Positions 1-64,000 of a stretch of DNA of 64,000 nucleotides are shown piece after piece. Positions within the stretch are counted from its first letter, which is position 1. Each line of letters begins with the position of its first letter. Under the pieces are notes generated by a model. That model was not told the DNA's origin. It did not search any database and saw nothing but the letters and a program-made list of their open reading frames with translations. Source of the DNA: Microbacterium atlanticum (GTDB taxonomy: Bacteria; Actinomycetota; Actinomycetes; Actinomycetales; Microbacteriaceae). A program made the position numbers and the translations under genes. Where the stretch lies: contig NZ_CP063813.1 of assembly GCF_015277815.1 (NCBI RefSeq), positions 186,001-250,000 of the forward strand. Direction: 5' to 3'.

Positions 1-129
1 AGCAGGGCGCCGCTGCGCATCGTGGGCGAAACCCTCGATTGGCCCCGTTTGACCGAGGAGGCGCTCGCGGCCTGGCGCGAACGCCTGGCCGAGCTGCGCA
101 ACGACGAGCGCGGGCAGATCATCAACTGA
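1..129 (+). CDS. 3' end of an unidentified protein (partial)
   Basis: Only the last 42 codons lie inside the window; the frame is open from base 1 to TGA at 127-129. The visible tail is rich in Leu, Arg and Glu, looks helical, and ends RGQIIN. Nothing in it identifies a family, so no function is assigned. It is convergent with the acetyltransferase gene whose stop is at 178, so both transcripts must end within about 50 bp. Confidence 0.6.
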   Translation, partial: SRAPLRIVGETLDWPRLTEEALAAWRERLAELRNDERGQIIN

Positions 130-177
130 CGCATGCCACGGCGGGCGGATGCCGCCGCCCGCCGACTCCTCACCGCC

Positions 178-771
178 TCAGCCGGTCGCCGGCGGGACGG
201 TCTTGCGCATGACGGTCTTGCTCGTGCCGATGTGCCGCTCGAAGGTGAAGCCGGCTTTCTCGAACATCGCCCGCGTGCCGTTGTGGAGGAACGACGACGA
301 TGTCCGCTTTCCTTGCGGCAGCTCGTTGGGAAACGACACGACCTCGCCGCCGCCCGCCTGCGCGATCAGCGCGAGGGCGCCGTCGAGCGCCTCGCGCGCC
401 ACCCCGGAGCGCCGGTGATCGCGGTCGACGAAGAAGCACGTGATGCGCCACGGAGCGGGGTCGGTCTCACTCGCGTCGTACTGCTTGCGGTGATAAATCC
501 GCGGCAACTCCTCGGGGCTGCCGTATTCGCACCAGGCGATCGCGGCGTCACCGTCGAAGACGAGCGCGGCGTGTGCCACCCCCTCGTCGACGAGCCGCCG
601 CTTGAAGGTCGGTCCGTCGTACTCGCTCTTGACGGTCTGCTCGGTGTCGCCGTGGAAATACGAGCAGTAGCACCCGCCCCACACCCCGTTGTGCTTCTCG
701 GCGAGCGCCAGCCATGCCGGAAACGTCTCGGAGGTGAGCGGCTTGATCACGTGCGCACCCGTCGCTGCCAT
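178..771 (-). CDS. GNAT family N-acetyltransferase
   Basis: A 197-residue protein with a GNAT fold: an N-terminal part containing GGCYCSYFHGD, a central strand with ITCFFVDRDHRRSGVA, which is the acetyl-CoA pyrophosphate-binding motif A (R-x-x-G-x-A form), and a C-terminal part with FEKAGFTFERHIG typical of the last strands. It should transfer an acetyl group from acetyl-CoA to an unknown amine or small molecule. ATG at 771 is preferred because AAGGG sits 9 bases upstream; a GTG two codons earlier (777) is also possible. It stands alone, with no partner gene overlapping it. The substrate cannot be read from the sequence. Confidence 0.85.
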   Translation of the reverse strand: MAATGAHVIKPLTSETFPAWLALAEKHNGVWGGCYCSYFHGDTEQTVKSEYDGPTFKRRLVDEGVAHAALVFDGDAAIAWCEYGSPEELPRIYHRKQYDASETDPAPWRITCFFVDRDHRRSGVAREALDGALALIAQAGGGEVVSFPNELPQGKRTSSSFLHNGTRAMFEKAGFTFERHIGTSKTVMRKTVPPATG

Positions 772-858
772 CGGCACCCGCCCTTCGCCTCGATGGGAGC
801 AGTCTGCCGACTGCCTCGTCCCGCGACAAGAGGCAGGCGAGGGCCATTGCGTCGACGC

Positions 859-1062
859 TCAGCGCCCGCCGGTCGGCGGCTGGTCGAGGCCGTGACGGCC
901 CGGCGGTTCCGGCTCGGCGGCGGTGTCGGGGCTCACCGCTGACGGATCGGTGGCATCCCCTGTGCCGGGGTACCGCGGCTCGGTCGGATCAGTCGCCTCG
1001 TCGCGCTCGTCCTGCGGGGGCTGGTGGTCGAGCGGCTGCTTGACGTCGTCTCTATCGCTCAT
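859..1062 (-). CDS. Small acidic, Pro-rich hypothetical protein
   Basis: A 67-residue reading frame beginning MSDRDDVKQPLDHQP and rich in Asp, Glu, Pro and Thr, with no membrane segment and no cysteine. Its composition looks intrinsically disordered. Such short disordered proteins are common in this family and usually have no assigned function. No convincing ribosome binding site is visible in front of the ATG at 1062, so the start, and to a degree the gene, remains uncertain. It lies between two single genes and overlaps neither. Confidence 0.45.
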   Translation of the reverse strand: MSDRDDVKQPLDHQPPQDERDEATDPTEPRYPGTGDATDPSAVSPDTAAEPEPPGRHGLDQPPTGGR

Positions 1063-1192
1063 GCACGCCAGCTTGCGGGGCATCCGGCCTCTACGTGCAG
1101 GGGGTTGCCATCCGCGCCGGACCATGTTCGAGCGCGGGTGGCGGCATCCGTTCGCACGCCGGCTCGCCCCGTTTCTCGACCGAGTGTGTCCG

Positions 1193-1861
1193 TCAGTCGG
1201 ATGCGTCGGGCCACGCAGCGATGTCGACGCCGTGGTTGTCGGGCGACGCGAGCGACCACCACGACGGCGCGTACGAATCATCGGCCAGCCTGCCGCCGGC
1301 CGCGATGGCCGCCTCCACTCGCGCCTTCGCCTGATCGGCGGGCACGAAGACGTCGAAGTGCGTGCGGCCGCGACCCGGAGCGTCGCCGGTGATCGGGTTG
1401 AACGCGAGCTGGGGTCCGCGGCGCAGCGGGTCGACGGCATCGGTTTCTCCCCACGGGGCGTAGCCCAGCGCCGCCTGGAAGAAGGGGCGCACGTCGATCT
1501 GCGAGTGCTCGGCGACGTAGACGCCGACCGACTGCACGCGCGACGGGTCGGCGGTGAGGCCCAGCTCGACGGCCGACTGCGACACCGACGCCGCGAAGGT
1601 GATCGCGCTCGCCGGGACGCCGTTGTCGTCGGCCGGAATGCGGACCACGACTCCCTCAGGCCGCAGATCGACGTCCGGTTGAATACCGGTCCGGTCGGCG
1701 GACGCGGCGATCGGCGGGACAAGCTCCGCAGCGCGCGAGAACGAGCCTGCCGTGAAGACGGCTTCGGGGCCGAAGGGAGTGACGCGCCAATCCGACGCCT
1801 CCTCCGCCCGGCGGAACTCCGCCGTGGAGATCCGCCCTGATCCGCTCGTCGAGTCGTCCAT
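1193..1861 (-). CDS. Pterin-dehydratase-like domain fused to a VOC (glyoxalase-like) domain
   Basis: A 222-residue two-domain protein. Residues about 10-100 follow the 4a-hydroxytetrahydrobiopterin dehydratase pattern (DW near the start, then AAELVPPIAASADRTG, then a PDV strand), and residues about 105-220 form a VOC-like domain with GVYVAEH, a paired FNPITGD strand and a THFDVFVP strand. In active dehydratases the PDV stretch is preceded by two His; here these positions read Ile-Gln, and the later Thr-His is replaced by Pro-Ala, so pterin dehydratase activity is unlikely. ATG 1861 is chosen because GAAGGAG lies 7 bases upstream, 13 codons inside the longest frame. A binding or isomerase-like role is possible; the substrate is unknown. 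Confidence 0.75.
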   Translation of the reverse strand: MDDSTSGSGRISTAEFRRAEEASDWRVTPFGPEAVFTAGSFSRAAELVPPIAASADRTGIQPDVDLRPEGVVVRIPADDNGVPASAITFAASVSQSAVELGLTADPSRVQSVGVYVAEHSQIDVRPFFQAALGYAPWGETDAVDPLRRGPQLAFNPITGDAPGRGRTHFDVFVPADQAKARVEAAIAAGGRLADDSYAPSWWSLASPDNHGVDIAAWPDASD

Positions 1862-1948
1862 CGAGATGCTCCTTCGCGGTCGGACGAACGCGCCCCGCAT
1901 GGCCGCAGCGGTGCGTCCACATCACGGTACTCCTCGCGATCGCGATCG

Positions 1949-2665
1949 CTACTCGGATGCGTCGCGCGCGAGATCCGCGGCCTGCTGACGCAGATAGCCG
2001 GCGTACCCGCCGGGGGTGCGTCCGGTGAAGCGGCCCGACGTGACGACCTCAGCGTCGTCGCTGGCGACGATGACGGCACCGCGATTGCGGCAGCGTGCCA
2101 CCAGGTCGACGTCTTCGTGCTCGCCGAGCGGGGCGAACCCACCGGCGTCCAGGTAGGTGAGGGCGCTGATCCCCAGGTTGGCGCCGTGCACATGTCCGTT
2201 GGGTCGGCCGCGGGTGTGCGTGCGCAGCCAGAGTGCCCGCTGTGAGATCGACAGGTCGGCGAAGTCGGGTCGCACCGTACCGACGCAGATGTCGGCTATC
2301 GGCGAGCAGTCGTGGAAGTTCGAGAGCCATCCGGCGGGAACCCGGGAGTCGGCATCGGTGTTCGCGATCCAGATGCGCTCGAGCGGCACCCCGGCGAGAG
2401 CGTCGAGGGCGTCCGCAACACCCAGCGCCCTCGCTGCGCCGACACGTCCGGCGGCCGTGGTGAGCGTGCGGAACGGGAATCGCGCCGCGATGTCGGCGGA
2501 GGCATCCGTGCACCGGTCGAGCACGACCCGGACGGCGGTTGCGATGCCGGCCGCCGTCGCGCGGTCGACCGCGGCGGCCAGGGCAGACAGGGATGCCGAA
2601 AGGAGCAGCTCCTCGTTGCGGACGGGGACGACCACGACCATGGCGTCGGCACGCGGGCGGTTCAT
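1949..2665 (-). CDS. Glycosyltransferase family 2 (third gene of a three-gene operon)
   Basis: A 238-residue GT-A type glycosyltransferase. It starts with VVVVPVRNEE, the usual nucleotide-binding entry strand, followed by RCTDAS, and a metal-binding stretch ANTDADSRVP replaces the classical DxD. A HGANLGIS segment and GEHEDVDLVARC near residue 180 match the acceptor side of GT2 enzymes. It has no membrane segment, so it is probably cytosolic or peripheral. Its ATG overlaps the stop of the upstream deacetylase/methyltransferase by four bases (ATGA), implying translational coupling. With its two neighbours it forms a conserved-looking pathway module whose glycoconjugate product is not evident. 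Confidence 0.85.
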   Translation of the reverse strand: MNRPRADAMVVVVPVRNEELLLSASLSALAAAVDRATAAGIATAVRVVLDRCTDASADIAARFPFRTLTTAAGRVGAARALGVADALDALAGVPLERIWIANTDADSRVPAGWLSNFHDCSPIADICVGTVRPDFADLSISQRALWLRTHTRGRPNGHVHGANLGISALTYLDAGGFAPLGEHEDVDLVARCRNRGAVIVASDDAEVVTSGRFTGRTPGGYAGYLRQQAADLARDASE

Positions 2666-4065
2666 ACGAGGCCTTCTGCTTCGGCGACCGAGCGTGCGGG
2701 ACGGCGCGCGAACACCTCGAGTACGAAGTCGCGCTCCAGATGGAGGCTCAGCGTCTCCCACGCGGCAGCCGCTCGCAGGGCGACGTGCACCTGGTCGCCC
2801 GTCTGCGGATACTCCTCGACCGGGTGGCGCCAGTGGCACGCGACGAAGGAGCCGCCGTCGGCGAGCGCGGCGTCGATCCGCACGATGCTCTGCTGCAGGT
2901 CTGCGGGCGAGAGGTAGTAGCCGACCTCTGAGAGCACGATGGTGTCGAACTGGCCGTCGGGCCAGTCGGCCGGCACGCTTCCCAGCTGCACCGACACCTT
3001 CGGCTCGCCGGCGAGCCGGGACCGCGCCGTCTCGACCGCGGCGGCTGCGGCATCCCACGCGACGACTCTCCTCGCGCGGGCGGCGAGGTCGATCGTCAGC
3101 ATGCCGGTGGAGCAGCCGATCTCGAACACATCGCCGAGTTCGGCGGCCGGCAGCGCGGCCATCAGCAGGGCCCGCTTGCGCCGCTCGTACCAGCGCGACT
3201 CGAAGCCCCAGGGATCCGGGCCGTTGCGGCCGTAGAAGTCGTCGAACCACTGCGCGTCCAGGCTCTCCGGCGCGGTCGCGGTGGGGGTATCGGCGGGATC
3301 ATCGTCGTCCCGGGCGTCCGCGGACACGAAGACCTCGACGTCGCGGTCGAAGTGCGCCAGCATGCCCGGGTGCAGCAGCACCTCATCGCCGGGCTGGTCG
3401 GAGAGCGGCGCGATCTGGGTGGTGTGGCGTGCCAGCGCCTTCCGCTTCGCGCTGCGCTCCTCATCGGTCAGGGCAAGCTGGACCAGTCGTTCCCATGGCA
3501 GGTCGTCGGGCGTGCCCCAGTGCCAGGCCCACACCGGGTAGGCGAGGTGGATGAGTCGGCCTCGAGCCGCGAGCGCGCCGGTGACCTCGGCGGCGACGCG
3601 GTGATCGCGGTGGCGGTCCCCCTTCCATGGAGCGGCGACGACGACCCGCCCCTCCGTCGCCAGACTTTCGAGGACGGCCGTGAGCCGGGCGTCGAGTTCC
3701 GCTCGGCTGCGGTCGAGGCCGCCGTCCGGGAGTCCGAGGAATCGCACCTCTGCGTCGGGAGCGAGAAGGCACACGGCCTCGCGCACCTCATCGCGCCGCA
3801 GGCGCGCCAGCGTGGCGCGGTCGTGTGTCGGGGAGTCGGGATGGGATGCCTCGCCGTCGGTCGCGATCACGACCACCGTTCGCGCGCCTGCGTGCGACGC
3901 CCGGCGCAGGAGCCCGCCGGCACCGAGCGTCTCGTCGTCCGGGTGGGCGGCGACGACGACGAGCGCGTCGAAGGACGCGTCGAACGGCCGAAGGCGACGT
4001 TCGGCCAGGACGTCGGTCCATACCGATTCCGCCGTCCCGGCGTCGAGGTGGCTGAAGCCGGCCAT
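2662..4065 (-). CDS. Bifunctional PIG-L deacetylase / SAM-dependent methyltransferase
   Basis: A 467-residue fusion. Residues about 35-240 are a PIG-L/LmbE zinc deacetylase: AAHPDDETLGAGG holds the HPDD zinc/base motif, and GDRHRDHR supplies the second zinc His pair. Residues about 275-460 are a class I methyltransferase with FEIGCSTGMLTIDLA as SAM motif I and TIVLSEVGYYL as motif IV, resembling the NodS type. PIG-L enzymes remove N-acetyl from amino sugars, and NodS-like enzymes N-methylate the freed amine, so a deacetylate-then-methylate sequence on one sugar is a plausible reading (inference). The ATG overlaps the stop of the acyl-CoA dehydrogenase-like gene (TGATG), and the 3' end overlaps the glycosyltransferase start. 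Confidence 0.88.
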   Translation of the reverse strand: MAGFSHLDAGTAESVWTDVLAERRLRPFDASFDALVVVAAHPDDETLGAGGLLRRASHAGARTVVVIATDGEASHPDSPTHDRATLARLRRDEVREAVCLLAPDAEVRFLGLPDGGLDRSRAELDARLTAVLESLATEGRVVVAAPWKGDRHRDHRVAAEVTGALAARGRLIHLAYPVWAWHWGTPDDLPWERLVQLALTDEERSAKRKALARHTTQIAPLSDQPGDEVLLHPGMLAHFDRDVEVFVSADARDDDDPADTPTATAPESLDAQWFDDFYGRNGPDPWGFESRWYERRKRALLMAALPAAELGDVFEIGCSTGMLTIDLAARARRVVAWDAAAAAVETARSRLAGEPKVSVQLGSVPADWPDGQFDTIVLSEVGYYLSPADLQQSIVRIDAALADGGSFVACHWRHPVEEYPQTGDQVHVALRAAAAWETLSLHLERDFVLEVFARRPARSVAEAEGLV

Positions 4066-5150
4066 CAGCCGCGCTCGCCCTCGAGACGCAGCCTGCCCAG
4101 GCGTGCGGCATCCCGCAGCCCATGATGCTGTCGCAGGTACAGGTGCAGGTCGGCCGCCCGGCGCGCGTGAGCGTCGTCCGTCACCAGCGGACCCGGGCCC
4201 AGAGCCGTATCGGCCTCGGCGAGGACGACGGCCGCCGCCGTGGCGACCGCTGCACGCACACGTTCGGCCAACAGGCGAGAATCGCCGCCAGGCCTGGTGT
4301 CGATGAGGTCGGCTGCTTCGCGCAGCGTGGCGCGGGCGGCCCACAGTACGGCGTCCGCACGTCCGAGGTGCACGAGCGCGACCTGGTCGGCGCGCTCCGA
4401 CGCCGCTGCGGCGCGCAACCCGGCGACGAGGCCCACCGCCGCGCCCCACCAGCATGCCGCGACCGACATCCCGCCCCACGCGAAGCCCGGGCGGGTGAGA
4501 TACCACCCGGCCGGACCGACGGGCACCGCGCGGGCACCGTCGAAGTCGACCGGAGCGCTGACGATGCCGGGCAGGCCGCGTGCCACCCAGGGCCCGTCAT
4601 GGGGACGCACCTCGGGCGTGCGCAGCGCGACGGCGAACAGCCGGCGCTCCTCGCCGACGAAGGCCGTCACTAGGGCGTGTGAGAGCTCAGCCGCGAGGGA
4701 GCACCACGGCTTGGTCCCGGTGAGGGTCCAACCCGAGGCAGTCTCCGCCGCGTCCAGCCGCATGCCCGCGCCCTCCGCGGCGAACACGCCCCAGGACGAC
4801 GACGCGTCCGCGCCGATGTCCGAGACACCCACGGGACCGTCGCCCGCGCCGACGCGCGCGTCGGCCTGACGGAGGATGCCGAGCGCATCGAGGTGCGGTT
4901 CCAGCATCCGTGCCGCGGCGACGTCCTGCAGCGCCGTGGCCGCAAGCAGGTCCCACACCTCACCTGTTCGCCCGCCTCCCAGCGGCGGCGCGCCGGCTCC
5001 TGTGCGCACACACCAGTCGATCGTCGCCGGAAGGTCACGCCCGAAGTCCGGGATGCGCGCGGCCTCCGTGAGCGGGGCCGCACTCCACCCCTCGCGGGGA
5101 AGCTCCGGCGCGATGAGCGATCGGCGCTCGTCTCGGGTGTCGTCGGGCAC
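4065..5150 (-). CDS. Acyl-CoA dehydrogenase-like flavoprotein (first gene of the operon)
   Basis: A 361-residue protein with the overall plan of acyl-CoA dehydrogenases, though divergent: an N-terminal helical part, a middle beta domain (SGWTLTGTKPWCS is the FAD/substrate strand normally read as G-x-K-x-W-x-S/T), and a C-terminal helical bundle. The usual catalytic Glu motifs are not obvious. Start is a GTG at 5150 with no clear ribosome binding site. Its stop overlaps the ATG of the PIG-L/methyltransferase gene. In this setting it more likely oxidises a carrier-bound or sugar-linked intermediate than fatty acyl-CoA (inference). Confidence 0.75.
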   Translation of the reverse strand: MPDDTRDERRSLIAPELPREGWSAAPLTEAARIPDFGRDLPATIDWCVRTGAGAPPLGGGRTGEVWDLLAATALQDVAAARMLEPHLDALGILRQADARVGAGDGPVGVSDIGADASSSWGVFAAEGAGMRLDAAETASGWTLTGTKPWCSLAAELSHALVTAFVGEERRLFAVALRTPEVRPHDGPWVARGLPGIVSAPVDFDGARAVPVGPAGWYLTRPGFAWGGMSVAACWWGAAVGLVAGLRAAAASERADQVALVHLGRADAVLWAARATLREAADLIDTRPGGDSRLLAERVRAAVATAAAVVLAEADTALGPGPLVTDDAHARRAADLHLYLRQHHGLRDAARLGRLRLEGERG

Positions 5151-5293
5151 GGTCAGGCCGCCGGGGCGGTGTCACCGAGGCGCGAATGCGGCGTACGTGC
5201 CACGTCAGTAGACCTCCCCGTGCGGTGCTCGATCACGAGGAGCGTAAGCAGATGGCCCCCCGCGCCGCGCGGACTTGACAACCCGGGCCCGAG

Positions 5294-5317
5294 GTGGGCC
5301 CGCGATCGTGGGCCCAC
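5294..5317 (-). terminator. Hairpin downstream of the 65-residue ORF
   Basis: GTGGGCCC and GGGCCCAC form a perfect 8-bp stem around an 8-base loop, 5 bases past the stop of the minus-strand gene ending at 5323. There is no T-run, which is usual for terminators at this GC content, so assignment rests on stem strength and position. Confidence 0.5.
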
Positions 5318-5322
5318 GGCTG

Positions 5323-5520
5323 CTAGTCCCCGTCGGCGTCGCTCACCGCGCCCGCGGAGCCGCCGCCCGCCTCGGCGGCGGAGAACTCGCGGTCTTCGAC
5401 GATGTACGCCGTCGCAGTGCTCGGCGCATCGCCGGGGCGAAGGTTCGCGCCTTCGAGTGCCCTCTCGATCGCGAGGTCGATCTCGCTCCCGGGGTCGACA
5501 TTCCGATCGGTGTCCGCCAT
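5323..5520 (-). CDS. Small hypothetical protein
   Basis: A 65-residue acidic protein (MADTDRNVDPGSEIDLAIERALEG is how it opens, split here only for reference). ATG 5520 is preferred over an upstream in-frame start at 5547 because GAGGAGG lies 5 bases before it. It has no Cys, no membrane helix and a Gly/Ala/Asp-rich tail. The family is not recognised and no function is offered. Confidence 0.55.
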   Translation of the reverse strand: MADTDRNVDPGSEIDLAIERALEGANLRPGDAPSTATAYIVEDREFSAAEAGGGSAGAVSDADGD

Positions 5521-5572
5521 GGCGCCTCCTCGTGCCGCTGCGCCCACCCTAGCCGCGCAGCATCCGCCGTCG

Positions 5573-6658
5573 TCAGTCCTGGCGTCCGGCGACCCCCAGG
5601 AAGCGGATGAAGACGGCGATCCACCCGAAGATCAGCGCGAACACGATGATCTCGAACGCAGTGAGCGAGAAGAAGCCGACGGCCGGGATGAAGAGGATCA
5701 CCGACGCCACCATGGCCGCCAGGAACGCCCACGACGCCACGAAGTAGGTGCGCGGCATGCCCTGGAGGAACCGCGGGCCGCCGATCAGCAGCACGAGGAA
5801 CATCGCGGCCATGCCCGATGCCGAGATGTTGTGCGCCGGCATGTTGACGTCGACGGGGAAGATGCCGACGCACGCGAGCATGACACCCATGATCACGAAA
5901 AGCGCCGGCACGGTGCGAGGCGCCCGCGGGTTCTCGAGCACGCCCGCCGCGGCGAGCTCGCGCATGTCGTTGGCGATGTAGACGGCGAAGGTCGTCACGA
6001 GCAGACCCGCGGCGATGAGGGTGCCGTTGAAGACCCAGCTGGAGAGGTCGTCCTCGAAGGTGCCGAGGTGGCTGAAGTGGACGGTCCACCACAGCGGGTC
6101 GGGCGTCGTCACCATCGCGGTGAGCGTGCCGATCGCGATGAACGCCATGAGCAGGCTCGACATGCGCTGGGTGGTCATCGCCGAGACCGACAGGAACACG
6201 ATCCACGTCGTGAGGCCGAGGGTCACCGCCATCAGCACGACCGACCAGAATGTGACGATCGGCAGCCCGATGAAGCCCATCGCCAGCACGCGGTACAGCG
6301 CGTAGACCGCGACGAACGCCAGCGCCGCGTGCACGATCACGACCGAGACGGTGTTGACGATGTACTTCCACGACGGGAGCGACTGCCGCCACTCCTGACC
6401 CGGGCGATGGCGCGCCCGCCAGTACTCGAACGTCGATGCCGCGGCGGCCACCACGGCAGCGCCGGCGGCGGCCCAGACGGCGAATGAGTCGGCTTCCCCT
6501 GCCAGCTGCAGATCGGGGGCGAGGATGCCGACGAGAAGGCCGTAGACCGCGCCGACCACACCGGCGGCGAGGGCGGCGTAGACGGCTTCGGATTCGGCAC
6601 GGCGACCGGGTGTCGGGGCTGCGGCACCCGGGCGCGGCGAGGTGTTCACGGTGCTCAC
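5573..6658 (-). CDS. DUF998-like multipass membrane protein
   Basis: A 361-residue protein with about eight hydrophobic helices (for example AVYAALAAGVVGAVYGLLVG and GMAAMFLVLLIGGPRFL). A WWTVHFSHLGTFED segment in the first periplasmic stretch is shared in form with the gene at 8161-9546 (WWQLHFSQLGTHSD), so the two are paralogues on either side of the LCP gene. Start is GTG 6658: the -10-like TACCCT ends exactly 6 bases before it and no ribosome binding site is present, suggesting a leaderless mRNA. DUF998 proteins have no established biochemical role; proximity to an LCP ligase suggests an envelope function (inference). Confidence 0.75.
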   Translation of the reverse strand: MSTVNTSPRPGAAAPTPGRRAESEAVYAALAAGVVGAVYGLLVGILAPDLQLAGEADSFAVWAAAGAAVVAAAASTFEYWRARHRPGQEWRQSLPSWKYIVNTVSVVIVHAALAFVAVYALYRVLAMGFIGLPIVTFWSVVLMAVTLGLTTWIVFLSVSAMTTQRMSSLLMAFIAIGTLTAMVTTPDPLWWTVHFSHLGTFEDDLSSWVFNGTLIAAGLLVTTFAVYIANDMRELAAAGVLENPRAPRTVPALFVIMGVMLACVGIFPVDVNMPAHNISASGMAAMFLVLLIGGPRFLQGMPRTYFVASWAFLAAMVASVILFIPAVGFFSLTAFEIIVFALIFGWIAVFIRFLGVAGRQD

Positions 6659-6664
6659 GACGTC

Positions 6665-6670
6665 AGGGTA
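6665..6670 (-). promoter_or_regulatory. -10 element for leaderless gene starting at 6658
   Basis: On the minus strand TACCCT, six bases (GACGTC), then the GTG start. There is no room for a Shine-Dalgarno sequence, so transcription would begin at or next to the start codon. No good -35 box is visible. Confidence 0.45.
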
Positions 6671-6780
6671 CGACCGGCCGAGGATCGGGGGATCGTCCGG
6701 CGCGTCAAGATTCGGTGACGGTTCTGCCCCGCCGAGCACGCCGGTGGGAGGATGTGAATCGCAAGGGCGCGGGGGAAGGG

Positions 6781-8043
6781 GTGATCCCGTTGTCGCGTCA
6801 GGGTGCTTCCAGGCGGCGGACCGTCGCGCGTCATGCGCCGCTCCGCTCGCCGACCCCGCTCGGCCAGGCGCTGACCCTCGCGGGCGTCGTGGCGATGACG
6901 GTGCTCGTGGCCAGTGCCGCGGTCGTCGCGTTCTCGCTGTACGACCTCCGCGCGAGCTTCGCCGAGGATGCGGTCGTCCTTCACGACCAGACGCCACTGC
7001 CACCCCCGCAGATGGGGCCGATCGAGGGTCCGTTCGACCTGCTCGTCGTCGGCACCGACGAGTGCGAGCCGGAGCTGATCGCCGCGTTCGGGGCACGCTG
7101 CACCGGACCCGACTCGATGAACGAGCTCAACGACGTCAACGTCCTGCTGCACGTCTCGGACGACCCGCGACGGGTGACCGTGGTCTCGTTCCCGCGTGAC
7201 CTCATGGTGCCCGTTCCTTCGTGCACCCAGGCCGACGGCTCGACGGCCGAGCCGATCTCCAAGCTTCAGATCAACGCCGTGTACCGGCTGGGCGGACTCG
7301 CCTGCGTGACGAAGACCGTGTCGAACCTCACGCAGCAGAACATCCAATTCGCCGCCAAGGTCAGCTTCGGCGGCGTGGTGGCGCTCACGTCGGCCGTCGG
7401 CGGCGTGGAGGTGTGCATCGGCAACGACGGGATCCGCGACCCCTTCACCGGCATCGACTGGCCACCCGGCCCGCGCACGATCGCGGGTTTCGAGGCGCTG
7501 CAGTTCCTGCGCACCCGCTACGGCGTGGGAGATCAGAGCGACCTCGCCCGCATCGGCAACCAGCAGCAGTACATGTCGCGCCTGGTGCGCAAGCTCACGA
7601 GCGAGGAGGTGCTCACCAATCCCGCCACGCTGTTCCGGCTCGCCGCGACGGCGGCCGACAACATCACTCCGACGCAGTCGCTCGCCGATCCGCTGCGCAT
7701 GGTGCAGCTCGCGCTCGCCGGCAGGGACGTGCCGCTGGACCAGATCGTGTTCGTGCAGTACCCGGTGATGGAAGACCCGTCCGACCGCAACCGGGTCGTG
7801 CCCGACGGCGACTCGGCGCAGCGGCTGTGGGACGCGCTCGCGGCCAACCGGCCCCTGCAGGTGTCGGGCGAGGCCGGAGCGAACGGCGGTGTCATCGAGG
7901 TCACGCCTCCCGAGGCCGCCCCGTCGGTGCCCAGCCCGGACCCGACGGCTACGCCCACGCCGGCCGAGGAGCCCGTGGTCCTCCCCGAGAGCATCACCGG
8001 GTCGACGGCGCAGCAAGAGACCTGCTCGGCGGGCAACCGCTGA
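6781..8043 (+). CDS. LytR-CpsA-Psr (LCP) family cell-wall polymer ligase
   Basis: A 420-residue type II membrane protein: basic N-terminus, one membrane helix near residues 35-60 (LTLAGVVAMTVLVASAAVVA), then an extracellular LCP domain. LCP signatures are visible: FDLLVVGTD, the SFPRDLMV motif near residue 136, INAVYRLGG, and RTRYGVGDQSDLARIGNQQ with the Arg and Asp residues that hold the polyprenyl pyrophosphate and Mg2+. The family transfers teichoic-acid-like or arabinogalactan polymers from lipid carrier to peptidoglycan. The tail is Pro/Thr-rich with a final Cys. GTG 6781 is used; GTG 6754 nine codons upstream is an alternative. It is divergent from the DUF998 gene at 6658. Confidence 0.88.
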   Translation: MIPLSRQGASRRRTVARHAPLRSPTPLGQALTLAGVVAMTVLVASAAVVAFSLYDLRASFAEDAVVLHDQTPLPPPQMGPIEGPFDLLVVGTDECEPELIAAFGARCTGPDSMNELNDVNVLLHVSDDPRRVTVVSFPRDLMVPVPSCTQADGSTAEPISKLQINAVYRLGGLACVTKTVSNLTQQNIQFAAKVSFGGVVALTSAVGGVEVCIGNDGIRDPFTGIDWPPGPRTIAGFEALQFLRTRYGVGDQSDLARIGNQQQYMSRLVRKLTSEEVLTNPATLFRLAATAADNITPTQSLADPLRMVQLALAGRDVPLDQIVFVQYPVMEDPSDRNRVVPDGDSAQRLWDALAANRPLQVSGEAGANGGVIEVTPPEAAPSVPSPDPTATPTPAEEPVVLPESITGSTAQQETCSAGNR

Positions 8044-8044
8044 G

Positions 8045-8674
8045 TCAGGCGGCCGAGGGCCCCCGCTGCAGCCAAGGGCGCAGCATCCGTGTCACCCACG
8101 GCAGCACCGCATACGTCATCACAGGCGTGAGCAGCAGCGTCGCGAGCAGGACTCGCAGGATCAGCGGCCACTCCGCGAAACCCGGGACGAAGCCGAGGAG
8201 CCACGACGCGAGAAGGTTCGTGGGGAAGAAGCCGAGCCAGATCGTGACAGCCTGCTTCCAGCGTGCGGGAGCGGGCGGGATGGGCTGCTGCACAGGACCG
8301 GTGGCCGGTCCCGATGAGCGATCCGGATGCCGCGGCTCGACGACCGTGGCGAACGGAGCGTCGAACCACCCCTCGATGCCAGTGCGTCGCTCGACCCTGA
8401 CCTCGCGGGCGAAGGCGCGACCGGAGTCGAGCCACCACGAGCGCTGCGGGGAGCCCTCCCAGCCTTCGAGGGTCGGGATGTCGCGGAACCGGTAGAGCAT
8501 GTACCAGAGGTCGCTGCCTTCGCCGGCGCGGACCCACCCTGAGCCGAGGAAGCCGGGGAAACCGGCTGCGAGATCGGTGCCGGCCTGCATCCAGCTCGTG
8601 GCTTCGACGGTGCGGGAAGGATCGATGCGTCGTTCGATCGCGACGGTGATGGGGTGGGCCACGGGTTCTGCCAT
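8045..8674 (-). CDS. Antibiotic biosynthesis monooxygenase-like protein with membrane tail
   Basis: A 209-residue protein. Residues 5-100 form an ABM/dimeric alpha-beta barrel domain (ITVAIERRIDP at the start, FPGFLGSGWVR and YMLYRFRDIPTLEGW in the strands), seen in small cofactor-free oxygenases and heme-degrading proteins. Residues about 135-200 contain two membrane helices (WLGFFPTNLLASWLLGFVPG and ILRVLLATLLLTPVMTYAVL), the arrangement of a membrane-anchored ABM protein. ATG 8674 is preferred (GGAGA 10 bases upstream) over an in-frame ATG at 8683. The upstream DUF998-like frame runs on through most of this gene in another frame, which is abnormal and discussed in the findings. Confidence 0.75.
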   Translation of the reverse strand: MAEPVAHPITVAIERRIDPSRTVEATSWMQAGTDLAAGFPGFLGSGWVRAGEGSDLWYMLYRFRDIPTLEGWEGSPQRSWWLDSGRAFAREVRVERRTGIEGWFDAPFATVVEPRHPDRSSGPATGPVQQPIPPAPARWKQAVTIWLGFFPTNLLASWLLGFVPGFAEWPLILRVLLATLLLTPVMTYAVLPWVTRMLRPWLQRGPSAA

Positions 8675-9546
8675 GGCATCCATTCTCCGGTCGCGCCGGC
8701 ATCCCGCCGCACCGGTTCGGCGGCCGTCACGGGCGCCTCGCGGTGCGCGAGCGCGCGGGGGAGCGAGAGCAGCCAGATGCCCATCGAGACGAAGGCGACG
8801 AACTCGAAGAGAGCGAGCGTGATGAAGCCCGCGGTGAGCACGACCATGCCCGTCGCGAGAAGACCGACGCAGAAGAGGGTGGCGCGGCGGAAGCGCCGGC
8901 TGCGGCCCGGGATCGCGAGTCCCGTGGCCACGGTCGCGAGGAACGACAGGCCGAGTCCTGACGCGATGATGTCGTGCATCACGGCGCTCACCGGGATGGG
9001 AACGAGGCCCACGGCGGTGAGGTGCAGCCCCGCCGACACCACCGAGCCCCGGAACGCGCGCGACGGCCGGCGCCCGATGCCGGCCGGCAGCGCGAGCGAC
9101 AGGAACACGCCGTAGGCGGCGAGGAAGAACCCGGAGAAGATGACGATCGAGTTGAAGGTGCGTCCGGACAGGTCGGAGTGCGTGCCCAGCTGCGAGAAGT
9201 GGAGCTGCCACCAGGTCGCATCGCCGGTGGTGAGGATGGAGACCAGCACGCCGAGCGGCAGTGACAGCACCGCCAGCTTGCCGATGCGGTGGGCGATGAG
9301 CGCGGGGTCGGCGACGGGGCGGATGCCGCGCAGGGCGGCCGGTGCGGTGGTCGAGACGGTCGTCGGTGCGAGGGCGATCGCGCGTGCGGTGCTGCTGACG
9401 ACGGGCACGATGATGTCGCGCCGCGTGGCCTGTGCGGGGGCCGTGTCGGCCGCAACCTGTGAGAGAGTGGCGGTGGCAGCCGTGATCACGGCGCCTGCCG
9501 GTACCGGTGGGGCGCTTGGTGCATCGCAAAGGGTCGTGGGAGACAT
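8161..9546 (-). CDS. DUF998-like membrane protein with an anomalous read-through tail
   Basis: The open frame codes for 461 residues, but only the first 290 or so make sense. They hold a Thr/Ala-rich N-terminus and six membrane helices around the shared WWQLHFSQLGTHSD segment, ending near AFVSMGIWLLSLPRALAHRE. From about 8690 downward the translation becomes Ser/Arg/Pro-rich shadow sequence running through the ABM gene in a different frame. A true end near 8690 would make it match its paralogue at 5573-6658. ATG 9546 has no good ribosome binding site; ATG 9573 is another candidate. Function unknown; probably envelope-related like its paralogue. Confidence 0.6.
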   Translation of the reverse strand: MSPTTLCDAPSAPPVPAGAVITAATATLSQVAADTAPAQATRRDIIVPVVSSTARAIALAPTTVSTTAPAALRGIRPVADPALIAHRIGKLAVLSLPLGVLVSILTTGDATWWQLHFSQLGTHSDLSGRTFNSIVIFSGFFLAAYGVFLSLALPAGIGRRPSRAFRGSVVSAGLHLTAVGLVPIPVSAVMHDIIASGLGLSFLATVATGLAIPGRSRRFRRATLFCVGLLATGMVVLTAGFITLALFEFVAFVSMGIWLLSLPRALAHREAPVTAAEPVRRDAGATGEWMPWQNPWPTPSPSRSNDASILPAPSKPRAGCRPAPISQPVSPASSAQGGSAPAKAATSGTCSTGSATSRPSKAGRAPRSARGGSTPVAPSPARSGSSDALASRGGSTLRSPRSSSRGIRIAHRDRPPVLCSSPSRPLPHAGSRLSRSGSASSPRTFSRRGSSASSRVSRSGR

Positions 9547-9857
9547 TCGAGACTCACGATCGGTTCGGTGCATGAGCCCGGTGCCGGTCGTCCCCCCATA
9601 GAATCCCCGGTCCGGGGCCCATCGGTATACGACGACTACTCCCCAGAACAGCCCTCCCAGGCTGTTGAGCGGCAAGCCGCCTGTGGTAACACTAACCTGC
9701 CAGGCCGGGCAAGCGCTGACCAGAACTTGCGCCGATCCCCTCGAAAGGGGTATCTGCGGGGCGCGAGCGGCTCCCGACTACGCTGGGGAAGCCGGGGCCG
9801 ACCCGCGCCGACGGCGGTGCGGATGCCCGCGGAACCGCGAGAAGGAGCCGGATCCGG
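9547..9857 (+). other. Upstream region and probable long leader of the RNA helicase gene
   Basis: No convincing gene was found in these 311 bp. The interval separates divergent genes and must hold both promoters. A compact CCCCT-CGAA-AGGGG hairpin lies at 9737-9750 and a -10-like TACGCT at 9775-9780, about 75 bases before the helicase ATG. Long structured leaders are typical of cold-shock-inducible DEAD-box genes, so regulation at this level is possible (inference). Confidence 0.35.
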
Positions 9858-11588
9858 ATGCCCAAGAACAAGAAGCCCGGCGGCGGTCGTGCGGCCAAGA
9901 ACTTCGACCCGCGGTACAACCCGAAGTATCGGGCGGCAGGCGGGTCGCGCGGCGGCCGGAGCACGGGCGCTCAGGGTGACGGGGGTCGCGCTGCGGGCGC
10001 CGGTGTGGGAGGCGGGGGAGCCGGCGACGACGCCAAGCGGCGTCCCGGGCAGTCGTCGTCCGGCAAGCCCGGCAGTCGCAGCCCGGGGCATCGCGGTCAC
10101 CGGGATCACGCCGCCGAGCCGCCGGCCAAGCGCCGCTGGTCGGAGCAGGAGCGGGCGGGGCGCGATGAGGCGCGGGCGATCCGCGGTCACGCCCGCGACG
10201 ACCGCGGAGGCGCCGAAGGCCCGCGACGGGGTGCCGGGACCAGCGGTCGCGCCGGGGGCGAGCGCGTTGCCGGAGGTGAGGCGAGCACGCGGGGCGCGGG
10301 CGGCGCGCGGGGCGCCGGCGCTGCCCGGCCGAGCGGAGGTCCGCGTCAGGACGGCGGCCGGCCGGCGGACGGCGGCCGGCCCGACGTGGTGCACGAGCGG
10401 CTCGAGGCCGCGACGGTGTCGCCCGCGGAGGGCGAAGGCGCGACCTTCGCGGACCTGGGCCTCGGGCAGAACATCGTCAAGACGATCGGCGAGCTCGGGG
10501 CGAGGCATCCGTTCCCCATCCAGGCGGCGACGATCCCGGCGATCCTCGACGGCCGGGATGTGCTCGCGCGCGGCCGGACCGGCTCGGGCAAGACCATCGC
10601 GTTCGGAGCGCCGCTCGTCGAGAGCGTGCTGCGCTCGCAGGCCGGGCAGAAGCGCGAGGTCGGGCGCCCGCCGCGCGCGCTGATCCTCGCGCCGACGCGC
10701 GAGCTGGCGCTGCAGATCGACGCGACGATCCAGCCGATCGCGCGAAGCGTCGGCCTCTTCACGACGCAGATCTACGGCGGCGTGCCGCACGCCCGGCAGC
10801 TCGGCGCGCTGAAGAAGGGCATCGACATCGTCATCGGCACGCCGGGGCGCATCGAGGATCTCGTCGAGTCGCGCGCGCTCGACCTCTCGCACGTGCAGGT
10901 CGCGGTGCTCGACGAGGCCGACCACATGTGCGACCTCGGCTTTCTCGAGCCGGTGCAGCGCATCATGCGCCGGACGCCGCGCGACGCGCAGCGGCTGCTG
11001 TTCTCGGCGACGCTCGACGGGCAGGTGCAGGCGCTCGTGCGGGAGTTCCTCGCCGAGCCGGCGGTGTTCGAGGTCGCGGGTGAGACGCAGCGCTCCGGAA
11101 CCATCGACCACCGCGTGCTGGTCATCGACCATCGCGACAAGCCGGAGATCCTGCGCTCCCTCGTGGGCGCGGCCGGGAAGTCGCTGGTGTTCACGCGCAC
11201 CCGCGCCTACGCCGAGATGGTCGCCGAGCAGCTCGGCGAAGCCGGCGTCCGCGCCTTGGCGCTCCACGGCGACCTCGACCAGGCCCGCCGCACCCGCAAC
11301 CTCGAGAAGCTCACCTCGGGTCGCATCGACGTGCTGGTGGCGACGGATGTCGCGGCCCGCGGCATCCACGTCGACGACATCGATCTCGTGGTGCAGGCCG
11401 ACCCGCCCGACGAGTACAAGACGTACCTGCATCGCGCCGGCCGCACCGGACGCGCCGGTCGCCCGGGCACCGTCGTGACGCTGGTGACGCGGGCTCGTCG
11501 CGCCCGGCTCGCCGATCTGCTGGACCGCGCCGACATCGACGCGCCCTTCGACGAGGCCCGCCCGGGGGATCCGCTGCTGCCGCGCTGA
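9858..11588 (+). CDS. DEAD-box ATP-dependent RNA helicase
   Basis: A 576-residue helicase. Residues 1-180 are a basic, Gly/Arg-rich, low-complexity extension suited to RNA binding. The two RecA domains follow with all signatures in order: PFPIQAATIPAIL (Q-like), GRTGSGKT (motif I), PTREL (Ia), TPGR (Ib), VLDEADHM (II), FSAT (III), VFTRTRAYAE (IV), ATDVAARGIHVDD (V) and HRAGRTGRAG (VI). There is almost nothing after the core. Such enzymes unwind short RNA duplexes in ribosome assembly, cold adaptation or RNA decay. ATG 9858 follows GAAGGAG by 10 bases. The basic tail at the N-terminus rather than the C-terminus is somewhat unusual. Confidence 0.93.
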   Translation: MPKNKKPGGGRAAKNFDPRYNPKYRAAGGSRGGRSTGAQGDGGRAAGAGVGGGGAGDDAKRRPGQSSSGKPGSRSPGHRGHRDHAAEPPAKRRWSEQERAGRDEARAIRGHARDDRGGAEGPRRGAGTSGRAGGERVAGGEASTRGAGGARGAGAARPSGGPRQDGGRPADGGRPDVVHERLEAATVSPAEGEGATFADLGLGQNIVKTIGELGARHPFPIQAATIPAILDGRDVLARGRTGSGKTIAFGAPLVESVLRSQAGQKREVGRPPRALILAPTRELALQIDATIQPIARSVGLFTTQIYGGVPHARQLGALKKGIDIVIGTPGRIEDLVESRALDLSHVQVAVLDEADHMCDLGFLEPVQRIMRRTPRDAQRLLFSATLDGQVQALVREFLAEPAVFEVAGETQRSGTIDHRVLVIDHRDKPEILRSLVGAAGKSLVFTRTRAYAEMVAEQLGEAGVRALALHGDLDQARRTRNLEKLTSGRIDVLVATDVAARGIHVDDIDLVVQADPPDEYKTYLHRAGRTGRAGRPGTVVTLVTRARRARLADLLDRADIDAPFDEARPGDPLLPR

Positions 11589-11596
11589 CCGGGCCG

Positions 11597-11632
11597 GGGA
11601 CGGATGCTACTCCCCGCCGCGGCATCCGTCCC
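11597..11632. terminator. Terminator-like hairpin after the RNA helicase
   Basis: GGGACGGATGC and GCATCCGTCCC make a perfect 11-bp stem around a 14-base loop, 8 bases past the helicase stop. It contains the GGATGC/GCATCC word that recurs in other terminator-like stems here. No T-run follows. Confidence 0.55.
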
Positions 11633-11666
11633 TCCTCTCGCCCCGGCCCTTGTGGCGGGCGGGCGG

Positions 11667-11907
11667 CGCGCCTGCGTGCTCGTGTGTCGCGAGTTGCGGC
11701 GTCGCCTTCGCTTGACACGTATTGCGCCGTCCGGGGCCGCCGTGCCGCGTGTCGTGACAGGTGAGCGGCGCGCCTGCGCGCTCGTGTGCCGCGAGTTGCG
11801 GCGTCGCCTTCGCTTGACACGTATTGCGCCGTCCGGGGCCGCCGTGCCGCGTGTCGTGACAGGTGAGTGGCGCGCCTGCGTGCTCGTGCGTCACGAGTTG
11901 CGGCCTT
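11667..11907. repeat. 102-bp tandem repeat, about 2.4 copies
   Basis: Copies begin with CGCGCCTG at 11667, 11769 and 11871, giving an exact 102-bp period; the first two are nearly identical and the third is recognisable for about 35 bases before diverging. Each full copy contains GAGTTGCGGCGTCGCCTTC and CTTGACACGTATTGCGCC. The array lies between the helicase and the end of the glycosyltransferase gene, and no credible gene overlaps it. Confidence 0.85.
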
Positions 11908-11942
11908 GCCCTCGTGTGTCACAAACGGCGTCCGCCACCCCT

Positions 11943-12009
11943 CGAGACATGGGGTTCGCGCCGAGACCCAGGGCGACACCACTTTTCTCGGCGGGAACCC
12001 CTTGTCTCG
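11943..12009. repeat. Long inverted repeat with 23-bp arms
   Basis: Arm 11943-11965 (CGAGACATGGGGTT...) pairs with arm 11987-12009 over 23 bp with two mismatches, separated by a 21-base spacer. It follows directly on the tandem repeat in the same 563-bp gap. It may act as a terminator or be a mobile palindromic unit; it is larger than a normal terminator. Confidence 0.75.
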
Positions 12010-12151
12010 GCGCCAGCGTCTGCGGCACCGACGACGCCCGCGCCAGCCCCGGGGCCCAGCGACGCGAAGCGAAGCCACACCGCCCGGCCGCGACCGCGGT
12101 CCTCCGAGACCGCCATGCGGCGGCACGGGGCGGCGGGCACCTCCCGCGCGC

Positions 12152-13423
12152 TCAGGCGCGCGCGGCGAAGGCCTCGAGCAGGCGGGCGGCTCCGGCGGCC
12201 CCGCCGAGCGACCGGAGCTGGGCGCCGACGCGGGCCGCGGCATCCCGCATCGATCGATCCGCCGAGACGCGTTCGTACGCGCGTGCGACCTGGGCCGCCG
12301 TGGGCGTGCCGGTGCGCAGGTCGATGCCGGCGCCGGTCCACGCGACGCGCGCCGCGACCTCCGGCTTGTCGAGGTCGCCGCCGGCGATGATCAGCGGGAC
12401 GTCGTGGCTGAGTGCGGCCAGCGTGCCGCCCCACCCGCCGTTCGTGATGACGACATCGGTGCGCGGCAGCAGCTCGTCGTACGGCAGGAACCCCGCCACT
12501 CGCGCGTTGCCGGGCACCGCGAACGGCAGCTCGTCGCGACCGCGCACGCCCGTCGACACCACGACGAGGAGGTTGCGATGGGCGAGTGCCTCGAGGGCCG
12601 GGCGGATGAGGTCCGCGGGATCGATGTTCTGCGTGCCCTGCGTCACGTGCACGACGGTGCGGCCGTCGAGGTCGCCCCACCACGGCGGGAGCGGACCGGG
12701 AGCGGATGCCGGTGGCGCCAGCACGCCTACGAAGTCCAGGTGGTCGGGGCGATCGGAGCGGGCGAAGTCCAGCAGGGGCGCGCCGGTGGCGAGCACGCGG
12801 TCCGGCGAGTACGCCGCCTCCTCGAACCGGACTGCACGCGGAGGCAGCCCGACGGCCTCCCGGGCGCGCGCGAGCGGACGGGCGAGCGGCCGCATCAGCA
12901 GCGGCGCGGCACCGCGAAGTGCCGCATCCCTCGCCCAGGTGATGGGGTTGCGACCTGGCGCCAGGCCCAGCCCGTTCGGGGCGCCCCGCCGGCTCGGCAG
13001 AGCCAGCGGCAGCACGGCGACCGTGGCCCAGGGGCATCCGTTCCGCTCCGCGAAGAGTGCCACGCCGACGGAGGTCTCGTCGGCGACGACCGCATCCCAC
13101 GGCTCGCGGTCCCACTCCGCCTGCAGGTCATCCACCTGCGCGGGGGCGGTGTTGATCATGACGTCTTCGAGATTGGCGAAGACCTGCCGTATTCCCTTTC
13201 TGCCCTCGAGCCGCGGGAAGGTGGCACGCAGGTCGTTCTCGTCGAAATCGGGGGCGCGGCGCCAGGGCATGAGGGCGGCTCCGGATGCCGCGACCCGGGC
13301 CTCGAACGCGGCACCCGTGTAGAAGCGCACGTGGTGGCCGCGCTCCGCGAGAGCGCGGGCGACTGCCCGGAGCGGGTCGACATGACCGGTGAACGGCATC
13401 GCCGACAGCAGGAAGCGCGCCAT
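12152..13423 (-). CDS. GT1-family glycosyltransferase (UDP/dNDP-sugar type)
   Basis: A 423-residue GT-B enzyme beginning MARFLLSAMPFTGHVDP, whose GHV/His near residue 14 is the usual acceptor-activating region. The C-terminal half carries VHVTQGTQN and the donor-binding block FLPYDELLPRTDVVITNGGWGGT, ending with GAGIDL. In this family the block normally reads HGGxGT; here the His is Asn. Macrolide and lipid glycosyltransferases belong to the group, as do rhamnosyl-transferases. ATG 13423 lies 24 codons inside the longest frame, where the canonical N-terminus begins. It is downstream of a TetR gene on the same strand and might be co-regulated, but a 168-bp gap with a hairpin separates them. 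Confidence 0.85.
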   Translation of the reverse strand: MARFLLSAMPFTGHVDPLRAVARALAERGHHVRFYTGAAFEARVAASGAALMPWRRAPDFDENDLRATFPRLEGRKGIRQVFANLEDVMINTAPAQVDDLQAEWDREPWDAVVADETSVGVALFAERNGCPWATVAVLPLALPSRRGAPNGLGLAPGRNPITWARDAALRGAAPLLMRPLARPLARAREAVGLPPRAVRFEEAAYSPDRVLATGAPLLDFARSDRPDHLDFVGVLAPPASAPGPLPPWWGDLDGRTVVHVTQGTQNIDPADLIRPALEALAHRNLLVVVSTGVRGRDELPFAVPGNARVAGFLPYDELLPRTDVVITNGGWGGTLAALSHDVPLIIAGGDLDKPEVAARVAWTGAGIDLRTGTPTAAQVARAYERVSADRSMRDAAARVGAQLRSLGGAAGAARLLEAFAARA

Positions 13424-13491
13424 CCCGCCATCGTCCTCTCCCTCCGGGCCGAGTTCCAGGGCCGCGCGTGGCGGCCGGCTTCGGGCACGCC

Positions 13492-13533
13492 GCATCCCGT
13501 TGCCGAAGGGGGCGCGGGGTGGCTGCGGGATGC
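13492..13533 (-). terminator. Terminator-like hairpin after the TetR gene
   Basis: GCATCCCG and CGGGATGC form an 8-bp stem with a 26-base loop between the TetR stop (13592) and the glycosyltransferase start. It would separate the two minus-strand transcripts. Confidence 0.35.
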
Positions 13534-13591
13534 TCTGTGCGGTGCGGCCCCTCGCGAACCAGCGGGACCGGATGCGGGAGAGCGGCGCCGG

Positions 13592-14254
13592 TCAAGTGGC
13601 CGGGGTCGCGCCGATCGTGGCGATGAGCTCGGGGTCGCCGCCGAGCGACGTCAGGCGGGCGCGCACCGCGACAGCGGCACGCCGATACGGTTCGTCGCTC
13701 GCGTAGAGGAGCGACCGGGTGTTGGCCGCCTCGAGGAACGACACGAGCTCGAACGTCAGCTGCCGCGCGTCGTCGAGGAGCGGCAGCTCGCCGGCGGCCA
13801 TCGCATGCTCGATGCTGGCCGTGAGGTAGTCCTCCCACTCGCCGGACGCGGCGACCACCGCGTCGCGGACCGCGCCGGGCTTCGCGTCGAACTCCACCGA
13901 GGTCGCGGCGAAGAAGCAGCCGCCACGGAAGACGCGGTCGCGCGAGTACGCCACCCATTCCGCGAGCAGCGCGCACACGCGCACCAGGCCGCGAGGGGTG
14001 CGGGCGCGGGCGGGTGCCACGACGCGATCGACGAAGACCTCGCGCGCGGCGGCGACGACGGCGAGCTGCAGCTGCTCCTTCGAGCCGAACAGTGTGGCGA
14101 TCCCGCTCTTGCTGTGCCCCGAGGCATCCGCCAATCGTCCGATGGTGAGTCCGTCGAGCCCGTCGACGGTCGCCGTATCGACCGCGTGTGCGAGCACGGC
14201 GCGACGGGACTCGTCGCCACGCAGGCGACGGCGGTCGACGGGGGCTTGTGCCAT
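13592..14254 (-). CDS. TetR family transcriptional repressor
   Basis: A 220-residue regulator. Residues about 15-65 form the helix-turn-helix (LDGLTIGRLADASGHSKSGIATLFGSKEQL), and the rest is a helical ligand-binding domain with VFRGGCFFAATSVEFDA, typical of a C-terminal TetR subfamily. The start at 14254 appears leaderless: TAACCT lies exactly 6 bases before the ATG. Two near-identical palindromic sites lie in the 70-bp gap to the divergent hydrolase gene, so it most likely represses both itself and the hydrolase. The ligand is unknown. Confidence 0.9.
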   Translation of the reverse strand: MAQAPVDRRRLRGDESRRAVLAHAVDTATVDGLDGLTIGRLADASGHSKSGIATLFGSKEQLQLAVVAAAREVFVDRVVAPARARTPRGLVRVCALLAEWVAYSRDRVFRGGCFFAATSVEFDAKPGAVRDAVVAASGEWEDYLTASIEHAMAAGELPLLDDARQLTFELVSFLEAANTRSLLYASDEPYRRAAVAVRARLTSLGGDPELIATIGATPAT

Positions 14255-14269
14255 GGGGCGAGGTTACCG

Positions 14270-14283
14270 TACGATCGTTCGTA
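14270..14283. promoter_or_regulatory. TetR operator, copy 1
   Basis: TACGATCGTTCGTA, an imperfect palindrome with TACGA and TCGTA half-sites, located just upstream of the -10 of the repressor gene. Confidence 0.7.
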
Positions 14284-14291
14284 TTCATAAG

Positions 14292-14305
14292 TACGACCGT
14301 TCGTA
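14292..14305. promoter_or_regulatory. TetR operator, copy 2
   Basis: TACGACCGTTCGTA, the same half-sites, 22 bp from copy 1 (two helical turns, so on the same DNA face) and 20 bases before the hydrolase ATG, where it would block its promoter. Confidence 0.7.
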
Positions 14306-14324
14306 TTCTTGGATCGGAGCCCCC

Positions 14325-15263
14325 ATGAGCCTTCTCGTCGCCACCGCCGGGGCATCCGTCCGCGCCGCGGGCGCGCTCTCACCCCGCTGGGGCGCCGCTC
14401 TTGCGATGCCGCTCTTCGGGCGGGTCGCGAAGCCGCGGCCCGTGCACGCCGACCACGAGCCGACGATGGCACGCGCGCGTCGGGGCAGCGTCACGATCGC
14501 CGGCATCGACCGGCGCGGTGTCGAGGTCGACACGTACGAGTGGGGAGCCGGCGACCGCACCGTGCTGCTGGCGCACGGCTGGGACGCGCGCGCCAGCCAG
14601 TTCGCGCCGCTCGTCCGCGAACTCGTCGCCGACGGGTACCGCGTCGTCGCATTCGATGCCCCGGCGCACGGCGGCTCCGCCGGACGGCGGACCTACCTCG
14701 TCGACTGGATCCACGTGTTCGCCGCCCTTCAGCAGCGCCACGGCGACTTCGAGGCGGTCGTCGGGCACTCGTTCGGCGGCCTCGCGGCGCTGGTCGGCGT
14801 CGCGGGAGGCATCCGCTCTGCCCGCGTCGTCACGATCGCGGCCCCTGCCGACGCCGACGCGCTGCTCGCGGGGTTCCAGGCGGGACTCGGATACTCGGAT
14901 GCCGTCTCCCGACGCATGAGGGAGCTGTTCGCCAGCCGCTACTTCGCGGGCGATCCCGACCCGTTCGCGTGGCTGTCGAGCGTGCGCCGGCCGCTGCCGG
15001 CCGCCGTGCCGCTGCTGATCGTCCACGACCGGGGCGACAGGCTCGTCCCCTTCACGGAGGCGGAGCGCATCGCGGCCGCTCACCCGGCCGCGCGGCTGCT
15101 GCCGACCAGCGGCCTCGGCCACAACCGGCTGCTCGCGGCGGACGTCGTGCTCGACGCGGTCCTCGCGCACGTCGCCGGCCCTGTGGCGGACCAGGCGCCG
15201 GACGTCGCGCCGGTCGACGTCGAGACGCGGCCCGAGCCCGCGCTCGCTGCGTCGACGCGCTGA
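14325..15263 (+). CDS. Alpha/beta hydrolase under TetR control
   Basis: A 312-residue alpha/beta hydrolase. The catalytic Ser is in VVGHSFGGLAAL near residue 150, the oxyanion hole in LLAHGWDARASQ near residue 84, an acid residue in LLIVHDRGDRLVP, and the His in SGLGHNRLL near residue 267. The order and spacing fit an intact esterase/lipase-like enzyme. CGGAG lies 5 bases before ATG 14325. It is divergent from the TetR gene with two operators between them, so it is probably induced by the regulator's ligand, which may also be its substrate (inference). Confidence 0.87.
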   Translation: MSLLVATAGASVRAAGALSPRWGAALAMPLFGRVAKPRPVHADHEPTMARARRGSVTIAGIDRRGVEVDTYEWGAGDRTVLLAHGWDARASQFAPLVRELVADGYRVVAFDAPAHGGSAGRRTYLVDWIHVFAALQQRHGDFEAVVGHSFGGLAALVGVAGGIRSARVVTIAAPADADALLAGFQAGLGYSDAVSRRMRELFASRYFAGDPDPFAWLSSVRRPLPAAVPLLIVHDRGDRLVPFTEAERIAAAHPAARLLPTSGLGHNRLLAADVVLDAVLAHVAGPVADQAPDVAPVDVETRPEPALAASTR

Positions 15264-15301
15264 GACGCCGCACGGCAGCGGGTGGCGTGCGGGCGCCGGT
15301 G

Positions 15302-15498
15302 GATGTGGCGCGTGTTGTCGCATCGGGGTCGTCGAAGCGGCCACATGCGCCACATCGGCCGCCCGGGCGCCGGAGGATATGGCAGTTGTTGTCGCCTCGG
15401 CGCCCGCGAAGCGGCCATATGGGCCATCTCTGTGGTGCAGGCGGCGGCGCGGGTGGATGTGGCAGGTGTTGTCGCCTCGGGGTCGTCGAGGCGGCCAC
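15302..15498. repeat. Three copies of a 55-bp palindromic repeat
   Basis: Units at 15302-15356, 15376-15430 and 15456-15498 share GATGTGGC...GTTGTCGCCTCGG...GCGGCCACAT. Unit 1 has perfect 10-base terminal inverted arms (GATGTGGCGC / GCGCCACATC); unit 2 changes both arms; unit 3 is cut off before its right arm and joins directly to the hydrolase relic. Each unit is preceded by a GGGCGC-like run, giving a period of 74-80 bp. Confidence 0.85.
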
Positions 15499-15889
15499 CG
15501 GCGCTGCGATCGCCAACTCCGACGCGTTCAAGGCGAGCGTCGCCAACGTCGTCACGGCGATCAGAACCAAGGCCCCGGCGGCACGCATCGTCGTCACCGG
15601 GTACCCGCTGCTGTTCTGGGAGAACACGTCGGGCGTCAACCCGAAGTACACGTGGGCCGACGAGGTCAACGATCAGACGGTCGTGCTGAACGACGTCATC
15701 GAGACAGTCGTGCTCGCCAACGGCGCCCGCTTCGTCGACGTCGAGGACGACTTCGCCGGCCACGGCATCGGCAGCCCGGCGCCGTGGATCAACGACTTCC
15801 GGTGGCTGAGCAGTCGGAACGCCTTCCACCCGAACAGCGCGGGTTATGTGGCGTACGCCGGGGCGATCCGCGGGATCCTCGCCGGCTGA
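15499..15889 (+). pseudogene. 5'-truncated SGNH/GDSL hydrolase relic
   Basis: About 130 codons stay in frame to TGA 15887-15889. They match the C-terminal half of SGNH hydrolases: RIVVTGYPLLFWE, a helical stretch, GARFVDVEDDFAGHG, and the catalytic block NAFHPNSAGYVAY. The N-terminal half, with the GDSx nucleophile and signal peptide, is absent; upstream lies the palindromic repeat. The intact paralogue at 27898-28755 shows the same blocks (IVVTGYPHLLEP and FLHPTYEGYAAY). No start codon or ribosome binding site serves the fragment, so it should be inactive. Confidence 0.8.
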
Positions 15890-15904
15890 CTCCGGGTCCG
15901 GAGG

Positions 15905-17032
15905 TCAGAACAGGCGGTCGGATGCCTCGGCCCTCGGTGTCGCGAGCGCCGGCGTCGCCGGGCGGAGAGCAGCGGCGGCGGCTCGGCCGCGTGAGGTCGT
16001 GACGATCGTCGCAGCGCGGGTGGCGGCGCGGTCGGCGAGACCGGTCACGGTCATGCCCCGACCGTGCTCCTCTTCGGCTCGCCCGTCCAGCCGGTGCGCG
16101 CGCAGCAGCGGCCGCACGCGCTGCGCGAGCCACGCGCGGTAGGCCTTCGGCGCGTTCGCGGTGACGCCGGGGTACATGCCGCGATACGCCGGAACGAGCT
16201 GCGGATGCCTCTCCTCCAGCCACTGCATGAACCACTGCTTCGCACCCGGCCGGAGGTGCAGCGCCCCGTAGACCACGCGGATCGCACCGGCTTCCTTGAT
16301 GCGGGTGAGCGCGTGATCGATCGCAGCACGGGAGTCGGTGAGGTGGGGGATGATCGGCATCAGGAAGACCGTGACGCGGAAGCCCGCGTCGGTGGCCGCG
16401 CGGACCGTCTCCAACCGCGCGGACGCGGTGGGCGTGCCCGGTTCGATGAGGTGCTGCAGCTCATCGTCGAACACCGCGATCGACATGGCCAGGGTGACGT
16501 GCACCTGGGTGGCGGCATCCGTCAGCATCGGCAGGTCGCGTCGCATCAGCGTGCCCTTGGTGAGGATCGAGAACGGGGTGCCCGACTCGGTGAGCGCCGA
16601 CACGATGCCGGGCATCAGCCGGTAGCGGCCCTCCGCACGCTGGTAGGGGTCGGTGTTGGTGCCGAGCATGACCGGCTGCCGCTGCCAGCTGCCGCGCCGG
16701 AGCTCCTTCTCGAGCACCTCGGCGACGTTGATCTTGGCGACGACCTGCGTGTCGAAGTCGCGCCCGGCGTCGAGGTCGAGGTACTCGTGCGTTCCGCGGG
16801 CGAAGCAGTACGAGCACGCATGGCTGCACCCGCGGTACGGGTTGACCGTCCAGTCGAACGGCATCGCCGACGCCGTCGGCACGTGGTTCAGCGCCGACCT
16901 GCAGAGCACCTCGTGGAACGTGACGCCCGCGAACTCGGGGGTGGTGACCGAGCGCACGAGGCCGTTGAGCTGCTCGAGCCCGGGCAGGGCTGCGGCATCC
17001 GCCACTCCCAGTTCCTGACCCTGCCATCTCAC
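15905..17032 (-). CDS. Rv2578c-family radical SAM protein
   Basis: A 375-residue radical SAM protein of the Rv2578c/SplB-like type. The 4Fe-4S motif CSHACSYC sits in NPYRGCSHACSYCFARGTHEY near residue 70, followed by AKINVAEVLEKEL and LGTNTDPYQ. The Arg/Ala-rich end is probably disordered. Start is GTG 17032 (reading VRWQGQELG, the usual N-terminus of the family); longer frames exist but the promoter lies inside them. The promoter places transcription at the GTG, and an SOS-box-like site overlaps it. The family is linked to DNA-damage responses in mycobacteria; its reaction is unproven. Confidence 0.88.
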   Translation of the reverse strand: MRWQGQELGVADAAALPGLEQLNGLVRSVTTPEFAGVTFHEVLCRSALNHVPTASAMPFDWTVNPYRGCSHACSYCFARGTHEYLDLDAGRDFDTQVVAKINVAEVLEKELRRGSWQRQPVMLGTNTDPYQRAEGRYRLMPGIVSALTESGTPFSILTKGTLMRRDLPMLTDAATQVHVTLAMSIAVFDDELQHLIEPGTPTASARLETVRAATDAGFRVTVFLMPIIPHLTDSRAAIDHALTRIKEAGAIRVVYGALHLRPGAKQWFMQWLEERHPQLVPAYRGMYPGVTANAPKAYRAWLAQRVRPLLRAHRLDGRAEEEHGRGMTVTGLADRAATRAATIVTTSRGRAAAAALRPATPALATPRAEASDRLF

Positions 17033-17038
17033 CTCCCC

Positions 17039-17067
17039 ATCAGAACAAAAGTTCGAAGACACGTCAA
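17039..17067 (-). promoter_or_regulatory. Promoter for the Rv2578c-like gene
   Basis: On the minus strand TTGACG (17067-17062), a 17-bp spacer, then TCTGAT (17044-17039), with the GTG start codon at the expected +1. This is the best -35/-10 pair for a leaderless gene in the window. Confidence 0.6.
17041..17056. promoter_or_regulatory. LexA/SOS-box-like site
   Basis: CAGAAC-AAAA-GTTCGA. The actinobacterial/Gram-positive LexA consensus is (T)CGAAC-N4-GTTCG(A): the right half is perfect and the left differs at its first two bases. It lies between the -35 and the start codon of the radical SAM gene, overlapping the -10, where LexA would block polymerase. Confidence 0.6.
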
Positions 17068-17144
17068 GACTGGGTGACGGCGTGTCGAACATGCCCGAGC
17101 GAGAGGGTCGGCCGCGGTGGCGGTCGCGCCCCAGGCCAGGAAGA

Positions 17145-18422
17145 ATGGCAGGCGTGACGGAGCCAGGCCGGCTCGCCACCCCCCGAGCCGTCCCCGAGAC
17201 TCGTCGTGCTGCCCGAGAGCTGCGCGAGGAGGCGGCGCGGCGTGCCCGCGAGACCGCTCCCGCCCCCCATTCCGTCGCAGATCCACCCGCCGCCGCGCCC
17301 GCACTGGCCGCGTCCGCCGCCCGCGAGTCAGCGCCGACCACGCCCCCCGCTCCCGCCGCGCCCCTGCCCGCCCCCGCAACGCGGCGCGACCGGAAGGCCG
17401 CGACCCGCAACCGCCCGGCGACGAGCGAGCGGCGCGCCGCGCGCGGGGCGGAGATCCTCGCGGTCGCAGAGGACGCGCAGCCCGTCCGCCACGCCCGCCC
17501 GCGTCGTCTCACCGGCCGCATCGCCGTGGTGGCGGGACTCACCACCGGCGCCGCGCTGTTGCTCGGCTCGGCGGCGATGACGGCGGCCATGCTGCCGCCC
17601 GCACCCGAGGCCGACGCCCGAGCCGCGCTCACCACGGCCCCCGAGACGCGCGAGATCGAACAGCTGCCGGTGCCCGCGGTCGAGCAGTCCCCGCTCGCGG
17701 CCGACCTCTGCGCCATCCCCGAGTTCCTCACCGCGCTGCAGTCGGGCGCCGACGAGCAGGCGATCGTCGCGGCGGGCGGTGGCGAGGCGTTCCGTGCGGC
17801 GGTGGTCGACGGGCGCGCGCCGTGCGTCGACCTCGGCGACTCCGCACGCGTCTGGGCGGTCGTGGACAAGCTGCGCCCGGCCTCACCGGTCGACTACCGC
17901 CCCAGCGGGCTGGTGATCCCCGACGGCGTGCGCAACGTCGACGGAGGCGCGCTGCGCAGCGATGCGGCATCCGCTCTCACCTCGCTCGTCAACGCTGCCC
18001 GCACCGCCGGCGTGGGCGAGATCGCCCTCGAGAGCGGCTTCCGCTCGTATCAGACGCAGCAGCAGACGTACGGGCGGCACTTCGCCGAGCGCGGCGACCG
18101 GGCAGACCAGGTGAGCGCGCGACCGGGGTACAGCGAGCACCAGCTCGGTCTCGGCGCCGACGTCGTCGCGTGCGCCGGCGGGTGCGGCACTCTCGACCAG
18201 CTCGCCGCGTCGCCGCAGGGGCAGTGGGTGGCTCAGCACGCGTGGGAGCACGGGTGGATCGTGCGCTACGTCGAGGGCGCGACCGACATGACCGGCTACC
18301 TTCCCGAGCCGTGGCACCTGCGCTACATCGGGCCGGAGCTCGCGAAGGCCTACCACGACGGCGGATGGACGTCGCTCGAGGCGTTCTTCGCCCTCGAGCC
18401 GGCACCCGACTACCGGCAGTGA
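17145..18422 (+). CDS. VanY-type D-alanyl-D-alanine carboxypeptidase
   Basis: A 425-residue membrane-anchored peptidase. Residues 1-120 are a cytoplasmic Pro/Ala/Arg-rich region, a helix RIAVVAGLTTGAALLLGSAA follows near residues 125-150, and the extracellular C-terminus is a VanY/peptidase M15B domain: ESGFRSYQTQQQTYGRH, then SARPGYSEHQLGLGADV (zinc ligands His and Asp), and EPWHLRYIG (third zinc ligand His, catalytic Glu). It trims the terminal D-Ala of peptidoglycan stems. AGGA lies just upstream of ATG 17145; GTG 17154 is an alternative. It is divergent from the Rv2578c-like gene. Confidence 0.9.
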   Translation: MAGVTEPGRLATPRAVPETRRAARELREEAARRARETAPAPHSVADPPAAAPALAASAARESAPTTPPAPAAPLPAPATRRDRKAATRNRPATSERRAARGAEILAVAEDAQPVRHARPRRLTGRIAVVAGLTTGAALLLGSAAMTAAMLPPAPEADARAALTTAPETREIEQLPVPAVEQSPLAADLCAIPEFLTALQSGADEQAIVAAGGGEAFRAAVVDGRAPCVDLGDSARVWAVVDKLRPASPVDYRPSGLVIPDGVRNVDGGALRSDAASALTSLVNAARTAGVGEIALESGFRSYQTQQQTYGRHFAERGDRADQVSARPGYSEHQLGLGADVVACAGGCGTLDQLAASPQGQWVAQHAWEHGWIVRYVEGATDMTGYLPEPWHLRYIGPELAKAYHDGGWTSLEAFFALEPAPDYRQ

Positions 18423-18457
18423 CCCGCCGCGCCGCCGCCCGCCGCGGAACTGAATCC

Positions 18458-18468
18458 CACCCTGGGTG
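18458..18468. promoter_or_regulatory. Palindrome upstream of the acyl-CoA dehydrogenase gene
   Basis: CACCCTGGGTG, an 11-bp perfect palindrome around a central base, lies about 22 bp upstream of a good -10 (TAGGAT, 18491-18496), that is, at the -35 position. It may be an operator for a fatty-acid-responsive repressor; no regulator gene is adjacent. Confidence 0.35.
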
Positions 18469-18554
18469 AGACTCAATGTCGCGGGCGGCGTAGGATCGAG
18501 GTACCGGGGCGGCGACGGGACGCCGACCCGACGAAGAGAGAGGTTTCGCCTGCG

Positions 18555-19718
18555 ATGGAGCGGGATATCTACGACGAGGACCACGACGCCTTCCGCGACG
18601 TCGTCAAGGAGTTCATCAAGCGCTACGCGTCGGACGAGAAGCGCCGGCAGTGGGACCGCGACGGCGAGATCGACCGCGCGACCATGCTGGCCGCGGGCGA
18701 GGCCGGGATCATCGGCCTGTCGGTGCCCGAGGAGTTCGGCGGTGCGGGCATGCTGCAGGACTACCGCTTCCGTGCGATCGTGCTCGAAGAGACGATCTCG
18801 GCCGGGCTCGGCTCGCTCGCCGGGGCCCTCGGCATCCAGGACGACCTGGCCGTGCCGTACATCGTGCACATGGGCACGCAGGAGCAGAAGGAGAAGTGGC
18901 TCCCCGGCATGGCGACCGGCGAGATCCTCGGCGCGCTCGCGATGACCGAGCCCGGGGCGGGCTCCGACCTGCGGGGCATCAAGACGACCGCCAAGCGGGT
19001 CGAGGGCGGATACCTCGTCAACGGCGCCAAGACGTTCATCTCGTCGGGCAAGACGGCCGACATGGTCGTCACGTTCGTCAAGACCGGCGAGGGCAACCGC
19101 CCCGACGCCTTCAGCCTGCTGATCCTCGAGGACGGCATGCCGGGCTTCGACCACTCGAAGAAGCTCGAGAAGATGGGCTTCCACGGCTGGGACACCGCCG
19201 AGCTCTCGTTCACCGACGTGTTCGTGCCCGAAGAGAACCTGATCGGCGGCAAGGAGGGCCTCGGGTTCATCCAGCTCATGATGAACCTGCCGCTCGAGCG
19301 CCTCTCGATCGGCGTCGCCGCGGCCGCCGCCGGCGAGGCCGCCTTCGTGTGGACGCGCGACTACGTGCTCAGCCGTGAGGCCTTCGGCGAGCGGATCGCG
19401 GACTTCCAGAACACCCGGTTCAAGCTGGCCGACATGGCGACCACCGTCGACGTGATGTGGGCCTACACCGACCGCGCGATGATGCTCTACAAGGACCAGA
19501 AGCTCACCGCCGAAGAGGCGGCCAAGGTCAAATTCTGGACCACCGACCGCGAGGCAGAGCTGCTCGACATCGGAGTGCAGCTGCACGGCGGCTACGGCTA
19601 CATCACCGAGTACCCGATCGCCCGCGCCTACCTCGACGCCCGCGTCCACCGCATCTACGGCGGCACGAACGAGATCATGCGCGACCTCGTCTCGCGCCAG
19701 ATCGTCGGCAAGCGCTAG
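18555..19718 (+). CDS. Acyl-CoA dehydrogenase (long-chain/isovaleryl type)
   Basis: A 387-residue flavoenzyme with the full family layout: an N-terminal helical domain, a beta domain with ALAMTEPGAGSDLRG (FAD and substrate) and YLVNGAKTFISSG, and a C-terminal bundle with VLSREAFGERIADFQNTRFKLADM. The C-terminal motif reads YGGTNEIMRDL, with Gly where medium-chain enzymes carry the catalytic Glu; a Glu near residue 260 (AAAGEAAFVWTRDYV) matches the alternative base of long-chain and isovaleryl-CoA dehydrogenases. It performs the first oxidation step of beta- or branched-chain oxidation. It stands alone with its own promoter. Confidence 0.92.
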   Translation: MERDIYDEDHDAFRDVVKEFIKRYASDEKRRQWDRDGEIDRATMLAAGEAGIIGLSVPEEFGGAGMLQDYRFRAIVLEETISAGLGSLAGALGIQDDLAVPYIVHMGTQEQKEKWLPGMATGEILGALAMTEPGAGSDLRGIKTTAKRVEGGYLVNGAKTFISSGKTADMVVTFVKTGEGNRPDAFSLLILEDGMPGFDHSKKLEKMGFHGWDTAELSFTDVFVPEENLIGGKEGLGFIQLMMNLPLERLSIGVAAAAAGEAAFVWTRDYVLSREAFGERIADFQNTRFKLADMATTVDVMWAYTDRAMMLYKDQKLTAEEAAKVKFWTTDREAELLDIGVQLHGGYGYITEYPIARAYLDARVHRIYGGTNEIMRDLVSRQIVGKR

Positions 19719-19726
19719 CACGGGAG

Positions 19727-19775
19727 CGGATGCCGCGACCCCGCGCCTTTCGCCGGCGCCGGGCCGCGGCATCCG
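19727..19775. terminator. Bidirectional terminator between convergent genes
   Basis: CGGATGCCGCG (19727-19737) and CGCGGCATCCG (19765-19775) form a perfect 11-bp stem with a 27-base loop that can pair further. It lies midway between the acyl-CoA dehydrogenase stop and the EcfT stop. Confidence 0.6.
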
Positions 19776-19826
19776 TCGTCTGTGCCGTCCTGGGCGCCGC
19801 CCCAGCGCGAGGCGGGCCCGGGGTGG

Positions 19827-20672
19827 TCACAGCCCCCAGGGGAAGAACGCCCAGAGGATCGCGGCCGAGACCGCCCAGAACGCCAGGACGAACACGGTGT
19901 CGCGCACGCGCCAAGGCACGAGGTGGCGCTCGGTGCGGTCGGGATGGGCGCCGAAGGCGCGCGCGTCCATCGCGAGCGCGACCCGCTCGGCGTGGCGGAT
20001 CGCTCCGGCCAGCAGCGGCACGATGTAGCCGAACCAGCGCGCGACGGCGGCGAAGGGCCCCCGCCCGCCGTGGGCGCCGCGCACGCGATGCGCCTGCCGG
20101 ATGACGTCGAGCTCGTACCCGAACCGCGGCACGAAGCGGAACGCCGCCAGCGCGGTGTAGCCGATGCGGTACGGCACGCGCAGCTGCTGCACCGAGGCGC
20201 GCACGAGATCCGGGCCGGTCGTCGACAGGCCGACGATGAGGGTGAGCGCGAGGATCGCGGCCAGCCGCACGGCGGTGGCATACCCGACCGCGAGCGCGCC
20301 CCCGTACATCGACCAGCCGCCGATCTGCCACACCACGACCGACTGGTCGACGCGCGACACGTCGGTCCACAGCGCGAACCCGAGGCCGATCACCAGCACG
20401 CCCAGCGGCAGCGCGACGAAGAGGAGCGCCGCCAGCCGGCGGGTGAACCTCACCCCGACGAGCAGCACGGCGTACGCGAGCAGCAGGAATGCCGCCGGAG
20501 TCGCGGCATCCCGCACGAACACCAGCACCGCCATCGCGGGCAGCGGTGCGGCGAGTTTCGCGAGCGGATTGAGGCGGTACAGGAACCGGACAGCGGATGC
20601 CTCGACCCGTGCGTACGGATCGATCGTGCGGCGTGCCGCCGTCGCGACGGTGAGGGGGCCGGTCTCGGTCAC
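19827..20672 (-). CDS. ecfT: ECF transporter transmembrane component EcfT
   Basis: A 281-residue membrane protein of the EcfT/CbiQ family: an N-terminal amphipathic part with RLNPLAKLAAPLPAMAVLVF, four to six membrane helices, and the cytoplasmic coupling region with ALAMDARAFGAHPDRT, which corresponds to the conserved Ala-Arg-Gly-type motifs that contact the ATPase. It links ATP hydrolysis to the substrate-binding S component. Start GTG 20672 overlaps the ATPase stop (GTGA), indicating translational coupling. Confidence 0.9.
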   Translation of the reverse strand: MTETGPLTVATAARRTIDPYARVEASAVRFLYRLNPLAKLAAPLPAMAVLVFVRDAATPAAFLLLAYAVLLVGVRFTRRLAALLFVALPLGVLVIGLGFALWTDVSRVDQSVVVWQIGGWSMYGGALAVGYATAVRLAAILALTLIVGLSTTGPDLVRASVQQLRVPYRIGYTALAAFRFVPRFGYELDVIRQAHRVRGAHGGRGPFAAVARWFGYIVPLLAGAIRHAERVALAMDARAFGAHPDRTERHLVPWRVRDTVFVLAFWAVSAAILWAFFPWGL

Positions 20673-22486
20673 GGCGCACCTCCCCCGGGCATGGCCGGAG
20701 GCGGGGCCTCCGGAACCGGAGCCGCCGCCGCCGGGGCAGCCGGAACGGGGGGTGCCGGCGGGCCGCCGGGGAGGTCGGCGAGGCGCGCGATGCGGGCGAG
20801 CTCCGGGTGGTTGCGTACCCCGCGCAGCGCTCGGCGCAGCGGGGGCGGCCGCAGGCCGGCACGGGCGATGAGCGCGTCGTCGGCGAAGACATCCGCCGTC
20901 GCCCCGTCGGCGAGCACGCGGCCGTCGGCGAGCACGACGGTGCGGTCGGCGTAGTCGGTCACCAGCTGCATGTCGTGCGACACCACGACGATCGTCGTGC
21001 CCTGCGCGTTCAGCTCCGACAGCAGGGAGAGCAGCTCGTCGGCCCGTGCGCGATCCTGGCCGAACGTGGGCTCGTCGAGCACGAGCACCGAGGCACCGGC
21101 GACCAGCGCCGTGCCGACGGAGAGGCGCCGCTTCTGCCCGCCCGAGAGCAGGAACGGGTGACTGTCGGCTTTGGCGGCGAGTCCGAAGCGGGCGAGCAGG
21201 GCGTCGGCGCGGGCCCGCACCTCGGCTTCGGGCAGCCGCTGCAACCGCAGGCCGTGGGCGATCTCGTCGAAGACGGTGTGCGCGATGAACTGGTGCTCGG
21301 GGTTCTGGAACACGAACCCGATGCGCCGGCTCAGGGTGCGCGAGTCGGTGCGCCCCACGTCGAGGCCGTCGACGTGCACGGTGCCTCTGGGCGGCGCGAT
21401 GACGCCCGCCATCGCCTGGATGAGGCTGGTCTTGCCTGCGCCGTTGGCTCCCACGATGGCGACGAACGCACCCCGCGGCACGTCCAGGTCGACGCCCCGC
21501 AGGACCTCGGTGCGGCCGCGCCGCAGCGTGAGGTCGCGCACGGTGATGACCGGGACTTCGGTACCTGCGCCCGCCGACGTCGTGCGTTTCGACAGAACGG
21601 AGGGGGGAGGAGGGGAGGGCGCGGGCTCCGCGTCGAGCGCCGCGCGCAGCTCGTCGGGGGTGAGTGGCAGCGGGTCCAGCGCGAAACCGGCTCGGCGCAG
21701 CCGCAGCGCGGCGATGGCCGACACCGGAAGCCACACGCCCATCTCGTGCAGATCGTTCGCCCGCCCGCGCAGCACGTCGTCGACGCTGCCGTCGGCGGCG
21801 AGGCGGCCCTCGTGGTCGAGCACCACCACCCGGTCGACGAACCCGACCGCCGCGTCGAGGTTGTGCTCGACCAGGAGGACAGCGCGGTCGCCGGCCGCAA
21901 CGAGCTCGCCGAGGGCCGCGTAGACCTCCTCGATCCCCGCCGGGTCGAGGTTCGCGGTCGGCTCGTCGAGCACCAGCAGCGGTGACCCCATCGCGAGGGC
22001 GCACGCGATCGCCAGCCGCTGCCGGCCTCCGCCCGACAGCCGGTCCGGGTTCTCGGCGCGACGCTCCCACAGGCCCACGCGGCGCAGAGCAGCCTCGGCC
22101 CTGGCCAGCACGTCGGGCACCGGCATCCGCAGATTCTCCGGGCCGAAGGCGACCTCGTCGAGCACCGTGCCGGTCACCAGCTGAGCGTCCGGATCCTGGA
22201 ACACCATGCCGACCCGCGTGCTGAGCTCGGCGACGGCGGAGACCTGCGTGTCGATCCCGTCGACCTCCACCGAACCGGTCACCGTCGCGGGCACCGCGTG
22301 CGGGATGAGTCCGTTGAGCGCGAGCGTCAGCGTCGACTTGCCCGAGCCGCTGGGTCCCAAGAGCAGCACGACTTCGCCGGGAGCGATGTCGAACGACACG
22401 GATGCCGGTGCCGGAGCGGTCTCGCCGTCGTGAGTGACGCCGAGCGCACGCACCCGCAGCAGCGGCGCGGCAGTGGACACGGGCAT
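20669..22486 (-). CDS. Fused double ATPase of an ECF transporter
   Basis: A 605-residue protein with two complete ABC domains. Domain 1 has LGPSGSGKST, signature LSGGGRQRL and LLVLDEPTANLDP; domain 2 has VGANGAGKTS, LSGGQKRRL and VLVLDEPTFGQDR. The two correspond to EcfA1 and EcfA2 on one chain, as in the YkoD type. A Pro/Ala-rich tail of about 35 residues follows. It is coupled to EcfT by a 4-base overlap and lies 79 bases after the S-component gene. Domain 1 has Gly at the last signature position (LSGGG instead of LSGGQ), which may make the two sites unequal. Confidence 0.92.
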   Translation of the reverse strand: MPVSTAAPLLRVRALGVTHDGETAPAPASVSFDIAPGEVVLLLGPSGSGKSTLTLALNGLIPHAVPATVTGSVEVDGIDTQVSAVAELSTRVGMVFQDPDAQLVTGTVLDEVAFGPENLRMPVPDVLARAEAALRRVGLWERRAENPDRLSGGGRQRLAIACALAMGSPLLVLDEPTANLDPAGIEEVYAALGELVAAGDRAVLLVEHNLDAAVGFVDRVVVLDHEGRLAADGSVDDVLRGRANDLHEMGVWLPVSAIAALRLRRAGFALDPLPLTPDELRAALDAEPAPSPPPPSVLSKRTTSAGAGTEVPVITVRDLTLRRGRTEVLRGVDLDVPRGAFVAIVGANGAGKTSLIQAMAGVIAPPRGTVHVDGLDVGRTDSRTLSRRIGFVFQNPEHQFIAHTVFDEIAHGLRLQRLPEAEVRARADALLARFGLAAKADSHPFLLSGGQKRRLSVGTALVAGASVLVLDEPTFGQDRARADELLSLLSELNAQGTTIVVVSHDMQLVTDYADRTVVLADGRVLADGATADVFADDALIARAGLRPPPLRRALRGVRNHPELARIARLADLPGGPPAPPVPAAPAAAAPVPEAPPPAMPGGGAP

Positions 22487-22565
22487 CCGATCGTCAAGGG
22501 AACTTAGCGTCCCCTAACCTACCCCGTCCGCCGGGGCGGAACCCGGTCCCGGCCCCGTGCGACGG

Positions 22566-23117
22566 TCAGGCGCGGCTGCGGCGCGCGACGCCGGCGCGGC
22601 GCAGCGCGGCGCCGATGGCGAGCCCCACAGCGGTCCACGCCACGGGCCCGACGATGAAGAGCGACACGTAGACGACCTGACCCCACAGCGGGAACCGCGA
22701 GACGTCCGCCGCGAACCAGATGGACACCGCGATCACGGCGCCGACGATCACCGCGGAGACGAAGAACCGCCACGGCTCCCAGCGCTTGTAGCGGGAGGCG
22801 GCGGCGATCAGCTCCTGCAGCGCGCCGACGAGCAGCGCCGTGCCGATGTATCGGCCGATCCACAGCGGCACGACCGCGCTCGCGACCAGCGCTGCGATGA
22901 GGTGCGTGATCAGCGCGACCCACGGACGCCGGAGCAGCTCCTGCGCCACCACGCCGGGAAGGACGTGCACCCCGAGAACGAGCCCGTAGAGGATCGGCGC
23001 ACCCGCCGAGACGAAGCCGCTGATCGCACCTGCGCCGGCCTGCAGAACACCGGTCGCGACACCGATCGCCGCACAGGTGAGCAGAACGCTCGTCGAAAGT
23101 CGGACGCGTTCAGCCAC
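22566..23117 (-). CDS. ECF transporter S component (YkoE-like)
   Basis: A 183-residue integral membrane protein with five or six helices, including GAPILYGLVLGVHVLPGVVAQ and GRYIGTALLVGALQELIAA. Size, helix number and a position just upstream of a fused ATPase and an EcfT gene fit the S component of a dedicated ECF system; the layout S/A-A/T is that of YkoEDC, which carries a thiamine pyrimidine in Bacillus. No TPP riboswitch is visible upstream, so the substrate is open. GTG 23117 is preceded by TAGACT and 6 bases, again a leaderless arrangement. Confidence 0.75.
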   Translation of the reverse strand: MAERVRLSTSVLLTCAAIGVATGVLQAGAGAISGFVSAGAPILYGLVLGVHVLPGVVAQELLRRPWVALITHLIAALVASAVVPLWIGRYIGTALLVGALQELIAAASRYKRWEPWRFFVSAVIVGAVIAVSIWFAADVSRFPLWGQVVYVSLFIVGPVAWTAVGLAIGAALRRAGVARRSRA

Positions 23118-23123
23118 CTGACA

Positions 23124-23129
23124 AGTCTA
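23124..23129 (-). promoter_or_regulatory. -10 element for leaderless S-component gene
   Basis: TAGACT, then 6 bases, then GTG 23117 on the minus strand. A TTGTGA lies 23 bp upstream of it, further than ideal for a -35. Confidence 0.45.
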
Positions 23130-23259
23130 CCGACGGGAGCCATCGCTTTTCTCACAAAGATCTCATTAACCGGGAATTGACCGAGAGTTAGGTTTGAGGT
23201 CGTTGCGCCCCGAAGAAGTGGCGCGACTTCTCCCCACAAAATCCACATGGAGGCCACGA

Positions 23260-26200
23260 ATGGGTCGATCCTCCGTCAGAGCAGCCGCGGTCGTCACACT
23301 CGCCGCCCTGTTCACGGGCACTGCAACAGCCAGCTTCGGCGCGGCCCCGGAGGAGGTGAAGACACCCGCTCCGATCGATGCGCCCTCCGGCCGCTACATC
23401 GTCATGCTGAAGGACGCACCGCTGGCCACGTACGAAGGCGGCCAGGCCGGCATCCAGCGCACGAAGCCCGACAAGGGCAAGCAGCTGGACGCGCACTCCG
23501 CCAACTCGCAGAAGTACGTCGCGCACCTCAAGAAGGAGCAGGAGGAGGTCGCCGCCGACGCGGGCGTCACCCCCGCCGCCACCTACCAGGTGACCCTCAA
23601 CGGCTTCACCGCCGACCTCGACGGCGCGCAGGTGGCCAAGCTTCAGGGCGACAAGAACGTCCTCGGGGTGTACCCCGACGAGATCCGCCACCCCGACGCC
23701 GTCCCCTCCACCGAGTTCATCGGGCTGGGCTCGGGCGACGCAGGCACCGGCGGCGTGTGGGATGCCGTCGGCGGCGTCGCCGAGGCCGGCAAGGGCGTCG
23801 TGGTCGGCGTGGTCGACACCGGCATCGCCCCGGAGAACCCGGCGTTCGCGGGCGACAAGCTCATCGGCAAGCCCGGCACCGGCAAGCCGTACATCAACGG
23901 CGACAACGTGGTCTTCAAGAAGTCCGACGGCAACGAGTACCGCGCCCGCCGCGTGGCCGCCGAGGATGAGGGCTGGACCAAGCAGCTCTACAACACCAAG
24001 CTCATCGGCGCGCAGTACTTCGCCGACGGCGCCGCGGCCACCGGGTTCGACTTCAGCTACGACTACCTGTCGCCGCGCGACGGCGACGGCCACGGCTCGC
24101 ACACCGCGAGCACCGCGGCCGGCAACTTCGGTGTCGAGACGTCGGTCGAGGGCATCGGCTTCGGCGACATGTCCGGAGTAGCGCCCGCCGCGAAGGTCGC
24201 CTCCTACAAGGCCTGCTATGTCGGACCCGACGACCTCGTGACCAGCGACGACATCTGCGCGCTGAGCGACCTGCTCGCGGCGATCGACAAGGCCGTCGCG
24301 GACGGCGTGGACGTCATCAACTACTCGATCGGCGGCGGCTCGGCCACCACCGTGCTGCAGCCGGAGGACATCTCCTTCTTCAACGCGGCGGCGGCGGGCG
24401 TCTTCGTCGCGGTGAGCGCGGGCAACAGCGGCCCGGGAGCGGCTACGGCCGACCACGCCTCGCCGTGGTACACGACGGTTGCGGCATCCACCATCCCGAC
24501 GTATGAGGGCACCGTGCAGCTGCCGAACGGCTTCCAGGCCGCCGGCGCCTCGGTCACCGTGCCGTTCGGCGAGAGCGTGACCGGTCCGGTCGTGTACTCG
24601 GGCGACGTCGCCAAGGCGGGTGCAGCTCCGAACGAGGCGGCGCTGTGCTTCCTCGGCACGCTCGACCCCGCGAAGGTCGCGGGCAAGATCGTGGTCTGCG
24701 ACCGCGGCACCAACGCGCGCGTCGAGAAGTCGCAGGAGGTCGCCGCCGCCGGCGGCACCGCGATGATCCTCGTGAACGTCACGCCGGGCTCGCTTGACAA
24801 CGACTTCCACTCGGTCCCGACGGTGCACATCGACGCGCAGTTCCGCACGGCGCTGCTCGACTACGTGCGCAACACCCCGGGCGCGACGGCGACCCTGGTC
24901 GGCGACAACGTCACCGGCAAGGAGACCCCGACCCCGCAGGTCGCCGGCTTCTCGAGCCGCGGCCCGATGCTCGCCGACGGCGCCGACGTCATCAAGCCCG
25001 ACGTCTCGGCTCCGGGTGTCGCGATCGTGGCCGCCACCCACAACGGCCCGACCGAGGCTCCGACCTTCGGCTTCAAGTCGGGCACGTCGATGTCATCGCC
25101 GCACGTCGCGGGTCTCGGCGCGCTCTACCTGGGCGAGCGTCCGCTCGCGACGCCCGCTGAGATCAAGTCCGCGCTCATGACGACCGCGTACAACACGGTC
25201 GACGCCGACGACAACGACGTCACCGACCCCTTTGCGCAGGGTGCCGGCCATGTCGACCCGACGAAGTACTTCGAGCCGGGCCTGCTCTACCTCAACGGCC
25301 CCGCCGACTGGGCGGGCTACCTCGAGGGCGCGCTCGGTGAGGACCTCTTCGACGGCATCGAGGCGACCGACCCCAGCGACCTGAACCTGGCGTCGTTCGG
25401 AATCGGCACGTTCCCCGGCCCGCAGACGGTGACCCGCACGGTCACCTCGACGCAGGCCGGAACGTTCACCGCGTCGGCATCGGTCCCGGGCATGAACGTC
25501 ACCGTCGAGCCGAGCACGCTCACCTTCGGCGGCGCGGGCGAGACCCAGTCGTTCTCGGTCACCTTCACGAAGGGCGATGCTCCTGTCGAGAAGTGGACCA
25601 CCGGCTTCCTCACGTGGACGTCGGGCGACACCGAGGTGCGTTCGCCGATCGCGGTGTTCCCGGTCACGGCCGCCGCTCCCGCGCAGGTCGAGGGCGAGGG
25701 TGCCGACGGCAGCGTCGACATCGAGATCACGCCGGGCCTCACGGGTGACCTGCCGCTGAACGTCGCGGGCCTGGCTGCGGAGGACGTCGTCATCGACGGC
25801 ACCGAGGCGACCGGTGAGGCTGATGGCGGATTCACCTACGAGGTGGTCGAGGTGAAGGACGGAACCGAGCTGGCGCGCTTCGCGCTGGACTCGTCCGACG
25901 ACACCAACTCCGACCTCGACCTGACGGTCTACCGCGTGGTGAGCCCGACCCAGTGGTCGTACTACGAGTACTGGCAGTCAGCGTCGGCCTCGGCCGACGA
26001 GGCGGTCCAGCTCGTGGCTCCGACCCCGGGCTACTACCTGGTCGAGGCGCACGTGTACTCGTACACGCAGCCGTTCACCTGGCAGGCCACCTCGGCACTC
26101 GTCACGCCGGACGGACTGGGATCGCTCACCGCGGCCCCGAACCCGCTGCCGGTGACCGAGGCGACGCCGACCCAGTTCCAGCTGTCGTGGTCGGGCCTCG

Positions 26201-26277
26201 AGTCGGGCAGCTACCTGGGCGTCGTGCGCTACGGCGACTCCCAGGTGCGCACGGTCGTCTCGGTCGACGTGCCGTAA
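23260..26277 (+). CDS. Secreted subtilisin-like serine protease (S8) with PA and C-terminal beta domains
   Basis: A 1005-residue exported protease. A signal peptide (about residues 1-30, cleavage near ASFGAA) is followed by an inhibitor I9 propeptide (YIVMLKDAPLA, about 45-145) and a peptidase S8 domain with Asp in VVDTGIAP (about 185), His in GHGSHTAS (about 280), Asn in SAGNSGPG (about 388) and Ser in GTSMSSPHVAG (about 610). A PA domain is inserted at about 440-560, and the C-terminus has FN3-like (about 720-820) and further beta domains without a sorting signal. TGGAGG lies 6 bases before ATG 23260; an in-frame upstream ATG lacks a binding site. It probably degrades proteins outside the cell for nutrition. 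No maturation or export gene is adjacent. Confidence 0.94.
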   Translation: MGRSSVRAAAVVTLAALFTGTATASFGAAPEEVKTPAPIDAPSGRYIVMLKDAPLATYEGGQAGIQRTKPDKGKQLDAHSANSQKYVAHLKKEQEEVAADAGVTPAATYQVTLNGFTADLDGAQVAKLQGDKNVLGVYPDEIRHPDAVPSTEFIGLGSGDAGTGGVWDAVGGVAEAGKGVVVGVVDTGIAPENPAFAGDKLIGKPGTGKPYINGDNVVFKKSDGNEYRARRVAAEDEGWTKQLYNTKLIGAQYFADGAAATGFDFSYDYLSPRDGDGHGSHTASTAAGNFGVETSVEGIGFGDMSGVAPAAKVASYKACYVGPDDLVTSDDICALSDLLAAIDKAVADGVDVINYSIGGGSATTVLQPEDISFFNAAAAGVFVAVSAGNSGPGAATADHASPWYTTVAASTIPTYEGTVQLPNGFQAAGASVTVPFGESVTGPVVYSGDVAKAGAAPNEAALCFLGTLDPAKVAGKIVVCDRGTNARVEKSQEVAAAGGTAMILVNVTPGSLDNDFHSVPTVHIDAQFRTALLDYVRNTPGATATLVGDNVTGKETPTPQVAGFSSRGPMLADGADVIKPDVSAPGVAIVAATHNGPTEAPTFGFKSGTSMSSPHVAGLGALYLGERPLATPAEIKSALMTTAYNTVDADDNDVTDPFAQGAGHVDPTKYFEPGLLYLNGPADWAGYLEGALGEDLFDGIEATDPSDLNLASFGIGTFPGPQTVTRTVTSTQAGTFTASASVPGMNVTVEPSTLTFGGAGETQSFSVTFTKGDAPVEKWTTGFLTWTSGDTEVRSPIAVFPVTAAAPAQVEGEGADGSVDIEITPGLTGDLPLNVAGLAAEDVVIDGTEATGEADGGFTYEVVEVKDGTELARFALDSSDDTNSDLDLTVYRVVSPTQWSYYEYWQSASASADEAVQLVAPTPGYYLVEAHVYSYTQPFTWQATSALVTPDGLGSLTAAPNPLPVTEATPTQFQLSWSGLESGSYLGVVRYGDSQVRTVVSVDVP

Positions 26278-26292
26278 CCGCTCCATCCACGG

Positions 26293-26322
26293 GAGGCGTC
26301 CGGGCTGCGGCCCGGGCGCCTC
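26293..26322. terminator. Terminator hairpin between protease and pirin genes
   Basis: GAGGCGTCCGGGC and GCCCGGGCGCCTC form a 13-bp stem with one mismatch and a TGCG loop, 15 bases past the protease stop and 22 before the pirin stop. It can serve both convergent transcripts. Confidence 0.65.
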
Positions 26323-26344
26323 TCGGCGTCTGGGGGGCGGGCGC

Positions 26345-27364
26345 CTAGAGCCGGCGTCGGCGGCGCGTGAGGCGCACGCCCGGCATCGGCGGGGCGGGGA
26401 TGCGCTCGTCGCCGTGGTCGACGACGCGACCGAACCGCTCCGACCCGGCCTCCCAGGCCTCGCGCGCCTCGACGATCTCCTCGTGCGAGCGGCCGACGAA
26501 GTTCCACCACATCACGACGTCCTCCTCGAACGGCTCACCGCCGAGCAGGAAGAGCGTGGCGCCGTCCGCGCTCGAGATGACGACGTCGTCGCGGCGGATC
26601 CCGAGATACAGCAGGTGGGAGGTGTCCAGGACGACGGATGCCTCGCCCGCGGCGTCGCCGCCCGCGATCTCGGCCGCACCGGCCACCGCGATGAGCGCGT
26701 GCTCCCACTCCGCCTGCAGCGGCACACGGACCGTCGCGCCCGGCGGGATGCGGATCTCTGCCCCGACGATGGGCGTGTACACGGTGGCGGGCGATGCGAC
26801 CCCGGCGAGCTCGCCGAGGACGACGGTGGCGGCGCCGGGTGTCCCGAGCAGCGCCGGCAGCTCCACGTCGGGCAGCACCGCGTGCTGCTCGAAGTCGGGA
26901 GCGCCGTGGCGGCGGGAGTCCGGCAGCGCGATCCACAGCTGCAGCGCATCGAGGGGCGTCGGTCCGTCGCCCACGGAGTACTCCGAGTGCGAGATGCCCG
27001 CGCCGCTCGTCATCAGGTTGAGGGCTCCGCGGCGCACGACGACGTCGCTTCCGACCGAGTCGCGGTGCCGCACGTCGCCGAGGTACGGCCACGTCACCGT
27101 CTGCAGTCCGATGTGCGGATGCGGCTCCACGCGCATGCGCGTCTCCTGCGGGCCGAACCGGTCGAGGAAGCACCACGCTCCCACCAGCGGCAGGTCGCGC
27201 TGCGGCAGCGAGCGGCGCACCGACATGGCGCGCACGCCGCCGAGCGGAACCTCGCGCGACTCCAGGAGCAGGGTGCGCGGGCCGGAGCACTCGACCGCGG
27301 AGGCAAGCTCCATCGCGTCCGGACGCAGCCCGCCCGCCGTCGAGGACGCGTCCAACCGGGTCAT
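26345..27364 (-). CDS. Pirin family protein
   Basis: A 339-residue bicupin. The N-terminal cupin carries HPHIGLQTVTW and SGAGISHSEYS, which include the His and Glu metal ligands of pirins, and the C-terminal half has a second cupin ending in VVMWWNFVGRSHEEI, a typical pirin block. Bacterial pirins bind a metal and act as quercetinases or as regulators of central enzymes; which applies here cannot be told. CGGAG lies about 8 bases before ATG 27364. The GNAT gene 13 bases upstream is on the same strand and probably in the same transcript. Confidence 0.9.
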   Translation of the reverse strand: MTRLDASSTAGGLRPDAMELASAVECSGPRTLLLESREVPLGGVRAMSVRRSLPQRDLPLVGAWCFLDRFGPQETRMRVEPHPHIGLQTVTWPYLGDVRHRDSVGSDVVVRRGALNLMTSGAGISHSEYSVGDGPTPLDALQLWIALPDSRRHGAPDFEQHAVLPDVELPALLGTPGAATVVLGELAGVASPATVYTPIVGAEIRIPPGATVRVPLQAEWEHALIAVAGAAEIAGGDAAGEASVVLDTSHLLYLGIRRDDVVISSADGATLFLLGGEPFEEDVVMWWNFVGRSHEEIVEAREAWEAGSERFGRVVDHGDERIPAPPMPGVRLTRRRRRL

Positions 27365-27377
27365 CGACGCGCTCCGC

Positions 27378-27695
27378 TCACTCGGGGTGCGGCTTGTCGG
27401 GCCACGCGATGTCGAGGCCGGGAACCTCGTTCTCGCGCAGATACTTCGCCACGACCGGGCAGTGCGGCACCACGGTGTCGCCGCGGCGCGCGGCATCCGC
27501 CATCGCCTCCGACACGACCGTCTGCGCCAGTCCCTGCCCGCGGAACGCCGGGTCGATCTCGGTGTGGGGGAAGAGCACCCGGCCACGCGAGTCGGCGCGG
27601 AAGACGGTGAAGCCCGCCAGCACGTCTCCGACGTGCACCTCGTAGCGGTGGTCCTCGTCATTGCGGGTCACGGTGGTCTGTTCGGTGTGGGTCAC
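27378..27695 (-). CDS. Small GNAT-like acetyltransferase (YjdJ/COG2388 type)
   Basis: A 105-residue minimal GNAT domain: EVHVGDVLAGFTVF, then a motif A region IDPAFRGQGLAQTVVSEAM (acetyl-CoA pyrophosphate loop) and a PHCPVVAKYLREN strand. These short proteins lack the N- and C-terminal arms of normal GNATs. GTG 27695 is chosen over a longer frame from 27722 because AGGAGA lies 6 bases upstream. It sits just before the pirin gene, and the pair may be co-transcribed. Substrate unknown. Confidence 0.8.
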   Translation of the reverse strand: MTHTEQTTVTRNDEDHRYEVHVGDVLAGFTVFRADSRGRVLFPHTEIDPAFRGQGLAQTVVSEAMADAARRGDTVVPHCPVVAKYLRENEVPGLDIAWPDKPHPE

Positions 27696-27897
27696 CCGGT
27701 CTCCTTCCGTCGCTTGACTCAACGTACGTGTCGCGCGAGTGATTCCGCCAGCGCGCGACCCCTCTGGCGGGGCGCGGTGGGGAGGTCTATCGTCGGCATC
27801 GTCCGCGGCGTGTGCGCGCAGCGAGAAGCGCGCCGACGCATCGGCGGACCGATTCCTGGGGGAATCGCTTCATTCGCTGGGGATTCAAGGGGGAATC

Positions 27898-28755
27898 ATG
27901 AAACGACGCATTCTCGCCGTGCTCGCGGCCGTCGCTGTCGGAGCCGGGCTCGTGGCAGCCGGTGGGTCGGCTGCCGCCGCGCCGACAACGGTCGCCAAGT
28001 ATGTCGCCCTCGGCGACTCCATCGCCGCCGGACAGGGCGGTGGCGTGCCGCTCGACGCCTGCGCCCGCACCGACGGCGGCTATGCATCTCAGCTCGATGA
28101 CGTGCCGAAGGTGAATCTGCTGCGCCACCCCGCCTGCAGCGGGGCGACGATCGGCGACACCGCCGCGCAGCTGTCGCAGGTGAACCGCGGCACCACCCTC
28201 GTCACGCTCACCGTCGGCGCGAACGATCTCGGTCTCGATACGGTCTACGCGCAGTGTGCGACGGTTCCCGCCGGCGGCGACCTCAATGCATGTCTGATGG
28301 CGGTTCAGACCGTCATCGACGACGCGCCCGGTCTTGTCCAACCGCTCGCGATGCTGATCGGCGCGATCGCGCAGCGCGCCCCCAACGCCACCATCGTCGT
28401 CACGGGGTACCCGCACCTGCTCGAGCCCGTCGACGTGCAGGCGTGCGCGCTGGTGGCACCGGTCGAGCAGTGCTTGGCGCTGGCCGCCCTCGCCCAGGCC
28501 GTCAACACAGCCGCGGACGCCCTCAACGCCGCGATCCAGGCAGCGGTGGCAATGGCTGCCGCGAACGGTGCGAACGTGGTCTACGCCGATGTCGTGCAGG
28601 CGTTCCTCGGTCACGGCGTGCAGCTGCTGCCCGGCGCGCCGAGCGATCCCTGGTTCGGCGTCGACCCGGTCAACGACCCGGCCGGCTTCCTGCATCCCAC
28701 CTACGAGGGGTACGCCGCCTACACCCAGGTCATCCTGTCGAAGCTGAACCCCTGA
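27898..28755 (+). CDS. Secreted SGNH/GDSL hydrolase
   Basis: A 285-residue exported esterase/lipase. A signal peptide is clear (MKRRILAVLAAVAVGAG, cleavage near SAAAAP). The SGNH blocks follow: ALGDSIAAGQGGG (nucleophile Ser), GAT after the first helix, TLTVGANDLG (oxyanion Asn) and FLHPTYEGYAAY (catalytic His). Paired Cys residues in the catalytic half suggest disulfides. AAGGGGG lies 5 bases before ATG 27898. It is the intact relative of the relic at 15499-15889. The natural ester substrate is not evident. Confidence 0.88.
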   Translation: MKRRILAVLAAVAVGAGLVAAGGSAAAAPTTVAKYVALGDSIAAGQGGGVPLDACARTDGGYASQLDDVPKVNLLRHPACSGATIGDTAAQLSQVNRGTTLVTLTVGANDLGLDTVYAQCATVPAGGDLNACLMAVQTVIDDAPGLVQPLAMLIGAIAQRAPNATIVVTGYPHLLEPVDVQACALVAPVEQCLALAALAQAVNTAADALNAAIQAAVAMAAANGANVVYADVVQAFLGHGVQLLPGAPSDPWFGVDPVNDPAGFLHPTYEGYAAYTQVILSKLNP

Positions 28756-28769
28756 CGCCTTGAACCGGT

Positions 28770-28798
28770 GACGGATGCCGCGGCCCGCGGCATCCGTC
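28770..28798 (+). terminator. Near-perfect hairpin after the SGNH hydrolase
   Basis: GACGGATGCCGCGG and CCGCGGCATCCGTC form a perfect 14-bp inverted repeat around one base, starting 15 bases past the stop. It carries GGATGCC in both arms. No T-run follows. Confidence 0.55.
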
Positions 28799-28870
28799 GC
28801 GTCCCGACGCTCTTGCGGCGGGCGCTTCGGCACGCTCCGGCGCAAGGGCGGCCGCCGCCTGGGCACCTGG

Positions 28871-28876
28871 CAGACT
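28871..28876 (+). promoter_or_regulatory. Relaxed -10 element for the helicase gene at 28883
   Basis: CAGACT, then 6 bases, then GTG 28883. It differs from TANNNT only at its first base; no ribosome binding site lies before the GTG. Confidence 0.35.
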
Positions 28877-28882
28877 CGGACG

Positions 28883-31540
28883 GTGACGACGCTTCTCGAG
28901 ACGATCGCGGCCGCGGCCGAGGCATCCGGGTCCGGATCCGGATCGCCGGACGCCGACGCGGTCTACGACGCGTTCGTCGAGTGGGCGGGTGACCAGGGTT
29001 TCGCGCTGTACCCGGCGCAGGACGAGGCGGTCATCGAGATCGTGTCGGGCTCGCACGTGATCCTGTCGACGCCGACCGGCACGGGCAAGTCGCTCGTCGC
29101 CGTCGCCGCGCACGCCGCCGCCGTCGCCCGCGGTGGCCGCACCTACTACACCGCCCCGATCAAGGCGCTGGTGAGCGAGAAGTTCTTCGCGCTCGTCGAC
29201 ATCTTCGGCGCCGCCAACGTCGGCATGGTGACCGGCGACTCATCGGTGAACCCCGACGCGCCCATCGTCTGCTGCACCGCCGAGATCCTGGCGAACCTCG
29301 CACTGCGCCAGGGCGCCGACGCCGCCGTCGACCAGGTCGTGATGGATGAGTTCCACTACTACGGCGATCCGGACCGGGGCTGGGCCTGGCAGGTGCCGCT
29401 GCTCCTTCTGACGGATGCGCAGTTCGTGCTCATGTCGGCGACCCTCGGAGACGTCACCGACATCGCCGCCGACCTCGAGCGCCGCACCGGGCGCGCCGTC
29501 TCGCGCATCACCGGGGTGGAGCGGCCCGTGCCGCTGCACTTCTCGTACGCCCGCACGCCGATCCACGATACGGTCGAGGAGCTGCTGCAGACCGGCGAGT
29601 CGCCGGTGTACATCGTGCACTTCTCGCAGGCCGCCGCAATGGAGCGGGCGCAGGCGCTGTCGTCGATCAAGGTGGTCTCCCGCGAGCAGCGCGACGCGAT
29701 CGCCGAGGCGATCGGCGGCTTCCGGTTCACCACGGCGTTCGGGCGCACGCTCTCGCGGTACGTCCGCGCCGGCATCGGGGTGCACCACGCCGGCATGCTG
29801 CCGCGCTACCGGCGCTTGGTCGAGACGCTGGCGCAACGCGGGCTGCTGCGGGTCATCTGCGGCACCGACACGCTCGGCGTCGGCATCAACGTGCCCATCC
29901 GCACGGTGCTCATCACGGCGCTGTCGAAGTTCGACGGCACGAAGATGCGGCAGCTCTCGGCGCGCGAGTTCCACCAGGTCGCCGGCCGTGCCGGGCGCGC
30001 CGGCTTCGACACGTCCGGCACCGTCGTCGTCATGGCGCCCGAGTGGGAGATCGAGAACGAGGCGGCCCTGCGCAAGGCAGGGGACGACCCGGCCAAGCGC
30101 AAGAAGATCGTGCGCAAGAAGGCTCCGACGGGCGTCGTCAACTGGGGTCTCGGCTCGTTCGAGCGCCTCGTCGAAGCCGAGCCCGAGCCCCTCGTGCCCC
30201 ACCTGCAGCTCACCGCCGCCATGCTCATCAACGTCATCGCACGAGGCGGTGACGTGTTCCAGAACGTCCGCAGCCTCGTGTTCGACAACCACGAGCCCCG
30301 TGCCCGGCGCTACGACCTCGCGCGCCGCGCCATCGCGATCTTCCGCACGCTCGTCGCCGCCGGCGTGGTGGAGGTCGACCGGTCGGCGGATCCGGCGACC
30401 GCGGGAGGCGGCATCCGCCATCGCATCCGCCTCACCGTGGATCTGCAGCCGAACTTCGCGCTCAACCAGCCGCTGTCGCCCTTCGCGCTCGCCGCGATCG
30501 AGCTGCTCGACCCGGAGGACCCGCCTGCCGACCGGCGAAACTCCACGGATCCGCATGCGAGGCCGGGCGAAGAGCCGGATCCGGCCGCGACGGGCCCGAA
30601 TGCGTGGAGTTCTGCGCGCGCCGGGACCGGGCACTACGCGCTCGACGTCGTCAGCGTCATCGAGGCGACGCTCGACGACCCGCGGCCGATCCTGGCGCAG
30701 CAGGAGTTCAAGGCGCGCGGCGAGGCGGTCGCCGCGATGAAGCAGGAAGGGATCGACTACGACGAGCGCATGGCCCTGCTCGAGGAGGTCACCTACCCCA
30801 AGCCCCTCGAGGAGCTGCTGACGCAGGCGTACGAGGTCTTCGCGTCGAGCCAGCCGTGGGTGCGGGACTTCGCGCTGTCGCCCAAGTCGGTGGTGCGCGA
30901 CATGTTCGAGCGCGCGCTGTCGTTCTCGGAGCTCATCTCGCTGTACCAGCTGGCCCGCAGCGAGGGCCTGGTGCTGCGGTACCTCTCCGACGCGTACCGC
31001 GCGATCCGGCAGACCGTTCCCGCCGAGGCGCAGACCGAGGACCTCCACGACCTGGTCGCGTGGCTCGGCGAGGTGGTGCGGCAGGTCGACTCCAGCCTTG
31101 TCGACGAGTGGGAGGCGCTCGTCAACCCCGTCGACGACCCTGCCGCCCCGGTCGTGCCGCCCGCCCCGCCGTCGGTGCTCACCAACCGCCGCGCCTTCGG
31201 GGTGCTGGTGCGCAACGAGCTGTTCCGCCGCGTGCAGCTGGCCGCGCGGCAGCGCGACGACGAGCTCGTCGAGCTCGACCCCGACGTCGACTGGCCGACC
31301 GCCCTCGACGCGTACTTCGAAGAGCACGACGAGATCCTCACCGGCGGGCCCGCCCGGTCGCCGCGCCTCGTGACCGTGGATGAGACGGATGCCGCGGCAT
31401 CCGGTCTCTGGCGCGTCGAGCAGACGATCGACGACCCGGCCGGCGACCACGACTGGCGCATCCGCGGCGTCGTGGACCTCGCGGCGTCGGAGGAGGCGGG
31501 CACCGCCGTCGTGCGGGTGACCGAGGTCGTGCGGCTGTAG
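28883..31540 (+). CDS. DEAD/DEAH-box helicase of the Mtr4/HelY type (DUF3516 C-terminus)
   Basis: An 885-residue Ski2/Mtr4-like RNA helicase. Motifs in order: TPTGTGKS (I), TAPIKALVSEKFF (Ia), VVMDEFHYYGDPDRG (II, DEFH), LMSATLGD (III), VHHAGMLPRYRR (IV/V region), CGTDTLGVGINVPIRTV (V) and QVAGRAGRAGFDTSGT (VI). The C-terminal half from about residue 480 is the DUF3516 region of actinobacterial homologues and ends with a small beta domain. It probably unwinds or remodels RNA. GTG 28883 is used: CAGACT lies 6 bases upstream and there is no ribosome binding site, another leaderless-like start. An in-frame ATG at 28775 would overlap the hairpin. Confidence 0.9.
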   Translation: MTTLLETIAAAAEASGSGSGSPDADAVYDAFVEWAGDQGFALYPAQDEAVIEIVSGSHVILSTPTGTGKSLVAVAAHAAAVARGGRTYYTAPIKALVSEKFFALVDIFGAANVGMVTGDSSVNPDAPIVCCTAEILANLALRQGADAAVDQVVMDEFHYYGDPDRGWAWQVPLLLLTDAQFVLMSATLGDVTDIAADLERRTGRAVSRITGVERPVPLHFSYARTPIHDTVEELLQTGESPVYIVHFSQAAAMERAQALSSIKVVSREQRDAIAEAIGGFRFTTAFGRTLSRYVRAGIGVHHAGMLPRYRRLVETLAQRGLLRVICGTDTLGVGINVPIRTVLITALSKFDGTKMRQLSAREFHQVAGRAGRAGFDTSGTVVVMAPEWEIENEAALRKAGDDPAKRKKIVRKKAPTGVVNWGLGSFERLVEAEPEPLVPHLQLTAAMLINVIARGGDVFQNVRSLVFDNHEPRARRYDLARRAIAIFRTLVAAGVVEVDRSADPATAGGGIRHRIRLTVDLQPNFALNQPLSPFALAAIELLDPEDPPADRRNSTDPHARPGEEPDPAATGPNAWSSARAGTGHYALDVVSVIEATLDDPRPILAQQEFKARGEAVAAMKQEGIDYDERMALLEEVTYPKPLEELLTQAYEVFASSQPWVRDFALSPKSVVRDMFERALSFSELISLYQLARSEGLVLRYLSDAYRAIRQTVPAEAQTEDLHDLVAWLGEVVRQVDSSLVDEWEALVNPVDDPAAPVVPPAPPSVLTNRRAFGVLVRNELFRRVQLAARQRDDELVELDPDVDWPTALDAYFEEHDEILTGGPARSPRLVTVDETDAAASGLWRVEQTIDDPAGDHDWRIRGVVDLAASEEAGTAVVRVTEVVRL

Positions 31541-31559
31541 CGGCTCGGGTGTCACGGGT

Positions 31560-31604
31560 CCGGGCAGAATCGGCAGGATCCGCGAGAGGCGCGATTCTGC
31601 CCGG
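31560..31604. terminator. Bidirectional terminator between helicase and SDR genes
   Basis: CCGGGCAGAATCG and CGATTCTGCCCGG form a perfect 13-bp stem with a 19-base loop, followed on the plus strand by TTCCTTC. It is the most convincing intrinsic terminator in the window. Confidence 0.75.
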
Positions 31605-31624
31605 TTCCTTCACGTCGGCCAGGG

Positions 31625-32497
31625 TCAGCCGAGCCCGAGCCCGCCGTCGGTGGACAGCACCTGGCCCACCACCCACGCGCCGTCGGGGCTCGCGAGCCAG
31701 CCGATGAGGCGCGCCGGATCGGCCGGCTCGCCGTAGCGGCCGAACGGCGTCGTGCGCATCCACGCCTCGATCTCGTCGAGCGGGCGGTCGGTCGTCTCGG
31801 GGTCGAGGTAGCCGGTGTTCACCGGCCCCGGGTCGATCGTGTTGAGGATGATGCCGAGCTCGAGCAGCTCCGCGGCCACGGTCTTCGTGATCCCGGCGAG
31901 CACGGCCTTGCTCGCGGCGTACGCGACCTCGCCGCGCATCGGCCCGTGGATCTGGCCCGACGTCATCCAGAACACGCGGCCGGTCGGCTCGGTGAACGGA
32001 CCGCGCCGCCCGATGCGCTCGCCCGGCCGCGCGCCCGGGCCGGCGCCCGCGTGCAGTGCCGCGAACTCGCGGGTGAGCAGGATCGTCGAGCGGGCGTTGG
32101 CCTGCCAGAACCCGTCGAGGCGGTCGGCGGTCATGTCGAGGATCGACCCGTCGTCGCCGGACTGCGCGTGGTTGCACACCAGGATGTCGAGCCGGCCGGT
32201 GACGCCCCGGGCCGCCTCGATGACACGGGGGACGGATGACGCGTCCCGCAGGTCCGCGCTGACATCGCCGAAGCGGGCGCCCGGGGCCAGCTCCGCGCGC
32301 AGCGCGTCCCGCACCGCGTCGAGGTCGTCGCCGCCCCACGGCAGCACCGTGTCGTGCGGGCGGAAGTGGTGGACGAAGACGTCGGCGCCCAGCCAGGCGA
32401 GCTGCGACGCGACGGCGAATCCGATGCCGCGGCGGCGTGAGACGCCGGTGACGAGGGCGGTCTTGCCGGCAAGGGGGAGAGCAGAAGAGGAGAACAT
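31625..32497 (-). CDS. Short-chain dehydrogenase/reductase
   Basis: A 290-residue SDR enzyme. The NAD(P)-binding TGVSRRRGIG sits near residue 17, NHAQ replaces the usual NNAG, the catalytic Ser is in FWMTSGQ, and Tyr/Lys in YAASK. The end VVGQVLSTDGGLG is the usual close of 3-oxoacyl-ACP reductase-type SDRs. A short insertion (GAGPGARPGERIGRRGP) before the Ser strand is unusual. ATG 32497 is preferred over 32530 because AAAGG lies 7 bases upstream. Substrate unknown; convergent with the helicase. Confidence 0.9.
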   Translation of the reverse strand: MFSSSALPLAGKTALVTGVSRRRGIGFAVASQLAWLGADVFVHHFRPHDTVLPWGGDDLDAVRDALRAELAPGARFGDVSADLRDASSVPRVIEAARGVTGRLDILVCNHAQSGDDGSILDMTADRLDGFWQANARSTILLTREFAALHAGAGPGARPGERIGRRGPFTEPTGRVFWMTSGQIHGPMRGEVAYAASKAVLAGITKTVAAELLELGIILNTIDPGPVNTGYLDPETTDRPLDEIEAWMRTTPFGRYGEPADPARLIGWLASPDGAWVVGQVLSTDGGLGLG

Positions 32498-32648
32498 GCG
32501 ATGCCTTTCGAGGACGCCGGGGTGCGGCATCCGTGTTCAGCGTCCCGGCAAGCGCAGGGACGGATGGTGACGGAGACGGGTCACGGGCATTGCATGACGA
32601 CGACGATAACGGATGCCTCGTGTCGGCGGCATCCGGAATGATGACGTC

Positions 32649-33185
32649 ATGCCCACCTACGTGGCGTTCCTCCGCGCGATCAACCTCGGTCCGAACCGCA
32701 AGTTCCCGAAGGACGACATCCGCCGCGTCGTGGAGAGCGTCGGCTTCACCGGCGTCGAGACGCACATCAACACCGGCAACGTGCGCTTGACGACGTCGCT
32801 GCGCTCGCGCCCGAAGATCGAGGGGCTGCTCGAGCGGGCCTTCGCCGCCGACCGTGGCTTCGACGTCCCGGCGATCGTGTTCACCACCGGCGAGCTGGCC
32901 GAGATCGCGCGCGAGGCGGCGGAGCTCAACGCGCAGCATCCCGGGCTGGAGCGGCACTACGTCTACCTGATGAAGGACGAGCCTTCGCCCGAGGCCGTGG
33001 AGCGGATCACCGGTCTCGCGTCGGCCGAGGGCGAGATGGTCGTTCGCGGCCGGGTCGCGCATGCTCTGCTGGGACCGGGGTACCAGGCGGGCTCGGTCGA
33101 TCCGCTGGGGGCTGCCAAGCTGCTGGGCGTTGCCACGAACCGCAACCTCAACGTCGTCACCACCATCGCCGAGAAGTGGTGCTGA
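32649..33185 (+). CDS. DUF1697 family protein
   Basis: A 178-residue protein with the standard DUF1697 opening ([15 protein letters not shown]) and the [10 protein letters not shown] strand near residue 40, plus the closing [15 protein letters not shown]. The family has a ferredoxin-like fold and no proven reaction, though its broad presence suggests a housekeeping role. ATG 32649 follows AATGAT by 6 bases and lacks a ribosome binding site. Complete length for the family. Confidence 0.88.
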
Positions 33186-33263
33186 CCTTCCTCCCCCGCA
33201 CCCTCGTGCGGCGGGCCGTCCCCCGGTGCGGAGGTCGCGGGGAGCGGCGTCGGAAGCCGCGGT

Positions 33264-33269
33264 TACGCT
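33264..33269 (+). promoter_or_regulatory. -10 element for leaderless recQ
   Basis: TACGCT, then 7 bases (GGACCAG), then ATG 33277. No ribosome binding site fits before the ATG. Confidence 0.45.
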
Positions 33270-33276
33270 GGACCAG

Positions 33277-35268
33277 ATGACGATCCCGCAGGGCGACCCG
33301 TACGCCGGTCTCGCGTGGGAGGCCGATGAGTTCGCGCCGCCCGACGACGCGTGGGCGCCGCCGGAGGACGGCTGGGCGCCGCCGCCGGATCCGTTCGCCG
33401 CCGGGTCGGCGCCGCTCGATCCGTTCGCCGACGCCGGTCCGCGGCGCGATTTCACGGGCTTCGACGCGCGAGCCGTGCTGAGCGAGGTGTACGGGTACGA
33501 CGCGTTCCGCGGGGAGCAGGGCGCCATCGTCGACCACGTGATCGCCGGCGGAGACGCCGTCGTGCTGATGCCCACCGGCGGCGGCAAGAGCGTGTGCTAC
33601 CAGGTGCCCGCCCTGGTGCGACCGGGCACCGGGCTCGTCGTCAGCCCCCTCATCGCCCTCATGCACGACCAGGTCGACGCCCTCGTCGCCAACGGCGTTC
33701 GTGCGGCCTATCTCAACTCGACCCAGGCGCCCGCCGAGCGGGCGGCCGTCGAGCGCGCGTACCTCGCCGGCGACCTCGACCTCCTCTACGTCGCTCCCGA
33801 GCGGCTCAACACCGAGGCGACCCTCCGGTTCCTCGGGCGGGGAAGGCTGAGCGTCATCGCGATCGACGAGGCGCACTGCGTCTCGCAGTGGGGTCACGAC
33901 TTCCGGCCCGACTATCTGGCGCTCGGTGCGCTCGCCGACCGGTTCCCCGGGGTCCCGCGCCTCGCGCTGACCGCCACCGCGACACCCGCGACGCATCGCG
34001 AGATGACCGAGCGGCTGCAGCTGCCGAAGGCGCGGCACTTCGTGTCGAGCTTCGACCGCCCGAACATCCAGTACCGCATCGAGGCCAAGTCCGACCCGCG
34101 GCGGCAGCTCGTCGCGTTCATCCGCGCGCAGGGCGCCGGCGCGGCGGGCATCGTCTACGCGCTCAGTCGCAAGTCGGTGGAGCAGACGGCCGAGTTCCTG
34201 TCTGCCCAGGGCGTCGACGCGCTGCCGTACCATGCGGGACTCCCCGCCGAGACGCGCAGCGCCAATCAGGCGCGGTTCCTCCGCGAGGACGGCGTCGTGA
34301 TGGTCGCGACCATCGCGTTCGGCATGGGCATCGACAAGCCCGACGTCCGGTTCGTGGCCCACATCGACCTCCCGAAGTCGGTCGAGGGCTACTACCAGGA
34401 GACCGGGCGAGCGGGCCGTGACGGCGAGGCATCCGTCGCCTGGATGGCCTATGGGCTCGGCGACGTCGTGCAGCAGCGCCGCATGATCGACCAGTCGCCC
34501 GGCGATCGCGCCTTCAAGATGCGGCTCGGGCAGCACCTCGATGCGATGCTCGCGCTGTGTGAGACGGTCGGATGCCGCCGCCAGAACCTGCTCGCCTACT
34601 TCGGCGAGCGCTCGCAGCCGTGCGGGAATTGCGACACGTGCCTCGAGGCGCCCGAGACGTGGGACGGCCTCGTGCCCGCGCAGAAGCTCCTCTCCACGAT
34701 CGTGCGGCTGCAGCGTGAGCGCGGCCAAGCGTTCGGCGCCGGCCACCTCATCGACATCCTCCGCGGGGCATCCAACGACCGGATCCGCCAGCAAGGGCAC
34801 GAGTCGCTCTCCACGTACGGGCTGGGGGCGGACCTCAGCGAACAGGACTGGCGCAGCGTGATCCGGCAGCTCCTCGCGCGCGGGGTCCTGGTCGCCCGCG
34901 GCGAGTACGGCACCCTCGCGCTCGGCGAGCCGGCCGCCGGCGTGCTGCGCGGCGAGACCCCGGTGCCGCTGCGCCGCGACGTCATGGGGCGGTCGGGCGG
35001 GGTGGCCCGCGTGCGCAAGACGAATGCGCCCGACACCCTCAACCCGGCGGACGCGGGGGTCTTCGAGGCGCTGCGCGCGTGGCGCGGCGTCGTGGCCAAA
35101 GAGCTGGGCGTTCCCGCGTACATCGTGTTCGGCGATGCGACGCTGCGCGCCCTCGCCGAGCGCCGACCCGAGTCGCTCGCCGATCTCGACGGCGTCGCGG
35201 GCATCGGTGCCAAGAAGCGCGAGGCGTACGGCGAGGCGGTGCTGGCTGTCGTCGCGTCCGCCGCCTGA
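33277..35268 (+). CDS. recQ: RecQ-type ATP-dependent DNA helicase
   Basis: A 663-residue RecQ helicase. An acidic/Pro-rich N-terminal extension of about 55 residues precedes the core: [15 protein letters not shown] (motif I), [18 protein letters not shown] (II with the aromatic-rich loop), LTATATP (III), [12 protein letters not shown] (V) and [10 protein letters not shown] (VI). The zinc-binding domain has [12 protein letters not shown] then CGNCDTC, and residues about 575-655 form an HRDC domain. It unwinds recombination and replication intermediates. ATG 33277 has no ribosome binding site but TACGCT lies 7 bases upstream. The N-terminal extension is not part of classical RecQ. Confidence 0.95.
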
Positions 35269-35407
35269 CCCCCGAAGTCTCCTCACCCGTACTCGACGCG
35301 TGGCGCGCCGCCGCCCGCCGTCGGACCGCGCCTCGCCGCGGTTCGTCCGACTCCCGGTCGCGCCCCCGACGTCCGACCGCCCGTCGGCGCGGCGCGGGCC
35401 GGACGAG

Positions 35408-35477
35408 TGCACGCCTTGGCGCCGAGCGCACGGCTTGGTCCTGTGCCCAACCCGTGCGCTCGCCGACAACCCGTGCA
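35408..35477. terminator. Nested palindrome between recQ and an acetyltransferase
   Basis: An inner perfect 11-bp stem CGAGCGCACGG (35423-35433) / CCGTGCGCTCG (35452-35462), and an outer pair TGCACG (35408-35413) / CGTGCA (35472-35477). The genes are convergent, so it can terminate both. The same two words occur in the element at 41429-41508. Confidence 0.6.
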
Positions 35478-35505
35478 GCGGGCGCGGGATGCGCGCTCCC
35501 CGGGG

Positions 35506-35964
35506 TCAGAGCTCCTGCGAGTAGAAGAACGCGCGCTCGTCGGTGTCGGGATCGACTCCCGAGAAGCCGTGGCGCTCATAGAAGCGCTGGGCATCGACGT
35601 CACCCTCGTCGACGTTGATCTCGATCGCCGATACCCCGGCGCGGCGGCAGTCCGCCACGAGGCGGTCGACGATCGCGCCGCCGACGCCCCCGCCGCGCGC
35701 ACGGGGTGCGACGTACATCTCGTCGAGCAGCGCGACCGGTCCCGGATACCAGACGTTGGGCCGCACGGTCACGAGCGCGACGCCGACCGCCGGCTCGCCG
35801 CCGAGCAGCGCGAACGTCTCGGCGCCGGCGAGGAGGACGCGGAGGCGCTCGGCCAGCACTGCCGTGCCCGGAGAGGGCGTGTCGAACTCGCTGTTGAAAT
35901 CGTGCAGCAGCGCGGCGACGACCTCGGCGTCGTCGACCGTGGCTCTACGCACCGGCGCCACCAT
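35506..35964 (-). CDS. GNAT family N-acetyltransferase
   Basis: A 152-residue GNAT protein: RRATVDDAEVVAALLHDF, a central LLDEMYVAPRARGGGVGGAIVDRL containing the acetyl-CoA motif (R-x-x-G-V-G), AIEINVDEGDVDAQRFYERHGF (the family's C-terminal block) and a short tail. Complete. ATG 35964 is preceded by TACGGT and 7 bases, with no ribosome binding site, so a leaderless start is likely. The target is unknown. Confidence 0.88.
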   Translation of the reverse strand: MVAPVRRATVDDAEVVAALLHDFNSEFDTPSPGTAVLAERLRVLLAGAETFALLGGEPAVGVALVTVRPNVWYPGPVALLDEMYVAPRARGGGVGGAIVDRLVADCRRAGVSAIEINVDEGDVDAQRFYERHGFSGVDPDTDERAFFYSQEL

Positions 35965-35971
35965 GGACACC

Positions 35972-35977
35972 ACCGTA
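35972..35977 (-). promoter_or_regulatory. -10 element for leaderless GNAT gene
   Basis: TACGGT on the minus strand, 7 bases upstream of ATG 35964. Confidence 0.4.
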
Positions 35978-36096
35978 AAGACCCGAGGGCGTTCCCCGCC
36001 AGGGTTTCCCGGCAACGGCGGCGGAAACCGGGACGGCGGCAGGCGAACCCCTAGGCTGACATCGGCGGACGACGGAGCCCGCCGTGGGGAGCGACG

Positions 36097-37803
36097 GTGT
36101 CCGCGAGCAACATCGAGATCGCACAGCAGGCCGAGCTCTGGCCGATCACCCGGATCGCCGAGCGGCTCGGCATCCCGGACGACGAGCTCGAGCCGTACGG
36201 CCGCTACAAGGCGAAGGTGTCGCTGAATCATTTGCGCACGCTGCGCGACAAGCCCCGGGGCCGCCTGGTGCTGATGACCGCCGTCTCGCCGACGCCCGCC
36301 GGCGAGGGCAAGACCACGACGACCGTCGGCCTCGGCGACGCGCTCACCCGCATCGGGGAGCGCGCGATGATCTGCCTGCGCGAGCCGGCGCTGGGGCCGG
36401 TATTCGGCATGAAGGGCGGGGCTGCGGGCGGCGGGTACGCGCAGGTCGTGCCGATGGAAGACATCAACCTCCACTTCACGGGCGACTTCTCGGCCATCGC
36501 CATCGCGACCAATCTGCTCGCGGCGCTGATCGACAACCACGTGCACCATGGCAACCAGCTGGGCATCGACGTGCGGCGCGTGACGTGGCGGCGCGTGCTC
36601 GATGTCAACGACCGCGCCCTGCGCGACACCGTCGTCGGGCTCGGCGGCCCTGGCAACGGCTATCCGCGCGAGGCGGGCTTCGACATCGTCGTGGCCAGCG
36701 AGGTGATGGCCATCTTCTGCCTGGCCACCGACCTCGCCGACCTCAAGGAGCGGCTCGGCGAGATCGTCGTCGCCTACACGCGCGACCGCCGGGCGGTCCG
36801 CGCGCGCGACCTGCAGGCGCACGGCGCGATGGCGGCGGTGCTGCGCGACGCCCTCGCACCCAACCTCGTGCAGACCCTCGAGCACACGCCGGCGTTCGTG
36901 CACGGCGGGCCGTTTGCCAACATCGCGCATGGGTGCAACTCGTACCTCGCCACCGATTCGGCGCTGCGCATGGCGGACTACGTCGTCACCGAAGCCGGAT
37001 TCGGTGCGGATCTCGGCGCCGAGAAGTTCGTCGACATCCTGTGCCGCACGACGGGCCTGCGGCCAGACGTCGCCGTCGTCGTCGCCACCGTGCGCGCCAT
37101 GAAGTACCACGGCGGCGTCGAGGTGGCCGACCTCGCTCGCGAAGACGTCGCCGCCCTCGAGCGCGGAACGGCCAACCTCGTCCGGCACCTCGAGACCGTG
37201 CGCGAGACGTGGGGCATACCCGCCGTCGTCGCCATCAACCATCGCGCGGAGGACACGGATGCCGAGATCGCGGCGCTCATCGCCGCCGCCGACGCGGTCG
37301 GGGTGAAAGCGGTCGTGGCTCGGCACTTCGCGCAGGGCGGCGCCGGCGCCGAGGAGCTCGCACGCGAAGTGGTGCGGCTGTGCGCCGAGTCGGATGCCGC
37401 GCCGGTCGACGCGCGAGCGCCGAAGAGCGGGCTCCGATTCACCTACCCCGACGACGCGACGCTCTGGCAGAAGATGACGGCCATCGCGACACGCATCTAC
37501 GGGGCATCCGAAGTCACGGCCTCGACGACGGTGCGCGCCCAGATCAAGCGCCTGCAGGACGAGGGGTACGGCGGCTACCCGGTGTGCGTCGCCAAGACGC
37601 AGTACTCCTTCTCCACCGACCCGAAGCTCCGGGGCGCCCCGACCGGGCACGCCGTCGACGTCCGCGAGGTGCGCCTGGCCGCCGGCGCGCGGTTCGTGGT
37701 CATGGTGTGCGGCGACATCATGACGATGCCCGGCCTTCCGGCCGTGCCGGCGGCGAACAGCATCGACGTCGACGCGGACGGCAGGATCGTCGGGCTCTTC
37801 TGA
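36097..37803 (+). CDS. fhs: Formate-tetrahydrofolate ligase
   Basis: A 568-residue enzyme that makes 10-formyl-THF from formate, THF and ATP. The P-loop [13 protein letters not shown] lies near residue 68, followed by the typical [22 protein letters not shown] and [11 protein letters not shown], then THF-binding elements such as [10 protein letters not shown] and [14 protein letters not shown], and the closing [12 protein letters not shown]. Length and motifs are complete. GTG 36097 follows GGGGAG by 5 bases; a TAGGCT box about 45 bases upstream is a fair -10. It supplies one-carbon units and stands alone rather than with other folate genes. Confidence 0.96.
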
Positions 37804-37827
37804 CGCCCGGGCTCGGTGCGGACCCCG

Positions 37828-38655
37828 TCATGCCGGCGGGAAGGAGCGGACGCGCTGCACCCGCAGCACATGCGGGAGTGCGGAAGAGTCACGGATGCCG
37901 CCGGCCCGCGGGAACTCGTACACGTCGAGCATGAGCTGCACGGGGTAGTCGATCCTCTGCTGCACCGTCTTGACCCACCGTCCGTCGATGAAGAAGCGCA
38001 GCTGATCGGGTGTCCACTCCACCGCGTAGTCGTGGAAGTCCGTCAGGTCGCCGTCGACGCGGATCTTCTCGAAGTCCTCGCGCAGCCGCGGGTCGTTCTG
38101 CGGCTTGACGCCCACGCCCACCCAGCCGCCGTCGTCGTCGAGGTCGCTGCCGAAGATCTCGGCGATGCAGATCTCGCCGCAGTCCTCGGGGCGATCCTCG
38201 AAGCCGATCGGCCAGAACGCGACCATCGCGTCGGGATGCCGGATGGCGGCGAGCCTGACCTCGATGACGCCGTGGCGCACGAGCCAGAGCCGGCGCTCCG
38301 GCTGCTCCTGCCGCACCGTGAGCCCACGCCGGAAGCGGTGCTGTCCGATCCCGCTGCCCGGCGGCCCCGAGTGCTGCCCGGTCTGCAGGTGCGACACGCG
38401 CAGCTCGCCGTCGAGGTCAGGCGCCCACGGCGGGGTGTCGGCGTCGATCCTCAGCTCGAGACCGCCGGACCCGAGCTGCCACCGTGCCGCCGCGGCATCC
38501 CGCGTCGACCAGTGCGGTGTGTAGAACGGCCACCAGCGCTGGGAGTCGAGTGTCGGCGACGCGAACGTCTCGTCGACGTCGGGCACGCGGCCGGTGAGGT
38601 CGAGCGGGGACATGTCGAGCACCATCGGATCCATTGTCGGCGGGACCCCCGACAT
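37828..38655 (-). CDS. GH16-like protein with altered active site
   Basis: A 275-residue concanavalin-like beta sandwich resembling glycoside hydrolase family 16 (laminarinase/lichenase type): HGVIEVRLAAIRHPDAMVAFW as the strand before the active site and DFHDYAVEWTPDQLRFFIDG after it, both typical. The catalytic stretch normally reads E-x-D-x-x-E or ExDxE; here it is GEICIAEIFG, so the two Glu remain but the Asp between them is Cys. It has no signal peptide. Activity is therefore doubtful. Start at 38655 is uncertain; ATGs at 38634, 38625 and 38613 are also possible. It ends 24 bases from fhs. Confidence 0.75.
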   Translation of the reverse strand: MSGVPPTMDPMVLDMSPLDLTGRVPDVDETFASPTLDSQRWWPFYTPHWSTRDAAAARWQLGSGGLELRIDADTPPWAPDLDGELRVSHLQTGQHSGPPGSGIGQHRFRRGLTVRQEQPERRLWLVRHGVIEVRLAAIRHPDAMVAFWPIGFEDRPEDCGEICIAEIFGSDLDDDGGWVGVGVKPQNDPRLREDFEKIRVDGDLTDFHDYAVEWTPDQLRFFIDGRWVKTVQQRIDYPVQLMLDVYEFPRAGGIRDSSALPHVLRVQRVRSFPPA

Positions 38656-38671
38656 CCTCGGCGGCGCCGGC

Positions 38672-39031
38672 TCAGCGGTCCGTGACCAGGATGGTGTTGC
38701 CGTCGGGGTCGGTCGCCGTGAAGAAGAGGCAACGACCGGGATCGCCGAGCACCTCGCTCGGGTGTGCGCCGAGGCGGGCGAGCAGTTCGTGCACCGGTTC
38801 GAGGTCGTCGACGCGGAAGCTGCATGTCGCCCACGGCAGACCGGGGACGACCTCGATGCCGCTCCTGGGCCCCATCAGCGTCACCTGGCCGTGCGACCCG
38901 GCGAGCACGCTCGAGAAGTCCGACTCCTCGACGATCTCGAGGCCGAACACGTCCGCGAACCAGTGCGCGCCCGCCCGGGGGTCGCGCACCGGGATGAACG
39001 CCGTCGTGATGGCCGTCGGAGGGGGCGTCAT
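38672..39031 (-). CDS. VOC family protein (glyoxalase/bleomycin-resistance type)
   Basis: A 119-residue single VOC domain: TAFIPVRDPRAGAHWFADVFGLEIV, VTLMGPRSG, CSFRVDDLEPVHELLARLG and LFFTATDPDGNTILV, in the order typical for one VOC module that dimerises. ATG 39031 is preceded by TAGGCT and 6 bases, so the gene is probably leaderless. The GH16-like gene follows 16 bases downstream and may be co-transcribed. Substrate unknown. Confidence 0.88.
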   Translation of the reverse strand: MTPPPTAITTAFIPVRDPRAGAHWFADVFGLEIVEESDFSSVLAGSHGQVTLMGPRSGIEVVPGLPWATCSFRVDDLEPVHELLARLGAHPSEVLGDPGRCLFFTATDPDGNTILVTDR

Positions 39032-39037
39032 GCGCCC

Positions 39038-39043
39038 AGCCTA
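39038..39043 (-). promoter_or_regulatory. -10 element for leaderless VOC gene
   Basis: TAGGCT on the minus strand, 6 bases upstream of ATG 39031. Confidence 0.45.
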
Positions 39044-39090
39044 CGAGCGGAGGTCGCCGCCCGGAATGCGTGGTGCATCGCCGGCGACGG

Positions 39091-39161
39091 CGACACGCCG
39101 ATGGCCGGCGCCTCCGCGCGGCGTGTCGCGCGACCGAGCATGCACGGCGCACGCGCGGAGG
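39091..39161. repeat. Competing intergenic hairpins
   Basis: CGACACGCCG (39091-39100) pairs with CGGCGTGTCG (39119-39128), and CCTCCGCGCG (39111-39120) pairs with CGCGCGGAGG (39152-39161). The two perfect 10-bp stems overlap and exclude each other. They lie in the 283-bp divergent gap before the acyl-CoA oxidase gene; no gene is seen in that gap. Confidence 0.5.
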
Positions 39162-39241
39162 CCGGATGCCGCCGCTGTGCCCCTCGCACAACGCGAGGCC
39201 GAGGCATCCGCCCTGGAAGTTGTAGACATCCGCTATTCGCG

Positions 39242-39270
39242 TTGATGACCGCTTGTGGGAGTTCTACGGT
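39242..39270 (+). promoter_or_regulatory. Promoter of the acyl-CoA oxidase gene
   Basis: TTGATG (39242-39247), a 17-bp spacer and TACGGT (39265-39270), with correct spacing. The expected leader is about 38 bases and holds GAGAGG, 8 bases before ATG 39315. Confidence 0.65.
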
Positions 39271-39314
39271 CGAAGAGAACGTGATCCTGTCCATTGCACC
39301 GAGAGGTGATGCAC

Positions 39315-41420
39315 ATGGCTGACGCCGCCGTCCGCACCAAGAAGCCCGCCACCAGCAAGCGCACGCCCGCCGGCGGCGCGCCTGTCGCGCCGCACACCGC
39401 GGCTGAGGCATCCGAGCCCCGTATCGACATCGCCGCGGTCACCGACCTGCTCCTGGGCACCTGGGCCGACACGCGCCGCGAGGCACGCGAGATGATCAAG
39501 GACCCGGTGTTCTGGCGTATCGAAGGGCAGTCGATGTCCGAGCAGCGCGAGCGCGTGCTCGCCCAGTTGCGCCTGCTCGTGGACCACGGCGGCTCGCGCC
39601 GCGCGTTCCCCGAGAAGTTCGGCGGTCTGAGCGACAACGGCGCGAACATCGCCGGCTTCCAGGAGCTCGTGCTCGCCGACCCCAGTCTGCAGATCAAGTC
39701 GGGCGTGCAGTGGGGCCTCTTCGGCTCGGCCATCTTCCAGCTCGGCACCGAGAAGCACCACGAGGAGTGGCTCCCCGCGGTGATCGACGTGAGCCTCCCC
39801 GGCGCGTTCGCGATGACCGAGACCGGGCACGGATCGGATGTGGCGGCGATCGGCACCACCGCGACCTATGACGTCGACACCGAGGAGTTCGTGATCCACA
39901 CGCCGTTCCGCGGCGCCTACAAGGACTACCTCGGCAATGCGGCTCTGCACGGCAAGGCGGCGACGGTGTTCGCGCAGCTGATCACCGGCGGCGTCAACTA
40001 CGGCGTGCACTGCTTCTTCGTGCCCATCCGCGACGACGAGGGCAACATGATGCCCGGCATCATCAGCGAGGACGACGGCGTCAAGGGCGGCCTCAACGGC
40101 ATCGACAACGGGCGCCTCGCGTTCGACCAGGTGCGGGTGCCGCGCTTCAACCTGCTCGACCGTTACGGGCAGGTCGCGGCCGACGGCACCTACACGTCCG
40201 AGATCGCCAGCCCCGGCCGCCGCTTCTTCACCATGCTCGGCGCTCTCGTGCAGGGCCGCGTCTCGCTCGACGGCGCCGCCACGACCGGCGCGGCGCTCGC
40301 GCTCCACATCGCAGTGACCTACGCCAACCAGCGCCGGCAGTTCGACTCCGGCGCCGGCACCGACGAAGTCGTGCTGCTGGACTACGGCAAGCACCAGCGG
40401 CGCCTGCTGCCCCTCCTCGCGCAGAACTACGCGCAGTTCTTCAGCACCGACGAGCTGTTGAAGAAGTTCGACGGCGTCTTCTCGGGCCGCCACGACACGC
40501 CCGAGGAGCGCGAAGACCTCGAGACGCTCGCCGCGGCGCTCAAGCCGCTGTCGACGTGGAACGCGCTGGACACCATCCAGGAGGCCCGCGAGGCGTGCGG
40601 CGGCTCGGGGTTCCTCGCCGAGAACCGCATGGTGGGCCTCCACCACGACCTCGACGTGTATGTCACCTTCGAGGGCGACAACAACGTCCTGCTCCAGCTC
40701 GTCGGCAAACGCCTGCTGGCCGACTACGCCACGCAGTTCAAGGGAGCGGATGCCGCGACCCTCGCCCGCTTCGCCGTCGGCCAGACCGCGGGCAAGGTGT
40801 TCCACGGTGCGGGCCTGCGGCAGCTGGGCCAGGCGGTGGCCGATTTCGGCTCGACCGCACGCTCGGTGGAGCTGGGCCTGCGGGCCGACCAGCAGCACGA
40901 GCTGCTCGCCGGTCGCGTGCAGCAGATGGTGGCCGACGTCGCCGCCGCACTGCGCCCCGCGTCGAAGCTGTCGCCCGCCGAGGCGGCAGCCCTGTTCAAC
41001 AGCCACCAGGCCGAGCTCATCGAGGCGGCCCGCGCGCACGGCGAGCTGCTGCAGTGGGAGGCGTTCACCGACGGGGTGAACGGCATCTCCGACGAGGGCA
41101 CGAAGCGCGTCCTGACGTGGCTGCGTGACCTCTTCGGCCTGCACCTCATCGAGAAGCACCTCGCGTGGTACCTCATCAACGGCCGGCTGTCGGCTCAGCG
41201 CGCGGCATCCGTCTCCCGCTACATCGACCGGCTCGCGGGGCGCCTGCGGCCGCACGCGCAGGATCTCGTCGACGCCTATGGGTTCGCGCCCGAGCACGTG
41301 CGCGCGCCGATCGCGTCCGGCGCCGAGCAGAAGCGTCAGGACGAGGCGCGCGAGTACTACCGTGCGCTCGCCGCGTCGGGCGAAGCGCCGGTCTCGGAGA
41401 AGTCGCTCAAGAAGAAGTAG
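39315..41420 (+). CDS. Acyl-CoA oxidase/dehydrogenase family protein
   Basis: A 701-residue flavoprotein of the acyl-CoA oxidase type: an N-terminal helical domain with FRAMxEK-like segment RRAFPEKFGGL, beta domain FAMTETGHGSDVAAIGTTATYD (FAD/substrate), then a long two-part helical C-terminus with ACGGSGFLAENRMV and VYVTFEGDNNVLLQLVGKRLL, whose Glu in EGDN is the oxidase catalytic base. Oxidases pass electrons to O2, giving H2O2. It ends with three lysines. ATG 39315 is chosen for GAGAGG upstream. It is not next to other beta-oxidation genes. Confidence 0.9.
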   Translation: MADAAVRTKKPATSKRTPAGGAPVAPHTAAEASEPRIDIAAVTDLLLGTWADTRREAREMIKDPVFWRIEGQSMSEQRERVLAQLRLLVDHGGSRRAFPEKFGGLSDNGANIAGFQELVLADPSLQIKSGVQWGLFGSAIFQLGTEKHHEEWLPAVIDVSLPGAFAMTETGHGSDVAAIGTTATYDVDTEEFVIHTPFRGAYKDYLGNAALHGKAATVFAQLITGGVNYGVHCFFVPIRDDEGNMMPGIISEDDGVKGGLNGIDNGRLAFDQVRVPRFNLLDRYGQVAADGTYTSEIASPGRRFFTMLGALVQGRVSLDGAATTGAALALHIAVTYANQRRQFDSGAGTDEVVLLDYGKHQRRLLPLLAQNYAQFFSTDELLKKFDGVFSGRHDTPEEREDLETLAAALKPLSTWNALDTIQEAREACGGSGFLAENRMVGLHHDLDVYVTFEGDNNVLLQLVGKRLLADYATQFKGADAATLARFAVGQTAGKVFHGAGLRQLGQAVADFGSTARSVELGLRADQQHELLAGRVQQMVADVAAALRPASKLSPAEAAALFNSHQAELIEAARAHGELLQWEAFTDGVNGISDEGTKRVLTWLRDLFGLHLIEKHLAWYLINGRLSAQRAASVSRYIDRLAGRLRPHAQDLVDAYGFAPEHVRAPIASGAEQKRQDEAREYYRALAASGEAPVSEKSLKKK

Positions 41421-41428
41421 ACCGCGGG

Positions 41429-41508
41429 GCGAGCGCACGGCCTCGTCGCGACTGCACGAGCAGCGCGCGCCGCGGCGCCGTGCACTCGACGGCAGATCGT
41501 GCGCTCGC
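41429..41508. terminator. Nested palindrome between convergent genes
   Basis: Outer arms GCGAGCGCAC (41429-41438) and GTGCGCTCGC (41499-41508) pair perfectly; inner TGCACG and CGTGCA words pair as well. The words CGAGCGCACGG and GAGTGCACG are shared, in swapped nesting, with the element at 35408-35477. Confidence 0.6.
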
Positions 41509-41543
41509 GCGGCGAGGTCGGGGCGGATGCCTCGCAACCTCGG

Positions 41544-41951
41544 TCAGTCGGCCGACCAGCCGCACATGCCGCACTCGCCCGTCGCCGAGACCTCGACGAA
41601 GCAGTTCGGGCAGATGGCCCGCTGCCGTTCGGGCACGACGGGCTTCGCGGGACGACGCTCGGCGGCGGGGCGCGATGAGCTGCGGGAAGCGCTGCGCACG
41701 CCGGGCGCGGCCATGGCCGGGGCGGGGCGCTGGATGACCGGGCGGTGCTCGGCGCAGTAGAACCGCACGTAGCCGTCGTGGTTCTTGGGGTGGCGGTGCT
41801 TGTACGCCCACAGCTCGGTGCGCGGCAGCGGCTCGGAACCGGCGCCGCACGTGAAGCACCGGGTGGGGTCGCCGGGAACGACGTCGGCGACGAGCACCAG
41901 CGTGTCGAAGGGGATGGCGTCGCGCCAGTCCGACGAGGCGACGATCTTCAC
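41544..41951 (-). CDS. Zinc-ribbon protein of unknown function
   Basis: A 135-residue protein with two probable zinc sites: CFTCG followed by FYCAEH in the first half, and a terminal ribbon CPNCF...CGMCG. Between them lies a basic, Ala/Arg-rich linker. GTG 41951 is used because GGAAGGAA lies 5 bases upstream; the frame is open far beyond it but without sense. Proteins of this kind bind metal or nucleic acid; no partner gene is adjacent. Not assigned. Confidence 0.7.
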   Translation of the reverse strand: MKIVASSDWRDAIPFDTLVLVADVVPGDPTRCFTCGAGSEPLPRTELWAYKHRHPKNHDGYVRFYCAEHRPVIQRPAPAMAAPGVRSASRSSSRPAAERRPAKPVVPERQRAICPNCFVEVSATGECGMCGWSAD

Positions 41952-42059
41952 GGCGGTTCCTTCCTGCGCCGGGCTGAACGGCCCGACGTTCCACGGTACG
42001 CGACGTGCCGGGCATCCCGGAACCGGGAGCGCACGCCGGTGCGCCGGCCCGGACGGACG

Positions 42060-42099
42060 GATGCCGCGGCGATGCGGTCTCCCGCACCGCCGCGGCATC
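42060..42099 (-). terminator. Terminator hairpin after the DJ-1/PfpI gene
   Basis: GATGCCGCGGCG (42060-42071) and CGCCGCGGCATC (42088-42099) form a perfect 12-bp stem with a 16-base loop, 13 bases past the stop. It shares the GATGCCGCGG word with the stems at 19727 and 28770. Confidence 0.6.
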
Positions 42100-42111
42100 G
42101 CATGGCAGACG

Positions 42112-42660
42112 TCAGGCGGTCTGGCCGGAGTGCGTGCCCTCGGCGATCTCTTCGACGACCTTGGCATTGAAGGCAGGAAGGTCGTCGGGGGTCCGGCTCG
42201 ATACCAGGCCCTGGTCGACCACGACCTCTTCGTCGACCCACGTCGCCCCGGCGTTGCGCAGGTCGGTCTTGAGGCTGGGGTAGCTCGTCAGCGTGCGGCC
42301 GTTCACGACGTCGGCCTCGACGAGCAGCCAGCCGCCGTGGCAGATGACGCCGACCGGCTTGTGCTGCTCGAAGAACGCCCGGCCGAACGCGACGGCGTCC
42401 GCGTCCATCCGCAGGTGGTCGGCGTTGACGACGCCGCCCGGGAGCACGAGCGCGTCGTACTCGGAGGCATCCGCCTGCGACGCCGACAGATCCACCGACT
42501 GCCGGTGGCCGTTCTTGCCCTCGATCTCGCCACCCTCAGGCGCCACCATCACGGCGGTGGCGCCGGCGGAGGTCACCGCCTCCCACGGGGAGGTGAGCTC
42601 ACTGTCTTCGTACCCGTTCGTCGCGAGGAACGCGACCTTCTTTCCGGTGAGATCAGTCAT
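42112..42660 (-). CDS. DJ-1/PfpI family protein
   Basis: A 182-residue protein of the DJ-1/PfpI superfamily (YhbO/PfpI type). It has AFLATNGYEDSELTSP (Glu that polarises the nucleophile), ALVLPGGVVNADHLR, and the nucleophile elbow GVICHGGWLLV with Cys-His. Related enzymes act in stress protection, with glyoxalase or chaperone-like activity. Complete length. ATG 42660 is preceded by TAACGT and 6 bases with no ribosome binding site. It is divergent from the 3-methyladenine glycosylase gene, both apparently leaderless. Confidence 0.9.
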   Translation of the reverse strand: MTDLTGKKVAFLATNGYEDSELTSPWEAVTSAGATAVMVAPEGGEIEGKNGHRQSVDLSASQADASEYDALVLPGGVVNADHLRMDADAVAFGRAFFEQHKPVGVICHGGWLLVEADVVNGRTLTSYPSLKTDLRNAGATWVDEEVVVDQGLVSSRTPDDLPAFNAKVVEEIAEGTHSGQTA

Positions 42661-42666
42661 GCCGCC

Positions 42667-42672
42667 ACGTTA
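42667..42672 (-). promoter_or_regulatory. -10 element for leaderless DJ-1/PfpI gene
   Basis: TAACGT on the minus strand, 6 bases upstream of ATG 42660. Confidence 0.45.
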
Positions 42673-42728
42673 CGTGCGGCACCCTCCCCGGCGGAGGGGC
42701 TTGACAGCCTCCGCAGCGGGGGCACCCC

Positions 42729-42734
42729 TAGGCT
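42729..42734 (+). promoter_or_regulatory. -10 element for leaderless tag gene
   Basis: TAGGCT, then 6 bases, then GTG 42741. A perfect TTGACA at 42701-42706 lies 22 bp upstream of the -10, longer than the optimum. Confidence 0.5.
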
Positions 42735-42740
42735 GGCGCG

Positions 42741-43316
42741 GTGAGCACCGACGTCCGCCTCGGCGCCGACGGCCGCGCGCGCTGCGCGTGGGTCGGCGAC
42801 GACCCCGAGTACGCCCGCTATCACGACGAGGAGTGGGGCGTTCCGCTGCACGGCGACCGCGCGCTGTTCGAGAAGATGAGCCTCGAGGGCTTTCAGGCTG
42901 GCCTGTCGTGGATCACGATCCTGCGCAAGCGGCCGCGCTTCCGCGAGGTGTTCGCGGGATTCGAGCCCGAGGCTGTGGCCACGTTCGACGACGACGACAT
43001 CGAGCGATTGATGACGGATGCCGGCATCATCCGCAACCGCGCCAAGATCCAGGCCACGATCTCCAACGCCCGGCTGCTCCTCGACCTCGCGCCGGGCGAG
43101 TTCGACGCCTTCATGTGGTCGTTCGCCCCCGCTGCGCATCGTCGTCCCGCGACGCTCGCGGACGTGCCGGCGACGACCCCCGCGTCGGACGCGCTCAGCA
43201 AGGCGCTGCGCAAGCGCGGGTTCCGGTCCGTGGGACCGACCACGATGTACGCCCTGATGCAATCGGCGGGCATGGTCGACGATCACGTCGGAGGCTGCTG
43301 GCGCACGCACCGTTGA
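42741..43316 (+). CDS. tag: DNA-3-methyladenine glycosylase I
   Basis: A 191-residue Tag enzyme that excises 3-methyladenine from alkylated DNA. Hallmarks: RCAWVGDDPEYARYHDEEWG (Cys and His zinc ligands and the catalytic Glu region), FEKMSLEGFQAGLSWITILRKR and the C-terminal GGCWRTHR that completes the zinc site. Full length. GTG 42741 follows TAGGCT by 6 bases, without a ribosome binding site. A UvrA-like gene lies 110 bases downstream on the same strand, so the two may belong to one repair-oriented locus. Confidence 0.95.
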   Translation: MSTDVRLGADGRARCAWVGDDPEYARYHDEEWGVPLHGDRALFEKMSLEGFQAGLSWITILRKRPRFREVFAGFEPEAVATFDDDDIERLMTDAGIIRNRAKIQATISNARLLLDLAPGEFDAFMWSFAPAAHRRPATLADVPATTPASDALSKALRKRGFRSVGPTTMYALMQSAGMVDDHVGGCWRTHR

Positions 43317-43413
43317 CCCGCATCGTGACGTCGGCGGCGCCCTCGGGCGCGACGGTGCTGAAAGGGGAAGAGGTCGAGCAGGATCGAGGAAGCGCGGTGT
43401 CCGCATTGCCGGG

Positions 43414-43419
43414 CATACT
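43414..43419 (+). promoter_or_regulatory. Relaxed -10 element for the UvrA-like gene
   Basis: CATACT, then 7 bases, then ATG 43427; no ribosome binding site. It differs from TANNNT at the first base. Confidence 0.35.
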
Positions 43420-43426
43420 CGTGCGC

Positions 43427-45793
43427 ATGGCATCTCATGTCGCCGATTCGCACGAGGTCATCCGCGTCGTCGGAGCCCGCGAGAACAACCTCAAGAACGT
43501 CTCCGTCGAGATCCCGAAGCGCCGCCTCACGGTCTTCACGGGCGTCAGCGGGTCGGGCAAGTCGTCGCTGGTGTTCGGGACCATCGCGAACGAGTCGCAG
43601 CGCCTCATCAACGAGACGTATCCGACGTTCGTGCAGCAGTTCATGGGGCAGCTCAGCCGCCCCGAGGTCGACGCGCTCGAGAACGTGAGCCCGGCGATCA
43701 TCGTCGACCAGGAGCGCATGGGCGCCAACGCCCGCTCCACCGTGGGCACCGCGACCGACGCCCACGCCATGCTGCGGCTGCTGTTCAGCCGCATCGGCTC
43801 GCCGCACGTCGGCTCGCCGCAGGCCTTCTCGTTCAACATCCCGTCGGTGTCGGGTGCCGGTGCCGTCACTTTCGAGAAGGCCGGCAAGAAGGTCAAGGAG
43901 CGCCGATCGTTCGAAGTGACGGGCGGAATGTGCCCGCGGTGCGAGGGGCTCGGCGAGGTGAGCGACGTCGACCTCGACGAGCTGTACGACCGGACCAAGT
44001 CGCTCGCGGGCGGCGCCCTGAAGATCCCGGGCTACAGCGTCGACGGCTGGATGGTGAAGGCGTACACCGAGTCCGGCTTCGTCGACCCCGCCAAGCCCAT
44101 CCAGGACTACTCCGAGCAGGAGCGCGCGGACTTCCTCTACAAGGAGCCGACGAAGGTCAAGATCGCCGGGATCAACATGACCTATGAGGGCCTGGTCCCC
44201 AAGCTGACGAAGTCCATGCTGCAGAAGGACCGCGACTCGCTGCAGCCGCACATCCGCGCGTTCGTGGACCGCGCGGTGAAGTTCCTGCCGTGCCCCGAGT
44301 GCGGCGGCACGCGGCTCAACGAGGGGGCACGGTCGTCGAAGATCAACGGGATCAGCATCGCGGATGCCGCGGCCATGCAGATCACCGATCTCGCGGCGTG
44401 GCTCGACACCGTCGACGACCCGTCGGTCGCCCCGCTCATGGTCGGCCTGCGCCAGACGATCGCGTCGTTCATCGACATCGGCCTCGGCTACCTGTCGCTG
44501 GACCGCGCCTCGGGCACGCTGTCGGGCGGCGAGGCGCAGCGCACGAAGATGATCCGGCACCTCGGGTCCCCCCTCACCGACATCAGCTACGTCTTCGACG
44601 AGCCGACGGCGGGATTGCACCCCCACGACATCGCCCGCATGAACCGGCTGCTGCAGCAGCTGCGCGACAAGGGCAACACGGTGCTCGTCGTGGAGCACAA
44701 GCCCGAGGTCATCGAGATCGCCGACCACATCGTCGACCTCGGTCCCGGCGCCGGTCGTGCGGGCGGCGAAGTGCAGTACGAGGGCGATGTCGCCGGACTG
44801 CGCACGTCGGGCACCATCACGGGCCGTCACCTCGACGACCGCGCCCGGCTCAAGCGCTCGACCCGCGGGCGCGCCGGTGCGCTCGAGATCCGCGGCGCGA
44901 CGCAGCACAACCTCAAGAACGTCGACGTCGACATCCCGCTCGGCATCCTCACGGTCGTGACGGGGGTCGCCGGTTCCGGAAAGTCGTCGCTCATCCACGG
45001 CAACGTGCCGGCGTTCGACGACGTCGTGGTCGTGGACCAGTCGCCCATCAAGGGCAACCGGCGGTCGAGCCCGGCGACCTACACCGGCATCCTCGACACC
45101 GTCCGTTCGGCCTTCGCGAAGGCCAACGGCGTCAAGCCCGCCCTCTTCAGCGCCAACTCCGAGGGGGCATGTCCCGCGTGCCGAGGCCTGGGCGTCATCA
45201 TCACGAACCTCGGATTCACGCAGACCGTCGAGACCCTGTGCGAGCTGTGCGAGGGCTCGGGCTTCAGCGACGAGGTGCTCGAGTACACCCTCGACGGCAA
45301 GAACATCGCCGAGGTGCTGGCGATGTCGGCCGACGAGGCATCCGTCTTCTTCGCCAAAGGTCCCGCGCACACGATCCTCACCCGCATGATCGACGTGGGA
45401 CTCGGATACCTCACCCTCGGGCAGGCGCTCAACACGCTGTCGGGCGGCGAGCGGCAGCGTCTGAAGCTCGCGATCTCGATGGCGAAGAAGGGGGCGGTCT
45501 ACGTCCTCGACGAGCCGACGACGGGTCTTCATCTCGCCGATGTCGACAACATGCTGGGAATGCTCGACCGCCTCGTGGAGGCGGGCAACAGCGTCATCGT
45601 GATCGAGCACCATCAGGCCGTCATGGCGCACGCCGACTGGATCATCGATCTCGGTCCGGGCGCCGGGCACGACGGTGGCGAGGTGGTGTTCGAGGGCACT
45701 CCGGCCGACCTCGTCGCGACCGCCGACACCCTGACCGCCCGGCATCTGCGCGAGTACGTCGGCGCTTCGCTGAGCTTTCCGGCGGGTGGGTGA
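43427..45793 (+). CDS. UvrA-like ABC ATPase (short, DrrC/UvrA2 type)
   Basis: A 788-residue excinuclease-A-like protein. Half 1: FTGVSGSGKSSL, zinc module CPRCEGLG with CPECGGTRL, GTLSGGEAQRTKM and VFDEPTAGLHP. Half 2: VTGVAGSGKSSL, zinc module CPACRGLG with CELCEGSG, TLSGGERQRLKL and VLDEPTTGLHLAD. True UvrA is about 950 residues; the missing length lies in the insertion domains, as in UvrA2/DrrC proteins linked to drug resistance and lesion tolerance. ATG 43427 follows CATACT by 7 bases; no ribosome binding site. It is probably not the main uvrA. Confidence 0.9.
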   Translation: MASHVADSHEVIRVVGARENNLKNVSVEIPKRRLTVFTGVSGSGKSSLVFGTIANESQRLINETYPTFVQQFMGQLSRPEVDALENVSPAIIVDQERMGANARSTVGTATDAHAMLRLLFSRIGSPHVGSPQAFSFNIPSVSGAGAVTFEKAGKKVKERRSFEVTGGMCPRCEGLGEVSDVDLDELYDRTKSLAGGALKIPGYSVDGWMVKAYTESGFVDPAKPIQDYSEQERADFLYKEPTKVKIAGINMTYEGLVPKLTKSMLQKDRDSLQPHIRAFVDRAVKFLPCPECGGTRLNEGARSSKINGISIADAAAMQITDLAAWLDTVDDPSVAPLMVGLRQTIASFIDIGLGYLSLDRASGTLSGGEAQRTKMIRHLGSPLTDISYVFDEPTAGLHPHDIARMNRLLQQLRDKGNTVLVVEHKPEVIEIADHIVDLGPGAGRAGGEVQYEGDVAGLRTSGTITGRHLDDRARLKRSTRGRAGALEIRGATQHNLKNVDVDIPLGILTVVTGVAGSGKSSLIHGNVPAFDDVVVVDQSPIKGNRRSSPATYTGILDTVRSAFAKANGVKPALFSANSEGACPACRGLGVIITNLGFTQTVETLCELCEGSGFSDEVLEYTLDGKNIAEVLAMSADEASVFFAKGPAHTILTRMIDVGLGYLTLGQALNTLSGGERQRLKLAISMAKKGAVYVLDEPTTGLHLADVDNMLGMLDRLVEAGNSVIVIEHHQAVMAHADWIIDLGPGAGHDGGEVVFEGTPADLVATADTLTARHLREYVGASLSFPAGG

Positions 45794-45838
45794 TTGTCCC
45801 CATCGTCTGCCTCTGATCTGGGCGATTAGCATCGAGCG

Positions 45839-45904
45839 ATGACACTGCCCGTCCCATTCCCGCGATGGGCCGGGTTAGGCTGGATCGTCCCCAGGTTTCT
45901 GTGA
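45839..45904 (+). CDS. Possible 21-residue leader peptide upstream of the FN3 gene
   Basis: ATG 45839 to TGA 45902-45904 encodes MTLPVPFPRWAGLGWIVPRFL. TAGCAT (45827-45832) lies exactly 6 bases before the ATG, the same leaderless geometry as other genes here. A second -10-like TAGGCT lies inside it (45876-45881). It is too short for normal gene calling; the promoter geometry is the only support. If real, it might tune expression of the following signalling cluster. Confidence 0.3.
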   Translation: MTLPVPFPRWAGLGWIVPRFL

Positions 45905-45976
45905 GCGCCCGATGCCCCACGTCGGGTCCCGACGCCACGTAGAGACGCACGACACCCCGGAGGAGGCCGAGGTTCG

Positions 45977-48900
45977 ATGAGGTCTTTCGCATGGCTTCGC
46001 GCGCGCCCGCGCGCCTTCGCGTCGGCAGGCGCGGTCACAGCCGCAGCGGTGACGCTCACCACCCTCGCCTTCGTCTACCAGGGCGTTCCCACTACCGAGG
46101 TCGACCTCCACGACGGCGGCGTGTGGGTGACGAAGCAGTCGAGCCTCATGGTCGGGCACTTCAATCACGAGTCGCAGGTGCTCGACGGCGGACTGCGCAC
46201 CACCAGCGACGACTACGACATCCTGCAGTCCGGCTCCGACGTGCTCCTCGTCGACAAGGCGAACTCGGCGGTCAGCGTGATCGACCCGGGCATGGTGGCG
46301 CTCGCGGGGGCAGCGAGCCTGCCCGGCGATGCCGAGGTCGCACTCGGCGGGTCCACCGTGGCGATCCTCGATCGGGCATCGGGCGACGTCTGGGTGCTTC
46401 CCGTCGAGAGCGCCGGCACCTTCCAGATCGAGGGGTCCGACCCGGTCGCCAACGCCGGGAAGGGGGCGGATGCCGCGGTCGGCGTCGACGGCGTCGTCTA
46501 CGTCGCCTCCTCCGAGACCGCCGAGCTCATCACGATCCGCATGGGCACCGACGACACCCCCGAAGAGCCGGTGCGCACCGGGCTCGCGGGCATCGACGAC
46601 ACGGCGGAGCTGAGCGTCACGGCCGTCGCCGACAAGCCCGTCGTGCTGGACGCGTCGACCGGCACGGTGATCGCCGACGGGCGTGAGACCGTCGTCGACG
46701 GGGGACGCGGCGCCGTGCTTCAGCAGCCGTCCGCGGCGGCGGACGCCGTCTCGCTGTCGACCGAGTCCGCGCTCGTGCGCGTGCCGTTCGACGGCTCCGA
46801 GCCCGCTGCCCTCCCCGCCGGCGGGGACGGCGCGCCGGCCGAGCCGGTGTGGCTCGAGGGCTGCGCCTACGCGGCCTGGAGCGGCTCGGGTCGTTTCGTG
46901 CGCGACTGCGCGGGTGATGCCGACGACCTCACCGTCGGCATCGAGGGCATCGAACCGACCTCCCTGCTGAAGTTCCGGGTGAATCGCGACGTCGTCGTGC
47001 TCAACGACGTCATCGGCGGCGCGACCTGGATGGCCGCGGAGGACATGCAGCGGGTCGACAACTGGGATGACATCACCCCGCCGGAAGGTGAGACCGAGGA
47101 CAGCGAGCAGACGACCGAGGAGACCACCGAGACGGTGCTGCCCGAGCGGTCGGAGGTGAACACCCCGCCCGACGCCAACGACGACGATCTCGGCGTCCGG
47201 CCCGGGCGCACGACGATCCTGCCCATCATGGACAACGACAGCGACCCGGACGGCGACGTGCTGACCGCGCGCGTGCTCGACGGCGATCCGTCCATCGGCG
47301 AGGTGCAGTCGATCGACAACGGCCGGTCGCTGCAGATTGCGGTGGCGGAGGATGCCTCAGGCTCGGCATCGTTCGCCTACGAGATCTCGGACGGCCGCGG
47401 CGGCACCGACACCGCCCGCGTCGCCCTCGCGGTGCGCGGGTGGGACGTCAACGCCGCGCCGGTGCAGAAGCGGGTCACCACCGTCGCCGTCGAGGCCGGG
47501 GGCACGATCACCTACAACGTGCTGCCCGACTGGATCGACCCCGATGGCGACGACGTCTTCCTGGGGTCGGTCGCGCCGGCCGAGGGTGATGAGGCCGACT
47601 TCACCTCCGACGGCCGCATCACCTACCGCGCGGTGGGCGGCACCCAGGGGCGCAAGGACGTCGAGATCACGGTGTCGGACGGCTCCGACGTCGCCGTCGG
47701 CATCATCCGCTTCGACGTGCGGCCCGTGGGATCGATCGACCCGGTGACCAACGCCGACTACATCGCGGTGCGCACCGGACAGACCGCGACCGTCGCCCCT
47801 CTCGCCAACGACGTCGGGGCCGGCCGCGAGCCGCTGCGCCTGGCACGCGTAGACCCCGTCTCGGGCGCCGACATCGTGCCCGACTACGCCAACAAGACGT
47901 TCACCTTCCGCTCGGCGACGCCGGGGACCTACTACGTGCAGTACATGGTCGCCGCGGGCGCGGCGGGCGTCCCCGGCATCGTGCGCGTCGACGTGCTGCC
48001 CGAGGGAGACACCGAGCTCCCGCCCGTCGCGGTGCGCGACGTCGCGCTCCTGCCGAGCGGCGGCGAGGTGCTCGTCAACGTGCTCACCAACGACTCCGAC
48101 CCGTCCGGCGGCATCCTGGTCGTGCAGTCGGTCACCGTCGAACCCAACTCGGGCATCGCGGTCGCGGTGCTCAACCACGAGACCCTGCGGATCAGCGACC
48201 AGGCCGCGCTCTCGGAGCAGGTGCGGATCACGTACCGCATCTCCAACGGCTCCCAGTCGGCCGAGGGCGACGTCATCGTCATCCCGATCCCCGCACCCTC
48301 GCAGCTGCGGCCGCCGGTGGCCAACGACGACCAGGTCGTCGTGCGCGCCGGCGACGTCGTGACGATCCCCGTCCTCGACAACGACTACCACCCCAACGGC
48401 GACGCCATCCACGTCGCCCCCGACCTCATTCCGCCGCTGGTGGAGCCGGAGGACGGCGAGATCTTCGTCTCGCAGGACACCGTCCGCTTCCGCGCAACGG
48501 ACGAGCCCGGCACCGTCTACGCCACCTACGAGGCCGTCGACAGCACGGGGCAGAAGGACGCCGGGTACATCACCATCCAGGTGCTGCCGGTGAACGCCGA
48601 CACGAACGCCGCCCCACGCCCCCGCGACCTGACCGCCCGCGTGCTCGGCGGCAGCCGCGTGCGCATCGCCGTCCCCCTGGACGGCATCGACTCCGACGGC
48701 GACTCGGTGCAGCTCATGGGCCTGGCGTCCTCGCCGGGCAAGGGACGCGTCGTCGAGACCGGCTCGGACTACCTCATCTACGAGGCATTCGACGAGACCG
48801 CGGGGGTGGATGCCTTCACCTACCGTGTCCGCGACCGCCTGGGCGCCGAGGCGACCGCGTCGATCCGCGTCGGCATCGCCCCGCCCGAGGGCGTCAACCA

Positions 48901-51900
48901 GGCGCCGTACGCGGTCAAGGACGCGGTGCTGATGCGCCCCGGCCGTGCGGTCGCGGTGCCGGTCCTCGCGAACGACTCCGACCCCGACGGTGACGAGTTC
49001 GGGCTGATCCGCGACGGGCTGATCCTGCCCGACGTCCCGGGTCTCAAGGCGAAGGTCGACGGCAACCGCGTCGTCGTCACCTCACCGTCCGAGCCCGTCG
49101 AGACCTCGCTGCAGTACACGATCCGCGACGCGCGCGGCGCCGAGGCGAAGGCGGTGCTGCAGATCACGGTGGCAGAAGACGTCCCGCTGCAGCGCCCCAT
49201 CGCCCGCGACGACTACGTCCGCGCCGCCGACGTCGAGGACGGCGTCGTCGACCTCGAGGTGCTCGCCAACGACGAGGACCCCGACGGGACCGTCGACGAT
49301 CTCGAGCTGACGGTCGCCGACGCCGACGCCCGCGTCCTCGCGGACGGCACCGTGCGCATCACGCTCGGCGACCGCGACCGCCTCGCCGGCTACACCATCA
49401 CCGACCGCGACGGGAACGAGGCATCCGCCTTCATCCACATCCCCGCGCTGTCGTCGCTTCCGCCGACCCTCATCAGCACGGACCCGGTCGAGGTCGAGAG
49501 CGGCGAGACCGTCGAACTGCCCCTGGGGGAGCACGTGCGTGCGGCCGGCGGCGGCACGGTGATCATCACCGAGGCGGCCAAGGTCACGGCGGCGCACAGC
49601 GACGGATCGTCGCTCGTGAAGGATCAGACGACGCTCGTGTACACCTCGTCGGCCGGCTACTTCGGGCCCGACGCGATCACCTTCGAGGTGACCGACGGAG
49701 AGGGCCCCGACGACCCGCAGGGCCGCAAGGCGACGCTGACGCTGCCGATCACGGTGCTCCCGCCCGAGAACCAGCAGCCCGCCTTCGTCAACGGGCAGAT
49801 GGATGTCGCGCCCGGTGAGGACCCGGCCGTGCTCGATCTCGCGGGGCTCACCACCGACCCCGATCCGGAGGACGCCGACCGGCTGCGGTTCGAGATCGTC
49901 GGGGGGTCGCCCAGCGGCATGACGGCGCGCATCGAGGGCGCCGAGCTGCAGGTCAGCGCGGCCGCCGACACCCGGAAGGGCACCGGCGCCACGATCGAGC
50001 TGCGCATCACCGACGGCACGACGGATCCGATCGAGGGCTCCGTGAGCGTGCGCGTCATCGCGTCGACGCGCGAGCTTCCCACGGCGAACGATGACATCGT
50101 GCCGGAGGCCGACCAGGGCAGGACCGTGTCGGTGCCGGTGCTCGAGAACGACGTGAACCCCTTCCCGGACACCCCGCTGAAGATCACCACCGCGCTCGTG
50201 GAGACCGGGCAGGGCGACGTCGACTTCGCCGGCAGCGATGTGCGGGTCACGCCCGACGCGAAGTTCTTCGGGACCATGGTGGTCCGCTACCGCGTGCAGG
50301 ATGCGACCGGCGACCCCGACCGCGAGGTCGAGGGACGCATCCGCCTCACCGTGCAGGGCAAGCCCGACGCTCCCGGCACGCCCGTGGTCTCCAGCGTGCA
50401 GGACCGCACCGTCGTGCTGTCGTGGACGCCCCCGGCGAACAACGGCGCCGAGATCGAGCGCTACCTCGTCACCTCCACAGCGGGGAACTACGAGAAGGAG
50501 TGCCTCGCCACGACGTGCACGCTGGACGGTCTCACCAACAACGTCGAGTACAACTTCGTCGTCGTCGCCGAGAACCGCGTCGGCCCGTCCGACCCGTCGG
50601 CGCCGTCCGAGACCGCGCGTCCCGATGCCCGGCCCGACACCCCCGCCGCCCCTGCGCTGCAGTTCGGCGACCGCAGCCTCACGGTGTCGTGGGCGACCCC
50701 CACCACGCCGGGCTCTCCGGTGGAGAAGTACACCCTCGAGATCTCGCCCGCCCCGCCGTCGGGGATGAGCCAGAAGGCCGATGTGGTGGGCAACTCCCTG
50801 GTGTGGGACGGCCTGCAGAACGGCGTCGCCTACCAGGTGCGCGTGCAGGCGCACAACCGCGCGCCCGAGCCATCGAGCTGGAGCACGTGGTCGGTGAGCG
50901 AGATCCCGGCGCGCGCGCCGGACGCCCCCGGCGCGCCCTCGGTGAACCGCCTCGACCCGGTCGGCGACCAGGCGCAGCTGGAAGTCGTGTGGAACCCGCC
51001 CGCCGACAACGGCGACGCGATCTCGAGCTACGAGCTGCAGGTGCTGCAGGGCTCCTCGGTCGTGCGGACGATCACCGGCATCCCCGGCTCGCAGACCCGC
51101 CAGGCAGTCAATGTCACCACCTCGACGACGGACTACACGTTCCGGGTCCGCGCCTCGAACAAGGCTGGCTGGGGCGAGTGGGGCGCGTCCTCGGCTCCCC
51201 GTCGCGCGTTCGGCGTGCCGGGCGCCCCGACGAACGTGCAGGCATCCACTCCGCGCGGCGACAGCACGATCGACGTGACGTTCACACCCGCGGCCGGAAA
51301 CGGTGCGAACGCCGGCGAGCTGCAGTACGAGTACTCGCTCAACGGCGGCGGATGGCAGGCGTTCAGCGGTCGCACCATCGGGGGCGTCGGCAACGGCACC
51401 ACGTACACCGTGCGGCTGCGCGCCTACACCGCACTGGACGGCGTGCGCTACAACGGCGACCCGTCCGCGCAGTCGAACGGGGCGGTGCCGTACGGGCCGG
51501 TGCGCAATCCCGGCGTCTCGGCGACGCGGGACGGCACGAACATCACGTTCCAGTGGAGCGCACCCGCCGAGAACGGCCGCAGGATCACGCAGATGCAGAT
51601 CCGCATCGACGGCGGCGGCTGGCAGAACGTCGCGAACAACGGCTCCCGCACCAACAGCTACGGCTACAGCGAGCGCCACACGATCGACGCGCGCGCGCAG
51701 GATGCCGAGGGCCAGTGGAGCAACGTCGTCTCGGATGCCGCGACCACCGTGGACCGCCCGCGGCCGACGGCGCAGACGGTCAAGGGCGCGTCCGGCAGCT
51801 GGGGCGACTGCTCGTCGGCATCGTGCGCCTACATGGCTGTCGACGTGACGAACTTCCCGGCCGGCAATTACCGTCTGCAGTGCAACGACGGCAACAGCTC

Positions 51901-52036
51901 GTGGGGTGGCGGCAGCACGACGTGGGTGCCGGCGAACGGCCGAGCCCGCGCGAACTGCTACCACGGCTACCCCGGCGCCCGTGTCTGGGTGACCATCGTG
52001 GGCTGGGGCGACGCCGCGCCGATGAACTGGTACTAG
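45977..52036 (+). CDS. Giant membrane-anchored Ig-like/FN3 repeat protein (PFNA-type FN3 protein)
   Basis: A 2019-residue protein. One membrane helix at about 13-35 with a basic start anchors it; the rest should be outside the cell. Residues about 40-340 look like a beta-propeller-type region; about 395-1460 hold some ten Ig/cadherin-like repeats, several with a NDxDPDGD-like calcium loop (NDSDPDGD twice, NDEDPDGT); about 1462-1930 hold five FN3 modules (KPDAPGTPVV, APDAPGAPSV, VPGAPTNV starts); about 1935-2019 form a Cys-rich end module (GDCSSASC, RLQCNDGN). There is no sorting signal. GGAGGCCGAGG precedes ATG 45977. It heads the nine-gene cluster and is its likely surface target or sensor. 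Confidence 0.92.
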   Translation: MRSFAWLRARPRAFASAGAVTAAAVTLTTLAFVYQGVPTTEVDLHDGGVWVTKQSSLMVGHFNHESQVLDGGLRTTSDDYDILQSGSDVLLVDKANSAVSVIDPGMVALAGAASLPGDAEVALGGSTVAILDRASGDVWVLPVESAGTFQIEGSDPVANAGKGADAAVGVDGVVYVASSETAELITIRMGTDDTPEEPVRTGLAGIDDTAELSVTAVADKPVVLDASTGTVIADGRETVVDGGRGAVLQQPSAAADAVSLSTESALVRVPFDGSEPAALPAGGDGAPAEPVWLEGCAYAAWSGSGRFVRDCAGDADDLTVGIEGIEPTSLLKFRVNRDVVVLNDVIGGATWMAAEDMQRVDNWDDITPPEGETEDSEQTTEETTETVLPERSEVNTPPDANDDDLGVRPGRTTILPIMDNDSDPDGDVLTARVLDGDPSIGEVQSIDNGRSLQIAVAEDASGSASFAYEISDGRGGTDTARVALAVRGWDVNAAPVQKRVTTVAVEAGGTITYNVLPDWIDPDGDDVFLGSVAPAEGDEADFTSDGRITYRAVGGTQGRKDVEITVSDGSDVAVGIIRFDVRPVGSIDPVTNADYIAVRTGQTATVAPLANDVGAGREPLRLARVDPVSGADIVPDYANKTFTFRSATPGTYYVQYMVAAGAAGVPGIVRVDVLPEGDTELPPVAVRDVALLPSGGEVLVNVLTNDSDPSGGILVVQSVTVEPNSGIAVAVLNHETLRISDQAALSEQVRITYRISNGSQSAEGDVIVIPIPAPSQLRPPVANDDQVVVRAGDVVTIPVLDNDYHPNGDAIHVAPDLIPPLVEPEDGEIFVSQDTVRFRATDEPGTVYATYEAVDSTGQKDAGYITIQVLPVNADTNAAPRPRDLTARVLGGSRVRIAVPLDGIDSDGDSVQLMGLASSPGKGRVVETGSDYLIYEAFDETAGVDAFTYRVRDRLGAEATASIRVGIAPPEGVNQAPYAVKDAVLMRPGRAVAVPVLANDSDPDGDEFGLIRDGLILPDVPGLKAKVDGNRVVVTSPSEPVETSLQYTIRDARGAEAKAVLQITVAEDVPLQRPIARDDYVRAADVEDGVVDLEVLANDEDPDGTVDDLELTVADADARVLADGTVRITLGDRDRLAGYTITDRDGNEASAFIHIPALSSLPPTLISTDPVEVESGETVELPLGEHVRAAGGGTVIITEAAKVTAAHSDGSSLVKDQTTLVYTSSAGYFGPDAITFEVTDGEGPDDPQGRKATLTLPITVLPPENQQPAFVNGQMDVAPGEDPAVLDLAGLTTDPDPEDADRLRFEIVGGSPSGMTARIEGAELQVSAAADTRKGTGATIELRITDGTTDPIEGSVSVRVIASTRELPTANDDIVPEADQGRTVSVPVLENDVNPFPDTPLKITTALVETGQGDVDFAGSDVRVTPDAKFFGTMVVRYRVQDATGDPDREVEGRIRLTVQGKPDAPGTPVVSSVQDRTVVLSWTPPANNGAEIERYLVTSTAGNYEKECLATTCTLDGLTNNVEYNFVVVAENRVGPSDPSAPSETARPDARPDTPAAPALQFGDRSLTVSWATPTTPGSPVEKYTLEISPAPPSGMSQKADVVGNSLVWDGLQNGVAYQVRVQAHNRAPEPSSWSTWSVSEIPARAPDAPGAPSVNRLDPVGDQAQLEVVWNPPADNGDAISSYELQVLQGSSVVRTITGIPGSQTRQAVNVTTSTTDYTFRVRASNKAGWGEWGASSAPRRAFGVPGAPTNVQASTPRGDSTIDVTFTPAAGNGANAGELQYEYSLNGGGWQAFSGRTIGGVGNGTTYTVRLRAYTALDGVRYNGDPSAQSNGAVPYGPVRNPGVSATRDGTNITFQWSAPAENGRRITQMQIRIDGGGWQNVANNGSRTNSYGYSERHTIDARAQDAEGQWSNVVSDAATTVDRPRPTAQTVKGASGSWGDCSSASCAYMAVDVTNFPAGNYRLQCNDGNSSWGGGSTTWVPANGRARANCYHGYPGARVWVTIVGWGDAAPMNWY

Positions 52037-52085
52037 CCGCGGCATCCGCCATCTGCACTTCCCGCAACGAGAGAACGAGACGAAC

Positions 52086-53057
52086 ATGACGATGACCCCC
52101 GAACAGGCGGCCTGGTTCCAGAGCACCTTCGCGCGACTGGTCGACAACGTCGATCAGGCCCTGATGGGCAAGCGCGAGGTGGTGGGCCTGGTGCTCTCGG
52201 CCATGCTCGCCGAGGGCCACGTGCTGCTCGAGGATGCCCCTGGCACCGGCAAGACCAGCCTGGCCAAGGCGCTCGCGGCCACCGTGCAGGGGACGAGCAG
52301 CCGCATCCAGTTCACGCCGGACCTCCTCCCCTCGGACGTCACCGGCGTCACGATCTACGACCAGGCCTCACACCGGTTCGAGTTCCACCGCGGTCCGGTC
52401 TTCGCCTCGATCGTGCTCGCCGACGAGATCAACCGCGCGTCGCCCAAGACCCAGTCGGCGCTGCTGGAGGTGATGGAGGAGTCTCGGGTCACCGTCGACG
52501 GCGTCGCCCACGACGTCGGCCGGCCGTTCCTCGTGATCGCGACCCAGAACCCGATCGAGCAGGCCGGCACCTACAAGCTGCCCGAGGCGCAGCTGGACCG
52601 CTTCCTGGTGAAGACGTCGATCGGCTACCCCGACCTCGCGGTGGCCGAGCGCATCCTCGCCGGCGCGGCCGACCGCAACCCGTCGGCCCACCTGCCCGCG
52701 ATCATCACGACGGGCGCCGTCGCCGACATGGCCGATCTCGCCGCGACGGTGCACGTCGACCCCGCCGTGCTGCGCTACACCGCGCAGCTGGCCGAGGCGA
52801 CGCGCGACGACGCCGCGACGCGATTGGGCGTCTCGGTCCGCGGCTCGCTGGCGATGATCCGCGTCGCCAAGGTCTACGCCGCCGCGCAGGGTCGCCACTT
52901 CGTGCTGCCCGACGACGTCAAGGCGCTCGTCGCGCCGGTGTGGACCCACCGCATCGTGCTCGACCCCGAGGCCGAGTTCGCCGGAACGACGGCCGAGACC
53001 GTCGTCGCACGCGTGCTGGACGCCGTCGCCGCACCGCAGGCGAGGTCCGCGGCCTGA
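52086..53057 (+). CDS. MoxR-family AAA ATPase
   Basis: A 323-residue MoxR-type ATPase: Walker A APGTGKTSLAK near residue 50, the PSDVTGV and GPVFASIVLADEINRASPKTQSALLEVMEE block (Walker B near residue 110) and ATQNPIEQAGTYKLPEAQLDRF (sensor 1), then a helical lid. MoxR proteins act as chaperones with DUF58 and VWA proteins. It starts 50 bases after the giant gene with only a weak ribosome binding site. Its stop overlaps the next ATG by one base (TGATG). Here it may help fold or place the giant protein or the transglutaminase-fold protein. Confidence 0.93.
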   Translation: MTMTPEQAAWFQSTFARLVDNVDQALMGKREVVGLVLSAMLAEGHVLLEDAPGTGKTSLAKALAATVQGTSSRIQFTPDLLPSDVTGVTIYDQASHRFEFHRGPVFASIVLADEINRASPKTQSALLEVMEESRVTVDGVAHDVGRPFLVIATQNPIEQAGTYKLPEAQLDRFLVKTSIGYPDLAVAERILAGAADRNPSAHLPAIITTGAVADMADLAATVHVDPAVLRYTAQLAEATRDDAATRLGVSVRGSLAMIRVAKVYAAAQGRHFVLPDDVKALVAPVWTHRIVLDPEAEFAGTTAETVVARVLDAVAAPQARSAA

Positions 53058-54319
53058 TGGCGACGGAGGCACTCGGGCAGGCGACGGTCGCAGAGGATCG
53101 GCGCGCGCAGCAGGGCGAGCTGGCGCTCGCCGCGCTGCGGCGCGCCGGTGCCGTGCTCGGCCGCGTCTTCGGGGTCGTGCGCCCCGCCGCCTGGGTGCTG
53201 ATCCTCGGCGCGATCGCGCTGTGGGTCTTCGGGCAGGCGCTCGGGTGGTGGGAGCTGACCGCCGCCGCGGTCGTGGTGGCCGCCGTGCTCGTGCTCTGCC
53301 TGCTGTTCCTCATCGGGCGCACCGCGTACGACGTCTCGCTGGACCTCAACCGCACCCGGGTGGTCGTCGGCGAGCGTGCCGTGGGAGCGCTGACGCTCGC
53401 GAACACGGGCTCCCGCGCGATCCTGCCGTCGCGCGTGGTGCTGCCCGTCGGCAACGGGCGCGGCGTGTTCGACGTCAACCGGCTCGCGGCCGGTGAGTCC
53501 GCCGAGGAGCTCTTCGCCATCCCCACCACCCGCCGGGCGGTGGTCAAGGTCGGACCGGTCAGCGTCGTGCGCGGCGATCCCCTCGGCCTCTTCGAGCGCG
53601 TGCACCGCCGGGACGAACCCGTCGACCTCTTCGTGCACCCGCGCACCGTGCTGTTCGACGGCCAGTCGCTCGGCTTCCTCCGCGACCTGGAGGGCCTTCC
53701 CGCCGCCGATCTCTCGCCCGACGACGTGTCGTTCCATGCCCTGCGCGAGTACCAGCCGGGCGACGACCTGCGGCACGTGCACTGGAAGTCGACGGCGCGC
53801 ACCGGCCACATGATGGTCCGGCAGTACGAGGAGACCCGTCGCTCCCACTTCGTCATCGGGCTGTCGACGAACCCTGCGGACTACCGCGACGACGAGGAGT
53901 TCGAGCTCGCGATCTCGGCGGCCGGCTCGCTGGGCCTGCGGGCGCTGCGCGACTCGCACCGTGTCGAGGTGCGGGTGCAGGAGCGCGCGCTCCCGTCCGG
54001 CACGGGCAAGCAGTTCCTCGACTCGCTGTCGGCGCTGCAGGCGTCCAAGCCGCGCGGCGGACGCATCGTCGAGCTCGCCGGCTCGGTCGCCGCCAGCCTG
54101 CCGCTGGCCAGCGTGGTGGTGCTGGTCTGCGGCAGCCGCGTCGACGCCAACGACCTGCGCACCGCGTGCAGCCGCCTGCCGTTCGGCGCGCGCGTGCTCG
54201 CCGTCGTCGCCGCGTCGTCGCAGACGTCACCGTCGCTCCGGCGCATCGGGGAGGCCGATGTGGTCACCCTCGGCACGCTCGAGCAGCTGCCGCGCGCGCT
54301 GCGGAAGGTGCTGGCATGA
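53057..54319 (+). CDS. DUF58 domain protein
   Basis: A 420-residue membrane protein. Two helices at about residues 37-85 (WVLILGAIALWVFGQALGWW and TAAAVVVAAVLVLCLLFLIG) are followed by a beta-rich domain, and the DUF58 core near residue 230 carries LREYQPGDDLRHVHWKSTART, the diagnostic stretch of the family. The rest resembles a VWA-like fold. DUF58 proteins nearly always pair with MoxR. It overlaps the MoxR gene by one base and the next gene by four (ATGA), so all three are coupled. Confidence 0.92.
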   Translation: MATEALGQATVAEDRRAQQGELALAALRRAGAVLGRVFGVVRPAAWVLILGAIALWVFGQALGWWELTAAAVVVAAVLVLCLLFLIGRTAYDVSLDLNRTRVVVGERAVGALTLANTGSRAILPSRVVLPVGNGRGVFDVNRLAAGESAEELFAIPTTRRAVVKVGPVSVVRGDPLGLFERVHRRDEPVDLFVHPRTVLFDGQSLGFLRDLEGLPAADLSPDDVSFHALREYQPGDDLRHVHWKSTARTGHMMVRQYEETRRSHFVIGLSTNPADYRDDEEFELAISAAGSLGLRALRDSHRVEVRVQERALPSGTGKQFLDSLSALQASKPRGGRIVELAGSVAASLPLASVVVLVCGSRVDANDLRTACSRLPFGARVLAVVAASSQTSPSLRRIGEADVVTLGTLEQLPRALRKVLA

Positions 54320-56853
54320 CCGCCCCCGCCTCGCTGCGTGCACGCGGCTCCCGCCAGGAGCGCACGTCTCCCGCGCCGATGCCGCGCCCCGTCGCACCCC
54401 CGGTCGAGCCGCTGCCCGTGCGCCGCTGGATCCTCGACCTCGGGGCCGTGGTCGCACTGCTCCTCGTGCCCATCATCGGGTTCCAACCGACCTTCGACGG
54501 CCCGAGGTACCTCGTCGCTGCGCTCGGCGCGCTCCTGCTCGGCGTGGGGATCGCGGTGCTGGGTCGCGTGCTGCGGTGGGGCATCCTGCTCCTCGCGGGC
54601 GCGACGGTCGTGGGGTACTTCCTCTTCGGCGGGGCGCTCGCGCTGCCGCACACCACCGTCGCGGGCGTCATCCCGACCCTCGAGACGCTCCGGCTGCTCG
54701 GGCTCGGCACCTTCACGTCCTGGAAGCAGCTGCTGACAACGATCGCGCCCGTCGCGACCGGCGACGGGCACCTGATCGTCCCGTTCCTGCTCACGCTCGT
54801 CGCCGCGGTTCTCACCGCGTCGCTGGCGCTGCGCCTGCGCTCGGCCGGATGGGCGCTGATCCCGGCCGCGGCGTTCCTCGCGATCGAGATCGCGCTGGGC
54901 ACGTCCGAGCCGATCGTGCCCGTCGTGCAGGGCATCGTCTTCGGGCTCGTCGCGGTGACGTGGCTGGCGGTGCGGCAGGCGTGGCAGCCGCAGACGGCGG
55001 CGATCTCGGTCGGCGAGGGCACCGGCGCTCGCGGCGCCGGCACCCGACGGCTGCTGATGGGGGCCGGCGTCATTGCGCTCGCCGCGGTGATCGGCGCCGC
55101 GACCAGCGCGTTCGCGGCGCCGACGGCACCCCGGTACGTGCTGCGCGACATCGTGATCCCGCCTTTCGACGTCCGCGAGTTCGCGAGCCCCCTGCAGTCC
55201 TTCCGCGCGTACGTGCGAGACCACCCCGACGAGGCGCTCTTCACCGCGCGCGGGCTCCCCGAGGGGGCGCGCGTGCGCCTGGCGACGATGGACGCCTACA
55301 ACGGCACCGTCTACAACGTCTCGGATTCGGGCACGGGCAGCTCGAGCGCCTTCACTCCCGCGCGCACCAACATGTCGGCGGACGCCGAGGGGACGCCCGC
55401 GACGGTGCACGTCGAGATCGGCGCACTGGAGGGCGTGTGGATGCCGGAGGCCGGCGCCGTCCGCAGCGTCACGTTCGACGGCGCCCGGGCCGACGACCTC
55501 CGCCGCACCGCCCACTACAACGAGTCGACGAAGACGGCCGTGGTGACGGCCGGGCTGGAAGCGGGCGACGAGTACACGCTCGAGGCGGTCGTCCCGGAGG
55601 TCCCGAGCGACGCGCAGCTCGGAGACCAGGCGTTCGCGCCGCTGAAGATGCCCAAGCAGGAGGGCGTGCCCGAGTCGCTCGCCGAAATCGCGTCGGAGGC
55701 CGTCGCGGAGGCCGAGACCCCGATCCAGCAGGCGCGCGCGCTGCAGCAGATGCTCTCGGAGGGCGGGTACTTCAGCCACGGCCTCACCGGCCAGCCGCTG
55801 TCGCGCGCCGGGCACGGCGCCGAGCGCATCTCGACGCTGCTGGGATCGCAGCAGATGGTCGGCGACGACGAGCAGTACGCCACGGCGATGGCGCTGCTTG
55901 CCGGCCAGGTGGGCATCCCCGCACGCGTCGTCATGGGTTTCTATCCCGCCGAGGACGAAGCCGCACAGGGCGTGTTCACGGCCACGGGAGACACCCTGCA
56001 CGCGTGGGTCGAGGTCGCCTTCGAGGACGCCGGATGGGTGCCCTTCGACCCGACGCCGCCCGAGGACCAGGTACCCAGCGACCAGACGACCAAGCCCAAG
56101 GCCGATCCCAAGCCGCAGGTGCTGCAGCCGCCGCCCCCGCCGCAGGAGCCGGTCGACCTGCCTCCGACCGTCGCGGACGACCGCGGCTCGGAGGACGAGA
56201 ACGGCTTCGACGCGGCGCTGCTGTGGACCATCGTCAGCATCGGCGTCGGGATCCTCGGCCTCCTGGCCGTGCTCCTCGCGCCCTTCGTCGTCGTCGGCGC
56301 GTTGAAGGCAGCCCGCCGCCGCCAGCGGCGCGAGGCCGCGCGGGCCTCGGACCGCATCTCGGGCGGCTGGGACGAGCTCGTCGACCGCGCGTCGGACTTC
56401 GGCGCTCCGGTGCGTGCCGGCGCGACGCGTCAAGAGGATGCGGGCGTGCTGACCGCGGCGTTCGCCGAGCCGCGCGTGACGATGCTCGCCTCCCGGGCGG
56501 ACGCCCAGGTGTTCGGCCCCGCCGAGCCGACGCCCGACGACATCGAGGCGTTCTGGACGCAGGTCGACGAGATCGTCGGCGGAATGGGCGCCGGCAGATC
56601 GCTGTGGCAGCGGCTGCGCGCGCGGCTCAGCATCCGGTCTCTCCTCGCGGGCACGCGGTTCGCGCTGCCGGCCCGCGCGCCCCGTCCTGCGCGGCCGGCC
56701 CGCGCGGTGCCGATGACGGATGCCGCGTCCGCCGGCGCCCCGCACGCCGCGCCGACGGCCGAGGCGCGGGCGACGCGCGCCTCGCGCCGTCGATCCGCCC
56801 CGACGCGGAAGGCATCGGAGCCCTCCGCCCGTCCTGCACAGGAGTCCGAATGA
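54316..56853 (+). CDS. Transglutaminase-fold membrane protein lacking the catalytic Cys
   Basis: An 845-residue protein: about six N-terminal membrane helices up to residue 275, an extracytoplasmic region with the transglutaminase core at about 500-585, another helix near 640 and a cytoplasmic Arg/Ala-rich tail. The core normally reads G-x-C-E-Q-F-A...H-A-W-V-E...D-P; here it is GDDEQYATAMALL, DTLHAWVEV and FDPTP. His and Asp remain but Cys is Asp (residue 518, codon 55867-55869). It is therefore probably a non-catalytic or altered member of the TgpA-like family. It overlaps both neighbours by four bases. Confidence 0.88.
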   Translation: MTAPASLRARGSRQERTSPAPMPRPVAPPVEPLPVRRWILDLGAVVALLLVPIIGFQPTFDGPRYLVAALGALLLGVGIAVLGRVLRWGILLLAGATVVGYFLFGGALALPHTTVAGVIPTLETLRLLGLGTFTSWKQLLTTIAPVATGDGHLIVPFLLTLVAAVLTASLALRLRSAGWALIPAAAFLAIEIALGTSEPIVPVVQGIVFGLVAVTWLAVRQAWQPQTAAISVGEGTGARGAGTRRLLMGAGVIALAAVIGAATSAFAAPTAPRYVLRDIVIPPFDVREFASPLQSFRAYVRDHPDEALFTARGLPEGARVRLATMDAYNGTVYNVSDSGTGSSSAFTPARTNMSADAEGTPATVHVEIGALEGVWMPEAGAVRSVTFDGARADDLRRTAHYNESTKTAVVTAGLEAGDEYTLEAVVPEVPSDAQLGDQAFAPLKMPKQEGVPESLAEIASEAVAEAETPIQQARALQQMLSEGGYFSHGLTGQPLSRAGHGAERISTLLGSQQMVGDDEQYATAMALLAGQVGIPARVVMGFYPAEDEAAQGVFTATGDTLHAWVEVAFEDAGWVPFDPTPPEDQVPSDQTTKPKADPKPQVLQPPPPPQEPVDLPPTVADDRGSEDENGFDAALLWTIVSIGVGILGLLAVLLAPFVVVGALKAARRRQRREAARASDRISGGWDELVDRASDFGAPVRAGATRQEDAGVLTAAFAEPRVTMLASRADAQVFGPAEPTPDDIEAFWTQVDEIVGGMGAGRSLWQRLRARLSIRSLLAGTRFALPARAPRPARPARAVPMTDAASAGAPHAAPTAEARATRASRRRSAPTRKASEPSARPAQESE

Positions 56854-57407
56854 GCGTGAGACCCACCGGGCCGGTCGCCGACCTGGCGTGGCTGTTCCAC
56901 GACGCCCGAGCGGCGGCGGCCGGAGCCCGGCCGGCGACCCGTCCGTCCCTGGCCGGAGCAGCGACGCCCGCCTCGACCTCGGCGCGCGAGGCGACGGTCG
57001 TGGGGCACCCCGACGACGACGTCGAGGCGACCCACCCGGCCGCGCCGCCGCCCGCGCAGCGCGCAGCCCTCTACCCCGAGGCGCCCGTCGTCGTCGTGCT
57101 CACCTGGGACGACGGCGCGCGGATGGCCGTCTACGGCCGCACGCGGTACGGGCGCAACCCGGCGCCGGCGCCCGGGGCGGTGGCGATCGCGGTGCGTGAC
57201 GAGACCCTCTCGCTGTCCAAGGAGCACTTCGAGATCGGTGGCGACACCGCGGGGGCGTGGGTGACCGACCTGCACTCGACGAACGGCACCGTGCTCGTCC
57301 GCGACGGCCACCGCATTCCCCTCACGCCGGGCCTTCCGACGACGCTCCGCCCGGGGGACGGCCTCGAGCTCGGTGATCGCCGCCTCACCGTGGGGGCGGG
57401 CCGATGA
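56850..57407 (+). CDS. FHA domain protein 1
   Basis: A 185-residue cytosolic protein. The first 80 residues are Ala/Pro-rich and disordered, with SAREATVVG near residue 49, a possible phosphothreonine site. The C-terminal half is an FHA domain: YGRTRYGRNP (Gly-Arg of the pThr pocket), LSLSKEHFEI (Ser and His) and DLHSTNGTVLV (Asn-Gly), all key residues intact, so it should read phosphothreonine. It overlaps the upstream stop by four bases (ATGA); AGGAG lies 5 bases before the ATG. It precedes the phosphatase in the same transcript. Confidence 0.9.
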   Translation: MSVRPTGPVADLAWLFHDARAAAAGARPATRPSLAGAATPASTSAREATVVGHPDDDVEATHPAAPPPAQRAALYPEAPVVVVLTWDDGARMAVYGRTRYGRNPAPAPGAVAIAVRDETLSLSKEHFEIGGDTAGAWVTDLHSTNGTVLVRDGHRIPLTPGLPTTLRPGDGLELGDRRLTVGAGR

Positions 57408-58258
57408 CCGGATCGGTGCCTCCCATCGCACTCGCGTTCGGCGCGGCCACCGACCCGGGCCTGCGACGCCGGGTCAACGAGGACTCCTACCTCGCCGCCG
57501 CCCCGCTGTTCCTCGTCGCAGACGGGATGGGCGGCCACAACGCCGGCGAGATCGCCAGCGCGACCGTGATCGAGGAGTTCGCCGCTCTGGCGGGCCGGGA
57601 CAGCCTGGCGATCGACGACGTCCACACCGCGGTGCGGGAGGCACGCCGACGCGTCGCGGCGCTTCCTCCCGGCGGCGGCGCGGGGGCGGGCACGACCCTC
57701 GCCGGTGTCGTCGTCGCCGACGTCGACGGCGAGGGCTACTGGCTGACGGTCAACCTCGGCGACTCCCGCACCTACCGGCTCAGCCGCGGCCGGCTCGAGC
57801 AGGTGAGCGTGGACCACTCGGTCGTGCAGGAGCTGATCGACAGCGGCGAGCTCGCGGCCGAGGCCGCGCAGCGGGACGCGCGCCGCAACGTCATCACCCG
57901 CGCCATCGGGGCCGGCAGCGACGCCGAACCGGACTACTGGCTCATCCCCGCCGAGGACGGCGACCGCATCCTGGTGTGCTCCGACGGCCTCTCGGGCGAA
58001 CTCGAGAAGGACGCCATCCACGGCATCCTCGTCACCGAGTCCGACCCGCAGTCGGCGGCGACGAGGCTGGTGCACGAGGCGATGGTGCGCGGCGGGCGAG
58101 ACAACATCACCGCGATCGTCGTCGACGCGCTCTCGGTGCGGAGCCGGGCGAGCGGGGCTGCCGAACGCGATACGGTGCCGGTGAGCGCCCCCACCGCTCC
58201 CGTCGCCGACATCGACGGCGACACGCTGCCGCGCGCAGCGGCCACAGGAGGTCTCTGA
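57404..58258 (+). CDS. PP2C-family Ser/Thr phosphatase
   Basis: A 284-residue protein phosphatase of the PstP/PrpC type, here without a membrane helix. All metal-binding motifs are present: RRVNEDSYL, VADGMGGHNAGE, LGDSRTYRL, VCSDGLSGE and GRDNITAIVVD. It would dephosphorylate the kinase of this cluster and its targets, setting the balance of the pathway. The N-terminal two-thirds and motifs are full length; a short disordered tail follows. It overlaps FHA protein 1 by four bases and FHA protein 2 by one. Confidence 0.94.
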   Translation: MTGSVPPIALAFGAATDPGLRRRVNEDSYLAAAPLFLVADGMGGHNAGEIASATVIEEFAALAGRDSLAIDDVHTAVREARRRVAALPPGGGAGAGTTLAGVVVADVDGEGYWLTVNLGDSRTYRLSRGRLEQVSVDHSVVQELIDSGELAAEAAQRDARRNVITRAIGAGSDAEPDYWLIPAEDGDRILVCSDGLSGELEKDAIHGILVTESDPQSAATRLVHEAMVRGGRDNITAIVVDALSVRSRASGAAERDTVPVSAPTAPVADIDGDTLPRAAATGGL

Positions 58259-59694
58259 TGCCGACGCTGTACGCCCCCGGCCCGACACCGGTCGCCGTCA
58301 CGCCGCGCGGGTTCGTCGCGCTCGAGGCGGGCGCCTCCGCCGCGCTCCTCGCGCGGATCCGGTCGCAGCTGGTGGACGGCCGCGGCCTCGGCGGCGTCAT
58401 CGAAGCCCTCACCGGCGCCTACGGTGCGTCGCTCACGGCCATTCCCGCGTTCGCCGTCGCCCTGTGGGAGGGTGACGGCGTCCGCGTCGCCGTCCGCGGC
58501 GACTTCGCGTTCGACCTCACGGCGGCAGCGGCCGAGCAAGTTTCGGGCGCCGGCGTCACGACCTGGACCGAGCGGGTCATCCCGGACGTTCAGCGCATCG
58601 CGCTCGCGACGCCGCAGACGGATGCCGCCCCCGCCGAGTTCGAGATCGCCGACGGTGTCGTGCTGGCGGGCAGCGTCGCGTGGGCTGTGCCCGGAACGGG
58701 CGACCGTCACGAGGCGAGGTCGACCGGCGGCGTCGCGGTCGCCCCGGCCGCGGCCCCGGCCGCGCCCGAGGACTCTCCGAGCGTGCCGACCCCCGCCACG
58801 TCCGAGCCCGTGGCCCCTGCTCCCCCCGTCACCGCCGAGCCCGTCGCGCCTGCGACCCCCGCCACGGCCGCGCCCGCGATCGCCGCCGCGCCGGTGCTCC
58901 CCACTGCGACCCCCGCCGTGCCCGCGACCCCCGCCGCACCGCCACCTGCGGGCCGAGCGGTCCCGGTCGCGCCGGGGGTGACGCTCATCGACTCCGGCTC
59001 GGTGCCGTCGGTGGCCGACGCCGAGACGCTGCTGCCCTTCGACTCCGCCCTGCACCCCGCGTCCACCGACAGCGCGGGCGCCGACGACGCGGAGCCCGAC
59101 GACGACGCCGGCTTCGACGCCGAGGTCGGCGCCACCGTCCTGCGTCCGCTCGACGAGCCCGGCCCTGTCCGCGGCGGCGGGGGGTCCGCGCCCGGAGTCC
59201 CCACGGCGGTGATCGGCGACCACGACGGCGCCACCATCTCCCTCGCCCAGGCTCGCGCGCTCCGCGCCGGAGCCTCCGATGAGGCCGCGGGTGAGGCATC
59301 CGCTCTCCCGTCCGATTCCGCCCCGGCACCGCTCGCTCCGCCGCGTCCTCCGGCCCCGGGGCGTGTGCGGCTCTCGACGGGCCAGCTGGTCGCGCTCGAC
59401 CGCACCGTCGTCATCGGCCGCCGCCCGCGCTCCACTCGGGTCAGCGGCACCGACCTGCCGCACCTCGTGGCAGTCGACAGCCCCCAGCAGGACATCTCGC
59501 GCAGCCACGTCGAGCTCCGCGTCGAGGGCGAGAGCATCGTCGCGACCGATCTGCGCACGACCAACGGCACCACGCTGCTGAGGCCGGGCGCCGACCCGGT
59601 GCGGCTGCACCCCGGGGAGGGGACCGTGGTGGTCCCCGGCGACGTGCTCGACCTCGGCGACGGCGTGACCGTGCACATCGAGGCGCCGTCGTGA
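58258..59694 (+). CDS. FHA domain protein 2
   Basis: A 478-residue cytosolic protein. Residues about 10-130 form a small alpha/beta domain of unknown role (RGFVALEAGASAALL, IPAFAVALWEGDGVRVAVRG); residues about 160-250 are a Pro/Ala/Thr-rich linker; 275-300 carry possible phosphothreonine sites (AETLLP, GATVLRP); residues about 380-475 form an FHA domain with VVIGRRPRS, ISRSHVELR and DLRTTNGTTLL, key residues intact. It resembles the kinase linker in its TVLRP motif. ATG 58258 overlaps the phosphatase stop by one base; AGGAGG lies 5 bases upstream. Confidence 0.88.
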   Translation: MPTLYAPGPTPVAVTPRGFVALEAGASAALLARIRSQLVDGRGLGGVIEALTGAYGASLTAIPAFAVALWEGDGVRVAVRGDFAFDLTAAAAEQVSGAGVTTWTERVIPDVQRIALATPQTDAAPAEFEIADGVVLAGSVAWAVPGTGDRHEARSTGGVAVAPAAAPAAPEDSPSVPTPATSEPVAPAPPVTAEPVAPATPATAAPAIAAAPVLPTATPAVPATPAAPPPAGRAVPVAPGVTLIDSGSVPSVADAETLLPFDSALHPASTDSAGADDAEPDDDAGFDAEVGATVLRPLDEPGPVRGGGGSAPGVPTAVIGDHDGATISLAQARALRAGASDEAAGEASALPSDSAPAPLAPPRPPAPGRVRLSTGQLVALDRTVVIGRRPRSTRVSGTDLPHLVAVDSPQQDISRSHVELRVEGESIVATDLRTTNGTTLLRPGADPVRLHPGEGTVVVPGDVLDLGDGVTVHIEAPS

Positions 59695-61358
59695 GCGCCA
59701 AGCGCGCGCCCATGGCGCCGCCGGAGCTCCCCGGCTTCACCTACGTCGACCTGCTCGGCTCGGGCGGTTTCGCCGACGTGTACCTCTACGAGCAGCAGCT
59801 GCCCAAGCGCCGCGTCGCGGTCAAGGTGCTGCTGACCGAGCGCATGTCGAGCGGCTCGGTCGAGGAGTTCACCGCCGAGGCCAACGTCATGGCGATGCTG
59901 TCGACCCACCCGGCGATCGTCACGATCTACCAGGCGGGCGTCGCCGGCGACGGCCGGCCCTACCTCGTCATGGAGTACTGCCCGCGGCCGAACCTCCAGG
60001 TGCGGTATCGGCGCGAGGCGTTCTCGATCGCGGAGTCGCTGCGGGTCGGCGTGCAGGTCGCCGCCGCGGTCGAGACCGCGCACCGGGCGGGCGTGCTGCA
60101 CCGCGACATCAAGCCCGCCAACATCCTCGTCACCGAGTACAACCGGCCGGCGCTGACGGACTTCGGCATCGCCTCGACCACGAGCGCGGCCGCCGAGTCG
60201 GCCGGCCTGTCCATCCCGTGGTCGCCGCCGGAGTCCTTCGCCGATGTGCCGCGCAGCGACCCGCGCTCGGACGTGTGGGCGCTGGGCGCGACGGTGTACA
60301 CGCTCCTCGCGGGCCGGTCGCCGTTCGAGCTGCCGGGGCAGCGCAACGGCGCCGCCGAGCTCATCCACCGCATCGAGACGCAGCCGCTGCCCGCGCTCGG
60401 GCGGGCCGACGTGCCGGCCTCGCTGCAGCGGGTGATCGAGCGTGCGATGGCCAAGAACCCCCCCGATCGCCACGAGAGCGCGCTCGCCTTTGCCCGCGCG
60501 CTGCAGACCGTGCAGATCGAGCTCTCGCACTCGGTCACGCCGATCGACATCCTCGACGACCAGCTGCCCGAAGACGTCGAGGCCGATGAGGACGACGGGC
60601 TCACCCGCGTGCGCGGCGTCGTCAGCATCAGCCCCGAGACCGCGCCGGCGGCCGGGGCGACCAGGCCGTCGGCGACGACGGCGCCGAGCGCCGGATCCCC
60701 TCCCGCGTTCGGGACCACCGTCGACGCCGAGACGGTGCTGCGCGCCGCGCCGACCCGACCGGCCTTCGACCAGGCCGACATCGACGAGACGGTCCGGCGC
60801 GGGGGGTCGGGCCCGGCGCTGCCCGACGAGACGGTCCTGCGTCCGCCGGCAGCGCCCGCCGTGCTCGCGCCGGGCCCGTTCGAGACCGCCGCCGCGCCGC
60901 CGGCGGAGACGGAGACGGACGCTGCACCCCGCCGCCCCCGCACGGCGCTGTGGATCGGGCTCGGCGCGGCGGCCCTCGTCGTCGTCGCCGTGATCATCGG
61001 GGTCTCGCTGCCCGGCATGCTCTCGGGGACCGGCCCGGCCGCGACCGAGCCGACGGCCACCTCGCGGCCGCAGGACCCCATCGCCGCGGTCGTGCCGCCG
61101 GTGGTGGGGGTCGCCGGAGCCCCGGCTGATGGGGGCGTGCGGTTCACCTGGACCAATCCCGACCCGCAGGACGGCGACTTCTACATCGTCGAGCTCGTCG
61201 ACCTCGCCGACAGCACACCCGCTGTCGAGACCGTCGAGACCACCGAGATCATCGTCCCCGCGGCCGCCGCCGGGCAGACGTGCGTCGACGTGACACTCGT
61301 CCGCGCCAACGGCACGCAGCAGCAGGATCCCGAGAAGACCAGGGGGTGCGCGCCATGA
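59691..61358 (+). CDS. Transmembrane Ser/Thr protein kinase (Pkb2/PknB-like)
   Basis: A 555-residue Hanks-type kinase. Domain at about 15-275: LGSGGFADVYL (Gly loop), VAVKVL (Lys), HRDIKPANIL (catalytic Asp) and DFG, with SPPE replacing APE. A linker of about 150 residues holds three ETVxR motifs (T348, T367, T381). One membrane helix lies at about 423-448 (ALWIGLGAAALVVVAVIIG), and the extracellular tail of about 105 residues is FN3-like (GVRFTWTNPDPQDGDFYIVELVD), not PASTA. GTG 59691 overlaps the upstream stop by four bases. It is the kinase partner of the phosphatase and FHA proteins. Confidence 0.94.
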   Translation: MSAKRAPMAPPELPGFTYVDLLGSGGFADVYLYEQQLPKRRVAVKVLLTERMSSGSVEEFTAEANVMAMLSTHPAIVTIYQAGVAGDGRPYLVMEYCPRPNLQVRYRREAFSIAESLRVGVQVAAAVETAHRAGVLHRDIKPANILVTEYNRPALTDFGIASTTSAAAESAGLSIPWSPPESFADVPRSDPRSDVWALGATVYTLLAGRSPFELPGQRNGAAELIHRIETQPLPALGRADVPASLQRVIERAMAKNPPDRHESALAFARALQTVQIELSHSVTPIDILDDQLPEDVEADEDDGLTRVRGVVSISPETAPAAGATRPSATTAPSAGSPPAFGTTVDAETVLRAAPTRPAFDQADIDETVRRGGSGPALPDETVLRPPAAPAVLAPGPFETAAAPPAETETDAAPRRPRTALWIGLGAAALVVVAVIIGVSLPGMLSGTGPAATEPTATSRPQDPIAAVVPPVVGVAGAPADGGVRFTWTNPDPQDGDFYIVELVDLADSTPAVETVETTEIIVPAAAAGQTCVDVTLVRANGTQQQDPEKTRGCAP

Positions 61359-62104
61359 CCGTCGCGGAAGCCGACGCGCTCACCGTCGAGTTCGCCGGCG
61401 AGGAGTTCTCGGTCGAACCCGACACGGTCTTCACGGTGGGCCGCGAGGGCGACCTCGCCATCGACGACAACCTGTTCCTGCACCGCAACTTCCTGACCAT
61501 CCAGAACGTGGACGGACTGTGGCTGCTCTCGAACGTCGGGTCGCGGCTGTCGGCCACCGTCACCGACTCGGGCGGGCGGGTGCAGGCCTGGCTCGCACCC
61601 GGCGCGCGCCTGCCGCTCGTCTTCGCCGCGACATCCGTCATCTTCAGCGCCGGCCCGACCACCTACGAGCTGACGATCCACGCGTCCGAGCCGACGTTCC
61701 GCGAGTCGCAGCCCCCGGCCGAGGACGACGGACTGAGCACGATCGGCGAGGTGCCGCTCACGCACAGCCAGCGCGTCATGATCCTCGCGCTCGCCGAGCC
61801 CGTGCTGCGGCGGGACGGCACGGGCATGAGCGAGCTGCCCACGTCGGCGCAGGCCGCCGAGAGGCTGGGATGGACGCTCACCCGGTTCAACCGCAAGCTC
61901 GACAACGTCTGCGACAAGCTCGACAAGATCGGCGTGCCCGGCATGCGCGGCGGGGTGCGCTCCTATGCCACGAACCGGCGCGTGCGCCTGGTCGAGCACG
62001 CGATCGCCGCGCGCCTGGTCACCCGCGAGGATCTGCCGCTGCTCGACATCGAGCGGGAGGCCTCGCTCGGCGGCCAGGGCACGCCTGCCGACGACGACGC
62101 CTGA
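61355..62104 (+). CDS. FHA-like protein 3 with C-terminal helical/HTH-like region
   Basis: A 249-residue protein. Residues about 10-110 resemble an FHA domain (FTVGREGDLAIDDN, LHRNFLTIQNVDGLWLLSNVGS) but the Ser-His/Asn-Gly pair is altered (RNF and SNVGS), so phosphothreonine binding is uncertain. Residues about 130-235 are helical and basic: THSQRVMILALAEPVLR, QAAERLGWTLTRFNRKLDN and VRSYATNRRVRLVEHAIA. A helix-turn-helix followed by a wing is possible, hinting at DNA binding (inference). It overlaps the kinase gene by four bases and ends the cluster. Confidence 0.82.
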   Translation: MTVAEADALTVEFAGEEFSVEPDTVFTVGREGDLAIDDNLFLHRNFLTIQNVDGLWLLSNVGSRLSATVTDSGGRVQAWLAPGARLPLVFAATSVIFSAGPTTYELTIHASEPTFRESQPPAEDDGLSTIGEVPLTHSQRVMILALAEPVLRRDGTGMSELPTSAQAAERLGWTLTRFNRKLDNVCDKLDKIGVPGMRGGVRSYATNRRVRLVEHAIAARLVTREDLPLLDIEREASLGGQGTPADDDA

Positions 62105-62125
62105 ACAGCCTCGACGGGCGGTCCG

Positions 62126-62617
62126 TCAGCGCCCGGCGTCGTAGAGGTGCCGGCCGCCGTGGCTGACCACCTTGACCACGACGCCGCGGCGGTGGAGCTC
62201 GGCGACCGTCCGGGTCTCCTCATCGATGTCGCGGCCGAGCGCGTGCACGTTGGCGACGACGAGCACGTCGCCCCGGCCGAGCGTGCCGAACAGGCGCACC
62301 AGGCGCTCCTCCCACGACTCCAGGGTCTCGGGCGCCGGGTGGCGGAAACCCTCGATCGGCACGCCGAAGCGCGTCAGCTCGTTGCGCTGCTCGACCACCG
62401 AGGGCATGTCGTCGCGGGAGATCACCAGCCCGACCAGGCGAGACCCGGCAGGCTGGGCCTGCCACCAGTTGCGGTCGCGCTGCAGCTCCGTGAAGCACTT
62501 CGGGCAGGCGGCGGCGGGGTGGGGGAGATGCAGGGGTGCGGTGTCGGCACCGGCCGAGTGCGCCGTGGCGGCAGCGTGGGTGTGCGCGGCATCCGGCGTC
62601 TTCGTCGTGTCGGTCAT
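62126..62617 (-). CDS. Resolvase N-terminal-like orphan domain
   Basis: A 163-residue protein. A flexible Ala/His/Thr-rich N-terminus with one CPKC pair is followed by a domain like the serine-recombinase catalytic fold: LVGLVISRDDMPSVVEQRNEL, then LGRGDVLVVANVHALGRDIDEE and ELHRRGVVVKVVS. In true resolvases the Ser follows Arg-Val and an Arg appears in the ARLDRLGR block; here these are replaced (SRDD, NVHALGR), and no DNA-binding C-terminus exists. It is thus unlikely to recombine DNA. AAGGGG lies 6 bases before ATG 62617. Convergent with the signalling cluster. Confidence 0.65.
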   Translation of the reverse strand: MTDTTKTPDAAHTHAAATAHSAGADTAPLHLPHPAAACPKCFTELQRDRNWWQAQPAGSRLVGLVISRDDMPSVVEQRNELTRFGVPIEGFRHPAPETLESWEERLVRLFGTLGRGDVLVVANVHALGRDIDEETRTVAELHRRGVVVKVVSHGGRHLYDAGR

Positions 62618-62658
62618 TCAGGGCCCCTTCGCTCGCCCCATTGTCTCACCCGGCGGCG

Positions 62659-64000
62659 TCACTCCTCGTCGTCGAGTCGCAGCTCCAGGCTGAGCTGGTC
62701 GGCGTCGAGCTCGGCCAGCGCGTGCCGGAGCGCCTGCGTGCTGTAGCCCCCGCCCGACGACACCGCGATCAGCCGCACCCGCATCGCCTCGATCATCGCC
62801 AGGCGCAGCTCGAGCAGGTCGCGCGTGCGGGGAGTGTCGGCCTCGTCGGGCGGCTCGACGAGACGTCCGCCGATCCGCGCCAGCAGCTCGTGATCGAACG
62901 CCGTGCCGTCGCGGCGACGGAGGTCCGGGCTCGACAGCGCGCCGACCGCCGCGTCGCGCAGCTCGTCATCGAGCGCCGCCTGCTCGGCCCTGTCGAGCCT
63001 GTCGTCGCCAGGGCGCTCCAGGTGCAGCAGCCGCACCAGCCCGGGGAGCGTGAACCCCTGCAGCATCAGGCTGCCGACGGCGACGGCGAACGCGATGAAC
63101 ACCAGCAGCGCCCGGTCGCCGGTCTCGTCGCGGGGAAGCGTCTGCGCGGCCGCGAGCGTGACGACGCCGCGCATGCCCGCCCAGACGATGACGGCGCCGT
63201 GCTTCCACCCGAGCGGTGAGGCCTGGTAGTAGTCGAGATCGCCGAGGGCCCGGGCGATGCGGGCGCGCATCGCCGCGACGCGGCGCCGGGTTCGGGGATT
63301 GCCGGGGTCCGGCGCCCGGCGCCGGAGCGCGGGCGTGGCCGGATCCGCCGCGGCGGCAGGTGAGGCCGGGCCGTCGGCGTCACCGGCGGGCGAGGCATCC
63401 GTCTGCCCTTTCCCGCCGGGTGGTCCGGCGTGACCGGTGGCCACTTCGTCGATGCGCGCCGACATCGCTTCGAGCCGCCGGCGCTGGCGCCCGCGGGCGC
63501 GGCGGCTCTGCAGCCAGACCAGCAGCGAGACGTACGCGGCGCGGACGGCGAGGATGATCGCGAGCGCCCCGGCGGCGATGCCGATCCCGGTGCCGATGCC
63601 GTTGTGCTCCCGGATGTTCGCGCTGACGATGTCGTAGAGCTCGAGGCCCATCACCAGGAAGACCGCGCCTTCGAGGACCAGCTCGATCGTGTGCCAGTTG
63701 TGCTCGTCGGACCGGCGCTGCTCGGGCGTGAACCAGCGCGCGGCGCCCTGTCCGGTGACGATGCCCGCGACGACGGCGGCCACGAGGCCCGAGCCGCCCA
63801 GCTCCTCGGTCGGGATGTAGGCGATGAACGGCACCACGAAGCCGATCGCCGTGGTGGCGGCGGAGTGCCGGATGAGGGCGCGCAGCCGCAGGTTCAGGTA
63901 GCCGACGACCGCGCCGACGGCGACGGCGACCACGACGCCCCACGCGAACGCCGGAAGGAAGCCGACGGTGAGCGCCCCGTCCCCCGTGGCCGTCGTGGCG
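62659..64000 (-). CDS. Na+/H+ antiporter, CPA1/NhaP type (5' end outside the window)
   Basis: The gene enters from the right edge; 446 C-terminal residues are visible. Membrane segments include TAIGFVVPFIAYIPTEELGGS, GLVAAVVAGIVTGQ, LVLEGAVFLVMGLELYD and AVIVWAGMRGVVTLAAAQTLP, the last being the MRG stretch typical of CPA1 antiporters. A long basic/Pro-rich cytoplasmic loop (about 90 residues, QSRRARGRQRR to RTRRRVAAM) splits the membrane part, and the end is a cytoplasmic acidic tail. It would exchange Na+ or K+ for H+. The start and first helices lie beyond 64000. Confidence 0.9.
   Translation of the reverse strand, partial: ATTATGDGALTVGFLPAFAWGVVVAVAVGAVVGYLNLRLRALIRHSAATTAIGFVVPFIAYIPTEELGGSGLVAAVVAGIVTGQGAARWFTPEQRRSDEHNWHTIELVLEGAVFLVMGLELYDIVSANIREHNGIGTGIGIAAGALAIILAVRAAYVSLLVWLQSRRARGRQRRRLEAMSARIDEVATGHAGPPGGKGQTDASPAGDADGPASPAAAADPATPALRRRAPDPGNPRTRRRVAAMRARIARALGDLDYYQASPLGWKHGAVIVWAGMRGVVTLAAAQTLPRDETGDRALLVFIAFAVAVGSLMLQGFTLPGLVRLLHLERPGDDRLDRAEQAALDDELRDAAVGALSSPDLRRRDGTAFDHELLARIGGRLVEPPDEADTPRTRDLLELRLAMIEAMRVRLIAVSSGGGYSTQALRHALAELDADQLSLELRLDDEE

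Follow-up and report, generated by a model that had tools for sequence, protein, structure and literature searches.

The nine genes at 45977-62104 of the window (the whole 64,000-nucleotide stretch of Microbacterium atlanticum DNA analysed here) probably encode the module of an Actinomycetales type VII secretion system that handles signalling, regulation and the building of an envelope part. We favor this reading because a gene for an EccC-type ATPase adjoins the last gene of the operon in relatives, because EccC and the last protein (LAST) co-occur among genomes, and because the perfect copies of a predicted operator dyad in the window's own genome precede WXG100-type genes. It draws further on the co-occurrence of the dyad with LAST, the fixed spacing between dyad and −10 element, arrays of threonine motifs, the LuxR/NarL-type helix-turn-helix (HTH) and FHA folds predicted for LAST, and the precedent of EspM, as far as the accessible text describes that regulator. 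In our model, a membrane kinase and a PP2C phosphatase would set the phosphorylation of threonine motifs in the kinase's own linker, where two FHA proteins (FHA1 and FHA2) could dock, as could the EccC-type ATPase by its own FHA domain. The giant Ig/FN3 protein, together with the MoxR ATPase, the DUF58 protein and a transglutaminase-fold protein (TG), would form or build an envelope part. LAST would bind TGGGGA-N4-TCCCCA about 44 bp upstream of the start sites of WXG100 genes and of the operon, and this binding would couple expression to the state of the system. The model offers a likely function and a regulator for a widespread, little-studied actinobacterial operon, and would connect type VII secretion with signalling by the kinase and FHA proteins by way of a precise predicted operator.

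All nine ORFs are open and lie on the + strand, with a 49-nt gap after the giant gene followed by overlaps of 1, 4, 4, 4, 1, 4 and 4 bases. The earlier note's description of a coupled, one-strand unit is thereby borne out, and the arrangement is consistent with co-transcription. The gene identities that it had read from the letters also hold, in that Pfam agrees for genes 1 to 8 (Table 1) and the ninth is FHA-like by the modelled fold of its N-terminal part. The giant protein has a single hydrophobic segment, which is N-terminal (residues 15-33).

Table 1. Features of the operon and its upstream region (window positions)
Feature	Position	Strand	Basis or remark
Upstream neighbour, ABC/SMC-type protein (UvrA-like by reading)	42293..45793	+	183 nt left before operon
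Predicted operator dyad TGGGTGATTGTCCCCA, 10/12 to TGGGGA-N4-TCCCCA	45787..45802	+	Sole match of at least 10/12 in window
Predicted −10 element TAGCAT, 24 nt after dyad	45827..45832	+	TANNNT spacing
Giant Ig/FN3 envelope protein, 2019 aa	45977..52036	+	Pfam Big_9/Cadherin/fn3
MoxR-family AAA ATPase	52086..53057	+	Pfam AAA_3
DUF58 protein	53057..54319	+	Pfam DUF58
TgpA-type transmembrane transglutaminase-fold protein (TG)	54316..56853	+	Pfam TgpA_N + Transglut_core
FHA1, GR/SxxH/NGT signature	56850..57407	+	Pfam FHA
PP2C phosphatase	57404..58258	+	Pfam PP2C
FHA2, 478 aa, long linker and C-terminal FHA with GR/SxxH/NGT signature	58258..59694	+	Pfam FHA
Membrane Ser/Thr kinase, hydrophobic segment at residues 416-448	59691..61358	+	Pfam Pkinase
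Kinase linker, Thr motifs LTRVR, ETVLR, ETVLR (T305, T348, T381)	60588..60860	+	Motif counts
Last (ninth) protein, LAST, 249 aa, predicted regulator	61355..62104	+	Predicted FHA + HTH folds

LAST had no match in Pfam, and a sequence comparison with solved structures gave nothing significant. Its model has an FHA fold at about residues 5-112 and, by fold comparison of the C-terminal part modelled on its own, a LuxR/NarL-type HTH at about residues 131-225; the fold list for the whole model was uninformative on the C-terminal part because it was filled by FHA domains. The FHA domain is degenerate, without the usual SxxH and NGT signature. These models suggest that LAST is probably a regulator combining an FHA domain with a LuxR/NarL-type DNA-binding domain, an HTH class known to bind dyads such as the one described below. 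Of the three FHA readers proposed earlier, FHA1 and FHA2 have the GR/SxxH/NGT signature, which is also common in relatives (a GR/SxxH/NGT-like pattern in 16 of 20 FHA1 and 51 of 54 FHA2 proteins), but the third lacks SxxH and NGT and carries a predicted DNA-binding domain.

LAST has matches in 75 of 199 genomes of the family and 130 of 297 of the order (6 of the 130 weak). In the class sample, 19 of 148 genomes matched at 1e-6, 11 of them at E < 1e-50; seven of these 11 fall within the order, and two other families supply the remaining four. In the top 120 matches to the ninth protein, nearly every named relative is a Microbacterium. Of 60 loci fetched around a LAST match, 40 came from the family (39 genomes) and 20 from the order; the kinase is also present in 36 and 16 of these, respectively, and the co-occurrence of LAST and kinase exceeds chance. 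When gene order was compared in Microbacteriaceae and the wider order, the unit proved conserved: across the order the set is found again and again, mostly near-intact, in two main arrangements. Type A, as in the window, runs giant-MoxR-DUF58-TG-FHA1-PP2C-FHA2-kinase-LAST, and type B runs PP2C-FHA2-kinase-LAST-giant-MoxR-DUF58-TG, usually with FHA1 behind TG. The two are circular permutations of each other and share one cyclic order. A third arrangement, with the kinase first (locus L041), can be derived from a tandem type B copy by the loss of one copy per gene; at L055/L085, two partly broken copies lie side by side. A quick LG+G4 tree with a midpoint root, built from MoxR, DUF58 and TG in 68 rows hand-picked from the fetched loci, places the type A rows in one supported group with five 'other' rows that also have the type A order; type B is not a single group, and L041 is nested within it.

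The earlier note had named scattered genes in related genomes as evidence against a unit, and some scattering was found. Two draft genomes, G164 and G291, have the ninth gene on one contig and the best MoxR on another. The ninth gene is absent from three genomes of the same genus (G305, G397 and G460), but two of these still hold most of the set together (L129 and L135).

The type VII link is invisible in the window because about 617 kb separate the operon from the ATPase and WXG100 genes: an EccC-type ATPase is encoded beside WXG100 genes at 865-874 kb of the window's genome. This EccC is an FtsK/SpoIIIE ATPase with an N-terminal FHA domain that shows GR, SKRH and NG. The same genome contains just two perfect dyads, each ahead of a WXG100-type gene with the same sequence start, and the first of these genes stands directly behind the gene for the FtsK/SpoIIIE ATPase with its N-terminal FHA. 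Elsewhere the linkage is direct: an EccC-type ATPase gene with an FHA domain immediately follows LAST in 17 fetched loci from several families (L033-L038, L093, L094, L100, L103, L105, L106, L107, L108, L112, L122 and L143), including two of the window's genus (L093 and L094) and two in which the kinase is absent at that place (L106 and L108). In six type B loci (L048, L049, L050, L072, L083 and L090), EccC lies about 6-12 kb from LAST. The membrane kinase is encoded in the operon, next to EccC in relatives and away from the ATPase locus in the window's genome. WXG100 proteins encoded behind dyads were confirmed by Pfam in L105, L106, L049 and L224, and fell just below the cut-off in L107. Across the family, EccC (called at E <= 1e-55) is present in 59 of 75 genomes with LAST vs. 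13 of 124 without. Three observations in this set count against a secretion module: the 13 family genomes with EccC and no regulator, the unlinked position of EccC in the window's genome, and the type A loci L031, L070 and L101, in which no EccC was found beside LAST.

The dyad TGGGGA-N4-TCCCCA emerged from the upstream regions of the fetched loci. In these loci, TANNNT follows at 23 or 24 nt on 46 of 147 dyad sides and at any other distance on three at most; this spacing places the dyad centre near −44. On both strands of the window, no dyad of at least 8/12 other than the one upstream of the operon has TANNNT at 23/24 nt. Counting dyads of at least 10/12 with TANNNT at 22-25 nt, we found 36 in 2.9 Mb of regulator-bearing loci (both strands) vs. 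a single reversed pattern; Bifidobacterium loci gave one in 1.7 Mb. From the position of the dyad, our guess is that LAST is an activator rather than a repressor.

The dyad also tracks the regulator between genomes, in counts that use presence tables for LAST, dyad and EccC transcribed by hand from listings. Within the family, 61 of 75 genomes with LAST have a perfect dyad vs. 10 of 124 without (p 8e-27), and there are 156 sites vs. 5 for the control in genomes with LAST, and 10 vs. 7 in those without. For the rest of the order, the corresponding values are 83 of 107 vs. 26 of 167 genomes, with 330 sites vs. 13 and 28 vs. 24; these counts use 274 of the 297 order genomes, leaving out the 23 that belong to the family, and score six weak LAST matches of family f16 (E 1e-7 to 1e-10) as regulator-less.

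Not every observation on the dyad favors the secretion-module reading. Three genomes of the window's genus (G164, G291 and G359) have the regulator and no perfect dyad. Among type B loci, 13 of 31 have the strict element (dyad and −10) ahead of an operon gene (8 giant, 6 PP2C, 1 both), as do 2 of the 10 type A loci. The operon's own promoters carry it in a minority of loci, and this also counts against our reading, as does the 10/12 match of the dyad in the window. L033 and L036 have a perfect dyad, yet lack the strict element; under a looser rule (at least 10/12 within 500 nt), 18 of 52 operon upstream regions contain a dyad. The 59 promoters with dyad and −10 in the fetched loci comprise 19 labelled WXG100-type, 9 labelled as operon genes and 31 'other', 9 of which were counted as giant-gene starts and several of which are lipoprotein-like by eye. 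Most of these loci had been selected for the regulator or the dyad, so this set is no unbiased regulon. The fixed rule of dyad, spacing and −10 should make the regulon readable in other regulator-bearing genomes.

The PFNA cluster of Bifidobacterium is described, in the accessible text of the PFNA papers, as pkb2-fn3-aaa-atp-duf58-tgm, in some cases with prpC, a hypothetical gene and fha; an 8-gene form in B. longum includes prpC and fha and is reported to be co-transcribed (PMC8430577). A search with the DUF58 protein of Bifidobacterium gallicum gave 44 loci, all from Bifidobacterium records. The kinase, giant, MoxR, DUF58 and TG genes are present in 42, the other two running into a contig end, and PP2C is present in 41 of the 42 (one weak). 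The window operon holds all five PFNA core genes (kinase, FN3, AAA ATPase, DUF58 and transglutaminase) together, and Bifidobacterium PFNA is, by homology, a distant relative of it, in agreement with the PFNA-type core proposed earlier. The two share homologous kinase, giant FN3, MoxR, DUF58, TG and PP2C genes, an FHA gene nearby and Thr-motif arrays, which in PFNA sit on MoxR. They differ in that the PFNA kinase gene comes first (it is eighth in the window), no LAST was matched in the Bifidobacterium loci under the profiles used, the Bifidobacterium rows form a separate supported group in the quick MoxR, DUF58 and TG tree, and EccC occurs in the flank of 0 of the 44 loci, a further point against a secretion module. 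The kinase-first order is met in L041 and in L131, a second locus of the window's own genome that has the PFNA order. We therefore rejected PFNA as the counterpart of the window operon, given the different order and clade and the better match in order to L131. The view of the FHA proteins and PP2C as extras fails as well, because the B. longum form already has prpC and fha (PMC8430577, accessible text); on the same ground these genes are ruled out as an innovation of the window's lineage. Our reading of the operon casts doubt on the idea that PFNA-type genes occur solely in bifidobacteria and exist for host-immune sensing.

Kinase linkers were taken from proteins of at least 420 aa in which an HRD motif was found, giving 51 linkers from the 60 loci. 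Acidic-preceded T-x-[VILAM]-R occurs 111 times in these linkers vs. 16.7 expected, a count that none of 500 shuffles reached; the shuffles keep composition, and related linkers are treated as independent. The Ser version is depleted (3 vs. 14.0), as is the reversed motif order (6 vs. 16.6). Among the nine kinases of the window's genome, the operon kinase has three linker motifs, two others have a single unlike match and six have none. A related motif, [DE]xTx[LVI], crowds the N-terminal extension of Bifidobacterium MoxR (147 in 42 proteins, expected 9.1; Ser version 8, expected 8.3); in L131, a separate small protein contains it in four repeats. The PP2C tail, FHA1 N-terminus, TG tail, MoxR and LAST linker showed no excess of T-x-[VILAM]-R and are ruled out as carriers; FHA2 linkers (25 vs. 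17.2) and DUF58 (41 vs. 31.3) show a weak one. We consider the kinase-linker motifs candidate FHA docking sites, and an array so strongly non-random lends support to the kinase/phosphatase/FHA logic that the earlier note had proposed.

The array might instead be a by-product of the acidic, Thr/Arg-rich composition of the linker, or have another role such as autoinhibition. Docking is read here from sequence motifs, and FHA domains do not commonly prefer Arg at +3. We judge this alternative somewhat unlikely, given the excess over composition-keeping shuffles, the depletion of the Ser version, the concentration of motifs in one of nine kinases and the crowding of a related motif in Bifidobacterium MoxR, which the accessible text reports as a Pkb2 substrate (PMC8430577). 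A different question is whether LAST is the protein that binds the dyad, since co-occurrence is not binding, and 14 of 75 family genomes and 24 of 107 outside it have LAST without a perfect dyad. Another, co-inherited regulator could bind there, leaving LAST as an FHA adaptor with a different DNA target or none. This is unlikely in our view: LAST has the predicted HTH fold of a class that binds such dyads, and the dyad follows LAST rather than the secretion genes, as among EccC-bearing genomes a perfect dyad is found in 49 of 59 with LAST vs. 3 of 13 without. The association also holds within genera, with 21 of the 30 that contain both states for it, 2 against (g67 and g87) and 7 ties.

Finally, the operon could be a stand-alone surface sensor or adhesion system. 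The giant FN3 protein would then serve as adhesin or receptor, with the kinase and FHA proteins signalling the state it is in, and the type VII genes would be no more than frequent neighbours. The accessible text of the PFNA papers reports FN3 adhesion and cytokine binding, and the lack of nearby EccC in Bifidobacterium and its unlinked position in the window's genome fit such a system. It is distinctly unlikely, however, in view of the recurrence of EccC directly behind LAST, the co-occurrence of EccC and the regulator, and a predicted operator common to WXG100 genes and operon. If the operon is a secretion module, as we prefer, a more specific picture can be put forward tentatively, one that may well prove wrong: an undescribed Actinomycetales type VII subtype, in which the phospho-Thr array of the kinase would be an assembly platform recruiting the EccC FHA domain and two FHA adaptors, MoxR, DUF58 and TG would build a giant Ig/FN3 conduit, and the FHA-LuxR regulator would read assembly and switch on WXG100 genes via a single dedicated operator. 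The PFNA system of Bifidobacterium, for which a role in sensing host immune signals has been described, would then be a derived relative with the phospho-array moved onto MoxR. A literature search that covered few subscription papers found nothing joining PFNA to type VII secretion, nothing on Microbacteriaceae with type VII secretion and FHA, and nothing on any three of WXG100, transglutaminase, serine threonine kinase and MoxR.

Among described secretion systems, T7SSd and T7SSe (Garrett, Higginson and Palmer 2024, PMC11217815) share with the proposed module, according to the accessible text, WXG100 proteins, an FtsK-type ATPase with FHA, a large Ig-like protein of the envelope and a membrane kinase, to which T7SSe adds a PP2C-type phosphatase and an FHA protein. 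By description, T7SSd is the nearest subtype, but its TsdI has a signal peptide and a C-terminal transmembrane helix, whereas the window's giant protein has only the N-terminal segment. A term search of the accessible description (PMC11217815) gave no MoxR, DUF58 or transglutaminase, and both subtypes differ from the window's system in that the latter has a dedicated, predicted FHA-HTH regulator and a predicted operator. For that regulator, the closest parallel in domain layout is EspM of pathogenic mycobacteria, described in the accessible text as an N-terminal FHA with a C-terminal HTH; its gene stands next to a type VII locus, and it regulates ESX-1 genes (Sanchez et al. 2020, PMC7002343). 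EspM is in the 363-residue range, is a reported repressor of whiB6 and is a monocistronic neighbour of esx-1, whereas LAST has 249 residues, is encoded inside a kinase operon and, by the position of the dyad, may activate. The MRP-type trio of MoxR, DUF58 and transglutaminase, as given in the accessible text (PMC6803598), comprises the same three genes in the same order; in the window this trio shares its operon with the genes for the kinase, the phosphatase, the FHA proteins, the giant protein and the predicted regulator.

The predicted operator, a TGGGGA-N4-TCCCCA dyad, precedes two WXG100-type genes of locus L224 in identical form, with the spacer ATGG; the first 70 residues of the two proteins are identical as well, and the genes are separated by 4 kb containing type VII-like genes. 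The predicted dyad regulon may extend past type VII genes, because dyads with a -10 element 23-24 nt after them also precede proteins judged by eye to be lipoprotein-like (L228, L232, L246, L248 and L249).

The operon's ninth gene, the predicted FHA-HTH regulator, also occurs in L062, L065, L066, L067 and L136, where the kinase, giant Ig/FN3 protein, MoxR, DUF58 and transglutaminase-fold genes are absent from the fetched 20 kb. In L067 and L136, EccC, the type VII ATPase with an FHA domain, lies within 10 kb.

Coordinates of features at loci L131 and L224
Feature	Coordinates	Remark
L131, PFNA order	G000:C1:586000-605900	second locus of G000, the genome holding the window
WXG100-type gene	L224:9904-10288	
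WXG100-type gene	L224:13957-14337	
RDD-domain membrane protein with C-terminal FHA domain	L224:4072-5316	immediately upstream of EccC gene

The operon itself varies in copy number and order. It is present in two adjacent copies at L055/L085, whose host genome shows split frames; L088 carries an additional FHA2 and kinase downstream of FHA1, L046 an additional giant gene upstream, and in L041 the order begins with the kinase. We read these arrangements as signs of operon duplication, compatible with rotation of the operon via tandem duplication and loss. At L149 (G342), the giant gene lies downstream of the transglutaminase-fold gene, not ahead of MoxR, and is preceded by a dyad of its own.

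L131 has the kinase-first order of the Bifidobacterium PFNA operon (pkb2-fn3-aaa-duf58-tgm): kinase, giant, MoxR, DUF58 and transglutaminase-fold protein. Two further genes come next, one for an FHA/DUF5684 protein, the other for a small protein in which a DERTALSRRRAA-type repeat occurs four times. In Bifidobacterium (loci L151-L194), Thr motifs of the EETVL/DATQL type form arrays along the MoxR N-terminal extensions; MoxR is reported to be phosphorylated by the PFNA kinase Pkb2, possibly at these motifs.
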